Assembly (NCBI GenBank): GCA_028753945.1
Contig: JAPNXP010000001.1
Location: 5,384,501-5,448,500 of the forward strand
Direction of reading: 5' to 3'
Source: Hexactinellida sp. DTS-2022
Taxonomy: Eukaryota > Porifera > Hexactinellida
DNA length: 64,000 nt
The notes beneath the pieces are model-generated. The model was not told the DNA's origin. It worked only from the letters and a program-made list of their open reading frames with translations, and did not search any database. Of the stretch, positions 1 to 64,000 are shown piece by piece. The first letter of the stretch is position 1. Each line of letters opens with the position of its first letter. The translations under genes were made by a program, and so were the position numbers.

Positions 1-168
1 AGATTACCTAGATTTGATGAACTGGATTTTGTGCATCCATGCTGATGACATCAGTGGTGCTCATCAACTCAGTTATCACTAATTCATTAGTCCGTACTAT
101 ATAATAGGCGCGAGTGTGTGAATACAGACTCTCGTTAATGCGAACACGGATAGACCAATATTGGTTAG

Positions 169-423
169 GTGTACATGTTTAATTCCCTAGCCAATATAAA
201 ACAATGCAAGAATTTAAATTTTTATGAACCTTCTTCTAGTGGAGATACTGCACGGGCCCTAGGGTATCTGGAAAAAGCAATAAACTATGTTCGCACCAAG
301 CAAGAGATGGCCAGTTTGCAGACCCTCAAATTAATACTGGTATTTCAACCGGAAATAAACAAAGAGATTCTAGCATGCGGCTTGGATCCCATAGAACTAC
401 AGAATGCTCTACCTAAACCCTAA
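169..423 (+). CDS. Possible terminal exon of an unidentified protein
   Basis: An open frame of about 84 codons ends at TAA 421-423. A TAG lies in frame just before position 169 and doubles as a possible splice acceptor (ttggttag), so the frame is either the last exon of a gene that begins upstream of the window or a small protein starting at ATG 175. The translation has ordinary amino-acid composition, mixing charged, Leu and Ile residues, and ends in a motif ELQNALPKP. I do not recognise a family. The sequence is richer in GC than its surroundings, which favours coding. No polyadenylation signal or partner exon could be tied to it with certainty. Confidence 0.35.
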   Translation: MYMFNSLANIKQCKNLNFYEPSSSGDTARALGYLEKAINYVRTKQEMASLQTLKLILVFQPEINKEILACGLDPIELQNALPKP

Positions 424-988
424 TAGTAGTTACGACCTGAATTTATTACTAGATATATTACACTAGTCAAATCATGTGTTTAGTTAAAAGCCTTCTGATT
501 TATTTGATACTTCAATCTATTCGTATTCTTATCATACACACTGTAAATACTTATAATTCGCACAGAATATATTAAATGTACAAAAAGTTTCTCTTAACTA
601 GCATTTTTTATTAATTGGGATTTGTTAAGAGCAATTTTTTGATTCATTCATGTTAAATGGTTATGTTATATTACAAATTATCAATTTAACAATTATTATA
701 AAATAATGATATTCACGTACTTACGTTGATATCTATGCACACGTATAGAAAGGGGTTGTCTCAGTAATTAGAGATAACACTATCATCACAATATTTTAGC
801 ATGGTGGTATTTGTGAAGCTCGATCCTACTTCAGCACAATTCTGTTGTAACATATATTATTCAATAATAACCTGTAATCTGATGCCTCTACTTTGTACAT
901 TAGGAATATAGAGATATCTCCTGTTTTACTCCATATTGATATTTAAATAGAAGTAGGTCAGTGGCAGAATGTTGTTGGTGGTATTAAC
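424..988. other. AT-rich intergenic stretch
   Basis: Nothing coding or repetitive could be recognised here. It presumably holds the 3' end of the preceding frame and the promoter of the gene that starts at 989. Confidence 0.5.
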
Positions 989-3900
989 ATGGATTTCGGA
1001 AGAAGATTTTGGGTAAGTACAAGTTTGATTTATACTAGCTTGTTTTATACGTACTTAATTTGATCGTGTATCTTTAGATTTTCCTGATTGCTTTGTTTCT
1101 CATAAAAGGTAAGTTCTCTCACCTTTTTATTGCTAAATTTAGTCGTAACTTGTTCCTAGAGACAATATTCTCCTCAACCCTACCAAAAATTTCAATATAT
1201 TACATACCAATTCCTCTATCAACTCCGAACAAACCTATTCATTTTTAATTTCCCCCAAATACTAATATAATAGAAATTGCATACAAAGAACAATTGTTCT
1301 TTGGATGAGTTCGATGTCGCAAAAATATGACCCAAGTTCAAGAAATATTGGATTAATTTAGAACTACAGTTATAAGCGGAGTTCGATCTTAAAAGAGTTC
1401 ATTACAAGCTGATACGTTGTAACGTTACCGGAGTTCTTATAAACGGATTTCGTTATAACCGGAGTTCGTTATAAGCAGAATTCGTTTCGTTGTAATCAAA
1501 GTTTTAATAATGTAATAAGATACAGTAGAAGGATTTCCGGACCATTAAAATCCCATTTTCAGTTTCAGTTTCAATTGAAAGTGAATTTACTTTCAGTTTC
1601 GATTTCATTTACCTAGTCGTCGCGTCGTAGGGGATAACTATTAATTAATTAATTATTTAATTAAGCAGGTACTTCGTTATATCCGAGTTGGTTATAAGTT
1701 ATAACAGGAGTTGACTGTATGTAGTTTTAATTCTATAAATTTGTTTAATAATTCAGTTTAAACGACATTTCTTCGCTCGATCAAGGCTGGATTCGGTTAA
1801 CCGGCTAACCGGTTAACCGTTGCTGACATCGGTTAACGGTTAGAGATTTTATTAACCAGTTAGCCGGTCTGTTGAATATCAGCAGAGTTATTGGGAAATT
1901 AATGTATAATGTATTAAATTTTTTTGAATTTTTGTGAATATGTAGTCATAAATCCATTACTCATCACCACTTAATAAATTTTCTTGGACAACAATCATAT
2001 AAATTTACCTAAAGCACGAAATGTATAAATTAATAAACTTATGCGGTTATACTTTATACAACTGAGTCTTATTCTGTAGTATAATAATTTTTTTATAAAG
2101 GATTTAATGTATTGAGTAGGATGGGCGGTTAACCGGTTAACCGTGGCGAGAAATCGAATTGAAACCGTAGCTTCAGATCGGTTAACCAACCCCACCCTTG
2201 GCTCGCCTCGATTTTGAATTCGGTTTTTGATGTTTGATGGGAATTTGTCACGTAAAAATATTGTATTTTAAATGCTTTAGTGTTTTAATGTACCCGTACA
2301 TATCAACTAAAATATATCTGAAATCCTAAAGTAGGAAGAGAATATCTTAAATTAGTGTTTCGCTGATAGTTTTGTTATCGATGAATGTACTGTTCTAATA
2401 ACCTCCCATGTATAAATAGTTCCTTCATTTAACCAAAACTGTCGGCAGAGATGTAATATATTATATCTGCAGTTCTGCATGTAGAAATGTGGAAAATCGG
2501 ATATCATCATTATTGTATTAGTTATTGTAGATATATCACATGTTATGATTGTTCTATTTGTATCCTAAAGATATCCATTTGGGACATGTTTCGGGAACTG
2601 AACACGATAATGTAAATTGGGGTCTTCCAGCTGATAGTGGCAGTAGTGGTGACAAATCTAACTCAATGGCATTTAATGCTGACACCTCTAATTTGAAGCC
2701 TTCAACTGACAACAGTGGTGGTGAGTCACACATGATGTCAATTAACAGAGACAGCTCTAGCATGATGTCATTTAGTGACACCAATGGTGGCGAATCACAC
2801 ATGTTGTCATCAAGTGACAGCAGTAGCGACGGTTTTAATTCGATGGCATTCAGCGCAGATAGCTTTAACTTGATGCCTTCAGGTGACGGGTCTAACATGA
2901 TGCCATTTAGTGACAACAATGGGGGTGAATCACACATGATGTCAATTGACTCTGGTAGTTCTAACATGATGTCATCAAGTGACAGCAGTGGTGGAAAATC
3001 ACACATGATGTCAATTAACGGAGACAGTTTTAACATGTTGTCATCTAGTGACAGCAGTAGCGACGGTTCTAATTCAATGGCATTCAACGCAGATAGCTCT
3101 AAATTGATGCCTTCAAGTGACGGGTCTAATATGATGTCGTTTAATGACAACAATGGTGGCGAATCACACATGATGTCAATTAACTCTGGTAGTTCTAACA
3201 TGATGTCATCAAGTGACAACAATGGTGGAAAATCACACATGATCTCAATTAACGGAGAAGGTTCTAACATGATGTCATCAAGTGACAGCAGTGGTGGCAA
3301 ATCACACATGATCTCAATTAACGGAGAAGGTTCTAACATGATGTCATCAAGTGACAGCAGTGGTGGCAAATCACACATGATCTCAATTAACGGAGAAGGT
3401 TCTAACATGATGTCATCAAGTGACAGCAGTGGTGGAAAATCACACATGATGTCAATTAACGGAGACAGTTCTAACATGATGTCATCAAGTGACATCAATA
3501 GCGACGGTTCTAATTCAATGGCATTCAATGCAGACAGTTCTAACTTGATGCCTTCAAGTGACAACCGTGGTGGCGAATCACACATGATGTCTTTTAACGG
3601 AGACGGCTCTAACAAGATGTCATCACGTAACGACAATGGTGGTGAGACACACATGATGTCAATTAACGGAGACAGCTCTAGCATGATGTCATTTAATGAC
3701 AACAATGGTGGCGAATCACACATGATGCCAATTGATTCTGATAGTTCTAATATGATGTCATCAAGTGACAGCAGTAGCGACGCTTCTAATTCATTGACAT
3801 TCAATGCTGACAGCTCTAACTTGATGCCTTCAAGTGACGGGTCTAACATGATGTCATCAAGTGACAACAATGGTGGCAATTCACACATGATGTCAATTGA

Positions 3901-6900
3901 TTCTGGTAGTTCTAACATGATGTCATCAAATGACAACAATGGTGACAAATCACACATGATGTCAGTTGATTCTGGCAGTTCTAACATGATGTCATCAAAT
4001 GACAACAATGGTGGTAAATCACACATGATGTCAATTGATTCTGGCAGTTCTAACATGTTGTCTTTTAATAATAACAACGGCGTCCCAGGTACTATGTTAA
4101 TTTACTATTTACTCATTTAAAATCTCTAATGTACGTTACTAATTAATTTTGAAATTATATATGATCGAAGTTTTAAGTTATTAACATGAATATCATAGTA
4201 AAAATCCAAAATTGCAGCCTGTGACGCATGTTCCTTTGGTGGCACTATATTTTGGTGGTGGTCTATTGAATTTGATAGTGACTCCAATGGAACATGCTGT
4301 CGACACAGGCTGCAATTTTGGATTTTTTTCGCCATGTCATGAACGTCTCATGGTGTTTAGACTCATTTAACAAGTTATTACGGGACAAAGGAACGATTGT
4401 TGAATTTGAAGATTATTTCTATGTTGAACCATCTTGAGTTTATTGCCATTCATTCATAATGTAAAGATACTAAATTATATAAATTATCTGTAATACCCTT
4501 TGCCCTCCAAGTACAAATTAATTTTAATCAATTTGTAATTTTGTACAAGTTTTTATGACCAACAACAATAAATATTACATCATATATCCGTACACAATAA
4601 ATAACTAGCTATCAACAAAGTTCTTTACCCATTATAACAATCGTAAGATAGTAAATAGGTTCATTCTGAATCAAAGCAATTTGTTTGCCTATTTGTAAAC
4701 GTCAACAACATGTAAACCTAATAGTTTCGTTAATTGAAAATCAGCATACTTATTTACTTAGAATGACAAAAGGAATTAAGTTTATATTCCCACTATAAAT
4801 ACGGTATAACTCCCCTATCACTCCAATACATTTCGGGCACCAACAGACACAGACGAATATTTATATAGATAGATATTCCATCTCATTAATCCATTGTTTG
4901 AATATCAGAAATCGTTCTGAAATTGAATAACTGTTGAGTGAAATTGAATTTTCATATAGGAGAAAACTTCAAACAACTAAGAATTAGAAATCGATTTATA
5001 TAGTAGCAGCTATTGAATCAAATTGAATTATTAATTTACAATAGAATACTTAATTGTACTTGAATTGTAACCATGATATCAAGAAATAGATTTATACAGT
5101 AATATCTATTGAATTAATTGAATTATTCATATAAAATAGAATTCTTTATTGTAACTATGATATAAGCAATAAACTTGGATCCTAATAACACCGAATCTAT
5201 TTTAATTATTCATAATAGTAGATCTTCTTCACCGAATCCACGAAATGATTGCATAATTGAATATTAATTTATTTACGATTTTTAGAAAGTTAAGGGTGAA
5301 TTGTGGCAACTTTGAGCCTAATTATCAGGAAAATGAGGACGAATTTAAAAATCGTTAAGAGCTTATTAGCTCCAAACTACTTTTTTGAAGCTATTGATTT
5401 GAAAAATATTTTTGTTATTGCATTTATTTTCCTATGGGACAAAAAAAGATAAAAGTCCCGTTAACAATTTTTCCAAATCGAAATTAATGAATCGTGACCC
5501 ACCGTGCACATCTGTAACCCATGAGACACCTATCCTGAAAATTTCAGTTCTTAGTTAATAAAACTCTGTTCTGTGGAGGATCTACGGGCTAATAATACTA
5601 AAAATCCAAAATTGCAGCCTGTGCCGACGCATTTCCCTTTGGAGTTACTACATTTTTGTTTGGGAACTAGTAGTGCCTCCAATGGGAATACTTTCGGCAC
5701 AGGCTGCAATTTTGGATTTTTTCGACATGTCATGAACGCCTCAAGGTGTTTACACACATTTATCAAGTTGTTACGGGATAAAGGATCGTTTGATAAATTG
5801 GAATTTTGTTTCTATCTTAAACCATCTTGCGTTTAATGCCATTCATTCATTATGTATAGATAATAAATGATAGAAATAGTTAATTCTTTTAAGCCCACCA
5901 TACACGATGCAACTTTGTTGCATCGTGTATGTTGAAATGTTGCGTGCAACTTTGTTGCACCGTGTATTTTGATTGTTGCACGCAATATTGTTGCATGCAA
6001 CATGTTGCATGGAAATTGGACATGTTCAATTTTCTTGAAACATTGTTGCACGAAAATATGGAAATTCAGTACATAATTTTCAGATTATCTTCGTTTACAT
6101 TTTTTCACATACACAAAACAATTGAAAATTCACATGTTAATGAATCATGACTTTTTAGTGTACCTATTTAATTTACTACTTACTTTCTCAATATCCTTAT
6201 TCAAGCCACCTATGATGCGAACACAAATGTATATATTAGAATTTTGAGCACGGTTTTAAAAATACTGATCGTATTGCTGCATATTCTTTTCCTAGAAATA
6301 CTACACATCTTAATTTATCCACGACCCGTTAACGACGTTTTTTGATTTTTGAATTAATCTAGAAAATATGGATTAGACACTTTTGGATTACACATGTACT
6401 AACCATTGTATTTCTAAGATTCGGGTAAATTCTAGTTATGGGCAGCTTCCGGACGACAGTGCCCGAATAAGGGAGGTTTGGATGTATATACTATAAATAT
6501 CCAGTTCTAACTAAGAATACCAAAATGGCTATACCTTATTAATACTGGACAGACGATCCATCCTTACGAAATTTCTATAACTGGATGTGTTAACTAAAAA
6601 AATTCTTTCATCAATAGATGAAATGCACTTTGCGTCTCTCGATTTTGATCCAATCCTTAACCCATGAGATCTCAATTTGCGTTGACGGGTCAAATGCAAT
6701 TTCCTCCGGCGAAGTATAATCATTTGGAATGCGGAAACGACAACGTGTGTTTTATCCACAATATTGGATTGTAAAATAACAAATCCATTGGGAATACACT
6801 TATAGTACTGATTTAAAATAATATTTTTACCATGTGTAATAAAGTAAATTCCATGCAACAATGTTGCACGAAAATAAATGTTGCATGCAACTTGTCGCAC

Positions 6901-8047
6901 GAAAACTGTGTTGCATGCAACATATTGCTTGCATCATTGTTGCGCCGTGATGTTACCTTGTTGCATGCAACTGTACTGCGTGCAACAGTTGCAGTCAACA
7001 ATGTTGCATCATGTATGGTGGGCTTAATACTTTTTCCAAATCGAAATTAATAAACCCCGGGTGATCCCAGGTGCACTGTGTACGTCTAGCATCTGTAACC
7101 CATGAGACACCTATCCTGAAAATTTCAGTTCTTAGTTGATAAAACTCTGTTCTGTGGAGGATCTACGGACTAATAATCGGTAACCAAAGCATTAAGATTA
7201 GAACTGGGCCACTATAGTATAGTATAGTCGGCACAGTAATAATTAACAGAGTATCATTTAACAGGTGGTGGTATGTGTAAACCAAACGATTACTGACTCT
7301 GTTTAAATAGGTACTGGATCGAGTAATGACCTGTCGAGCCTGCAGCGAGAAATGAATGTGCTCACCAATCAGATACGTCGGCTAGAGGCACAGATGGCAC
7401 GGCAGAGCGGGGCAGGTTCTCAGGTCTCTTCTAATCAGATGCAGCGAATAAAAAACGCAATACAGACTGCACAGGCTGAGCTTCGCCGCATTCAATCTCG
7501 CCTGCAGAACACTCAAAGTTCGGGTCAAAGGCTTGATACGAATAGCGAAGCCATGCTCGAGAAGAAATTATTGCAAGAAATGAAACGAATCGAAGCGCAG
7601 TTACGTCGCTTGCAGAATATGTATAATAACCAAAACAGCGGTATAGGAAGTGAAGAGAGCAACGGACAAACGGGGTTATCATTTGACAGTTTTGATTACG
7701 TTCCTAAATCTAATCAAAATACTAACATGAATGACCACGCTTTCAATCTTCCTGATGATTTATCTGTGTCTTCCAATCAGCAGGCCGATGACATCTTTGA
7801 TGCAGACCGAGACTTTGGATCCTTTGCCCAACCTGCCTCTGCAGATGATGGCGCAGAGTTTGAGGCAATTCAAGCGCAGTTTGACCAGAATTCTTTCCGA
7901 GCAAAGATCATTGCTATCGCATTCGGATCTGTTCTTGGGCTGGTACTGCTGGTGGGTGTTGTATTCGGTTGTATTATTAACGCCTTGCTCTGTCTCAGGC
8001 GGAAGAATAAAGGTACCAAAGCAGAGTCCGCTATCCTGACTACTTAA
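989..8047 (+). CDS. Ser/Met-rich repeat, coiled-coil, single-pass membrane protein (4 exons)
   Basis: Exons 989-1012, 1078-1108, 2571-4088 and 7311-8047 join with matching phases (0, 1, 1) at GT/AG borders (donors gtaagt, gtaagt, gtacta) and give 769 residues. Residues 1-18, MDFGRRFWIFLIALFLIK, form a typical signal peptide split over two tiny exons, which strongly supports the model. Residues 19-524 are imperfect repeats of about 23 residues rich in Ser, Asn, Asp, Gly and Met, with SHMMS and SSNMM words. Residues about 530-640 are Gln/Arg/Leu-rich with heptad spacing and should form a coiled coil. An acidic linker follows, then a membrane span at 724-753 and a 16-residue tail starting with RRK. 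It is inferred to be a type I surface protein. I recognise no named family. Intron 3 is 3.2 kb of repeats. ATTAAA at 8167 is a possible polyadenylation signal. Confidence 0.75.
1365..1718. repeat. Degenerate pogo/Tigger-type MITE (cgttataac family)
   Basis: Lies in intron 2 of the repeat-protein gene. It carries the family words gagttcgatcttaaaag and ggagttcgttataa and ends with gttataacaggagttgact followed by gta, the right end seen in the copies at 8185, 18962 and 22611. The left end is decayed. Confidence 0.6.
1782..2200. repeat. hAT-like MITE with GGTTAACC repeats
   Basis: The left end CAAGGCTGG matches in reverse the right end CCCACCCTTG, and inside each end are several copies of CGGTTAACCGG. 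The flanks cgctcgat and gctcgcct share gctcg, a poor relic of a target duplication. Lies in intron 2 of the repeat-protein gene. Confidence 0.5.
2571..4088 (+). repeat. Coding minisatellite, about 69-bp unit
   Basis: Exon 3 of the repeat-protein gene is a tandem array encoding about 22 variants of a 23-residue unit. Units at about 3227-3430 are almost identical at DNA level, pointing to recent duplication or gene conversion; others have diverged. A second unit type carries SNSMAFNADSS and LMPSS words. The reverse strand is also open for 507 codons (2554-4077), a by-product of the repeat. Confidence 0.85.
4200..4328. repeat. Long hairpin of the satellite family (intron copy)
   Basis: Arms begin with aaaatccaaaattgcagcc and end with its reverse complement, around a loop containing tatattttggtggtgg. 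The same hairpin occurs at 5600-5722 and about eleven times between 49.9 and 63.8 kb. The flank to 4480 is the reverse complement of flanks in that block. Confidence 0.85.
4480..5469. other. AT-rich intron sequence
   Basis: Part of intron 3 of the repeat-protein gene. It has short internally repeated words (ttgaattattaatt, gaaatcgatttata) but no open frame or recognisable transposon ends. Confidence 0.5.
5470..5590. repeat. Direct repeat partner of 7030-7177
   Basis: The run from tttttccaaatcgaaatt to ggatctacggg recurs almost unchanged at 7030-7177. It is also related to 61145-61260 in reverse orientation, so it belongs to the satellite unit of the 49-64 kb block. Confidence 0.8.
5600..5722. 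repeat. Second intronic copy of the long hairpin
   Basis: Perfect outer arms (ccaaaattgcagcctgtgcc and its complement) with a loop holding tttttgtttgggaactag. Same family as 4200-4328. Confidence 0.85.
5893..7023. mobile_element. PIF/Harbinger-like element with TIRs and a decayed transposase fragment
   Basis: GCCCACCATACACGATGCAA at the left matches in reverse gcatcatgtatggtgggc at the right, with TTAA on both sides. Subterminal DNA is packed with inverted TTGCATGCAA words. On the minus strand, 6529-6760 contains, in two frames, WVKDWIKIERRK followed by SSYRNFVRMD, which resembles the region before the DDE nuclease domain of Harbinger transposases. Stops and a frameshift make it a relic. The TTAA flanks would also suit piggyBac, so the class rests on the protein trace. 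Confidence 0.65.
7030..7177. repeat. Direct repeat partner of 5470-5590
   Basis: Near-identical to 5470-5590, with a small extra run (cccgggtgatcccagg). The two copies flank the hairpin at 5600 and the Harbinger-like element. Confidence 0.8.
7203..7237. repeat. Single 35-bp near-palindrome of the satellite family
   Basis: Reads ACTGGGCC, a CTATAGTATAG-type core, then CGGCACAGT; it is the reverse complement of the unit amplified at 50.3-51.1 kb. It sits 74 bp before exon 4 of the repeat-protein gene. Confidence 0.85.
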
Positions 8048-8184
8048 CCGTGTCTTTAGTTTATTGATATATCTCTAAGTTAGGTTATATGCTAACTATG
8101 TTTAGAAGAATATGTATGTGTGTGTGTGTTGTGTGGTAGAGTAGCATATGTGTTCCCTCATGCTTTATTAAATGCATCAATATA

Positions 8185-8359
8185 CAGTGAACCCTCATTA
8201 TAACGAAGAGCTTGGGGACCTGTAAATCCCTTCGTCATATCCGGAAATTCGTTATAAGCGGATAACAATTAATGCATTTAGTGCTCTGGGGGAAAATCTC
8301 CATTTCCATATAAGCGGGTATTTCTTTATATCCGACTTCGTTATAACGGGATTTGACTG
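8185..8359. mobile_element. pogo/Tigger-type MITE, 175 bp, TA target
   Basis: Starts CAGTGAACCCTCATTATAAC and ends gttataacgggatttgactg, with TA on both sides. Same family as the copies at 1365, 18962 and 22611. Confidence 0.85.
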
Positions 8360-8366
8360 TACATAT

Positions 8367-9327
8367 GTTGCAGTCCAAGTGCGTTTCAACGCCAAACGCG
8401 TTTGGCGGTTTTAAGTTCAGCCAAACGAGTTTGGCGTATTTAAATACGCCATTCGCGTTTTTATTTGTTGTTATTTAAATTAATGCTAGTTAGATTATTC
8501 ACAAACAGAGTATCTAATTTATATTAAAATATCTGTTCTACAATATTTACTGATAATTTTAATCCGTGTACAAAATAATACCATTGCGACTTGTACTGTT
8601 GTATGACGGTTTACTTACCATGACAGTTTACTTACCTCTATTACTATAACCATTATAAACCATGGATACTTTCTATCCATGACGGTTTACTTACCGTCTT
8701 TGCAATGGCTTCACACTTTATACTTCCTATTACACATCCAGCACTTATAAGGATTCACATCTCAAATTCTAATTGGAAAATATCATTATGGCCCAAAACA
8801 TATAACGCTAATATGGAAATTAATTAATAAAAGCTATGTTGATGCAATGTCAAATTATGGTAGTAAATTAGAATTTGAGATGTGAATCCTTATAAGTGCT
8901 GGACGTGTAATAAGAAGTATAAAGTGTGAAGCCATTGCAAAGACGGTAAGTAAACCGTCATGGATAGAAAGTATCCATGGTTAATTATTGTTATAGTAAT
9001 AGAGGTAAGTAAACTGTCATGGTAAGTAACCGTCATACAACAGTACTAATTATTTAAAACCATCGTGAATTAAAAACAATTCACGTTCAAACTAAGTAAT
9101 TGAACAATATGTAGTACTTGACATATATGTACCTCGCGTTAGAGGGAAATATAATTCCGAATCATTCAAAATTATTTGTATTGTTGGACAACATTTTAAT
9201 TAAATAACAACAAATAAAAAGAAATATTGTTAGAAACGCGAATGGCGTATTTAAACACGCCAAACGCGTTTGGCTGAACTTAAAAGCGCCAAACGCGTTT
9301 GGTGTTGAAACGCACTTGGACTGCAAC
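8367..9327. repeat. Fold-back element, 961 bp
   Basis: Outer arms (8367-8470 and 9225-9327) contain GCCAAACGCGTTTGG, itself a palindrome, and the ends GTTGCAGTCC / GGACTGCAAC. Inner arms (about 8600-8790 and 8870-9040) are also near-perfect complements (gacggtttacttacc). Nearly the whole length could fold into one long hairpin. No transposase frame is present. Confidence 0.9.
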
Positions 9328-9389
9328 ATACATAAACTTCAATTTAATGTTACATTATCAGCGATAATTCTCACTAGTATTTACTATTT

Positions 9390-9584
9390 TTAGAGTATCA
9401 TCTGTATGTAGATTAGGGCTTTCGGGAATAGACAAAGAAACCCAAGGGTGCCTAATAAACCACCTTCATACTTTAATATTTTGTTACATGCTTTGCATTG
9501 AGCCAGCTTACAACATACAGATCTCAGAAAATGTTTCCATATTTCTGCAACAGTAAAATTTTGAAATTTAGTACTTTCAGCCAT
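9390..9584 (-). pseudogene. BED-type zinc finger fragment, likely from a hAT transposase
   Basis: The open frame reads AEIWKHFLR then CKLAQCKACNKILKYEGG. A tryptophan/phenylalanine pair followed by CxxC and a Gly-rich turn is the first half of a BED zinc finger, the DNA-binding domain of hAT transposases. The expected HxxxH half is missing and the frame then degenerates. It could alternatively be an exon of a host BED protein, but no neighbours support that. Confidence 0.45.
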
Positions 9585-9705
9585 AGGGAGATAATTTCAT
9601 ATTTATAGAATTCTATAATATTAGTAATAATTAAATTAAATAGGAATCTTCGATTCATCGTTTGTTAAATTTTAACAACAATGACCACAAAGATTATCAT
9701 TGAAC

Positions 9706-9843
9706 CATAGGCGTCGGAAATGGGCCCGCCGGCCCGAAGGCTCCGGGTTCGGCCCAATCAAATACGGGGCCGTTACATTCACCGGGCAGCCCCTTTCGGC
9801 TGCCCGGCCCATGCCGGGTGGCCGGGTGGTTCCGACGCCTATG
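9706..9843. mobile_element. hAT-type MITE, 138 bp, perfect 8-bp TSD
   Basis: Ends CATAGGCGTCGG and CCGACGCCTATG are exact complements, flanked by CATTGAAC at 9698-9705 and 9844-9851. The interior is unusually GC-rich for this genome. Confidence 0.93.
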
Positions 9844-9966
9844 CATTGAACACTGAATCCAAATAAGAGTTGATAAGAAATTATATGCATCCTACAAGTG
9901 GATGATTGTTTGTCTAGCTAGGGAATCTAATTAACTATGTTTGGATCATACAAGCAAACCTGTCCC

Positions 9967-10751
9967 CATGGCCTACTTAATATACGGCCGTGTATGTCAC
10001 CGAGAAGGCCAAAAAAATAGAAGGCCAGTTTAGAAATTTCATTCTAGGATAAACTATGCCTCCTATTGTTATTATTTGGGTTGTATATGGGGTAATCAAC
10101 CATTGCGAGTTCAATGGAACCACTTTTGAGAATCTCAGATTTGTGGTTAAGCTGTTTAGGCGCCATTTAATGATGACACAACAAATATACAAAATATACA
10201 ATTCGAGTCTAAAGAGCTACGAGAAAATGAAGATAATTTGCTAATATACTCAGTTTACATTTTCCGAATATATAATGTGTATGAATATGTATAAACCAGC
10301 AATTATATACGTTTTATGGACTAAAATAGTAAGTTGTAACTCGGATACCACTTGTAATTTAGCATGTGGTTGCTTTATAATTTTTAAAAATTTTTAGAAT
10401 GTCGCCATTTTGTGATTTAGTAACCTTTGGGGTATGAAATATATCCCTATTTAGTATCCCTTTTATAAAACTATTAGAAAGTAGGAAGAAAATGAAATTT
10501 AGGATATTTAAATTTTTTTCATTTTACAATAAATTGTTACCGTAACCATGAAATGGCGCCTAACCACTTAACCACAAATCTGAGATTCTCAAAAGTGGTT
10601 CCATTGGACTCGCGATGGTTGATTACCCCATATACAACCCAAATAATAACAATAGGAGGCATAGTTTATCCTAGAATGAAATTTCTAAACTGGCCTTCTA
10701 TTTTTTTGGCCTTCTCGGTGACATACACGGCCGTATATTAAGTAGGCCATG
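9967..10751. mobile_element. Long-TIR element, 785 bp (MULE-like)
   Basis: Two arms of about 200 bp (9967-10170 and 10548-10751) are near-perfect inverted copies starting CATGGCCTACTTAATATACG. The exact 7-bp direct repeat CTGTCCC flanks it (9960-9966, 10752-10758). Long arms suggest Mutator-like, but the short target repeat leaves the class open. Open frames in the arms are mirror images of each other and are not genes. Confidence 0.85.
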
Positions 10752-10785
10752 CTGTCCCATTCTTTGACTGCAATTAAAGCCATTA

Positions 10786-10915
10786 GATACCAAGTTCGGA
10801 ATCCCGGGATTGAGAAATAATCCCGGGATTGGAAAACCGGATCGGGATTAAAAAAACAAATCCCGGGATATAATCCCGGAGGTGAAATGGATCGGGATCC
10901 CGGGATTGTAAGCCC
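10786..10915. repeat. AATCCCGGGATT palindromic repeat cluster
   Basis: Seven or so scattered copies of the palindrome AATCCCGGGATT and variants with GGATCGGGAT. No clear TIR or target duplication was found. Confidence 0.6.
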
Positions 10916-11079
10916 TAATGTTAGATAGGAAGTTTAGTAGTAAAGCATATCATATTGGCTTGAATAACATTTTCTGATTGAATTACAATGGTATGGTGGA
11001 TGTCATAAAATTTACCTTAATTAAATAGTTGGCTAGCCAAAAAGAAAATACAGGTAAACACTCCGAAAGGGGTACAAAC

Positions 11080-11539
11080 CAGGGTTGCCAATCCAATCCA
11101 ATCGAGAAGATTTTCGATTGCCGATTGCTGCATTTTCATCGATTGGATTATCGGTTGGATTGCTGCATTTTTCATCGATTGGATTGGTTCGATTTTTATC
11201 GATTGAGATTGCAATCGATGAATTTTCATCGATTTTTTTCGATTGTTTGTTTTTTCAATTTCTAAATAATGCCAAAATTTAAAATTCTCAATTGCTCGTC
11301 AATTAAACCCAATAATATATGTTTTAAGTTTGAACATATGATGAAACATAACTATTCTTGATATAATACTTAGGAGTCAACGATCGAAAAAATCGGAGAA
11401 ACAATCCAAAAAATCGATGATATTTTGGATTGTCGATTGCGATTGGATTGTCATCCGAATAATCGATTGTCGAAATTTGGATTGCCGATTGTCCAAATTT
11501 GGCTCGATTGGATTGGATTGGATTGGATTGGTAACCCTG
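11080..11539. mobile_element. hAT-type MITE, 460 bp, perfect 8-bp TSD
   Basis: Ends CAGGGTTGCCAATCC and GGATTGGTAACCCTG; flanks GTACAAAC at 11072-11079 and 11540-11547. The arms are simple-repeat-like variants of CGATTGGATT. Confidence 0.93.
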
Positions 11540-11783
11540 GTACAAACTCATTCCACTGATTATTTTTCTTATGTTATACCTTTTAAAGGAAATTAAAGCT
11601 CCATGAAATTAACTTCAAGGAAATTTACGCGATTTGGAGCAGAACATTTCAAATACATAAAATTCACGCGATTTAGGGGAAGAACATTTGTAGGTACACG
11701 AAATTCACGCAAATAAGTATTAGAAAAAATATTAAAGATTATTAAATACTATTTCTTCTCCAAAAATAGGCTTCCAATCTACT

Positions 11784-12106
11784 CAGAGGCTGTCGCAGGA
11801 TCTGGCCAGCCTGGGGCAAGGGAGGGGGTTTTAGTATAAATCCGGGGCATGACCCATGCAATTATACCATAGGTGCCAATTTCCCTTTTTTTCGGGTTCG
11901 GACCCCCCCAAACTTAAAGGTTGGGAGGGTCCGACCCCATTACGACCCACCCAATTTCCAATTAGGGCCCCCCCAACTTTTGGTGTCCGGCCTGAAAAGT
12001 TGGCACCTATGAATTATACTAACAACTTGGCTGGGGCCCGGGGCTTGGGGCATAATGTTTTAACCCGGGGCTTTTACCCCGGATGCCCTCCCTGGGACCG
12101 CTACTG
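11784..12106. mobile_element. hAT-type MITE carrying a nested MITE
   Basis: Ends CAGAGGCTGTCGCAGGA and GGGACCGCTACTG are imperfect complements; perfect 8-bp target duplication AATCTACT at 11776-11783 and 12107-12114. A second element occupies 11868-12011. A sister copy without the insertion is at 12238-12377. Confidence 0.88.
11868..12011. mobile_element. Nested hAT-type MITE, 144 bp
   Basis: Ends CATAGGTGCCAA and TTGGCACCTATG are exact complements. Target duplication AATTATAC at 11860-11867 and 12012-12019. Related to the element nested at 15238-15316. Confidence 0.92.
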
Positions 12107-12237
12107 AATCTACTTGATAGACATAAGCGTTGAAAGCAAACTTCTAGGTTAATTTTGAATTTTTATTAATTTGTTTACCTATTTTTGTAAACAAACAATC
12201 AAACAACAATCGAGTTTTAATAATATAGATATTTACC

Positions 12238-12377
12238 CAGGGGCGTTCGCAGGATCTGGCCAGCCCGGGGCAGGGGAGGAGCTTTAGTATAAATCCGGAG
12301 CATGTCCACGGTCAGGGGCAGAATGTTTTAACCCGGGGCTTTTTGCCCCGGATGCCCCTACCCTGGGACCGCAACTG
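12238..12377. mobile_element. Second copy of the 11784 MITE family
   Basis: Shares gcaggatctggccagcc and cttttgccccgga-type interior with 11784-12106; flanks TATTTACC and TATATACC match at 7 of 8 positions. Confidence 0.8.
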
Positions 12378-12385
12378 TATATACC

Positions 12386-12578
12386 ATCAAGTTCTTTTAT
12401 TATGAACATTTAAGGGACAAAAATTTGTTCATAATACAAGTAGAGAGATTTCATAATAAGCGAACTCAACATAATATAAACCTTATGTAAGTTGTTAAAT
12501 TGGGGAATAATAAAAGTTTTTTATATTATGCAGATGAAAAACACATCTAACTGTAACTATATTAAGCACACCTGACTG
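12386..12578. repeat. pogo/Tigger-type MITE (cctgactgta family)
   Basis: Contains ttcataataagcgaactc and ends cacacctgactg before TA. The left end is decayed. The same family lies at about 19720-19851, 35935-36118 and 39305-39490. Confidence 0.7.
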
Positions 12579-12899
12579 TATCTGTAAATACGAAGATAAT
12601 TTATGTAATTTATATAAGCAGCTCGCCTATTATACGTATAGTACCTGTATTCAGTTGACTTTTTAATGTTTTTATTAGTAATAATCTACATATGGAGAAA
12701 CGAGGTACGTATTCAAAAGTACATTATGAAGTAGACCCGTAGAGGTGTCGACAAAAAAATAAATTATGTATTCACAACCCTGCCAGTGAGTTCCGCGGTA
12801 ATTACCATTACATTGGATCGATAACTTGTTATTAATTAAAAATACTATTTTTAGCTATTTGTATCATTGTCTGCTTAGTATTTAAACACTTGCAGTACA

Positions 12900-15800
12900 A
12901 TGTCAGGTTACCCGCGCTATCCTAATCATCCAGCAGGCGAGCATTCCTTCGCCAGTACCAACATGTCCCACAACTCAGTTCCGAAATCCTACCATGACCT
13001 CCCACCTCACGAACAGAATAACGCTCAATTTCAACCTAACCAAAACAAAAATAACTTCCCTCTAGGTGCTACCACCACGCCTGAACACGTAGAAGCTATT
13101 TCAAGCTTTGCTCGCCCTCCCATTGACTACCCAGCCGAAAATCCGTTCGTTCCTCCCAGCCTGTCCCACCCCTCTGTCCATCAACCGCACCCAGAGCTCC
13201 CTCCTCACGAACACAATAACGCTCAGTTCCAACCTAACCAAAATAAGAACAATTTCCCTATAGGCAATACATCCACTCCTGATCAAGAGTCATTCCATGC
13301 TCATCGTATGCAGAACCCTCCGTACTACGCCTCTACGATTGACCATCCGACCACAATAGACGCCCACCCTATACCCTCTGCCCCGCCCTCCGGGAGCCCT
13401 AACTACCTCAATGTGGAGCTCTCCAGTCCGCCCTACCCGCCCCGCAAGCACAACGCAAACCACGATAAACCCTCCGCTAACCGGTATGTGCCAATGTCTT
13501 TTCTTTAGTAGATCCTCGCTATCGACGAGAGTCCAAATAGTTTTCATGATAAGGTTCGTGACGAACTTTTTCAGCGCCACCTCCCGCATCATATTTTATA
13601 ACACACTTTATTGTCATTATTGTTTATTTTGTAGAAAGATTAACTATCCACACTCTAAAATAACCATAATTATAGCTAGCAACACAGCAGAGTTTATGAC
13701 AAGCGTTAAAATTGCATAGTTTATTCCCATGACATCCTGTCACTAAGTATCCTTCCATTGTGCTAGGGGGACGGCTGATTTTGGGCCCTCAGTTAATCTC
13801 CAATAAAACTCCGTTGAATCCATAATATTTGAGACTCAGCCTTCCCTGCAATTCCCATAGCCCCTCCCACTATTACTTTCCGGCTACAGGCCTGTTTCAA
13901 TGCGTTTCGTATGGTGGAAAAGAGAACTTGGACTTTTGTCGGGGTAAAACTGGTTTTTAAGTTGAGTCTGTAAAATCCATGCAAGTTACTACAGTTAATA
14001 CGAACAAATTTTCACAGTGCCCTGATATTTGTATGAACTATAGTTTACTTTAGATTATCAGGATTTCTACAATCTACAGTCTGTTGTGATATGAGGGTGG
14101 GGTGCAAGTTACTTCAAAGGGGACTAGTTACTTATAATTAATTTGGCCCTGGGGGACACTTTAATTCGCGAGAGAATTTACTTTTGTGACATCAGATCAA
14201 ACGTTGCATGACACTAACCAATGTGTGACCGACCATCCTTATTGTATTACCAAATGGTAAATAGTGACCACAGGGAAGAGGGTGCCTAATTTTCGAGAAT
14301 TTTTCGTTATGTAGAGATTGAACGGTCCCTAATGATATTGAGATGCCAGAGAGACTTCGTGTGAGCTGAAACAATATTTCTATTAACCAGGCTTGGACTG
14401 GTCATAGTGCATGCCATTGTGCCATGATACATGCGCCCCCCATTGATGCGCCCTTGTGTAATATTTTTGTTAACTGCGCCCCCCTAGTCACTTAATGGCA
14501 GAGGCCAGTCCCACCCTGCCATTAACACTGGCCTTCATTGTCTGTAGTATAGTTCGTCTCGTTAATCGAAAGAAAGTTTCTTGATATACTTACTTTTAAT
14601 TTCATGACAATGGAATTGAACAAATGTATAATTAGCTGGATACTTAGTTACTTGGGTGCTGCTCGGTTATAACGTACCTCTGGGAATAGGGAATAAGTAT
14701 CATCCGAGTGTACTTACTAACCGAGTTTACTTTACATAGAAACATACAGCTTTATGACTTGGTTACTGAAATTAGTATGTTTTAGCCGAAGTATATTACT
14801 TACTAACCACGTTATAACCAAGTTCTACTTCTACTGTATTATATTATATTAATATTTCCCAAGGTTGAAACCGCTCGAACCGAATATGAGTATTCATGAA
14901 TAGTTGCCCTACCATATACGAAACTGAATTTCCTTTAGCGTTAATTTCCATGATATTAATTTCCTCCAAATTCATACTACGTATTTAGCAAATTATACGA
15001 TGAATGGAAAATTTCCAATGTGCAACTTGGTTGAGAGGATACCATATACCATTTCTCTCAAGTAGATTGGAAGCCTTTTTGTGTTTTAATTAATTAATAA
15101 CTTATATAATAATAGTATTTAATCAGGAGGTTAATAACCTTGAATATTTAAAATTTTTATTCGCGTTAATTCCCTTCGGATTGATGTTCAATAATTAGGT
15201 ATGCTACGTCTTTGCACAAGCGCAGGGGCTTCCTGGCCATAGGCGACAACTTTTGAGGCCGGACACCAAAAGTTGGGGAGTCCGACCCCGAAAAAAAGGG
15301 AAGTTGGCGCCTATGGTCCTGGCCATACAAGCCAGCGGGGAATTCTCGCTGGGGGCCCCTTGGGAGTTTCCTAGTTTGGGCTCCTATTTTGATAAGGGCC
15401 CCCTTGGGAAGCCCTTATCAAACTACCCCTAACTTGGTTCCGAGTTGATATGGGGCCACAAGAGGCACCAGGCCAGGTATGGACCGAGGGCCCACTTGGG
15501 TCAGTGTTATACTAGTCACTTGGAGATGCCGAGCTGGGCCCAGGGGGAGGATGCGCTGATTCGGACTCTCGTCTTTTGAAGAATTCCGCGACACTGGGTT
15601 GCATGGTCGATGCTTTCTTCAATTCCGCTTTACTCTTTCTCCTTCGTTTATGTGCCCCCGACAATTTTACTACAGATCAACTACAATCGTATTTTTTAAT
15701 AACATACAAAAACCAATCAAAAGATCAAGTTATACATACAGATTCCCACTTCGCTCGCATTGCGAACGAAATGGGAATTTTCCCCGATTTTTCCCCCCTA

Positions 15801-18800
15801 GCCAGGAAGCCCCTGCACAAGTGGCACTACAGTAGAACCCCGCGTATCGGGGCAGTCGGTTGGGAATTTGTTTTTTTTTTCCATTAAAAATAACCCCGCG
15901 TATCGGGGCGCCATTCACTTATCGGGGCACTCCACCGAAGATTATTTTCTCTTGAGTAACTTGATATACTTTTGAGCAGCTTAGTATTCTTTGTAATGTC
16001 CGCTAAGCGTCACCCACTCACGCTAGAGACTCGTGTTGAGGTAATCGGGGGAATTAAAAAAAAAAAATCCGTGAATATCATAGATTTGTGACTCCTAGTG
16101 TAGGTAAAGTATAATGTGAAATTTTAATGTGTAGTACTGCTTAAATATCAGCCTTACTCTAGGTTTTGACTATACGTGTATAATTTGTTGTGTTGACCCA
16201 GTGCTAACTTAATTGTTTTACTAAACATATTGGAGTTCTCTTAGAACCTGCATATCGGGGCACTCCCTCGTATCGGGGCGCTGAGCGCTTGGACGGAGGT
16301 GCCCCGATACGCGAGGTTCCACTGTACAAAGCATTACTTCTGGGCAAGGCAACAGGAAATCATATGGGTGCCAGGCAGGCCTGCAGCCCCATGATTTTCC
16401 GCCGGGGGTACCATATACCCCCGGCACCCCCAAGTTTACGCCACTGCTTCACTGTATAATAATTGATTCCGTATCCAATAGGGAGTCTCAGTCCCCTGTC
16501 CCGCCACCTGTCCCGCCCCCAGTGGAGCGACACAAGCTCAGGAATCCCGGATCCATAGGATGTATCCGCTACGACTACGGAGTGCTGAAGGCCGTCACAC
16601 ATAACTTTGATGACACTAAGTACAGCCTCGGCGGGTACCTGTTGGGAGAGGGGGGATTTGGTCCGGTTTATCTGGGATACCTCTGCTCCACTGAGGTTGC
16701 TATCAAAGTTCTGCAGAATCCTTCAGTCAGTTCCTGCATTAATTAATGTAAAACAGTACATTTCCCTCGCTAATCAGAATATCACCTTTTGAAATGTATT
16801 CGAAATTATAATATGTATTCATATTGGCTTTCTTACCAGCCCAAATTTGTACCTCGTACCTAAGGGTTCGGATTAGCGTAGGTTTCGACATAGGTAATTA
16901 AAACTATAATGCATGCTATAATCTCAATAAAATACTCGATTATAATAGGGTACTCACTAAATCAGAACAATTTTTGTCAATGAGTAAAATTGAATTCCCT
17001 TAATTTTTGAGTTTGAAATTTACTCGCCGATCACCTTTTGACTCGTCTTAATTTTTGATAATTTCTATATACGCAGGGTTTCATTTAGGGGGGGGGGCAT
17101 TTGCCCCGGATCCTATGTGCCCCCCCCCTTGGGTTTGAAAAATACATTGATCAAAGCTGAATCCGCCGCCCCCTCACATTCCCAAAAACTACCTTGCCCC
17201 CCCTTGCCTAAATGTCTAGATGAAACACTGATACGTATATTTATTTGCTATTTATCTACTATATAATCGGAATTATTGTATTCGCCATATAATTTTTCTT
17301 GCAAATACAAAAAAAATCTAGTTAAAATGAAAGCAAGTTAGGATTAGCCAGGGTATTCTGTATAATTATGCGCGGCGCAAGGTTTTTGAACTGTGGGGGG
17401 GGGGAATACTATTTCAGATATACGGCCGGCTCGATGAAAATTGAGCGGCGTAGAGCGAGCTAAAATTTTTAGACATTCGAGCCTCTAGAAATATGTCCAG
17501 GGAATGAGTCAATTTCCAGGGAATTCTTGGCATGAGTCCAGGGATTAGCCTTGGCTAAGTTATCAGATATGATAAAGCATTTAAACTACGGGAGCGGCTG
17601 CCCCCTGTCCCCCACTCTGGTGCCGCGCCTGTGTATAATATTTTGTTTTGTGCAGAAGTTCTCATTCTGTTGAAGAGTCCTGGTTATGACTTAGAAAATA
17701 CATTGTTTTGTATATTGTTTTCTGTTTACAGTACACAGCAATTCTTCAAAATTATGTCAACAATATAATAGCCGTAGCTTACTTTTGCGCTATCTCGAAC
17801 AGATTTTGATTTCCCCTAAAGTTCCAAGCGGATGTCAAACTGTATATACACATTTATATATTTATGTACCAGCAAGAATAATGTTTATTCATATAATTGA
17901 GTTTATAATTTAAATAGTTTTATTGAGTAGTTATACAGATGCGGATATCGTATAGGAACTCCCTACTCGAAACAAGTTTCAGTTCTCATATCGTACATTA
18001 TATTAGTTCATACTCTGGAATAATTCAGGGTTGATAAAAATCATGATCTTTTTAAAAAATCAAAAAAATCAGATTTTTTTGATTTAAATCAGAATTTTGA
18101 TTTTAATTGTTTTTTTTGCAATCTATATCACACTGGCGTATATTATTTGGCTAATAGATTAATTACATTGTTAATGACTCATTATCAATGTAATTTGATT
18201 CATTATCAATGTATTTCTTTTCTTTTTTCGCAAAAAACAATAGACATAAAAAATCTGATTTAAATCAAAAAAGTCTGATTTAAATCAAAAAAATCCGACT
18301 TTTTTGATTTAAATCAGACTTCTTTGATTAAAATCAGATTTTTGATTTAAATCATGATTTAAATCAAACAACCCTGCTCTGGATTATATGTATAATTTTC
18401 GCAGGTCCTTGGCATACTTCTATTTATAGTATTACGTACCCACATTACTCGGCTTAATGCCCTTATGAGTTGTGTTATGTTATTTATCTGTAGACAGGCA
18501 GACAGGTGTACAAAGGCGATGAGCAGTTTATAACTGAGATAAGTGTACTAACCAGGTCTGATATTAAGTAACTAAATTTGCTAATTATAATCTAGTTTGT
18601 GGGAAAAATATTATTATATCGAAACACAGCTTATATTAAACCTATAAAATTAATGTGTTGTTTGTTATTATTGAGAGTATCCTGTAGATACAGACACGTC
18701 AACCTGCTCACCCTGATGGGGTACTCTGATAACGGGCCTAGCAGATGCATTGTGTACGAGTTTATGTGTAACGGAGCTTTGGAAGATTGGTTGGAAGGAA

Positions 18801-21800
18801 AAGTAATACTGAGCTATACATATACATTATAATACACTATAAAGGAATATTGCTTATATATAAAGATTATTTTCATTCCCAAGATATATTCCCGCTCAAA
18901 AATTGCATACAAATTATTCACCATATAACGATATAATTTCCTGGTCCAATGTATTCTTTTACAGTCAACTCCCGTTATAACGAAGTGCTTGGGACCATGG
19001 TTTAATTTCGTTATAAGCAGAGTTTGTTGTAAGCGTAGTTCGATCTTAAAAGAGTTCATTTCAAGTTTAATTCGTTGTAACCAGAGTTCATTATAAACGG
19101 ATTTCGTTATAACCGGAGTTCGTTGTAAGTAGAATTCGTTATAACCGGAGTTCGTTATAACCTGAGTAAATCAATAGATTATTTTAGAGGCTATATGGGA
19201 TTTGAATGACTTCGTTATAAGCGGAATTTCGTTATATCCATTACTTTGTAACCGAAGTTTTATTAATAATGTAATAAGATAGAAGGATTTCCGGGCTATA
19301 GAATGACTTCGTTATAAGCAGGTACTTCGTTATAAGCAGGTACTTCGTTATAAGCAGGTACTTCGTTATATCCGACTTGGTTATAACGGGAGTTGACTTT
19401 ATAGTGTTTCCACTGTATTGCTATTTTTTATGCATAATATTATCTCCAGAAATGGCCGCTCCATTGGGCCTCTCGACACTCTATCCTACGAGACACGGCC
19501 AGGGGCCTGCTCTATCTGCACCAAGCGGACCCTGACCACCCGCTCATTCACAGAGATGTTAAAACGTTAGTTACATAACATACTTGAGTAAATACCGTTA
19601 TGCAATGTGACAGAGGCATTCCCGACGCATTCATAAATAATTAAATCTATTACAGTCAGGTTATTTTATTGTTAAGATTTAACCAAAAATGTTGTCCAAA
19701 ATGGAGAGATTACATAATACTAGGCATCACTCAACTTAATACTTACAAACAATCCCTAAGTATGTTGTTAAATTGAGACCTGTTCATAATAAAGTTATAT
19801 AAATTAAGCAGACGAACAATATTCACAAAGCAGACCTGACTCTCTGACTGTATTGCCATTACTTTTTGATGTTAATTAATTAATTCCTCTTTAATTAGCA
19901 ATTTAGCACATGTATATCTCTTGGAAATTAGATAAATTGATTTGTGTGATTATGCAATATCATGGTCTAATGACTATCAATTATTGTCAATACTATAGGT
20001 ACATAATAATGAAAGACAGCCAATTATTAGTTATTATTTAACCTCTCAACCTCTTATCAATTGTAAGACAAACTAATCCAGAGAAGAGAGAACCGTATAA
20101 ATTTGTTATATTGTCCTAAATTCGTATATTATGTTACCAGAGTCAATTGATACATTAGTTTAGCTAGGAAAACAGGGGAATTAATCCTTGTACTAATTAA
20201 ACTATATTTCTCCTTATTCGTGTTTCGTATTAGCGAGAGTCGACAGTATATATATACACGTATTTATATAAATTCAATTCATATTTGATAATCACATAAC
20301 TTGCTCCTCAGTGCCAATGTGCTACTTGACTCCTCAATGCAGGCAAAAGTGGGGGACTTTGGTTTGGCTCGCCAGACGGACATTAACATAGAGAACAAGA
20401 CCGGGACTATCCTAGGGACCTCAGGGTATATCCCGCCTGAATACTACGCTGGGAAGATCAGTATTAAGACAGACGTGTATGCGTTTGGTGTTGTAGTGCT
20501 GGAGGTTCTCACGGGGTTAGCTTCTTTTGATGGGAGATGCGAACCGAAAGAACTGGTATGTATTTTTAAAATATTTTAATAGTGTTAATTTTCAAATCGT
20601 AATGCTTTTGTTTGGATTGGAAGTGCTTAAATTCCCTAATTGTTTGACATGAATAATCGAAGTGAGGACTTGTTTCGTTTATATGTAATATGTTTATTAT
20701 CATTTCGAGTCTTCTGTATTTATTTTTCAGAATATAGTAGTTTGCTAAATACTATTTTAGGATTGTTAGTAATTTATTTGTTGCAAGGAGTTATGGCTAG
20801 TATTTAGTAATATTTTCGTTTCAAATTTTGGCGAAATAAATATTTATAAAATTGTACATCTCAATAGTACATATGTATGGTACAATTCTTAGATCATTAA
20901 ACTCATTATATCAGTTAACCTTATACGTAATCTATCTATATATTAAAATCACAATTGTTGTGTGTGTGTGTGTTTGTCCAAAATTATTAGGAAAGACCAT
21001 AGGCTCTAGAAATCTGAAAATTTGCATGCAGGGGTAATTTACACGCTGATAACGATCTATTGGTTTTCTAAACGAAATAACGGGATTATGACGTTATAAA
21101 GCAGGGGTTCTCAACCGGGGGGGAATTTGGAGGATTTGGGGGGAAATTTTTTAACAATTTGGTCATACCTTATAATATCTCTACAAAGTAAAATTACATA
21201 AATACTTACAAAGGTGACCAAAATATACAAGTAACCTATTTACTATACAACACGATAAGTTTACTACTGATTCTTATTCATATTCTCTCTTGTTTGGAAT
21301 GAATAATATAATACAATTTACAGTTCACAATTATGGGGGGGGGGGAATGTCTAGAAATTTCGAAAGGGGGGTAACATGATTGTTTCGGGTAAGAACCCCT
21401 GTTATAAAGGGCCTCAGGAATTATCCAGGAGCGCGAGACGCTCCTTTTGGAGTATGACTTTAGGAAAAAATTCATTAGGAGCGCGAATAATTGGAATCTC
21501 TAACATTAATTTGTGATTTAGGCGTATGAAAATTGGATCAGACCAGGATTAGGAGCGTATTTACAAATGCCTGTATAATACACTCATAAAAGCACATATT
21601 TTGGAATAACTCTTTCAGTTTTTATCCGATTCGCCTACAATTTTAGGTGGCAAGACAACATGAAATGAGACATACGTTTACCGATTTATGGGTTTATGAC
21701 GTTACGTGGGAATTAATTATTATTAGTATTAGAATTTCTTTAAATTCATGCACATAATCACATATTAAATTCACTGCACTTATTGAGGTTTGGTGATTAC

Positions 21801-22296
21801 CTGCTGACTCCACCTGCATGATTTCAGTTTAGTTACTCTATTAGTGATTTATTAATACCATACAGATGTTTAGATCTATCCTGTTTCCAACTCACTGTGG
21901 ATAAGGCTGCGAAACAGCCGTTAATTGTATTACGTAGTGTCTATTACGAACGAACAAAGGTCGCGAAGCGACCGAGACCGAAGGGCTCGTTTAATTAATA
22001 GCTCAGTTTTTCAATTAAGATTTGGTTATAAATTGCTAGACAATTAATTAATTATTAATTCTTTATAACCGACCTAGATCGACCTCAAATATTGACTATC
22101 CTAATATAGTCAATATTATGGACTGCATTTATAGGTGTCTCGAATGAGGAGAACAATTGAGAAAGGACACAAAGAAATGTTGAGATGGGTTGATAAGAAT
22201 TCTGGTGACTGGCCGTCTGGTGCCTATTTCGAAATGTCAAAGCTAGCTTGGGATAGTCTCTCAAATTCACCACTACACAGACCCGATATGGACAAG
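12900..22296 (+). CDS. IRAK/Pelle-like protein kinase, 7 exons, 3' end not found
   Basis: Exons 12900-13483, 16482-16725, 18494-18555, 18688-18802, 19450-19565, 20312-20555 and 22135-22296 join in phase at GT/AG borders to 509 residues. Residues 1-195 are rich in Pro, Asn, Gln and His, with two copies of NNAQFQPNQNKNNFP; a short PVPPPVPPPV stretch follows. The kinase domain starts near 236: glycine loop GEGGFGPVY 250-258, Lys270, helix-C Glu291, Tyr320 at the gatekeeper position, HRDVK with Asp371, DFG Asp389, PPE 415-417, Asp428, and RPDM at 504-507. The gatekeeper Tyr and the SLGGYLLGEGGFG entry are hallmarks of the IRAK/Pelle family, which signals downstream of Toll-type receptors. No Death domain is visible. 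The stop codon and final helix must lie beyond 22296. A splice acceptor (cttgcag) sits just before the ATG, so a 5' exon is likely. Confidence 0.88.
13509..14397. other. Intron sequence without recognisable elements
   Basis: First part of kinase intron 1. Several short open frames occur but none has a recognisable product. Confidence 0.5.
14398..14518. mobile_element. hAT-type MITE, 121 bp
   Basis: Ends CAGGCTTGGACTGG and CCAGTCCCACCCTG; flanks CTATTAAC and CCATTAAC match at 7 of 8 positions. Lies in kinase intron 1. Confidence 0.85.
14650..14835. repeat. MITE-like inverted repeat (ggttataac family)
   Basis: Left gctcggttataacgtac and right aaccacgttataaccaag are rough complements, with acttactaaccgag in between. 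Similar words recur at about 45690-45960. The ends are too decayed to define a target site. Confidence 0.5.
14836..15222. other. AT-rich intron sequence
   Basis: Part of kinase intron 1. Short repeated words near tttagcgttaatttcc, no open frame of note and no clear transposon ends. Confidence 0.5.
15223..15815. mobile_element. hAT-type element, 593 bp, with a nested MITE
   Basis: Ends CAGGGGCTTCCTGGC and GCCAGGAAGCCCCTG are exact complements; flanks CACAAGCG and CACAAGTG match at 7 of 8 positions. A MITE with CATAGGCG / CGCCTATG ends is nested at 15238-15316, duplicating tcctggc of the host TIR. Related to the element at 47839-48286. Confidence 0.9.
15830..16324. mobile_element. Tigger/pogo element relic, 495 bp, with start of a CENP-B-like transposase
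   Basis: Ends CAGTAGAACCCCGCGTATCG and CGATACGCGAGGTTCCACTG, with TA on both sides. At 15996 an ATG opens a frame MSAKRHPLTLETRVEVIGGI, which has the form of the first helix of the CENP-B/Tigger helix-turn-helix domain; it then runs into a poly-A tract and a stop. This is an internally deleted derivative that kept the 5' end of the transposase frame. Lies in kinase intron 1, 158 bp before exon 2. Confidence 0.88.
17075..17221. repeat. MITE-like element with G and C runs
   Basis: Left cagggtttcatttaggg and right ctagatgaaacactg are rough complements, and atacg occurs at both borders. The interior is runs of G then C. Lies in kinase intron 2. Confidence 0.55.
17367..17631. mobile_element. hAT-type MITE, 265 bp, perfect 8-bp TSD
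   Basis: Ends TATGCGCGGCGC and GGTGCCGCGCCTG; flanks TGTATAAT at 17359-17366 and 17632-17639. Interior words (ccagggaat, gagcgagctaaaattttt) recur in the element at 36121-36659 and at 27225-27300. Confidence 0.88.
17640..18025. other. Kinase intron 2, no feature seen
   Basis: AT-rich DNA without open frames, hairpins or recognisable transposon ends. Confidence 0.5.
18026..18376. mobile_element. hAT-like MITE rich in ATTTAAATCA
   Basis: Ends CAGGGTTGATAAAAATCATG and ATCAAACAACCCTG; the arms hold many copies of gatttaaatcag. The word ctctgga occurs on both sides, offset by five bases on the left, so the target duplication is imperfect. Ends 117 bp before kinase exon 3. Confidence 0.75.
18962..19397. 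mobile_element. pogo/Tigger-type MITE, 436 bp
   Basis: Starts CAGTCAACTCCCGTTATAAC and ends gttataacgggagttgact. The interior has four tandem copies of aagcaggtacttcgttat and several of ccggagttcgttataa, a locally expanded version of the family. Lies in kinase intron 4, 52 bp before exon 5. Confidence 0.88.
19566..20311. other. Kinase intron 5
   Basis: Contains a decayed cctgactgta-family MITE at about 19720-19851 (ttgttcataataaag, aagcagacctgact). The rest is AT-rich with nothing recognisable. Confidence 0.55.
20556..21101. other. Kinase intron 6, left part
   Basis: AT-rich DNA with a (TG)n tract at about 20958-20974. No open frame with a recognisable product. Confidence 0.5.
21102..21401. 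mobile_element. hAT-type MITE, 300 bp, perfect 8-bp TSD
   Basis: Ends CAGGGGTTCTCAACCGGGGG and GGGTAAGAACCCCTG; flanks TTATAAAG at 21094-21101 and 21402-21409. The CAG(T/G)GGTTCTCAACC end is a well-known hAT type and recurs at 47393. Confidence 0.92.
21410..22134. other. Kinase intron 6, right part
   Basis: Contains words such as gaggcgcgaag-like cgcgaagcgaccgagaccg typical of decayed transposon interiors, but no ends could be paired. Exon 7 follows. Confidence 0.45.
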
Positions 22297-22929
22297 GTAA
22301 ATTAGAGTTCACAACTATAGCATTTCTGCCAATCGTCCAGGGGTTTAATCCTTTGCTCAGGGATTTTAATTTGAACAAACCTACTGTGTTTTATACTTCA
22401 TAGTACTTAAATCTTCATTTTTCAATTCATCGCATAATTGGCATATTTCCATTATAATTGCCCTGGCGCTTATTGTTTCCATTGCCCAAATTTATCCTCA
22501 ATTTTTCGAAAAATTTTATTGGAAAAAGGAAAATAATATATAGCTGGAATGTGATGGTTTTCAGCGACATAAACATACCGAAATTGCCAAAATCAATAAA
22601 AGCTAAATACTTTCAACTCCCGTTATAACGAAGTCGTTCAATGGTCCAAAAATTTTTTTACTTCGCTTACGACGAAATGGATATTATAAATTCCGCTTAT
22701 AACGAAGTCATTTATTTCCTATATAGCCTATAGGCTATACCGAATTCTGCTTATAACGAACTCCGGTTAGAACGAAATCAGCTTGTAATGAACTCTTTTA
22801 AGATCGAACTCCGCTAATAACTAACTCCGCCTATTGTGATGATAAACCAAATGTAGTAAATAGTTTAATATATTCTTACTTCACGAGAAGTGTTTAGTTT
22901 AACGATTTGCCTTGAATCTCCAACTATAT

Positions 22930-23436
22930 ACTGTTTAACCTTGCTAACCGGGGCCTCGATAACCGGGGAGCGGGGAATTCTTTTTTTGATTTCGTCGTTT
23001 AATATACAAATGACTCTCTCTAACCGGGGAATTGCCCTAAGCGGGGAATGGGGACTGTGATCTGGTTACGACTTCGTATATTACTTTAAATCCTAACCTC
23101 GCTAAACGGGGAATTTATAACATAAGTCGAGATGAATAGTATTATTACAGTGTCTTACTAATAGTACTTTACTTAATACAAACAATGCATTCTACTAGTT
23201 TCCCTAAATCTGAAAGTTTCTAGAACACAAATAAGCTACACCGCCTACACGGCTAATTAGAATTTCCGAAAAAGTCTGTGATGCTTTCCTGCTTAAGTGT
23301 GCTAAAATATAAGTTTCAATAGAAAGTCAAGACCATAGGAAAATCAATAAATAGAGACATCCTCTAACCGGGGACTGGGGAATAACTTCAAAATCTGTAG
23401 TCCCAAATTCCCCGGTTAGCGAGGTTACACTGTACT
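22930..23436. mobile_element. pogo/Tigger-type MITE (ctaaccgggg family), about 507 bp
   Basis: Left ctgtttaaccttgctaaccg and right cggttagcgaggttacactg before TA; interior words cctctaaccggggactgggg repeat the arms. The left terminal bases have drifted. Confidence 0.75.
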
Positions 23437-23599
23437 ATCTAAGTAACTAACTAACATAAGAGAGAATAGCAGCAGTTCGGCTACTTCATTACAGTTTCAT
23501 TTGCTCCCTTCAAACCAAGCCCCTTGTACTTGTTCGTTCCGCTTAATGAAATACACATAACTGTCTGTAGTACTCTGTACACCAAAAAGGACGTATCTT

Positions 23600-26500
23600 C
23601 TTACTCGTCGACCTCCTCACTGGATCGGTAGGAGTTGCCGAGGTAATCTAATTTGTCTTCTCTTGATCTGTACCTGATTCTGATATATTGTCATCCATAA
23701 TTCATTTCCATCTGAACGTTCCTCATTTCCCCTAGCAAGTGGGTATGTATCCCAATCCGAATAATTCCCAACTTATTGAGGTACATGCTTGTATTTATTC
23801 AGATGCACAACTTTACTGATTCCACTTTCATTATGTCTAAGTTGGACATTCACTCCCAATCTTGCTTTTACCGTCCAAGGGCAAACGAAAAGAGGTGACA
23901 ACGTATCTTTTTGAGGTTTATTTTATAATAAAACCAAATCACCTTCTTCTATATCGCTACTCTTGATACTAGTTAACCAATCCGAGAAAAGATTTGAGTT
24001 CGCGTAGTGAGGAAGGTGTAGTCCGTTCTCTAATTCGTTGAATCAACGAAGACATTGGACGATGCCCGTAGGCTGAAACAATATGTCCCACAAATTCTAC
24101 CTCAGTGGCAAATATACATTTATCCCTCCTAAGTTGCATTTTAGCCTATCTATATAATTCCAGTGTCTGACGTAAATGACTCAGATGTTCCTTGAAATTT
24201 TTTGAATATACTATTGTATCGTCCACGTATGCATCGCTTGATGGTGCGTCACGAAGTACTGAATCAATCGCTCTCTGATAAGTGGCCGGGGCATTAGTTA
24301 AGCCAAATGGCATAACAAGGACTTCGTACTGTCCCTGTGGGGTTACAAACGCCGATTTAGGAATATTATATCTTCGTCCCTAATTGGGATAGACCAATAC
24401 GCATAAGCCCCATCCAATTTGGAGAAAATAGTATTGCCATACTACTTATCTAGCATATCTCTGATATCTGGGAGAGGGTCTGCATCTTTGCGGGTAACAT
24501 CATCTAACCCTCTGTAATCCACCGCAAAACGCAGAGATCTATCCTTTTTCTCTACAAGAATGACTCTTGCTGGCCAAGGGGAACAGGATGGTCTGACAAT
24601 ACCATTGGTCAACATCTGATCAGCTGAATCGTTACTTCTTTCTCTGCACTTGGAGACATACGCATCCCTCTAACTTTGATTGGTAGCGCCGATCCAGTAT
24701 CAATTGCATGTTCCGATATCAGGGTAATTTTTGACGGGGCTTTCGAATTCACCTCCAACACATCACTAAAGGAGTCGAGGAGCTCGTTTAAAGCACGTTG
24801 TTCATCTTGTCGCATACCAAGTTGTAAATGCCAATCCACATTTCCTGAAGCCGTCTCCGATTCTGCCGATATTGCACATACGCATAGAGTTGCTGCTCTT
24901 GATAACACCTTTCCGCCACTGACCTTCGTTTGCATCGTAAGCCATTGGGCGCCTAGACGTACCCTATTTTCCTGACAATCAAATGTTGTAACTTCAAATC
25001 TTTTCAAGAAATCCCTGCCCAACCTAGAATTACGGTGTATTCCGGACTGACAATGATGCAAAACCTATGAGTAATAGCCATCGCCGATATCCACTTGGAC
25101 ATCCGCTGTTCCACACACTTCGACTGGATGAGACGAAAGACGTGACCAAAACTTGTTTCTCTCAAAAAGTGGATTTTATGGGTCTTGACAAATTGAGGTC
25201 CAGCACTGACGGTTGTGCTCCAGAGTCAAGCATCGCGAAGACGCGAACGTCCCCATAGAATCGAGCTTGACATCTATAAATACACTCTCAGATTTAAATT
25301 GATTCCCACTAGCCTTCCTTTTGACACGAAACTTTCTTAACGTAACAATCTGATCCGAAAGTACACGTTTCCCACATTTTTGGCAAAACACTTTAGAACA
25401 GTTGAATGATAAATGTCCTAGACCTAGAGTACCGAAAATCCAACACTCTTTAATCCCCTTACACGTGAGTCTGCAGTTGGCCTACCCGAATACATTCGTT
25501 AACTACCAGTACGACCCCAGTTCTTTGCAGTGTTGCTCGTTCCGTGCTTGTTACTAGTAATAAATACTTCTCCTTGTTCTTTTCTACCCTGGCCTAACTC
25601 TTCGATTACTCGTTCACCATGCACCAGTCTCTACAATCTTTGAATATGAGTCATTGGCCTTTTCGCTAGATTCTTGGATCAGTTTAACTGTGCCAAAGTT
25701 TCGGTTTCCCAAGTCAAGTGATATACCCTTGGCATTCAGTTCTTTCCGAATAAGGATGAGAAAATCTCGTGCTTTCTTAATATCCACCTCTTGGTGATCT
25801 GGTTCAGATATCCATGATTGGATCGGCCCTCTTATTGCCGACGGTAATTGATTAGTTAATATTAGACAGGCCATGTGGAGAGGGGCCTTAGCTTTCATAG
25901 CCGCTGACTTCAATTGATAAAATAAATCATCTACCTGTTGTCCTGGGGCCTTATTCACTAAACTTCTTAAACTTAGTTTGTGCTTAGTTTAAACTAAGTT
26001 TAAGCACAAACTAAGCACAAACTAAGTCTGAAACTAAGTCGGTATTCACGAAGCAAAACTAAGTTCAAACTAAGTCTAAACTTAGTTTGAACTTAGTTTG
26101 TGCTTAGTTTTGAGATATAACTTAGTTCTTGCTTAGTTTTATGTTGAAAAGTAAACAAAAAGTTAAGTCTACTTCTTACCAGACTTAACTGAATATTTCA
26201 CGATAATATACTTGTATTTTATAATTATTTAATTTATTTACGAATTATTTATCGTAACTTATCGTGGTTGTATCACTAATAGTGGTTGTATCACTGAGTT
26301 TAGTTTTGAGAAGTTAAGAAAACTTCGAAAAAAGTAGTAATTACTTAGTTTAGACTAAGTTTAAGTTTAAGTTTAAGCAAAAACTAAGTCAATACTTAGT
26401 TTAGACTAAGTTTAAGTTAAAGCAAAACTAAGTCAATACTTAGTTTAGACTAAGTTTAAGTTTAAGTTTAAGCAAAAACTAAGTTTTTGGATAAGTTTGA

Positions 26501-26940
26501 GAAGTTAAATAAACTTAGCATAAACTAAGTCGAGACTTAGTTTAGACTTAGTTTAAACTAAGTTTAAGTTTAAGTTTAAGTTTAAGAAATGTTAGTGAAT
26601 AAGGCCCCTGGTTGCCAATCAGAGCGACACCATTCAGCATTTCCTGTTGCGGATCTGAAGGTGGATCGATATTTTCAATCAGAATTTGGAAAGCTTCTTC
26701 TACTGACCTAGACTCTTCGACAACTTCCCTGACCAGTTGTCTCTCTGCTGGCCGACGACAAAGGAAGGATGGGAGCATTTATATTGTCTTGCATTTCTCA
26801 TTCTATTCCATAAGTGGAGTACCGCTGCCAAAATAGAGGCTGCCACTTTCTAATAAGCTCGCCTTCATGTAATGGTGGAATAGCTAGTCCGCTTATAGTA
26901 ATATTGGACTTGAGATCTCCCGTTGATGCCGTTGCCATAA
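23600..26940 (-). mobile_element. Decayed, internally deleted Gypsy-type LTR retroelement
   Basis: Read on the minus strand from right to left: gag-like open segments (26548-26778 and 25614-25958, separated by a MITE), a Cys-rich zinc-knuckle-like region near 25370-25460, a protease with the active-site DSGA at 25216-25227, an open segment 24609-25061 entering the reverse transcriptase, the catalytic YVDD at 24218-24229, and a thumb region to about 24010. Next comes sequence like the end of an integrase (GDLVLL, VHLNKYKHVPQ) at about 23770-23960. RNase H and the integrase core are missing, so the element has an internal deletion as well as frameshifts and stops. No matching LTR pair was found. 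Protein order is that of Ty3/Gypsy elements. Confidence 0.85.
25946..26607. mobile_element. Harbinger-type MITE inserted in gag, CTG target
   Basis: Ends GGGCCTTATTCACTAA and TTAGTGAATAAGGCCC are exact complements; CTG flanks both sides (25943-25945, 26608-26610). The interior is made of many copies of ACTTAGTTTAAACTAAG-like words. Three-base targets are typical of PIF/Harbinger elements. It splits the gag frame of the retroelement. Confidence 0.87.
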
Positions 26941-27039
26941 TACACACTGATAAGAAGGAAAACTAAACACTTATGTGATTAAACTACACGAAATTAAACT
27001 ACGGTCCCGAGCACTTCCTTATACCGGGAGTTGACTGTA

Positions 27040-28262
27040 CACATAAATTATCATTAACTAATTAGTATTAATTTGATCATATTAATACCATTTATTGACC
27101 CGGCGCTTATTTACGTTTTTTGCAAATTAACTGTATTATTCATGCAAAGAAATCCCTTGATATGCATTTATTTCCTTTATACCATTTTCTCTATGGACAC
27201 CGATCGATCGATCGTAATTTTGGCAGCCCAATAGAAATGTGTCCAGGGAAATGAGCCATTATCCAGGAAATTCTTGGGATGGGTCCATGGATTCGCCTGG
27301 CATTAGTTGACAGGTAAGTACATATGGTAATCCATTAGGGATATCATGTCGCAACTGAACTGACCGAGAATAGTAGCTCGACCAAATATTATACTGATTC
27401 GCTGCCTACTGATTACCAACTATTCGTTAAATACCATTCTGCTAAAATTTGTAGATGTACATTCCAACTTAACCAACAGGTTACTATCTAGGATTCTGTT
27501 CCAAGAGTTGGGACAATTTTGACATCTTTTTTTGAGTTATCAGTTAGCCTTTATTCTATATTGCTTTTATTTATCTATGCAATTTATTCACATTATATTG
27601 TCCATGCAGCTGGTAAAATTCCCGTTCATAACCTCAATTTTTGCCCACTAATCTTGCTTGAAACCTTTTTTCTCCGTATTACTCAATCCTGCGAGATGAT
27701 TAGCATCACGTAGAGTTTTAATTAAAATAATTATTTAATTATACTTATACGGTACCATATATATTGTCTAACACACCAACTTGTGTTTTGAAGAAATTTA
27801 CTCCTTACTTTGTTGATTATTATAGATTATGATTTTAAGATACCTGGTATTATTTATCTAACTACAGTGAAATAAAGAGTTGAGGATTACAAACACCGCA
27901 GATTATATGATTAACAAATTACCTTGTGTCAGTGGCGGCGGAAGCTAATAATAACTAGTTGGGCTAACCTGTGTAACTATGTCCACCTTCAAATAGGAAA
28001 ACGAAATATTTGGGCGATATATATACTCTATGACTATAACTCTATGAGTATTGTAAATCTTACGATTGGCCACAAAATCACAATTAGTATTCGAAATAAA
28101 TATTTGCTACTTTAAGTATATCTATGTATTTAGTATTTACCATTGTTTAAATAATAAATATTCCAAAATCATAGCGAGGAGTCGAGGACTGACATTTCTT
28201 TGTCATATTATAGTTTTATGGTGAATGAAGTGATACTATTACAAAATTTCAATATTCAATTA
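27040..28262. other. Intergenic stretch, mostly without features
   Basis: A fragment at about 27225-27300 (gtgtccagggaaatgagcc) matches the interior of the MITEs at 17367 and 36121. The rest is AT-rich. Short open frames at 27519 and 27924 have no recognisable product. The missing last exon of the kinase gene could be here but was not recognised. Confidence 0.5.
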
Positions 28263-28642
28263 GGCCACTGTTAATGACAATATTGTTTCAGCTCCACACG
28301 AAGTCTATCAGAGGATGCGGGCGTCGGCATCTCATTATCATTATCTCATTATTTGATGACGACATAGTTAATAATTATCTGAGCAAATATTCTAATTTGT
28401 GAGTGCTTATTGATAAAATATGCAATCGTTGGGTAATAATGTTTGTTATAGGTTTTTATTTTGTTACTAGCTAATTATGGCTATTTTAGAGTGTGTCCTA
28501 CAATAAAATTGGTAACGAACAGTGCCCTTACTTGAAATGTAGGTGTAATAGTGGAAATAATGACAATAATGACAATATTCGTGCGGGAGTGAAATCTGAC
28601 GCGGGCAGTGGAGCTGAAACAAGATTCCAACAAACAGTGGCC
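28263..28642. mobile_element. Harbinger-type MITE, 380 bp, TTA target
   Basis: Ends GGCCACTGTT and AACAGTGGCC, with subterminal gtttcagctccac and gtggagctgaaac; TTA on both sides. A second copy is at 33938-34489. Confidence 0.87.
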
Positions 28643-28796
28643 TTAATTTCTCAGATCATTCAAATAAATAACAAATCGTCAAATTAATTCAAAAAACAAC
28701 ATAAAATAATTTGAATCAATTTTCAAGTAATTTCCAAATATCTAAGTCATTTTCCAAATAAATAAAGTACGTATTGAGAAAAAACATCAACAAATA

Positions 28797-28942
28797 CAGT
28801 CTCTTCTCTCTAATTGTCCACTTCTCTAATAGTCCACTTTTCTAATAGTCCAAATTAACTATTTATATATCTGTAATAGTCCATATTCTCTAATAGTCCA
28901 CTTTGGGCTAATTACCCACTGGTGGACTATTAGAGAAACAGT
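28797..28942. repeat. MITE with ctctaatagtcca arms
   Basis: The left arm is five copies of tctaatagtcca-like words and the right end is ggtggactattagagaaaca in reverse. The terminal bases do not pair exactly, so the class is uncertain. Confidence 0.6.
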
Positions 28943-28949
28943 GTGTAAT

Positions 28950-29500
28950 CAGCAGGGTTGCCGTGGGAAGGGAATTTTCATTCCCATTCCCATCCCATTC
29001 CCACAGAGTTTCCGTAGGAATTCCCATGGGAATTCCCACGGATTTTCCCATGGGAATTCCCATGTGGGAATCCTATGTGGTTTTCACATGGCAAATCCCC
29101 CGTCGAAATCCTACGAGAATTCCAAATCCTATTGGATACTTTATATGATCTACTTTTGATTTTGATGGCTTCACAAATGACGGGAAACCTGTGGGAATTC
29201 CCATGTGAATCCATAAGGAATTTCAAGATTCCCATATGGGAATTTCCATGGGAAAACCTGTGGGAATTCCCATAGGATAAATACGATTCCCATTCCCATC
29301 CCATTCCCATGGGAATTCCCATTCCCATAGGAATTCCCATTCCCACGGCAACCCTGGTAATCAGAGGCGTAGCTAGGCCTGCATGAAGGTGCGGCACTGG
29401 TAGATTATGGTTGCGGCATTTCCGCACTATAGTATTATACTAATGGGAATTTTTAGGGTGCGGCCTGTGCCCCAAGTGCCGCACCCTGGCTACGCCTCTG
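28950..29500. mobile_element. hAT-type MITE split by a second hAT MITE
   Basis: Ends CAGAGGCGTAGC (its first three bases, CAG, lie left of the inner element) and GCTACGCCTCTG; the target duplication TGTGTAAT is at 28942-28949 and 29501-29508. The inner element at 28953-29356 landed three bases inside the left end. Confidence 0.88.
28953..29356. mobile_element. Inner hAT-type MITE, 404 bp, perfect 8-bp TSD
   Basis: Ends CAGGGTTGCCGTGGGAA and TTCCCACGGCAACCCTG are exact complements; target duplication GTAATCAG at 28945-28952 and 29357-29364. The interior is variants of CCCATGGGAATTCC. Confidence 0.94.
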
Positions 29501-29595
29501 TGTGTAATACAAAATTGAATATCAAGTGGCTGGTGACACTCACTAACGCAGATAGTTACTGAAATGTCCTTTACTAATATTATTTAAGCAAATAA

Positions 29596-29762
29596 CTTAT
29601 ATAGAGCTCAAGCTCTAGTAGAGTTCAGTTTTTCAGTATGTGTATTCAGGCACTGAGAAAGGTCAGTTTTCCCATGGTTTGAAATTGACCTTTAGAAAGT
29701 ACACCTGGTGTTTTAGTAATGGGAAAAAATCTGAACTCTACTAGAGCTCAGCTCTATATAAG
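29596..29762. repeat. Fold-back repeat
   Basis: Arms cttatatagagctcaagctc and gagctcagctctatataag with tctagtagagttcag inside them; loop of about 80 bp. No target duplication was identified. Confidence 0.8.
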
Positions 29763-29880
29763 CATTCTCTTATTCAAATTAGTATAATGTATATGAGGGG
29801 GAAAGTAGGGGGCTATAGCCCCCCTAGCCCCCCTGCCCCCCTGCTTCTGCCTCCCTTGCCTTGTGTCCTGAGCACTAGTA

Positions 29881-30380
29881 CAGTGCAACCTCTATAAGTG
29901 GGGTCTCTATAAATGGGGAACCTCCATAAGTGGGGAATTTTTTTACCATATTCGTATATATCCATACAAATGAACCTCTATAAGCGGGGAAGTGGGGAAT
30001 GGGGGACCATAAATTTCAAGGAGTTTTTATCTCCATACAAAACAACCTCCATAAATGGGGGGAATGGACAAATCCTAACATGATTCTTATAAAATAATAC
30101 AATATTTCCAATAAATCGATTCAAAAGTTCTACAGAAAAAATATTTTCGATTGATCTACTCTGATGTTTTTAGAAGAAATCACCTAGTGTAGATCAGCAG
30201 TTAACTAAATTGTCATAATATACAAATAAGAACTACAACGTGCATTAATGTGTGTGTTATATGAATATTTTGTATAATATAGCATATATAATGTTTTTCC
30301 AATTGAATTTTATAACCGGGGAATGGGGGGCAATTGAAATTTTCCCCGTCCCAGCTCCCCCACTTATAGAGGTTCCACTG
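29881..30380. mobile_element. pogo/Tigger-type MITE, 500 bp, upstream of PIWI
   Basis: Starts CAGTGCAACCTCTATAAG and ends cttatagaggttccactg with TA on both sides; interior copies of aacctccataagtgggg. It ends 143 bp before the PIWI start codon. Confidence 0.9.
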
Positions 30381-30523
30381 TACATGAATTACTGCTATTA
30401 CTAGATCGTCCAAGGTTGCTATTCTAATTAGCCCACACTAGTATATATACTATATATAGTATTGGTGCGTAACTTCAACTATTTGTATAGTCATTATATA
30501 TTCCTGACTAGTAGCATTTATTT

Positions 30524-33202
30524 ATGACTTCTAACGATGACAGTGCCCCGTCACGCGGTCGGGCCCGTGGTCGTGCCCGTGGGGTTCCCCCCCAATCTGC
30601 CCCCCGTCCCCCGGACGCTCCCCCAGCCGGGCCAGCGCCCCCTCAAGGCGGAATTTCCCAGCCCCCGACTCCATCCCCGGCCCCGGCCCCGCCCGCAGCT
30701 CAGCAGGAAGCCGAGCCGACCATTGGGAAGATTAGGGGGCGGGGAGGGACCTCTGTCGACCCTGCACAGGGCGGCGCTTCAGGATCCGGATCCGGATCCG
30801 GGTCTGGGGGAGGAGGCACCCCCCTCTCACAGATGGGAAGCATGGCCATAACCGAGCCCGCGCCAGGCGCCTCCAGGGGCCCCTCCCCCAGACTGATGCG
30901 GGACGACATACACACGCGTCCCGAGGGGCTCGACAAGCGCGGGAATTCCGGTACCGTGGTGAAGGTCTGCAGCAACTTCTTCGAGTTGACAAAGAAGCCC
31001 ACCTGCAGCATCTACCAGTACGCTGTTAGCTACAATCCCGAGATAGACAACAAGAGAGCCCGCGCTGCTCTTCTCTACGTGCACTCTGACGTCATAGGAA
31101 ACATGCGGATATTCGACGGCATGACTCTGTACAGCCCCGTTCTGATGGAGGGAGAGACCTCTCTGATCTCGAAGCGGAAGAGTGACGATGAGGAAATAAA
31201 AATTACCGTCAAGTTCACGAATAATCTCCAAATCAACAGCCCCGCCTCTCTGCAGCTTTACAACACTATATTCCGGAAACTGTTGAGTAACATCGGCATG
31301 AAGCAGATCGGTCGTTACTACTACCACTGCAAGCGACCTGTCCGTATCGAGAAGCACAAGATAGAGATATGGCCCGGCTTCATAACGTCCATCCTTAACT
31401 ACGAATCCCGCGTGATGCTGTGTGCCGATGTGTCCCATAAGCTGCTGCGTACGGACACTGTGCTGGACTACCTGTACCAGCTCTATGACGAGAGCAGGGG
31501 AGATTTTCATGAGAATGCAACTAAGAAATTGGTCGGCGAGATTGTGCTCACCCGCTACAACAACAAGACTTATCGCATTGACGATATCGAATGGGACAAG
31601 AACCCAACTGATACCTTCGAGACCCGAGATGGGCCCATCAGCTATGTGAACTATTATCAAAAGAGCTACGAGAGGAAGCTAGAAGACATGCAACAGCCGC
31701 TGCTGGTCTCGCGTCCAAAGAAGAAGGACCAGCGGAGGGGACAGGAGGGCCCCATCTACCTCATCCCAGAGCTCTGCACCCGCACGGGGCTCTCGGAGGA
31801 GACCCGCGAGGACTTCTACGTTATGCGGGACATCGCGGAGCACACCCGTATAAAGCCGGAGCAACGGGGGGTGCAGCTGAAGAACTTTATGGGAGAGATT
31901 ACCAACAACGCAGACTGCCAGGAAATAATGAATGCCTGGGGCCTTCGCTTCACTGAGAATATTCTCTCCTTCGATGCCCGAGTGATGCCCCCGGAGAAGA
32001 TATTCCAGCGCAGCGGCGGCTTCCAGTACAAGCCCTCTGACGCAGACTGGTCCCGCGAGATGAAGGGACACCAACTGATAAGCACTGTTCCCCTCAAGAA
32101 GTTCTTGTTGCTGTTCTCCCGCAGGGACTCGGCCAAGGCCCAGGACTTCTTTAACTGCCTCGCAAAGGTCGGGCCGCCCATGGGAATGCCGATATCCGAC
32201 CCTATCGTGTGCGAGCTGGCAGACGACCGCACGGACACATTCCTGCGCACCATCAAAGACAACCTTTCAGAAGATCTCCAGATGGTCATTTGTCTGCTTC
32301 CGAACAACCGCAAAGACCGCTATGACGCGATTAAGAAGCTGTGCTGTGTGGAGCACCCCGTGCCCAGCCAGGTTATCCTGGGCCGCACCCTCAGCAAGAA
32401 GCAGACCCTCTTCAGTGTCTGCACCAAGATTGCTATGCAGCTGAACTGTAAAATGGGCGGGGAACTGTGGGCGCTAGAGATTCCGCTGAAGCGCTTGATG
32501 GTTCTGGGAATCGACTGCTATCACGACTCCGCCCAGAAAGGGAGGTCTGTTGCCGCATTCATTTCTACGACCAACGATAGCCTGACGAGGTTCCACTCCC
32601 GCGTGGCCTTCCAGCACACGGGTCAGGAGCTGCTCGACGCCATCAAGATCTGCATGAACTCCGCACTCAGGAACTACCATAAACTCAACGGATACCTCCC
32701 CGAGAGGATTATCCTCTACCGAGACGGGGTGGGAGACGGACAGCTGAGCATCGTGAAGGAGCACGAGATCCCTCAGTTCATCGAGTGTTTCGAATCATTC
32801 GAAAACTACAATCCTAAGTTCGCAGTTGTTGTTGTGAAGAAGAGGATCAATACGAGGATATTTTTAGAACAAGATGGCACTCTCAACAACCCTCCCCCGG
32901 GCACCCTCATCGACACAGAGGTCACAAAGCCTGAGTGGTACGACTTCTTCCTAGTTGCGCAATCGGTCCGCCAGGGTACAGTCACCCCTACGCACTACAA
33001 CGTGCTGCATGACACCAGTGGACTACGCCCTGACCATCTGCAGCGTTTGACTTACAAACTCTGTCATCTGTACTACAACTGGCAGGGCACTGTTCGTGTC
33101 CCCTCCCCCTGTCAGTATGCTCATAAGTTAGCGTTCCTCGTCGGCCAGAGCATCCACAAGGAACCTTCTCTTGAACTATCTAATAGGTTGTTTTTCCTGT
33201 AA
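30524..33202 (+). CDS. piwi: PIWI-family Argonaute, single exon
   Basis: 892 residues, uninterrupted, ending in the family signature RLFFL. PIWI proteins bind piRNAs and silence transposons in germline and stem cells, by slicing RNA or directing chromatin changes. Residues 1-120 are disordered, Pro/Gly-rich, with RGRARGRARG (11-20) and RGRGG (71-75), the kind of Arg-Gly motifs that are methylated and bound by Tudor proteins. The PAZ domain is around 300-400. The MID 5'-phosphate pocket includes Tyr600, Lys604 and Gln616. The PIWI domain keeps the slicer tetrad Asp664, Glu702, Asp734 and His867, with spacing like silkworm Siwi, so slicing should be possible. Coding DNA is much richer in GC than its flanks. 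The lack of introns is unusual, since animal PIWI genes normally have many; a retrocopy that remained functional is one explanation. AATAAA at 33385 is a plausible polyadenylation signal. Confidence 0.97.
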   Translation: MTSNDDSAPSRGRARGRARGVPPQSAPRPPDAPPAGPAPPQGGISQPPTPSPAPAPPAAQQEAEPTIGKIRGRGGTSVDPAQGGASGSGSGSGSGGGGTPLSQMGSMAITEPAPGASRGPSPRLMRDDIHTRPEGLDKRGNSGTVVKVCSNFFELTKKPTCSIYQYAVSYNPEIDNKRARAALLYVHSDVIGNMRIFDGMTLYSPVLMEGETSLISKRKSDDEEIKITVKFTNNLQINSPASLQLYNTIFRKLLSNIGMKQIGRYYYHCKRPVRIEKHKIEIWPGFITSILNYESRVMLCADVSHKLLRTDTVLDYLYQLYDESRGDFHENATKKLVGEIVLTRYNNKTYRIDDIEWDKNPTDTFETRDGPISYVNYYQKSYERKLEDMQQPLLVSRPKKKDQRRGQEGPIYLIPELCTRTGLSEETREDFYVMRDIAEHTRIKPEQRGVQLKNFMGEITNNADCQEIMNAWGLRFTENILSFDARVMPPEKIFQRSGGFQYKPSDADWSREMKGHQLISTVPLKKFLLLFSRRDSAKAQDFFNCLAKVGPPMGMPISDPIVCELADDRTDTFLRTIKDNLSEDLQMVICLLPNNRKDRYDAIKKLCCVEHPVPSQVILGRTLSKKQTLFSVCTKIAMQLNCKMGGELWALEIPLKRLMVLGIDCYHDSAQKGRSVAAFISTTNDSLTRFHSRVAFQHTGQELLDAIKICMNSALRNYHKLNGYLPERIILYRDGVGDGQLSIVKEHEIPQFIECFESFENYNPKFAVVVVKKRINTRIFLEQDGTLNNPPPGTLIDTEVTKPEWYDFFLVAQSVRQGTVTPTHYNVLHDTSGLRPDHLQRLTYKLCHLYYNWQGTVRVPSPCQYAHKLAFLVGQSIHKEPSLELSNRLFFL

Positions 33203-33937
33203 GAGAAGTTAGTTTCTCACTCTTCACGTTGATTGGTAGTTACAGTCTCTTTCATCAAATTACATTCGCCACTTGAACTTACTTTATTGTATTATTCATT
33301 ATTTCTATATTATTTCATATTTTTAGATTGCGGCATTGCTTATTACTAGCCGTGAATGCGTTGTGCATTGCATTTGTTATTGGTAATAAATATAATATAG
33401 GAGTATATACTACATACTATTCCTGTTCTTACAACTTTATTGTCCAGTGTTTTTACTAAATTATCTTTAATAATTAAATTATCTTTATTTTATCTCAATA
33501 TTATTCATACTAGATATTTAATGTATGAAATATAATCCATGGTCCACTCAAAACTATTTTGAGAATGACGTAGTAACTTTGCGAGGAGCGTGAGTTTTGG
33601 TAAAAATCAGGTTGTAAACTTCCAGTCTCCACATTAAATTCGGAACATACAAACAAAACGTAACATTATACAACATTGTGTTTTAATTTATAGGAATAAA
33701 TCGAGTTGCTTCAATTATAATTTTGTAATTTTTAATAACTCATCTAGGTCTTACAGTCAATACAACAGATCCATCAAGACCATCATATAAGCAAGGTTTT
33801 GACTCCAAGATACAACTGATGATTTATCCAAGCAGTCATCTTGTTTATTTTATGTTTTGCCATGTATATTTTGACATAGTAATTCAATGTATATTTTACT
33901 TACCACAATTTATGTAGTTATTAGATAGTATTTTAAA
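33203..33937. other. PIWI 3' region and intergenic DNA
   Basis: AT-rich. AATAAA at 33385-33390, about 185 bp after the PIWI stop, is the likely polyadenylation signal. No poly-A tract or target duplication marking a retrocopy was seen. Confidence 0.55.
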
Positions 33938-34489
33938 GCCAGTGTTAATGATAATATTGTTTCAGCACCACACGAAGTCCATCTGATGCGGGCGGGCGGC
34001 ATCTCATTATCATTATTCATTATTTGATGACGACATAGTTAATAATTATCTGAGCAAATATTCTAATTTATGAGAGCTTATTGATAAATAAAAAATGCAA
34101 TCGTTAGGTAATAATGCTTATAATACAGGGGTTTTTTTAATTAAGGCCGATCTTGGTGTAAATTTTGCACCAAAAATTTTTTTAGTTACACCACGATTCG
34201 GATCGGCCGCGGCCGCTGCAGTGTTGAGTTACACCAAGGTCTCAACCTTAAAAAAAGCCTGTTATAATACTTTCTGATTTTGTTAATAGCTCAAATTATG
34301 GTTACTTTAGAGTGTGTTAACAGTTAATCCTACCACAAAATTGGCACGAACAGTGGCCTTACTTTGAAATGTAGGTGGAATAATGAGAATAATGGAAATA
34401 AATAAATTTCAAATAATGACAATATTCGTGCGGGAGTGATATCTGACGCGGGCGGTGGAGCTGAAACAAGATTCCAACTAACAGTGGCC
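33938..34489. mobile_element. Harbinger-type MITE, second copy, with nested hAT MITE
   Basis: Closely similar over its length to 28263-28642 (gtttcagcaccacacgaag, gacgacatagttaataatta) and ends gtggagctgaaac ... cagtggcc before TAA. Length is increased by the insertion at 34126-34261. Confidence 0.87.
34126..34261. mobile_element. Nested hAT-type MITE, 136 bp, perfect 8-bp TSD
   Basis: Ends CAGGGGTTTTTTTAA and TTAAAAAAAGCCTG; target duplication TTATAATA at 34118-34125 and 34262-34269. Interior arms cttggtgtaa / ttacaccaag. The older copy at 28263 lacks it. Confidence 0.9.
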
Positions 34490-34944
34490 TAATGTAAATA
34501 TTTATTGTCTATTGAAAAAGCGAGACTGCGTAGCGGTTTGAGTTATCCGTCGCGAAGAGATCGTATTAATTAACGAGTAGTCGACCCATTACTGCCATTA
34601 GTTTAATTTAATATCAACTAATTTAAAGCAATTCCATGCATTTTGTCCCGTTTGATCACTTATCTCGATTCTCGATTGTATGAATTGTGAACAAGCTGTT
34701 CGTTCCGCACAACAGGGTTTTCTAACTTGTGCACTGGGACTCCTAATGAGATAAATTGCCTAACGAACAGTTTGTAAACAATTCATACAATTTAATAATA
34801 AGTGAATAAGTGACAAACATGGCAAAAAGCATGGATTTGCTGTTTATCCGTCTGGGGAATATAGTTTATAACTTCCACGTAAGGGTTTCTTCCCCGACTT
34901 GGTTATGCAGGAGTTTACTGTATATTGATTAGCTAATTGGAGCT
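34490..34944. other. NDUFS7 upstream region
   Basis: Contains a remnant gcaggagtttactgta of a pogo/Tigger-type right end at about 34908-34923, and an imperfect inverted pair (gaacaagctgttcgttccgc / cctaacgaacagtttg). No other feature. Confidence 0.5.
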
Positions 34945-35604
34945 ATGCTGCAATCAGCACGCTTGCTCTCTGCTATAGCCAGGCCCCCTATCCATTGGTT
35001 TCGCGCTGTTTCTGGCACAGGCTCGGTAGGCGGCTCTTACTCGCCGGAGAAAAAGATCCCAACGAACACGGCCCTGCCCATAAACATAGCAGGCGGTCCC
35101 GTCACCAAGCTAAAAACAGGTAAGAAGTTCGATAATGCGGCAGAGTTCGTGCTCACAAAGGTGGAGGAGGTGTTCAACTGGGCGCGAGCCAACTCGCTCT
35201 GGCCGATGACATTCGGCCTAGCTTGTTGCGCTGTAGAGATGATGCACGCTGCTGCTGCTCGCTACGACCTGGATAGGTTTGGAATTGTATTTAGGGCGAC
35301 CCCGCGGCAGTCTGACGTCATGATAGTAGCCGGGACACTGACTAACAAGATGGCCCCTGCTCTCCGCAAGGTGTATGACCAGATGCCGGAGCCGCGCTGG
35401 GTTATCTCAATGGGCAGCTGTGCCAACGGAGGAGGCTACTACCACTACTCGTACTCTGTGGTACGGGGATGTGACAGGATAGTACCTGTAGACATCTACG
35501 TTCCAGGGTGCCCCCCCACGGCAGAGGCTCTCGTATACGGACTGCTACAGCTGCAGAAGAAAATAAAACGAACTCAATCTATAAAGCTATGGTACCGCCA
35601 GTAA
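34945..35604 (+). CDS. NDUFS7: NADH dehydrogenase (complex I) iron-sulfur subunit NDUFS7, single exon
   Basis: 219 residues, the usual length for this nuclear-encoded PSST/NuoB subunit, which carries the last iron-sulfur cluster (N2) and passes electrons to ubiquinone in the inner mitochondrial membrane. The first 35 or so residues hold Arg6, Arg13 and Arg20 and no acidic residue, as in a mitochondrial targeting peptide. The four cluster ligands are Cys94 and Cys95 ([10 protein letters not shown]), Cys159 (MGSCANGGG) and Cys189 ([10 protein letters not shown]). The matrix-facing stretch [20 protein letters not shown] is the strongly conserved family core. The gene is uninterrupted and lies between MITE-rich flanks. 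AATAAA at 35927 could be its polyadenylation signal. Confidence 0.97.
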
Positions 35605-36120
35605 TTGTTGTACGCTATTACCGGGATGATCTGATTAAATACAACATTCCTATAACTAATTATTCGATTTACAATTAATTTATAATACAGAACCGTAAAC
35701 TAGTGTATTAGAGTATAACTCTACTTGTTAGTCTTTACTGACAGTATTACTGGAAATGATGGTCTTCCGTGTTTCACCTGATTAATATGATTAGACTCAC
35801 TGACTCCTTGAGCTGATCCAGTACTCTATATAACATTTGATAATACGTACTGTATACGTATACCGTCTATATAAGAACATAATTGGGAATATGTTGTAAT
35901 TTTACGCGTATCACGTATTAAACTTTAATAAACATGCAAGCCTATTGCAAGGGGCCAAGAATTGTATTCATAATAGAGAGACTTCATAATAAGTGAACTC
36001 GATTTAATACAAACCTTATGTAAATTGTTAAATTGGGACCATAGGGCTTGTTCATAATATAATGATTGTCCTATTAAGCAGACGAAAATTGTTCACAATT
36101 TGCCGACCTGACAGTACTAC
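35605..36120. repeat. NDUFS7 3' region and cctgactgta-family MITE
   Basis: AT-rich to about 35934. The MITE (ttcataatagagagacttc, gttcataatataatgattg) runs to gccgacctgacagta and is interrupted by the hAT element that starts at 36121. Confidence 0.65.
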
Positions 36121-36659
36121 CAGGCGCGGCGCCAGAGGGGGGGCAGCCGCCCCCCTAGTATAAATCCTGCCCCCCCGTAGGGGGGGCAGGATTTAGTGTA
36201 TTCTCAAGTTAAAATTATATGTGATAAATTCGCCCATGATAATCCCAAAGCCCATTCCCCTGGACACCATTCTAGAGGCTCGATTGTCTGAAAATTTTAG
36301 CTCGCTCGCTACGCTCGCTCAATTTTCGTCAAAAAACATACATATTAATATCGTATATCTCGTATTATAGCATCGCCGCACCCCAAAAGTAGCAAATACA
36401 AATTTACTAACAGTATTTGTGATAATTATTTTGTTCAAAAATAAAATTATTTGTAATACAATGCATATCTAGTAAGTGATTTCAAAAAATCACTGAATTT
36501 TCGATGAAGTCCAAAATCCCTGGATAGTTTGCATGTATGACAAGTTCATCGTAGCTCAATTGTTTTCAGATAAATTCTGACAGATGTAAAGCTGCCCCCT
36601 TGAAAAATTGGTTGCCCCCCCTCTGCCCCCCCAGTTCTAAAATCCTGGCGCCGCGCATG
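36121..36659. mobile_element. hAT-type MITE, 539 bp, perfect 8-bp TSD
   Basis: Ends CAGGCGCGGCGCCAG and CTGGCGCCGCGCATG; target duplication AGTACTAC at 36113-36120 and 36660-36667. Interior resembles 17367-17631 (gctcgctcaattttcg). Confidence 0.92.
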
Positions 36660-36842
36660 AGTACTACTAAGAATAATCTAGTTCTCATCTCAATTAAACT
36701 ACAGTGAAACCTAGTTAATATAATGTGTACTTTTTGAGTAGTATTAGAGTTATAGTTAGTAAGTATGTAATGGCATTTTGGCAAATTATTAGAGCAATAT
36801 TAGTCATTACTAGAGCAATGTTATTATACGAAGACGAACACC

Positions 36843-36998
36843 CAGGGGCGGATACAGCCCTTCGACTCAGGGGGCCCCCAAATTTGTAGGGGTATGGAGC
36901 GAGTGAATCGAGCGCGGTAAGAGGGATAATGGGGGCCCATGAGAAAAATCTCAGGGGGGGCCGGACCCCCTTGCCCCCCCCCTCTAGATCCGCCCCTG
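36843..36998. mobile_element. hAT-type MITE, 156 bp, perfect 8-bp TSD
   Basis: Ends CAGGGGCGGAT and ATCCGCCCCTG are exact complements; target duplication CGAACACC at 36835-36842 and 36999-37006. Confidence 0.94.
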
Positions 36999-37006
36999 CG
37001 AACACC

Positions 37007-37749
37007 ATTAGACTATAGCTATTGATAATTCAACTGTTCTACGTTTCATCAACAAAATATAAATTAAGTTCTTTTGTCTCCATTGTAGCATCAGAATACG
37101 TTCGTACCTCAAGTAAATTCCAATTATAGGATACACTGAAGTGAGTGCATGACACGGGACTCGGAACCCAATATAAAGTGGGGGGGGGCAGTTTGTGTCA
37201 TTATTTATTATTGTGTTTTAAAAATATATAATTCTGCATAAAATTCCGAGAAATGTGGGGGCGCCATAGCCCCCCGGATCCCTATCCCGACGCCCCTGAT
37301 TAGAATCATCTTCTTGGAAAAGGTTGTAGTATTTATTGGCATTGAAAAGTATCGGATTTAAGAACATAATTTATACTCCCAACAAAATTGTATAATACGT
37401 GAAAACGTCCTCACGTATTAACGTATTAAACATAGAACAACTGGAAAATTAAGCTAGTATTTAGAACGTGAATTATTTTGTTCATGACGAGGGAAATATA
37501 TTACTACTATAACTGTAAAAGTAAGTTACCTTCTCGGTAACTGATTACTGTACATTATTAGCCACATAATGTAAGTATAAATTTGTTCTAACATGTTTTT
37601 GTAATACGTGAAGTAATTTCAAGTACAGTATGACGTATTAGACATTAATAAAATAACCTAAAGTCCTAAACTGTATTTAGTACTAAAATATTATTACGAT
37701 TTAGTTTGCACAATAACTTCTGATACAAACACATTCATGCTGCTAGTGC
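37007..37749. other. Intergenic stretch
   Basis: A GC-rich fragment at about 37140-37300 ends gacgcccctg like a hAT MITE, but its left end could not be placed. The remainder is AT-rich without features. Confidence 0.5.
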
Positions 37750-38328
37750 CTATAGTATAGTCGCATTGAGTGAATCGATAACAGCAGTTACTATTGTCTC
37801 AACTGCTGCCAATGCCCCCAGTCCCACGTCTCCGCAAGCCAGCTTTTTCTCCACACAGGGTACCACTGTGTAGCCCCAGCCCAGCACAGTCCCCAGCTGC
37901 TGCTTGGTAATGGGATGGTCCCACATAAATGTGTTCATGGATGGACACACGATTATAGGCTTTGAAAAGTCCCACGCGCGTGCTACGCAGGTGATCAGGT
38001 TGTTACAGGCCCCGTTTGACAGCTTAGACAGCGTGTTGGCGTCGAGTGGCGAGATTAGCATGACGTCAGCCCATTTCCGTAGCTCTATGTGTAAGACCGG
38101 GTCTCCTATCTTCTTCCACTGGTCCCATTCCTCTTGGTCTCTTACGATGGGAACTGTAACCATGGAAGCGTCGAAAAAATGCATTGAATGTTCAGTTGGC
38201 ATCAGTTTTATATTGCATTCTCTGTGTGGGAATACTACTGGTATTTTCTCTGAGAGCTGTTGTAGTATTTCCGGTATCTTGAGGGCTGCTACGCTAGCAG
38301 TAGCAGCTACCAGTATATTTATTGACAT
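37750..38328 (-). CDS. PPCDC: Phosphopantothenoylcysteine decarboxylase, single exon
   Basis: 192 residues, slightly shorter than the roughly 204 of vertebrates. The enzyme decarboxylates 4'-phosphopantothenoylcysteine to 4'-phosphopantetheine, the third step of coenzyme A synthesis, using FMN in a cytosolic trimer. The flavoprotein fold is evident: an N-terminal strand then SVAALK (12-17), the catalytic His80 in DPVLHIELRKWAD, the flavin-binding PLDANTLSKLSNG (94-106), the substrate clamp PSMNTFMW with Asn132, and the active-site Cys165 in ACGDVGLGAL. All key residues are present, so it should be active. The frame is uninterrupted from ATG at 38326-38328 to the stop at 37750. Its only neighbour on this strand is repeat debris. 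Confidence 0.96.
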   Translation of the reverse strand: MSINILVAATASVAALKIPEILQQLSEKIPVVFPHRECNIKLMPTEHSMHFFDASMVTVPIVRDQEEWDQWKKIGDPVLHIELRKWADVMLISPLDANTLSKLSNGACNNLITCVARAWDFSKPIIVCPSMNTFMWDHPITKQQLGTVLGWGYTVVPCVEKKLACGDVGLGALAAVETIVTAVIDSLNATIL

Positions 38329-38511
38329 TGCTTAGCTAGATCTCTACATCAACAATTTGGCTATATAACTGATTCATTGAGTTACAAGTTGCAAATCAAG
38401 TTAGTTCCCTTTTGAAGACGGATAAGTTAGATCCGAAAAACTAACGGGATTATAAAATAATAGTGTTCCTGAAGTCTGTCTTCTAGCTGTGATTAATTAG
38501 TTATTAAATTA

Positions 38512-39167
38512 CAGTCAACCGCTTAAAGGGGTCATTATTCCAGGAACAGAATCATCCCAATAGACCCCAAGACAAATATTTTCGGTTAATCGGGTCAAAA
38601 TTATCAAATTTGAATCCAAATTTTGTTATTCTGGGAAATTTTGGTTGATTGGCTAAATATTCACTTTAAAAACAATCAATGAGTCAATATTATATCACTT
38701 GTGTCTATTTACGTGTGCAAAAGTATTTATATCACTCGTTGTAGTGTAGTATAGTATACGTATCCATATTAACCATATATAATAAATTGTTATACCAGGG
38801 TGACCAGATGTCCTTCTTTTGGAAGGACAGTCCTTTCTTTTAGACTAATTACCTTCTTCTTTTGCATCCTTTTTTTGTCCTTCTTTTTCTTATTGTCCTT
38901 ATTTGTCCTTATTTACATTGTTAAATTAGCTAAACCTATAAATATGGCCAAAAGGAAGTCTTTATTCTCATAATACAAGTACAATAACAATATGATTAAA
39001 CAAAAATTGTTTTAATATGAAAAAAATCCTTCTTTTTGACATAGTAGATCTGGACACCCTGAGTTATACTTATACCTCAAAATAGTTAATTTCGGTTAAT
39101 TGTTTTCTCTGCTTTATCGGTTCAAACAATCATTGGGCCGAAGTTACCCGATTAAGCGGAATTGACT
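38512..39167. mobile_element. pogo/Tigger-type MITE with nested hAT MITE
   Basis: Starts CAGTCAACCGCTTAAAGG after TA and ends ccgattaagcggaattgact. Subterminal words ttttggttgattgg and atttcggttaattg are complements. The insertion at 38796-39061 splits it. It lies 183 bp upstream of the PPCDC start. Confidence 0.82.
38796..39061. mobile_element. Nested hAT-type MITE, 266 bp
   Basis: Ends CAGGGTGACCAGATGTCC and GATCTGGACACCCTG; flanks TGTTATAC and AGTTATAC match at 7 of 8 positions. Interior is ccttctttt-rich. Confidence 0.88.
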
Positions 39168-39304
39168 CAAATACGAATTCGGGTTAACACGACACTGTTT
39201 AAAGCTTTTAACAATAATTAGTGTCACTGTTAATACGAATTTGTACGACACAAATAATCAAGATTTAAATAATAGTTTTAACATGTAATTACCATTATAG
39301 TATA

Positions 39305-39490
39305 CAGTCAGGTCTGCTTATCGTGAACCGTTTTTCGTCTGCTTCATATGAAGAACTTTTTATTATGAACAATCCCTATGGTCCCAATTTAACCATTTCC
39401 ATAGAGCTAGAGTTCGCTTATTATGAAGTCTCTCTATTATGAACACAATTTTTGGTCCCTTGAATGTTCATAATAAATGAACCTGAGTGC
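39305..39490. repeat. pogo/Tigger-type MITE (cagtcaggt family)
   Basis: Starts CAGTCAGGTCTGCTTATCG after TA; the right end (ttcataataaatgaacctga) is interrupted by the hAT element at 39491. It is the best-preserved left end of the family seen at 12386 and 35935. Confidence 0.8.
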
Positions 39491-39838
39491 CAGTGTTTGC
39501 ATGCGCTGCAGTGCATTAAGCGCAGCGCTACATTGACTTCCAGCGAAGCGCAGCACAGCGCTATCTTGACTTCCAGCGCAGCATATTTCAGGATTTAAGC
39601 CCTTGAACACTTCTTTGAAACATGAGGGGCAAATCAATTATTTACATTTTAAAGAGAATATACATAAATCCTTCAATAGTTTAATGTTGCACTCAGAAAT
39701 AAAAGTAATATATTCTTATCTATTTCGTAATTATGTCATTCTTCATTATCATTAAAATTACTAACGCAGCGCAGCGCAGCGGGCACCCAAAATTATCAGC
39801 GCAGCAACTTTGAATAGAACCAGCGCTTGCAAACACTG
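39491..39838. mobile_element. hAT-type MITE next to the TTC8 start, 348 bp, perfect 8-bp TSD
   Basis: Ends CAGTGTTTGCATGCGCTG and CAGCGCTTGCAAACACTG; target duplication CTGAGTGC at 39483-39490 and 39839-39846. Interior rich in GCAGCGCAGCG. It ends 43 bp before the TTC8 start codon. Confidence 0.93.
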
Positions 39839-39881
39839 CTGAGTGCTGAGTGCAGTAACAAATTAGTTAATATCACACAGC

Positions 39882-42756
39882 ATGGATAAGCTATACGTGG
39901 CCCAGTCCCTGTTACGTCGCCGCAAGCTGGAGGAGTGTGTGGAGGCGTGTGGTGTAATGCTGGAGGATAACCCTAGAGACGAGGCCGCCTGGTATCTCAA
40001 GATTCGGGCCCTGAGCGAGCAGCTGTATGTAGAAGAGACAGACGCAGAGGAAGAGGGGATAGCAGAGCTCTTGATGGATGATACAGCCATCGCAGAGGTA
40101 GGAAGCTAGCTGTTGTGAAGTTCCTCTTCTATTCATTCTAAATTGTATAATAATACGTGAATTCCCCATCGCGTATGACGGATAATACTTAACAACTGAA
40201 AATTACACTATTTATAATTTGTAAGATTTCAGATTGTTAGAAGTTTTGACTGTAGACAAACAATAAATCGATGTTATACGCAGTACATTATTTTTAGGGC
40301 TGAAACGAATATACCGAATATTCGTTCAAAATGATTGAACGTTCGTTTGCAAACGAATATTCGTTTGGACGAATATTAGATTGAAACGGATATTTGTTGA
40401 CTACTACTTTTGGACAACAACATGACTTTTGTTTATCTTGGAGAGATCGCATATATATATTCCTACCTAAACTAGCTGATTATTAGCTAACTTGTGTCTA
40501 ATACACTTTGTAACTAGTATTATTAAACCATTGTAACATTAACAAATACCTATTTTCCAATGTATGTATTTTGTGTCTTGAAATTGATTTAATGCTTAGT
40601 CATCCAAACTAACGAATATTCTAATATTCGTTCGTTTAGAAAAAGGTTCGTTCGTTACATTTCGAATATTCGTTTCAGCCCTAATTATTTTCACATAAAT
40701 ATATATCTTCGACGTGTCTTCTGTAATTTTTGTAATACGTAGATATACATGTGGCACTTTCACGTATTGCGTATTCTAGTACAATGGTATAAAGGTATAT
40801 TACTAAACTCGCAAATTATACTCTTGGTACCAATCTGTTTCTATAGTTACCGAGACCAGGAACATCTTTAAAGTTACCCCTGAATTCATCAAAAGCCGGT
40901 CCCACCCCCGGCATGCGTCCCACCTCCCAGAGCGGCCGCCCTCTCACCGGCTTTATTCGCCCCGGCAGTCAGTCCGGGAGACCCTCCACGGTGGAGGAGA
41001 CCCTCCTGGCCCCCCGCTCCGCCATGACGGCGCGGCCTGTCACCAGTGCCTCCGGGAGGTTCGTCAGACTCGGGACTGCCTCGATGCTGACGGAGCCAGG
41101 GGGCCCCTTCCTGGATGTGTCCAAGCTGGACCTAGGAAAGTACGCAGAGAAGCCAGCGCTAGCTCGTGTGCTATTCGAGTACCTGTACTACCACGAGAAC
41201 GACACCAAGAATTCTCTTGAGCTGGCAGCGCTGTCTACAGCTGCTGCTAAATACCAGGACTGGTGGTGGAAGGTTAACTAACTAGTATTATTCAAATTAC
41301 TTATAGCTTCTCGTATAAGTATGAGCGCTAAATATTAACTCTGGCCAACTCAGATCTAGTTAAGTATATTATTTAACATAGTATTTGATATATAATACGC
41401 TAAATTAATTTTAAGATTGGGTTGAGGTTAATTGTGCCCACTGCCCAGTAAATTCGCGAAGGAATTAGAATGAGTGCTCATTGGACTACTGCCTATAGGT
41501 GCAGCTGGGAAAGTGCTACCTACGACTAGGAATGCTCAGAGAAGCAGAGCAGCAGCTCCGCTCTTCCCTCAAGAACCTGGAAACAGTGGACAGCTACCTA
41601 CACCTTGGCAAGGTGTATAATAGATTGGATCAGCCATTATCCGCGCTGAAGACATACGAGCAGGGACTGCAGAAATTCCCTGAGGAAATACTACTGTTAA
41701 TAAGCAGTGCGCGCACTCATGAGGCCCTGAATGATACAGAGAAATCCATAGGTCTCTACAAACAGGTGTTGCACTTAGACAACACTAATGTAGAGTCTAT
41801 AGCTAGTATTGCCACGCATCACTTTTACACTGATCAGCCAGAAATTGCTCTCAGGTAGGAATAGCATTTTAATTAATTTATATTTTAGATTTATAGTACT
41901 TAAATTTAGTCCACGTAACGTATTATACGTATTTAAGATAACTTTTGAAAACTTTCTTGCACCCACGCAGCTGCGGGGTTTACGCCTAATTAAGAATAAA
42001 TCTATTATCTATACAAATAAGACCATATAGTGTTTATGCCAATACAGGTAAACCTCCCAAAGCGGCACCTCCGAGTAGCGGCAACCTCCGAGAAGCGGCA
42101 CAAAATCATTCTCCCGATGGGTGCCGCTTTGGGAGTTTTACCTTACGAGCAACCTCCCAAAGCGGCAACCTCCGAGTAGCGGCACAAAATCATTCTCCCG
42201 ATGGGTGCCGCTTTGGGAGGTTTACCTGTATACTGTATTATCTCTCAACAGGTTCTACCATAGACTGTTACAGATGGGTGTGTACAACGCAGAGATCTAC
42301 AACAACCTAGCTCTCTGCTCGTTCTACGCACAGCAATACGACATGTGCATGTGCTGCTTCCAGCAAGCTCTGGACCTCTCCTCTCACGAGACAGCTGGCG
42401 ATATCTGGTACAACTTGGGTAACGTCCTGTTGGCAATGGGAGAGCTGCGACTGAGCTATCAGAGCTACAAGTTGGCCCTCTCTTCCCAGCCAGAGCACGC
42501 CGAGGCGTATAACAACCTAGCAGTTCTCGAGTGGAGGCGTAGGAAGCAGGACCAGGCTAAGTCCTACCTACTGGAGAGTGCCTCTCTGAACCCCCGCACC
42601 TACGAGCCCCACTTTAACCTGGCGCTGCTCTCTAACATAGTTGGAGATCTGCAGAGCAGCTATAAGGCAGTTAATAAGAGCATCGAAGCCTTTCCAGACC
42701 ACTCAGACTCCAAGGAGCTTCTGAGAGGCATCCAGTCTCACTTCACTTCTTTTTGA
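39882..42756 (+). CDS. TTC8: TTC8 / BBS8, tetratricopeptide BBSome subunit (4 exons)
   Basis: Exons 39882-40097, 40847-41272, 41499-41854 and 42252-42756 join in phase to 500 residues (vertebrate forms about 515-541). TTC8 is a core subunit of the BBSome, which moves membrane proteins in and out of cilia. The N-terminal part (1-72) aligns with the family start; the next exon carries the family-specific low-complexity stretch GRPLTGFIRPGSQSGRP and SGRFVRLGTASML, then KYQDWWWKV. From about 215 to the end are tandem TPRs (LGKCYLRLGMLREAEQQL, WYNLGNVLLAMGEL, AEAYNNLAVLEWRRRKQDQA), closing with PHFNLALLSNIVGDLQSSY. Donors are gtagga, gttaac and gtagga. Its presence implies a ciliated or flagellated organism. 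AATAAA at 42819 is a likely polyadenylation signal. Confidence 0.96.
40295..40683. mobile_element. hAT-type MITE in TTC8 intron 1, 389 bp, perfect 8-bp TSD
   Basis: Ends TAGGGCTGAAACGAATAT and ATATTCGTTTCAGCCCTA; target duplication ATTATTTT at 40287-40294 and 40684-40691. Confidence 0.92.
42045..42228. mobile_element. MITE in TTC8 intron 3, 184 bp, TA target
   Basis: Ends CAGGTAAACCTCCCAAAGCG and CGCTTTGGGAGGTTTACCTG are exact complements, with TA on both sides. The interior contains a direct duplication of about 80 bp (aaaatcattctcccgatggg twice), so two right arms are present. It ends 23 bp before exon 4. Confidence 0.92.
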
Positions 42757-43200
42757 CTACTGACAATATTAGGTATATTATATTACCTTGTCAATGCAAA
42801 TTGATCACTTAATTAAATAATAAAATTGCATCTAAAATGATAATGTATTTTATAGAATCGGAAATTGTCATTTAATATATAATATTGTACAATATTGAAG
42901 CTGATTTTTATGAAAGAGTTCATGTAATCTGCATTGCTATATTTATTTGGAACGTGGAAGTAGCCGTTTCATCTTGGAGTATTTAATTTTATGTAAGCTC
43001 TATATATCACTTTAGCATAGGAAACTTCTACACAATACTTGTTTCTCGTGATTAATCTGTTTTCTAATATCGTATCTATCTAACAGAGAGTTCTTAATTT
43101 AAATATCAACTGACAATGTTTCAGAATCAACAGGACATTTTCTGGATTTGCTAAATCTGTATGTTTGGTCTTATGTATGATCTAGCAGTGAAAAAACACA
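42757..43200. other. TTC8 3' region
   Basis: AT-rich; AATAAA at 42819-42824. Nothing else recognised. Confidence 0.55.
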
Positions 43201-44250
43201 GTCTCTTACATGAAATGGAGGGATAGTTGTACGAGCGAGACACGAGTTAGCAGAGAAGAGAGATACCCTAAAGGAGTAAACACAACCAAAGAAGAGAGTT
43301 ATGAAGAGGAACATCTATTGCAGTCTCTGAAGGAGAGATCATTCAGATCTGAGGACTATTCTCTGAAATTGCGTCAAGAATCCACCCCAAATACCAATTG
43401 ACAGCACAGCCCAGGATATATTTGTGACTGATTTTGAAGCTAACACATTTCAAGTATTCGTTGAAGGCACTTAAGAAGGTGCCAACTGCTGAATCTCCCA
43501 GAGCAATAACTTTACAGAAGGGTATATTTTCATATTGCTAAAGGCCAGCTAGTGAAGATAAGAAAGTGGAAAATCAATCTGTGAAGTCAGTTTTAACGGT
43601 CGCGATGCTAAGTAGGGTTTTGAACCTGAATTTAATTCTTTTGAGATGGATTATTTGATCAAGTTGGATAACCCCAATATTGTTAGCCCGAGAGTTGGAT
43701 CAGAATTATTCTCCCAACTTAATAGCAGGATTAGCATTCTTCCTAGATAGGAGTAAATTGGAACAAATCAATTCGATTATTCAGAAAGCTAGGAGACTGC
43801 ATTTATTGCTACAATAATCCTATTCTTCCTGCTGACAGCAACTCCAGTAGGATAATCTCCATGTATAGGTAGCTTCGGACTGTGGATAATGCAATGTGCT
43901 TTAGTTTTTCGCATAATATCTTGATTCGACTAAGCCAATTGTCAGCTACAATAATATTCCCCAATTTGTCGATTGAGAATAATGACTCAATGCAATCTCA
44001 ACTAGCTCTCATTCTAGGGAGATTATCTGATCTGTAGATCAGGCTTTAATCCAGGAAAAAATTACCCCGATCCTTGATTTTGTTAGAGCTCGTTCAGTTT
44101 TCATTTTGTACGCCTAGATTAGTTATCTTGTATTAAGTCTATGGGAGCAACTCTCGATATTGTAGGCCTAGCATCGATTTTTGTACGCCTAGATAAAATC
44201 CTGCCAAATTACGCTCCTTCAGGTGCGCCCAGCACGCCTGGATAACACCC
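43201..44250 (-). pseudogene. NHL-repeat (TRIM-NHL-like) pseudogene fragment
   Basis: On the minus strand, 43920-43980 reads FSIDKLGNIIVADNWLSRIK and, after a frameshift, 43775-43870 reads HGDYPTGVAVSRKNRIIVA. The pattern PxGVAV followed by xxGxIIVAD...RI is the NHL beta-propeller repeat found in TRIM-NHL and related proteins. Stops and frame changes show it is no longer coding. The rest of the stretch has the base composition of decayed coding DNA but no further unit could be read reliably. It could also be part of an intact gene with small exons, which I consider less likely. Confidence 0.5.
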
Positions 44251-45080
44251 TGCTGTAGATGGAAAGGAGACCTACCAAACATTATAATCTTTATGTATGT
44301 TCAGGGTATTATACAGAGGGGGGGGGGGCGCGCAGGGGAGTCGGAAGCGTGAAATTGGGGAGGGGGCAATCAGAATTTAGAGGGGGCACAGACAAAAAGC
44401 TAATTCTTAGTAGTATAAAACCCAACGTGATTTTATGTCTTTTTTGATAGTTTCACTTCGGATAAGAGCAGTGGTATCATGACATTTGAACTCATGTGTA
44501 TCATTGGTGATGTTATTTCATCTATTTGGACAGGGGAAGGGGGCACAGGCGAGGGGATGCACAGATGAGGAGGGCACCGAAATTCTTGAGGGGGGGCACG
44601 TGCCCCCCTGTGCCCCCCCTTCTGACGCCCCTGGGGGGGCGCCCCGGGATTCCCCCCCCTAGCTTGAATTCCCCCCCCCCTGGAAATATGCTGCTAAGTT
44701 CTTATTTTCAGTTAAAATTAGGTGTTTTTAGCCTTTTATAAAGAGACAAATCGACGTATTCTTCTCTAGGCTAGAATATTTTATGTTAAAAGTTCGGTAT
44801 CTTCCCCACACATACCATTTAAACATTACTATTGATAATCATTAATGAAATTGTGCAGGAAAGCTATAATTATCTTCCATTAGTTACCACAGCTTCAAAT
44901 ACTATGTGATTATTTTACAGCAATAGCTCTCCATTGTTAGCAATAATACTTTGCACTATAAATTGTATTTGGCTTCCAGGGGCTTCGCCCCTGGACCCTA
45001 CTGGGGGGCTAGCAGCGCCCCCCAGACCCCCTGCTGGCGAAGCAATTATTTAGTGGATCCTAGTACTTTCAGACTTCCCC
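44251..45080. repeat. GC-rich MITE debris
   Basis: 44333-44631 has ends CAGGGGAGTCGGAAG and CTTCTGACGCCCCTG, a hAT-like pair without a clear target duplication. 44980-45045 holds the hairpin ggggcttcgcccctgg with a related copy at 45535-45565. G and C runs dominate. Confidence 0.6.
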
Positions 45081-46528
45081 CCCTGAAGAAAAATCCTGTA
45101 TAAAACCCTGTGTATAGAGTTTGAAACTTCATAATGTGCTGACGTGTCCTATCTATACTTTATGTCAGATGCTATAATTACCTCAATTAGTGACCCTAAC
45201 CTCTAATACTATTTGATTATTTTCCAAATTACTAATACCTTCATTAAATTATTATTTAATAGTTTCTAATAGTATAGTATGGATGTTTATAGTTATTTGA
45301 TCTCAGGATTACATATTGCCTATAATTAACAAATCCCTCCTCGGCCCAAATGGGGGGGGATCTTAAATCCCCCTCCAGAACCCTTGCTGGGAATTTGGGC
45401 CTAAGACACAATGTCCACTCCTGGCACAGTGTGGCATAGTCTCGTGAATTTTCTAAATGTCCAGAATAATTCACTAAGTATCGCATTTGTTAGGTATTGA
45501 AAATTGAGCAAATAGCATTATATCGTATCTTGCTTCCAGGGGCTTTGTCCCTGGACCCCAGCTGGTGTGTTTTATTTTTAGAAAATGACAACCCCCCTTT
45601 GAATATATCTTGGATCCGCCCCTGAATTTACCTACTCGGATAAGACGCAGAATTTCTATTCGTAACTAAATAAAATGTATTCGTTCAAATTCGGTTAGTA
45701 CGGACTCTAGAATACTATCAGCAGAACTCAGTTGCAGTTAGTGTTTGATTCTATGAGTACGTGACTAAAATACTTCTATATTATCGTTAAATATGTTGAG
45801 ACTTGTATACCCTACATCGTATTTACATCATTGTACAAGTCAATATTTCGACTCGTGGATAATGCATACGGATAAGATATACCTCGGTTAGTACGTACTT
45901 TTGCTTGATTCCCAGGCTGGTACGTCTTAACCGAGTTATACTGGAAGTTATTTGAGTAATCACACAGGTATCAAAGCCATTCGAACACACCCATTTTAAC
46001 CGACACAGGAAATATTTATGATTAAAGAGTTTAAGCCTTAAGGGGATCATTCACATTTATCACATCCTAATCTCTCATCCCAAGTTATATCAACTCAGAG
46101 ACATATCAAAATGAGCTGATACGATACATTGTTTTAGTAGTAATTACTATTAGAAGGGATGTGAACTAAGAGGAGATGCTCAAATTATGTGTTATAATTA
46201 GTGCCCGTAAATTACTAGGAAATTAAATCGCACCTTCCCTAAGGAGTTTAGTTTTTATCTGTGGCCTCATACATACAGTACTCAAAATTAAATATTTAAT
46301 AATGATGAATATGATGGTTAAATTGTATACTCTTAAATTTGGAGGATTCGATAATTATCATCACTATTCAAGCTTATCTGAGTAATTTATTTTTGCGAGT
46401 ACATGTATCTCGTAATTTGAATCCTTTAACAACAATTAATTAGTCCTGTTACTATATTTTATTTATTTATAAGAGCTGGAAACTGAAACTAGTGTAGAAT
46501 ATCATCGTTGTTAGAAATAGAAGTAATA
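45081..46528. other. Intergenic stretch with decayed MITEs
   Basis: 45690-45960 carries ttcggttagtacggac and ctcggttagtacgtac with gtcttaaccgagttatactg as a possible right end, akin to 14650-14835. The rest is AT-rich without supported genes. Confidence 0.5.
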
Positions 46529-46676
46529 CAGGGGGGGCGGAAGCGGTCAGGCCGGTCAGGCCATGGCCTGACCACTTTTATAAAGTGGCCAGGCCAATAG
46601 CCTTACCACTCTTACGTCACTAGTTAGGCCGGTCAAGCATGGCCTGACTACTTTATAACTGCTTCCGCCGGCCCTG
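46529..46676. mobile_element. hAT-like MITE, 148 bp
   Basis: Ends CAGGGGGGGCGGAAGC and GCTTCCGCCGGCCCTG; interior repeats of ggccggtcaggccatgg. Only TAATA is shared by the flanks, so the target duplication is incomplete. Confidence 0.75.
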
Positions 46677-46952
46677 TAATATATTTTAATTTAGCACTGT
46701 AAATTCACCTTTATTAGAGAACCACAGTACAATGGCTACAAAATTTCTTTATAGCTAATCACATAATTATTTTTTATAACTATTGATTTTCTTCATAGCG
46801 TATAAATCTTTCGCCTTTTACTAAAGATTTCCGTGGAGAAGATCAATGAAATAGTTTTATCAATTTTTTTCCAGCCTCTAGTATTATCTACTAGAGGCCT
46901 CGTTATAAAAGTGAGCTAGACATTTTTTCATATTTCAATACAGCTTGTATTA

Positions 46953-47080
46953 CAGTCGAAATCTGGTTTTTTTGCCTCCTTTTGTCGTGCAAAAATGTGA
47001 TATCTTAATGTGTTTTCCATCGGGTTTTTTTGCCTCCTTTTGTCGTGCATTTGGGGGGCAAAAAAAACCGATTTCGACTG
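46953..47080. mobile_element. TA-target MITE, 128 bp
   Basis: Ends CAGTCGAAATCTGG and CCGATTTCGACTG with TA on both sides. An internal direct repeat of tttttttgcctccttttgtc makes it look like a duplication of one arm. Confidence 0.87.
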
Positions 47081-47392
47081 TAGCTCATCTTCTCCTTCCA
47101 TCTTGATCTCCCTCGCTGCTATCCCCAGGCCGTAAGGGGTTGTCAAAAGTTCTGCTAACCTTTGTTTTGACGGAAATGGACGCCCTACAAATTTGGACTG
47201 GGGTTCCATTCCATCAAATATGTAAATATAGATAGTGTTTGACGCATTTGGACCCCCTTTACTTAATAATCAAGACCTCATTATTGAGCCTTTACTTCCT
47301 GTTGTCATCATACATGCTTACTTCCCACCTCTCTTCATATTACTCTTCTTTGAACATTTCTGTAAATTTGTGTCATTTACAATACACTATCG
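47081..47392. other. Intergenic DNA with a repeated ttgacggaaatgga word
   Basis: A minus-strand open stretch at 47085-47209 looks partly protein-like, but its end overlaps ttgacggaaatgga, which recurs as an inverted pair at 48660-48720. I do not call a gene. Confidence 0.4.
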
Positions 47393-47588
47393 CAGTGGTT
47401 CTCAACCGGGGGTGCGAGATACGATTCTGTGGGGTGCGGGAAAAGAGTACAAGTTCTGTTTATAGTAAAAATCAACGATATTACGTTTACCAGGGGGTGC
47501 GAGAGTTGATTTTCAAAGCTAAAGGGGTGCGGAAGTAGAATTTGAAAGCTGAAGGGGTGCGGAAGTTTTAAAAGGTTAAGAAACACTG
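47393..47588. mobile_element. hAT-type MITE, 196 bp
   Basis: Ends CAGTGGTTCTCAACC and GGTTAAGAAACACTG; flanks CACTATCG and CACTAAAG match at 6 of 8 positions. Interior copies of aaaggggtgcggaagt. Confidence 0.85.
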
Positions 47589-47838
47589 CACTAAAGATAT
47601 ACTGAGCAGTGAACACTCAAGTTAATAATTGTGTATATCTGTGAAACTCAGGCCCCTTGATTACAGGCAATTCCAAAAATTGGATAAATTAATGAAGATT
47701 ACAATAAGTAAAATTGAGTTTTAGTAAACTCATAGGTTACACGTTTTTTTAAAAATAAGGAACACCTTTATAAGGAACTCCAGGCTGAGAATTGGCAAAA
47801 AATTAAGGAATTCTTAAGGAACTGCCCAGCCTGAGATT

Positions 47839-48286
47839 CAGGGGCGTCCTGGCCAGGGGGGGGCCCATTGGGGAACTTCAGTGGCCTATTCAGGATTATC
47901 GTGAGGGGGGTGCTTTGGAGCGAGCGATGGTAAGGGGGGGGTCTGGGGGGCAAGCCCTCCAGAATTTTTTTTGAATATTAGACGCTCAAACATCGATGTA
48001 CAGCTATTCTTGTCACATAGTAGGAGTAGTGTAATATGTGTAGTTGTACCAAATTATAAATAAAAACATATCCCTTTTGAAAACCAGTTATGAGGGGGGT
48101 GTTTGAACACCTAAACCCCCCCCCCCCCCTGGATACACCACTGAACTTTCAGTGCTTTTGTACAGATAAAATAGCTAGATAAGGGCCCCCAAGGGGGCCC
48201 TTATCAAACTAGGAGCCCAAATTAGGAACCCCCAAGGGGGGCCCAGCGGGGATTCCCCGCTGGCTTGTATGGCCAGGACGCCCCTG
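47839..48286. mobile_element. hAT-type element, 448 bp, with a nested MITE
   Basis: Ends CAGGGGCGTCCTGGCCA and TGGCCAGGACGCCCCTG are exact complements; target duplication CTGAGATT at 47831-47838 and 48287-48294. A second element at 47879-48143 (CAGTGGCCTATTCAGGAT ... CCTGGATACACCACTG) is nested and flanked by AACTT. Relative of 15223-15815. Confidence 0.92.
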
Positions 48287-48294
48287 CTGAGATT

Positions 48295-48795
48295 ATAAAA
48301 CCATAAATAATATACCTATCATAGTATCATTTATTAATTTATCAAGAATAATTCAACATCGTCTATATCTTTCTTTGATATATAATCAATTGTATCATCT
48401 TCAAATTCTACTTTAAACTCCTCAAGCCACATGTAAAAGCTAAATACACACGTTACAATGTTAAAATGTTAATAATCAGTTAATTAAGTAATTGAATACG
48501 TAGGTACCTTCTTACTAAGCAATATTTCGAGCCCAAGAAAATAAGGAACTTTGAGGCTGAAATTGGCAAAAAAATAAGGAACTTCAGCCTGAAGTTTGAA
48601 TTAGGGTTCCTTATAATAAATAAAAACGTGTATTTACTAAACACTATCTATATTTTACATATTTGACGGAAATGGACCCCTCGGTCCAAATCTGTAGGGG
48701 GGTCCATTTCCGTCAAAACAACCTGAACTGACCGGAGTTAACAATTAGGGAACTTTTGAGTCTTGACATGTGTTTTCGTCATTTGGTTGAATTTT
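48295..48795. other. Intergenic DNA with a short palindrome
   Basis: 48664-48718 is an inverted repeat (tttgacggaaatggacccc and its complement). Words aaggaactttgaggctgaa also occur near 47770-47830. No gene. Confidence 0.6.
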
Positions 48796-49972
48796 ACTGT
48801 GCCGACTATAGTATAGTATAGTGGCCCAGTATACACCATTATACATAGAGGGCAGAAACTTGGGATGTTGGTGCGGTGTGACCGTCTAATTTGCACCTGG
48901 GGTTACGATTTTTAATCAAATAAATTTAACACCTATTTAATCTAATTATGGCTCATAACATGAAATAATTAATAGTGAACTTGATAAAATTTACATATTT
49001 GAATAGAGAATTTAATCCTACACCTTTTGGCAAATCACAAATGTTCAATTTGGCCTAGGTTTGCGTCATAATTGGGGTACCAATCTCCTGTATTTACTCA
49101 CACTTCAGATTCTGTAAAACTGTTAAATCTAGTTCCTTTGTTTCAACTTGTAATAATTATATTGATTTAACTTGTTAAATCTTACTCTATTGTTTCAACT
49201 TGCGATAAATATATTGTTTTAACTTATAAATTCCTGCTGGCTTCTATTTAATTGTAGTATTACTATACAATGGATTAAATAAAAATATATAATACGTATA
49301 AGGAATTTTTATCTTAACTCACTCACCGTAGATAACATTGCTAAAATAAATACTAATAATATAATTTAAAAGATTTGGCTCGAGATGCACATCTGTAACA
49401 TATGGGACACCGTTGCTAAAAATTTGAGCTCCGGGGCAATCCAACTAAAGTTGGTATCATCGAGTGTGCGGAATTGAAATTTGGTTCCAAATTAATTTAA
49501 ATTACTATTTATGACAAATAATAAAACTTAATAAATTCAAGTTGACATTGAAATTAGTGTTAAATTATTAATAATATTAATTATTATTTATACGAATTTG
49601 ATAAATAGCATTAATCTCAGAGATGATATAAGATAGAAACAAACTTCCAATTTATCAATTGATCCTTGTGCCACGTAACACTTCTACAAATGTGTCTTGA
49701 CACCTTGAGATGATGATGACATCGTTAAAAAAAATGTGTTTTTACAATTTTGTGAATTATATATTTCGAATGGTTGGTTTGGTGTTGGGTCATCACCCAA
49801 CACGCACATGAAAATGCTTAGTCTTCACCTATTATATTCTACTGAAACTTGAATATCTCTAAAATGAAGTGAGCTAAATGGAAACTTCCACCACTCTAAG
49901 GGTCGTTGCCTTCTGAAAAACCTTTCTAAAATAAATTAACACCTTCAACCTTCATAGTGATGATGAGATGGC

Positions 49973-50105
49973 AAAAATCCAAAATTGCATCTGTGCCGAC
50001 AGCATTTTCCTTGGAGACACTATCAATTACCCAACCAGTAGCCACCAAAAGATAGTGCCACCAAAGGGAAATGCGTCGGCACAGATGCAATTTTGGATTT
50101 TTACA
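49973..50105. repeat. Long hairpin of the satellite, first copy in the block
   Basis: Arms aaaatccaaaattgcatctg and its complement. Further copies lie at about 52285-52422, 53744-53868, 54808-54936, 55799-55923, 56650-56775, 58073-58195, 60157-60283, 61016-61135, 62213-62331 and 63640-63762. Arms are conserved, loops (tcaataaaccaccaacaaaa) vary slightly. Confidence 0.9.
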
Positions 50106-50292
50106 ACTTGAAACATTAGAAATAGATTTTACAGTTTTACTGAAACTGAAGTGTTGAGTAAACCAAGAAATTTCAACACCCATTAATGGCACAAATTAAA
50201 CGCTTCATGAAATTTGTTCTTCACCCATCAGACGCAGAATTTTATGGTGAATCTAAATATGAAATAAAATTTGGGGGTTTAGTAAAACATTT

Positions 50293-51113
50293 TTACTGTG
50301 CCGACTATACTATAGTATAGTGGCCCAGTATTAGAATCACTGCCTTTATTATTTTTTTTATTATTATTATTACTGTGCCGACTATACTATAGTATAGTGG
50401 CCCAGTATTGGAATCACTGCCTTTATTATTTTTATTTTTATTTTTACTGTGCCGACTATACTATAGTATAGTGGCCCAGTATTAGAATCACTGCCTTTAT
50501 TATTACTGTGCCGACTATACTATAGTATAGTGGCCCAGTTCTAATCTCACTGCCTTTATTTTTTACTGTGCCGACTATACTATAGTATAGTGGCCCAGTA
50601 TTGGAATCACTGCCTTTATTATTATTACTGTGCCGACTATACTATAGTATAGTGGCCCAGTATTAGAATCACTGCCTTTATTATTATTACTGTGCCGACT
50701 ATACTATAGTATAGTGGCCCAGTATTGGAATCACTGCCTTTATTATTATTACTGTGCCGACTATACTATAGTATAGTGGCCCAGTATTGGAATCACTGCC
50801 TTTATTATTTTTATTATTACTGTGCCGACTATACTATAGTATAGTGGCCCAGTATTAGAATCACTGCCTTTATTATTATTATTACTGTGCCGACTATACT
50901 ATAGTATAGTGGCCCAGTATTAGAATCACTGCCTTTATTATTATTATTACTGTGCCGACTATACTATAGTATAGTGGCCCAGTATTGGAATCACTGCCTT
51001 TATTTATATTATTATTACTGTGCCGACTATACTATAGTATAGTGGCCCAGTATTGGAATCACTGCCTTTATTATTATTACTGTGCCGACTATACTATAGT
51101 ATAGTGGCCCAGT
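50293..51113. repeat. Minisatellite of 13 near-palindromes
   Basis: Thirteen copies of a 35-bp unit with arms ACTGTGCCGA and TGGCCCAGT around the perfect palindrome CTATACTATAGTATAG, each followed by attggaatcactgccttt and a TTA/TTATTT spacer of changing length. Period is about 58-86 bp. The units are almost invariant while the spacers vary. Confidence 0.95.
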
Positions 51114-54100
51114 TCTAATCTTACTGCCTTTAATATTATTTTTATTATTATTATTTTTTCTCCGTAGACGGTGCCCTGGCCAGAGCTTTATAGTTGATGG
51201 GCTTAAACTTTGCATGTAGGTGCGATGGGACCGTCTAATTTGCACCTGGGGTTACGATTTTTGATTAACAAATTTTGGACACATCTTTAACACCTTTCAA
51301 AATTTGTCTGGTCCATAACTCAAAATATGTTTTACTAAACCCCCAAATTTTATTTCATATTTGGATTCGCCATAAAATTCTGCGTCTGATGGGAGAATAA
51401 ATTTTCCAATAAAGGGGTCAATTTCTGCCATAAATGGGGGTTGAAATTTCTTTGTTTACTCACACTTCTATTTCAGTAAAGTGTTAAATCTAATTCTATT
51501 GTTTCAACTTGTAATAATTATATTGATTTAACTTGTTAAATCCTACTCTAGTGATTCAACTTGCTATAATTATATTGATTTAACTTGTGAATTCAAGCTG
51601 GCTTCTATTTTGCAATTGAAAATTAAGATTATATATTTCATAACAACGACATATTATGTGATTATATTTACTTCTGCGAGAATATAATTGCACTGTTAAT
51701 ATACTGACGTAATTAATTATAAATAATTCAGTTTGTATTTAACTTATATAGAAGCTTCCAATTTGTATATTAGAGGTTATCGAGTGTGCGGAATTGAAAT
51801 TTGATAGATAAATTAATTAATTGATTATTTATGACAAAATAATTGAACTTAATAATTGTATGTTGACATTGAAATTGGTGTCATATTATAAATAATATTA
51901 ATAATTATTTATACTAATTAATTAAATATCATAAATCTCAGAGATCATAGAAGATAGAAACAAACTTTCAATATATCAATTGGTCCTTATGACACGTGCC
52001 ACCTATACAAGTGGGTCTTGACACCTTGAGGTGATGATGACATCGTTAAAAAAATGTGTTTTTACAATTTTGTTAATTCTATATTTAAAATGGGTTAGTT
52101 AATGTTGGTTGATGACCCAACACCCACTTAAAAAATGCTGAGTCATTACAGATTATATTCTACTGAAACTTGAATATCTCTTTAATGAAGTGAGCTGAAT
52201 GGAAACTTCCACCACTCTAAAGGGTCGTTGTCTTCTGAAACACCTTTCTGAAATAATTTAACACCTTCATGGTGATGATGACATGGCGAAAAAAAAAATC
52301 CAAAATTGCAGCCTGTGCCGACAGCATGTTCCTTTGGAGGCACTATCAATAAACCAACAACAAAATATAGTGCCACCAAAGGATCATGCGTCGGCACAGG
52401 CTGCAATTTTGGATTTTTTATTATTATTTATATTATTATTTTTTCTCCGTAGACGGTGCCCTGGCCAGAGCTTTATGGTTGATGGGCTGAAACTTGGCAT
52501 GTAGGTTCGGAGTCGACGTCTAATTTGCACCTGGGGTTACGATTTTTTATTAACAAATTTTTGACACATCTTTAAGACCTTTCAAATTTTGTCTGGTCCA
52601 TAACTCAAAAGTTGTTTTACTAAACCCCCAAATTTTATTTCACATTTGGACTCGCCATAGAATTCTGCGTCTGATGGGACAAGAAAGTTTCGCATAAAGG
52701 GGTCAATTTCTGCCATAAATGGGCGTTGAAATTTCTTTGTTTACTCACACTTCAATTTCAGTAAAACTGTGAAATCTAATTCCATTGTTTCAACTTGTAA
52801 TAATTATATTGATTTAACTTGTTAAATCCTACTCTATTGATTCAACTTGCGATAATTATATTGATTCAACTTATAAATTCCAGCTGGCTTCTATTTAATT
52901 GTAGCATTACTATACAATGGATTAAATTAAATTAATTTATATAAGGAATTTGTTGACTTTACTCAACTAACCGTGGATAACATTGCTAAAATAAATAACT
53001 AATAATTTAATTTATTATCATTAAGTAATGAATGAATGGCATTAAACTAAAGATGGTTTATGATAGAACCGTTAAGATTTTACATTCCACAACAACGACA
53101 GATTAAGTGATTATATTTATTTCGGCGAGAATATTCTTTTTGCACAATTAATGTACTGACGTAATTTATTATAATTAATTCCTTTTGTATTTAACTTATA
53201 GAATTTTCCAATTGGATTATTGGGGTTATCGAGTGCGCTGAATTCAAATATGATAGTGAAATTCGATTTAAATTAATAATAAGTGCAAATAATTGAACTG
53301 TATTTATTTTGCTGTACATAATAATGGTGTTAAATTATTAATTTATTAATTAAATATTTATACTAATTAGGTAAATTTCATTAATCTCAGAGATGATACA
53401 AGATAGAAACAAACTTTCAATTTATCAATTGGTCCTTATGCCAGGTACCACCTATACAAGTGGGTCTTGACACCTTGAGGTGATTATGACATCGTCAAAA
53501 AAATGTATTTTTACAATTTTGTTAATTCGATATTTAAAATGGGTTAGTTGATGTTGGGTGATGACCCAACACACACATAAAAAATGCTGAGTCATCAGCT
53601 ATTATATTCTACTCAAACTTGAATATCTCTAAAATTATATGAACTAAATGGAAACTTCCACCACTCTAAGGGTCGATGCCTTCTGTAACACCTTTTTGAA
53701 ATAATTTAACACCTTCATAGTGATGATGACATGGCGAAAAAAAAAATCCAAAATTGCAGCCTGCGCCGACAGCATGTTCTCTTGGAGGCACTATAAATAA
53801 ACAACCAACAAAATATAGTGCCACCAAAGGAACATGCGTCGGCACAGGCTGCAATTTTGGATTTTTTTACTGTGCCGACTATACTATAGTATAGTGGCCC
53901 AGTTCTAATCTCACTGCCTTTATTACTGTGCCGACTATATTTTTTACTGTGCCGACTATACTATAGTATAGTGGCCCAGTATTAGAATCACTGCCTTTAT
54001 TATTATTTTTACTGTGCCGACTATACTATAGTATAGTGGCCCAGTATTGGAATCACTGCCTTTATTTATATTATTATTATTTTTATTTTTTCTCCGTAGA

Positions 54101-55083
54101 CGGTACCCTGGCCACACCTTTATACATTGAGGGCTGAAACTTGCCATGTAGATGCGAAGTGCCCTTCTAATTTGCACCTGGGGTTACGATTTTTGATTAC
54201 GAAATTTTGCACACATCTTTAACACCTTTCAAAATTTGTCTGGTCCATAACTCAAAATATGCTTTAATAAACCCCCAAATTTTATTTCATATTTGGATTC
54301 ACCATAAAATTCTGCGTCTGATGGGTGAAGAAATTTTTCAATAAATGGTTTAATTTCTGCCATAAATGGGGGTTGAAATTTCTTTGTTTACTCACACTTC
54401 AATTTCAGTAAAAGTGTCAAATCTAATTCCATTGTTTCAGCTTGTAATAATTATATTGATTTAACTTGTTAAATCCTACTCTAGTGATTCAACTTGCGAT
54501 AATTATATTGATTTAACTTATAAATTGCAGCTGGCTTCTATTTAATTGTAGTATTACTATAACTATACAATGGATTAAATAAAATCTAATAATATAAGGA
54601 ATTTATTGACTTTACTCAAATCACCGTGGACAACATTGCTAAAATAAATAACTAATAATATAATTTATTATCAATACATAATGAATGAATGGCAGTAAAC
54701 TCAAGGTGGTTTATGATAGAAAAAACTTCAAATTCACCAATCGTTCTTTGGACTCGGACCAAATAACAAATGCTTCTTCACACCTTGGGCGTTGATGACT
54801 TGTCGAAAAAAAATCCAAAATTGCAGCTTGTGCCGACAGCATGTTCCTTTGGAGGCACTATCAATAAACTACCATCAAAATATAGTGCCACCAAAGGATC
54901 ATGAGTCGGCACAGGCTGCAATTTTGGATTTTTTTACTGTGCCGACTATACTATAGTATAGTGGCCCAGTATTGGAATCACTGCCTTTATTTTTATTATT
55001 ATTACTGTGCCGACTATACTATAGTATAGTGGCCCAGTATTGGAATCACTGCCTTTATTTATATTATTAATATTTTTATTTTT

Positions 55084-56781
55084 TCTCCGTAGACGGTGCC
55101 CTGGCCTGAGCTTTATAGTTGATGGGCTGAAACTTGGCATGTAGGTGCGTATGGACCGTCTAATTTGCACCTGGGGTTACGATTTTTTATTAACAAATTT
55201 TTGACACATCTTTAACACCTTTCAAAATTTGTCTGGTCCATAGCTAGAAAAATGTTTTACTAAACCCCCAAATTTTATTTCATATTTGGATTCACCATAA
55301 AATTCTGCGTCTGATGGGAGAAGAAAATTTGTTAAAATTGGTTTAATTTCTGCCATAGATGGGGGTTGAAATTCCATTGTTTACTCAACACTTCAATTTC
55401 AATAAAACTGTGAAATCTAATTCCATTGTTTCAACTTGTAATAATTATATTGATTTAACTTGTTAAAGCTTTCACTATTGTTTCAACTTGCGATAATTAA
55501 ATTGATTCAACTTATAAATTCCAGCTGGCTTCTATTTAATTCTAGTATTACTATACAATGGATTAAATAAAATAATATAATATAAGGAATTTGTTGACTA
55601 AACTCAAATCACCGTGGATAACATTGCTAAAATAACTAACTAATAATATAATTCATTATCAATACATAATGAATGAATGGCATTAAACTCTAGATGGTTT
55701 ATGATAGAAACAAACTTCAAATTTATCTACCGTTCCTTGTGACTCGGACCAAATAACAAATGCTTCTTCACACCTTGGGCGTTGATGACTTGGCGAAAAA
55801 AAATCCAAAATTGCAGCCTGCGCCGACAGCATGTTCCTTTGGAGGCACTATCAATAAACCATCAACAAAATATAGTGCCACGAAAGGAACATGCGTCGGC
55901 ACAGCTGCAATTTTGGATTTTTTATTTTTATTTTTTCTCCGTAGACGGTGCCCTGGCCTGAGCTTTATAGTTGATGGGCTGAAACTTGGCATGTAGGTGC
56001 GTATGGACCGTCTAATTTGCACCTGGGGTTACGATTTTTTATTAACAAATTTTTGACACATCTTTAACACCTTTCAAAATTTGTCTGGTCCATAGCTAGA
56101 AAAATGTTTTACTAAACCCCCAAATTTTATTTCACATTTGGATTCACCATAAAATTCTGCGTCTGATGGGAGAAGAAAATTTGTTAAAATTGGTTTAATT
56201 TCTGCCATAGATGGGGGTTGAAATTCCTTTGTTTACTCAACACTTCAATTTCAATAAAACTGTGAAATCTAATTCCATTGTTTCAACTTGTAATAATTAT
56301 ATTGATTTAACTTGTTAAAGCTTTCACTATTGTTTCAACTTGCGATAATTAAATTGATTCAACTTATAAATTCCAGCTGGCTTCTATTTAATTCTAGTAT
56401 TACTATACAATGGATTAAATAAAATAATATAATATAAGGAATTTGTTGACTAAACTCAAATCACCGTGGATAACATTGCTAAAATAACTAACTAATAATA
56501 TAATTCATTATCAATACATAATGAATGAATGGCATTAAACTCTAGATGGTTTATGATAGAAACAAACTTCAAATTTATCTACCGTTCCTTGTGACTCGGA
56601 CCAAATAACAAATGCTTCTTCACACCTTGGGCGTTGATGACTTGGCGAAAAAAAATCCAAAATTGCAGCCTGCGCCGACAGCATGGTCCTTTGGAGGCAC
56701 TATCAATAAACAACCAACAAAATATAGTGCCACCAAAGGAACATGCGTCGGCGCAGGCTGCAATTTTGGATTTTTTTTTTT
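55084..56781. repeat. Two near-identical tandem units of about 850 bp
   Basis: 55084-55935 and 55936-56781 match almost base for base, including rare words such as catagctagaaaaatg and gttaaaattggttt. This is a recent tandem duplication. The unit starting at 56782 is the same type but more diverged. Confidence 0.9.
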
Positions 56782-58850
56782 TCTCCGTAGACGGTGCCCT
56801 GGCCTGAGCTTTATAGTATATGTGCTGAAACTTGACATGTAGGTGCGATGGGACCGTCTAATTTGCACCTGGGGTTACGATTTTTGATTAACAAATTTTT
56901 GACACGTCTCTAACACCTTTCAAAATTTGTCTGGTCCATAACACAAAATATGTTTTACTAAACCCCAAATTTTATTTCACATTTGGATTCATCATAAAAT
57001 TCTGCGTCTGATGGGAGAAGAAATTTTTCAATAAAGGGGTCAATTTCTGCCATAAATGGGGGTTGAAATTTCTTTGTTTACTGACACTTCAATTTCAGTA
57101 AAGTGTTAAATCTAATTCTATTGTTTCAACTTGTAATAATTATATTGATTTAACTTGTTAAATCCTACTCTAGTGATTCAACTTGCGATAATTATATTGA
57201 TTTAACTTATAAATTCCAGCTGGCTTCTATTTAATTTAAGTATTACTATACAATTGATTAAATTAAATAATATAATATAAGGAATTTGTTGACTCAACTC
57301 AACCACCATGGATAACATTGCTAAAATAAATAACTAATAATATAATTTATTATCGATACATAATGAATGAATGGCATTAAACTAAAGATGGTTTATGATA
57401 GAACCGTTAAGATTTTACATTCCACAACAACGACAGATTAAGTGATTATATTTATTTCGGCGAGAATATTCTTGCACAATTAATGACTGACTTAATTAAT
57501 TATAATTAATTCATTTTGTATTTAACTTATAGACGGTTCCAAATAGATTATTGGGTTATCGAGTGCGTGGAATTCAAATATTATAGTGAAATTCAATTTA
57601 AATTAATAATAATTGCAAATAATTGAACTTAATTTATTTTGCTGTATATAATAATGGTGTTAAATAATAAATAAATTAATTAAATATTTATACTAATTAG
57701 ATAAATTTCATTAATCTCAGAGATGATACAAGATAGAAACAAACTTTCAATTTATCAATTGGTCCTTATGCCAGGTACCACCTATACAAGTGGGTCTTGA
57801 CACCTTGAGGTGATTATGACATCGTCAAAAAAATGTATTTTTACAATTTTGTTAATTCGATATTTAAAATGGGTTAGTTGATGTTGGGTGATGACCCAAC
57901 ACACACATAAAAAATGCTGAGTCATCAGCTATTATATTCTACTCAAACTTGAATATCTCTAAAATTATATGAACTAAATGGAAACTTCCACCACTCTAAG
58001 GGTCGATGCCTTCTGTAACACCTTTTTGAAATAATTTAACACCTTCATAGTGATGATGACATGGCGAAAAAAAAAATCCAAAATTGCAGCCTGCGCCGAC
58101 AGCATGTTCTCTTGGAGGCACTATAAATAAACAACCAACAAAATATAGTGCCACCAAAGGAACATGCGTCGGCACAGGCTGCAATAGTGGATTTTTTTTT
58201 TTTTTCTCCGTAGACGGTACCCTGGCCAGAGCTCTATAGTTGATGGGCTGAAACTTGGCATGTAGGTGCGGTGGGACCGTCTAATTTGCACCTGGGGTTA
58301 CGATTTTTTATTAAGAAATTTTTGACACATCTTTAACACCTTTCAGATTTTGTCTGGTCCATAACTCAAAATATGTTTTACTAAACCCGAAAATTTTATT
58401 TCATATTTGGATTCCCCATAAAATTCTGCGTCTGATGGGAGAAGAAAACCTTCAAAAAAGGTTTTATTCCTGCCATTAATGGGGGTTGAAATTTCTTTGT
58501 TTACTCACACTTCAGTTTCAGTAAAAGTGTTAAATCTAATTCCATTGTTTCAACTTGTAATAATTATATTGATTTAACTTGTTAAATCCTACTCTAGTGA
58601 TTCAACTTGCGATAATTATATTGATTCAACTTATAAATTCCAGCTGGCTTCTATTTAATTGTAGCATTACTATACAATGGATTAAATTAAATTAATTTAT
58701 ATAAGGAATTTGTTGACTTTACTCAACTCACCGTGGATAACATTGCTAAAATAAATAACTAATAATTACTGTGCCGACTATACTATAGTATAGTGGCCCA
58801 GTATTGGAATCACTGCCTTTATTATTATTATTATTATTATTTATATTATT

Positions 58851-59766
58851 ATTTTTTCTCCGTAGACGGTGCCCTGGCCAGAGCTTTATGGTTGATGGGC
58901 TGAAACTTGGCATGTAGGTTCGGAGTCGACGTCTAATTTGCACCTGGGGTTACGATTTTTTATTAACAAATTTTTGACACATCTTTAACACCTTTCAAAT
59001 TTTGTCTGGTCCATAACTCAAAAGTTGTTTTACTAAACCCCCAAATTTTATTTCACATTTGGACTCGCCATAGAATTCTGCGTCTGATGGGACAAGAAAG
59101 TTTCGCATAAAGGGGTCAATTTCTGCCATAAATGGGCGTTGAAATTTCTTTGTTTACTCACACTTCAATTTCAGTAAAACTGTGAAATCTAATTCCATTG
59201 TTTCAACTTGTAATAATTATATTGATTTAACTTGTTAAATCCTACTCTAATGATTCAACTTGCGATAATTATATTGATTCAACTTATAAATTCCAGCTGG
59301 CTTCTATTTAATTGTAGCATTACTATACAATGGATTAAATTAAATTAATTTATATAAGGAATTTGTTGACTTTACTCAACTAACCGTGGATAACATTGCT
59401 AAAATAAATAACTAATAATTTAATTTATTATCATTAAGTAATGAATGAATGGCATTAAACTAAAGATGGTTTATGATAGAACCGTTAAGATTTTACATTC
59501 CACAACAACGACAGATTAAGTGATTATATTTATTTCGGCGAGAATATTCTTTTTGCACAATTAATGTACTGACGTAATTTATTATAATTAATTCCTTTTG
59601 TATTTAACTTATAGAATTTTCCAATTGGATTATTGGGGTTATCGAGTGCGCTGAATTCAAATATGATAGTGAAATTCGATTTAAATTAATAATAAGTGCA
59701 AATAATTGAACTGTATTTATTTTGCTGTACATAATAATGGTGTTAAATTATTAATTTATTAATTAA
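58851..59766. repeat. Long duplicate of 52437-53350
   Basis: The two stretches share even private variants (gtaggttcggagtcgacgtc, gacaagaaagtttcgcat, ctgaattcaaatatgatag). Likewise 57674-58195 matches 53350-53868. Together they suggest segmental exchange inside the block. Confidence 0.88.
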
Positions 59767-62700
59767 TTATTTATACTAATTAATTAAATATCATAAATCT
59801 CAGAGATCATAGAAGATAGAAACAAACTTTCAATTTATCAATTGGTCCTTATGGCACGTGCCACCTAAACAAGTGGGTCTTGACACCTTGAGGTGATGAT
59901 GACATTGTTAAAAAAATGTGTTTTTACAATTTTGATAATTCGATATTTAAAATGGGTTAGTTGATGTTGGGTGAGGACCCAACACTCACATAAAATATGC
60001 TGAGTCATTAGCTATTATATTCTACTCAAACTTGAATATCTCTAAAATGAAGTGAACTAAATGGAAAATTCCACCACTCTAAGGGTCGTAGCATTCTGAA
60101 ACACCTTTCTGAAATAATTTAACACCTTTATAGTGATGATGAATTGGCGGAAAAAAAAAAATCCAAAATTGCAGCTTGCGCCGACAGCATGTTTCTTTGG
60201 AGGCACTATCAATAAACTACCAACAAAATATAGTGCTACCAAAGGAGCATGCGTCGGCACAGGCTGCAATTTTGGATTTTTTTTAATTTATTATCAATAC
60301 ATAATGAATGAATGGCATTAAACTAAAGATGGTTTATGATAGAACCGTTAAGATTTTACATTCCACAACAACGACAGATTAAGTGATTATATTTATTTCG
60401 GCGAGAATATTCTTTTTGCACAATTAATGTACTGACGTAATTTATTATAATTAATTCCTTTTGTATTTAACTTATAGAATTTTCCAATTGGATTATTGGG
60501 GTTATCGAGTGCGCTGAATTCAAATATGATAGTGAAATTCGATTTAAATTAATAATAAGTGCAAATAATTGAACTTTATTTATTTTGCTGTACATAATAA
60601 TGGTGTTAAATTATTAATTTATTAATTAAATATTTATACTAATTAGCTAAATTTCATTAATCTCTGAGATGATACAAGATAGAAACAAACTTTAAATTTA
60701 TCAATTGGTCCTTATGCCAGGTACCACCTATACAAGTGGGTCTTGACACCTTGAGGTGATGATGACATCGTCAAAAAAATATATTTTTACAATTTTGTGA
60801 ATTAAATAATTCGCATGGGTTGGTTGGAGTTGGGTGAATACCCAACACGCACTTTAAAAATGCTGAGTCATCACAGATTATATTCTACTGAAACTTGAAT
60901 ATCTCTCAAATGAAGTGAGCTAAATGGAAACTTCCACCACTCTAAGGGTCGTTGCCTACTGAAACACCTTTCTGAAATAATTTAACACCTTCATAGTGAT
61001 GATGACTAGGCGAAAAAAAATCCAAAATTGCAGCTAGTGCCGACAGCATGTTCCTTTGGAGGCACTATCAATAAACCACCACCAAAATATAGTGCCACCA
61101 AGGGAACATGCGTCGGCACAGGCTGCAATTTTGTTATTATTGGTCCGTAGATTCTCCACAGAACAGTGTTTTATTAACTAAGAGCCCAAATTTTCAGGAT
61201 ATGTGTCTCATGGGTTACAGATGTGCACCTGGGGTCACGATTTTTTATTACATTTTTTTGGACACATTTTTGCACCTGTTTAATATTGAAACTGGAACAA
61301 TAAATAGTACCCGAAAATTAAATTTATATGCATTCGATAGAAAATTAAATTCTACACCTTTTAACAGTGCACGAATTTTAAAATTGTACTTAGTTTGTGC
61401 CACAATTGAGTTGCAAGTTTCCTTTGTTTACTAACACTTCAGTTCAATTGAAAGTGTTAAATCTAATTCTATTGTTTCAACTCGTTATTATTATATTGAT
61501 TCAACTTGTGAGATCGAGTAGGCTTCTATTTTCTAATTGGAAACTAAGATTGTACATTCCATAACAACGACAGATTGTGTGATTATATTTCCTTCTGCTA
61601 GAATATTATTGCACTATTAATAGACTGACGTAATTAATTATAATTAATTCAGTCAGTATATTACTTATATAGATGCTTCCAATTTGTTTATTAGGAGTTA
61701 TCGAGAGTGCGGAATTGAAATTTGATAACCAAATTAATTAATTAATTATTTATGACAAAATAATTTAACTTAATAAATATAAGTTGACATTGAAATTGGT
61801 GTTAAATGATAAATAATATTAATAATTATTTATACTAATTAAGTAAATATCATAAATCTCAGAGATCATAGAAGATAGAAACAAACTTTCAATTTATCAA
61901 TTGGTCCATATGGCACGTGCCACCTATACAAGTGGGTCTTGACACCTTGAGGTGATGATAACTTCGTTAAAAAAATGTGTTTTTACAATTTTGTTAATTC
62001 AACATTTAAAATGGGTTAGTTGGTGTTGGGTGATGACCCAACACTCACATAAAAAATGCTGAGTCATCAGCTATTATATTCTACTCAAACTTGGATTATC
62101 TCTAAAATTTAGTGAACTAAATGGAAACTTCCACCACTCTAAGGGTCGATGCCTTCTGAAACACCTTTTTGAAATAATTTAACACCTTCATAGTGATGAT
62201 GACATGGCTGAAAAAAAATCCAAAATTGCAGCTGTGCCGACAGCATGTTCCATTGGAGGCACTATCAATAAGCCATCACCAAAATATAGTGCCACCAAAG
62301 GAACATGCGTCGGCACAGCTGCAATTTTGGATTTTTTTTTTTTTCTCCGTAGACGGTGCCCTGGCCTGAGCTTTATAGTTGATGGGCTGAAAGTTGGCAT
62401 GTAGGTGCGATGGGACCGTCTAATTTGCACCTGGGGTTACGATTTTTGATTAACAAATTTTGGACACATCTTTAACACCTTTCAAAATTTGTCTGGTCCA
62501 TAACTCAAAATATGTTTTACTAAACCCCCAAATTATATTTCATATTTAGATTCATCTTAAAATTTTGCGTCTGTTGGGAGAAGAAAACTTTTAAAAATGA
62601 GTTTAATTTTTGCCATAAATGGGGGTTGAAATTTATTTGTGTACTCACACTTCAATTTCTGTAAAAGTGTTAAATCTAATTCCATTGTTTTAACTTGTAA

Positions 62701-64000
62701 TAATTATATTGATTTAACTTGTTAAATCTTTCACTATTGTTTCAACTTGCGATAATTAAATTGATTCAACTTATAAATTCCAGCTGGCTTCTATTTAATT
62801 GTAGCATTACTATACAATGAATTAAATTAAATTAATTTATATAAGGAATTTGTTGACTTTTCTCAACTCACCGTGGATAACATTGCTAAAATAAATAACT
62901 AATAATTTTATTTATTATCAATAAGTAATGAATGAATGGCATTTAACTAAAGATGGTTTATTATAGAACCGTTAAGATTTTACATTCCACAACAACGACA
63001 GATTAAGTGATTATATTTACTTCTGCGTTAATATTATTGCACTGTTAATATACTGACGTAATTAATTATAATTAATTCAGTCAGTATATGACTTATATAG
63101 ATGCTTCCAATTTGTTTATTAGGGGTCATCGAGTGTGCGGAATTGAAATTTGATGGACAAATTAATTTATTTATTATTTATGACAAAATAATTAAACTTA
63201 ATAAATATAAGTTGACATTGAAATTGGTGTTAAATTATAAATAATATTAATAATTATATATACTAATTAATTAAATATCATAAATCTCAGAGATCATAGA
63301 AGATAGAAACAAACTTTCAATTTATCAATTGGTCCTTATGGCACGTGCCACCTATACAAGTGGGTCTTGACACCTTGAGGTGATGATGACATCGTTAAAA
63401 AAATGTGTTTTTACAATTTTGTTAATTCGATATTAAAAATGGGTTAGTTCATGTTGGGTGATGACCCAACACTCACATAAAAAATGCTGAGTCATCAGTT
63501 GTTATATTCAACTCAAACTTGAATATCGCTAAAAGGAAGTGAACTAAAACGAAACTTCCACCACTCTAAGGGTCGATGCCTTCTGTAACACCTTTTTGAA
63601 ATGATTTAACACCTTTATAGTGATGATGACTTGGCGAAAAAAAATCCAAAATTGCATCCTGTGCCGACAGCATGTTCCATTGGAGGCACTATCAATAAAC
63701 CACCAACAAAATATAGTGCCACCCAAGGAACATGCGTCGGCACAGGATGCAATTTTGGATTTTTTATTTTACTGTGCCGACTATACTATAGTATAGTGGC
63801 CCAGTTCTAATCTCACTGCCTTTATTTATATTATTATTATTTCTCCGTAGCAGGTGCCCTGGCCACACCTGTATACATAGAGGGCTGAAACTTGGCATGT
63901 AGATTCGGAGTCGACGTCTAATTTGCACCTGGGGTTACGATTTTGTATTAACAAATTTTTTACACATCTTTAACACCTTTCAAAGTTTGTCTGGTCCATA

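Follow-up and report, generated by a model that had tools for sequence, protein, structure and literature searches.

Results

The array and the element that it heads

The window, that is, the whole stretch of 64,000 nucleotides of glass sponge DNA analysed here, lies in a genome of 112.4 Mb assembled in 18 contigs. Between positions 50296 and 51112 it holds thirteen copies of the 33-mer CTGTGCCGACTATACTATAGTATAGTGGCCCAG, identical in all 13, and the 12 spacers between them are T-rich, variable in length and made up of nine distinct sequences, in agreement with the sequence-only reading of this DNA, which had described a thirteen-fold near-palindrome array with variable spacers. The palindromic core of the unit is matched 22 times in the window at up to two mismatches (20 of them exactly), against 0.05 matches expected from shuffled sequences. 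The array is the front part of a longer element, spanning about 50295-52419 and composed of the hairpin array, a non-coding body and a large 3' hairpin, which is a non-autonomous copy of a Helentron, a type of rolling-circle transposon that carries an endonuclease, and is followed head to tail by further elements downstream. This element and the related features in the window are listed below.

50296..51112, + strand: thirteen-fold array of the 33-bp 5'-terminal hairpin unit (a 35-bp near-palindrome when the flanking A and T are counted)
51113..51158, + strand: T-rich spacer from the last unit to the element body
51159..52293, + strand: non-coding element body of the type beginning TCTCCGTAGACGG, similar to many other copies
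52294..52419, + strand: 3'-terminal large hairpin, which holds the inverted repeat GTCGGCACAG and ends in GGATTTTTT
48797..48829, + strand: single 5' unit of a related element upstream, whose 3' hairpin lies at about 49973-50102
53870..54044, + strand: three intact units and one truncated unit, directly behind the 3' end of the preceding element
54937..55037, + strand: two units, directly behind the 3' end of the preceding element
58769..60276, + strand: one-unit element nested within another copy, for which empty sites were found
63772..63804, + strand: single unit, the beginning of an element that runs past the window end
4205..7236, - strand: two related elements head to tail, the 5' end being the single unit at 7204-7236

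The single copies of the unit noted by the earlier reading were found again on both strands (at 48797, 58769, 63772 and 7204-7236), one such copy being placed by that reading in an intron of a gene at 989-8047; its satellite units, where they adjoin the array, proved to be element bodies and 3' ends from this very transposon family. A stretch of roughly 200 bp (50103-50294) that separates the array from the 3' hairpin of the upstream element is an inverted copy of body sequence at 51323-51518, at 86% identity.

Conservation of the unit

Across the genome the exact 33-mer occurs 4938 times and its 16-bp core 5757 times, while the reversed core used as a control was not found (0 occurrences); these genome-wide counts are free of selection by the core, and those based on the arms (5795, 5428 and 5217, given below) require both arms to be exact. 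The core is exact in 4938 of the 5795 units with both arms exact (85.2%), and conversely both arms are kept around 4938 of the 5757 exact cores (85.8%). With the stem of the core fixed and the centre free, 5428 exact-arm units were counted, and 5217 with the centre fixed and the stem free, so that 490 such units are changed only in the six central bases and 279 only in the ten stem bases. This corresponds to a per-base change of 1.65% at the centre versus 0.57% in the stem, an approximately threefold difference, and the invariant core proposed earlier is therefore borne out within the array (13/13), but not as a uniformly invariant sequence genome-wide. The looser centre suits a hairpin with a relaxed loop, a pattern that is not in itself proof of pairing; at the apical pair, no compensatory change was seen, as C15G was found alone 47 times and together with G20C 0 times.

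The first 20 loci fetched from elsewhere in the genome comprised 12 picked by an exact core match and eight taken at arbitrary places, two of which (L024 and L027) contained units; L001-L008 overlap one another or L009, and were left out of the script counts. One of the fetched loci, L025 (C9:2500000-2509999), has a G+C content of 0.56, compared with 0.37 in the window, and represents a sharply different region of the genome or of the assembly. The final sample contained 35 arrays or single units, with a total of 139 units and sizes from 1 to 26, which does not bear out the locus-specific slippage product without other arrays that would have refuted the earlier reading. Mean pairwise identity was 98% among the 30 compared of 31 body-proximal units, a value inflated for the core by the choice of loci through it. 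Within a type, element bodies show 71-97% identity per 100-column block; between types C and G the figure is about 60% in a rough alignment. In 110 units, the 20 bp directly behind the unit reach a mean pairwise identity of 74%, versus 98% for the unit itself (again inflated for the core), and not the equal variation of core and spacers that would have refuted the earlier reading. The unit is far more conserved than the element body.

Element ends and insertion sites

On our reading, one of a few related bodies in the same orientation comes behind 29 of the 30 unit groups found in the window and in the loci sampled first, in some cases after damaged units; the one group with no related body behind it lies in L012. 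The trinucleotide TTA precedes the first unit in 33 of the 35 arrays or single units of the final sample, and what stands before this TTA is unrelated DNA, the 3' end of another element, or damaged units. The unit forms the 5' boundary of the element beside target DNA. When bodies were compared, the other end proved to be fixed as well, as a large hairpin that ends in CAATTTTGGATTTTTT and lies, in L015, about 1.2 kb downstream; the exact 29-mer of this 3' end occurs 2713 times genome-wide, a number to which both hairpin arms can contribute. The equivalent hairpin at 53737-53866 of the window folds as DNA at -52.2 kcal/mol (z -15.5), and at 130 nt the 3' hairpin is much larger than the printed Helentron examples.

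The left arm of the unit, CTGTGCCGAC, returns inverted as GTCGGCACAG inside the 3' hairpin (10 bp, located 20 bp from the 3' end), which provides the subterminal inverted repeats at both ends that characterise Helentrons and HINEs. A lone unit, folded as DNA from 50293 to 50329, likewise forms a hairpin (-8.3 kcal/mol, z -4.65), so that at the 5' end an inverted repeat and the bases downstream of it make up a hairpin of the Helitron2 type. The ends of canonical Helitrons (Helitron1), 5'-TC and CTRR-3' without a 5' hairpin, were not found in this family, whose ends read TTA-CTGTGCC and GGATTTTTT.

Empty sites could be recovered for two of the six elements tried with their flanks, and for the other four none was found. 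One is the element with a single unit at 58769; the other is a cluster of two elements in L016, matched by positions 2134-2273 of L014, with flanks 100% and 98.6% identical. Both insertions split a run of T residues and produced no target duplication, which agrees with the T-rich TT target of Helentrons, for which the insertion preference is given as TT in the accessible part of PMC4067079.

Autonomous copies

A search of the genome with the Helitron_like_N profile gave at least 151 matches (150 of 292 candidates were scored), which fall into two score groups. Among the matches listed, at least 20 have open frames of 1652-1709 codons, and all of these belong to the weaker-scoring group. In the one copy that was translated (L034/L033, protein P0001), a single frame of 1700 amino acids contains Helitron_like_N (PF14214, 8e-29), a PIF1 helicase (PF05970, 8e-25) and an endonuclease (Exo_endo_phos_2; PF14529, 8e-07), hence the Rep and helicase with a fused C-terminal endonuclease expected of a Helentron; Helentrons often have a protease of the OTU type in addition, and here an OTU-like C-terminus of the autonomous frame (PF02338, E 0.08) fell below the cut-off. 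In this copy three units precede the 5' region and the 3' hairpin stands behind the gene. Four further gene-bearing loci of the weaker-scoring group were sampled near their ends only, and with these included the 3' hairpin was present in five of five gene-bearing loci and 5' units in three of five (1, 3 and at least 26 units). The matching 5' body of the gene-bearing copy has at least 26 units directly before it at C2 and a single unit at C12. No unit was found in the 4.35 kb upstream of the copy at C16, and two units situated 6.6 kb upstream of the Rep match at C1:9.19 Mb may or may not belong to that gene. Autonomous and non-autonomous copies therefore have terminal sequences in common, as Helentrons and their derivatives do.

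The second RepHel group, with Helitron_like_N scores of about 220 bits and frames of up to 1930 codons (L029-L032), showed neither an array-type unit nor the 3' hairpin in its four 3.5-kb loci, which stop short of the element ends.

Organisation of arrays and clusters

In the 26-unit array a block of seven spacers is repeated exactly, and identity over the first 16 bp is more frequent between adjacent spacers than in shuffled order (0.354 vs 0.250, p 0.007). Composite 5' ends were seen in L013 and L020, where units are followed by a short piece of body, by units again and again by body. These patterns suggest that two processes, block duplication and self-insertion, have left their traces in the arrays. 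Between arrays, two shared two-spacer runs were detected, which had been looked for as a sign of starts from inner units. The share of exact units is lower at the outermost position than further in (17/25 vs 92/104, p 0.026), in counts raised by the selection of loci through the core.

After correction of the list of 3' ends (46 entries minus 8 that were left arms read backwards, with two rows of "other DNA" recast as body starts), 38 remained, 30 of which directly adjoin the 5' part of another element, either a unit (11) or a unit-less body (19), a share too high for the genome as a whole because the sample leans to arrays. Of the rest, seven are followed by other DNA and one lies at the end of its locus. 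It might be thought that such head-to-tail clusters come from concatemers, an origin that we do not favour since neighbouring elements differ in body type.

Discussion

Taken as a whole, in its observed and its inferred parts, the best explanation of our results makes the unit the hairpin at the 5' terminus of a Helentron family, and we hold this with high confidence. The sequence-only reading had listed a subterminal transposase site among three options; the evidence selects this one, with the site being terminal rather than subterminal. Its view that these are recognition-type sites and not a drifting satellite is upheld as well, given units of constant dyad symmetry set among free spacers, to which protein binding is predicted. 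The Helentron assignment also accounts for one of the major dispersed repeats of this genome, which could otherwise be taken for satellite or for binding sites of the host.

Comparison with known systems, for which we refer to the accessible parts of the papers cited, shows both close parallels and differences. Helentrons and HINEs of the DINE-1 type, as described in PMC4067079, have a Rep-helicase and endonuclease in autonomous copies, subterminal inverted repeats and a 3' stem-loop, and the present family resembles them in all of these (PMC4067079), as well as in T-rich insertion without duplication, abundant non-coding derivatives and a variable number of terminal Ts; it differs in a row of up to at least 26 copies of the 5' hairpin, in a 3' hairpin of about 130 bp, compared with a short one there, and in its 10-bp inverted repeat inside the 3' hairpin, compared with 12-15 bp in mite HINEs. 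For assignment to one family an inverted repeat of 11 bp is asked in the same source, and the 10 bp found here are shorter. Helitron2 (PMC3627910) likewise forms a 5' hairpin from the inverted repeat and downstream bases and has hairpins at both ends, with inverted repeats of 8-15 bp that encompass the 10 bp seen here; a single 5' hairpin is described there, however, and its protein lacks the endonuclease, as summarised in PMC4067079. The FoHeli elements of Fusarium oxysporum (PMC5148889) also carry a repeated 5' terminal sequence before one 3' terminus, which was explained by self-insertion, after which transfer runs from the outer 5' terminus as far as the first 3' terminus, yet there the repeats are one or few, 31-85 bp long and mostly in partial copies, whereas here up to at least 26 units are found, also on gene-bearing copies. 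The Cg_HINE elements of the Pacific oyster (PMC7492417) are Helentron derivatives too, with tandem arrays dispersed through the genome, but their repeats measure 140-180 bp and are central, between two end modules. Single 5' hairpins (Helitron2 and Helentrons), duplicated 5' termini (Fusarium) and central arrays, common in HINEs, are thus already known from these sources. We found no report of long 5'-terminal hairpin arrays in the literature searched, which covered few subscription papers, and the piles of up to at least 26 hairpins, on autonomous copies as well, are an extreme variant.

As to how such an element might work, the element's Rep, the domain expected to catalyse rolling-circle transposition in Helentrons, would recognise the unit hairpin, nick beside it and start a strand transfer that would stop at the 3' hairpin, in which case the array could be regarded as a pile of alternative 5' termini. 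New copies may insert into the T-rich spacer that directly follows an existing 5' hairpin, a route that seems to fit the fact that these spacers are of the preferred target type, and could later leave with the outermost hairpin as start and the first 3' end as stop, with block duplication probably building part of the array. It is possible, and we propose it tentatively as something rather doubtful, that the family keeps in this way a battery of interchangeable 5' start hairpins, where insertions into spacers add starts, the element survives mutation of its outermost end, and the number of starts evolves by birth and death. If so, the damaged outermost units (17/25 exact, compared with 92/104 of the inner ones) would be the footprint of back-up starts. 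The simplest view would require an intact outermost unit, and damage to these units argues against it; either transposition can start from inner units, or a small sample selected through the core is misleading us.

The strongest contender, to which we would give somewhat less than an even chance, is that the array is a passive minisatellite at the 5' end of the element, which grows as a result of slippage or unequal exchange and whose unit count has no role in transposition. The exact duplication of seven spacers, the likeness of neighbouring spacers beyond that of shuffled order and the passive-looking arrays of HINEs elsewhere (PMC7492417, in the part accessible) all favour this, but if whole periods had slipped, unit and spacer would be expected to drift together, and in the window 13/13 identical units stand against nine sequences in 12 spacers; moreover, the pieces of body between units in L013 and L020 show insertion. 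That the units drive the transposase gene as repeats with promoter or enhancer function seems unlikely to us. They do lie upstream of the gene in autonomous copies and hold a TATA-like sequence, and the 5' monomers of some retrotransposons offer an analogy; non-coding elements, however, keep a single unit at their boundary, and the inversion of the arm at the 3' end would be needless for a promoter.

Dyad symmetry and strong conservation would equally be expected of sites for a host DNA-binding protein, or of a replication site, unconnected to transposition, which had been the other options of the earlier reading. We consider this very improbable, as 31 body-proximal units precede a recognised element body, 29 of 30 unit groups are followed by one, and the units mark insertion boundaries; nothing observed in the sequences pointed to a host protein or to nucleosome phasing. 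Even less credible is that the units, read on the other strand, belong to a non-LTR retrotransposon or SINE as its 3' stem-loop and (TAA)n tail; the sharp boundary with a T-rich flank would suit such a tail, and we rejected it on account of two fixed ends instead of random truncation, two empty sites without duplication, and the Rep-helicase gene. Matches to RVT_1 were also listed, neither tied to the unit nor excluded from it. The preferred reading, that of a Helentron 5' terminus, has a wider bearing, as the choice of the 5' end by Helentrons, and why some of them carry several, has been little tested. Thousands of copies are available in this genome, their start hairpins before one 3' end numbering from 0 to at least 26, together with the gene-bearing copies listed above, so that both the choice of start and the growth of arrays could be read by circle or long-read sequencing.

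Other features of the window

A search of the window for structured RNAs returned above the gathering score only a U5 spliceosomal RNA (46778-46896, 92.9 bits), away from the array. Around the array there were 24 sub-threshold matches, mostly to miRNA-type hairpin families, the best being MIR530 on the 3' hairpin at 49970-50107 (E 5e-07, 45.8 bits versus a cut-off of 85); we regard these matches as hairpin artefacts. A PIWI-like gene, which gives the DNA an animal look, is located at 30524, and an open frame of 523 codons, made of 69-bp repeats and rich in Ser, Asn, Asp and Met, at 2549-4120. Several arrays of 11-bp units resembling AAACTTAGTTT, with a 44-bp derivative, occupy positions 26001-26586. 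Short arrays of 16-18 bp units around TTCGTTATAA were seen at 19010-19370, 22736-22834 and 1427-1486, and presumably recall the ends of pogo/Tigger-type transposons.
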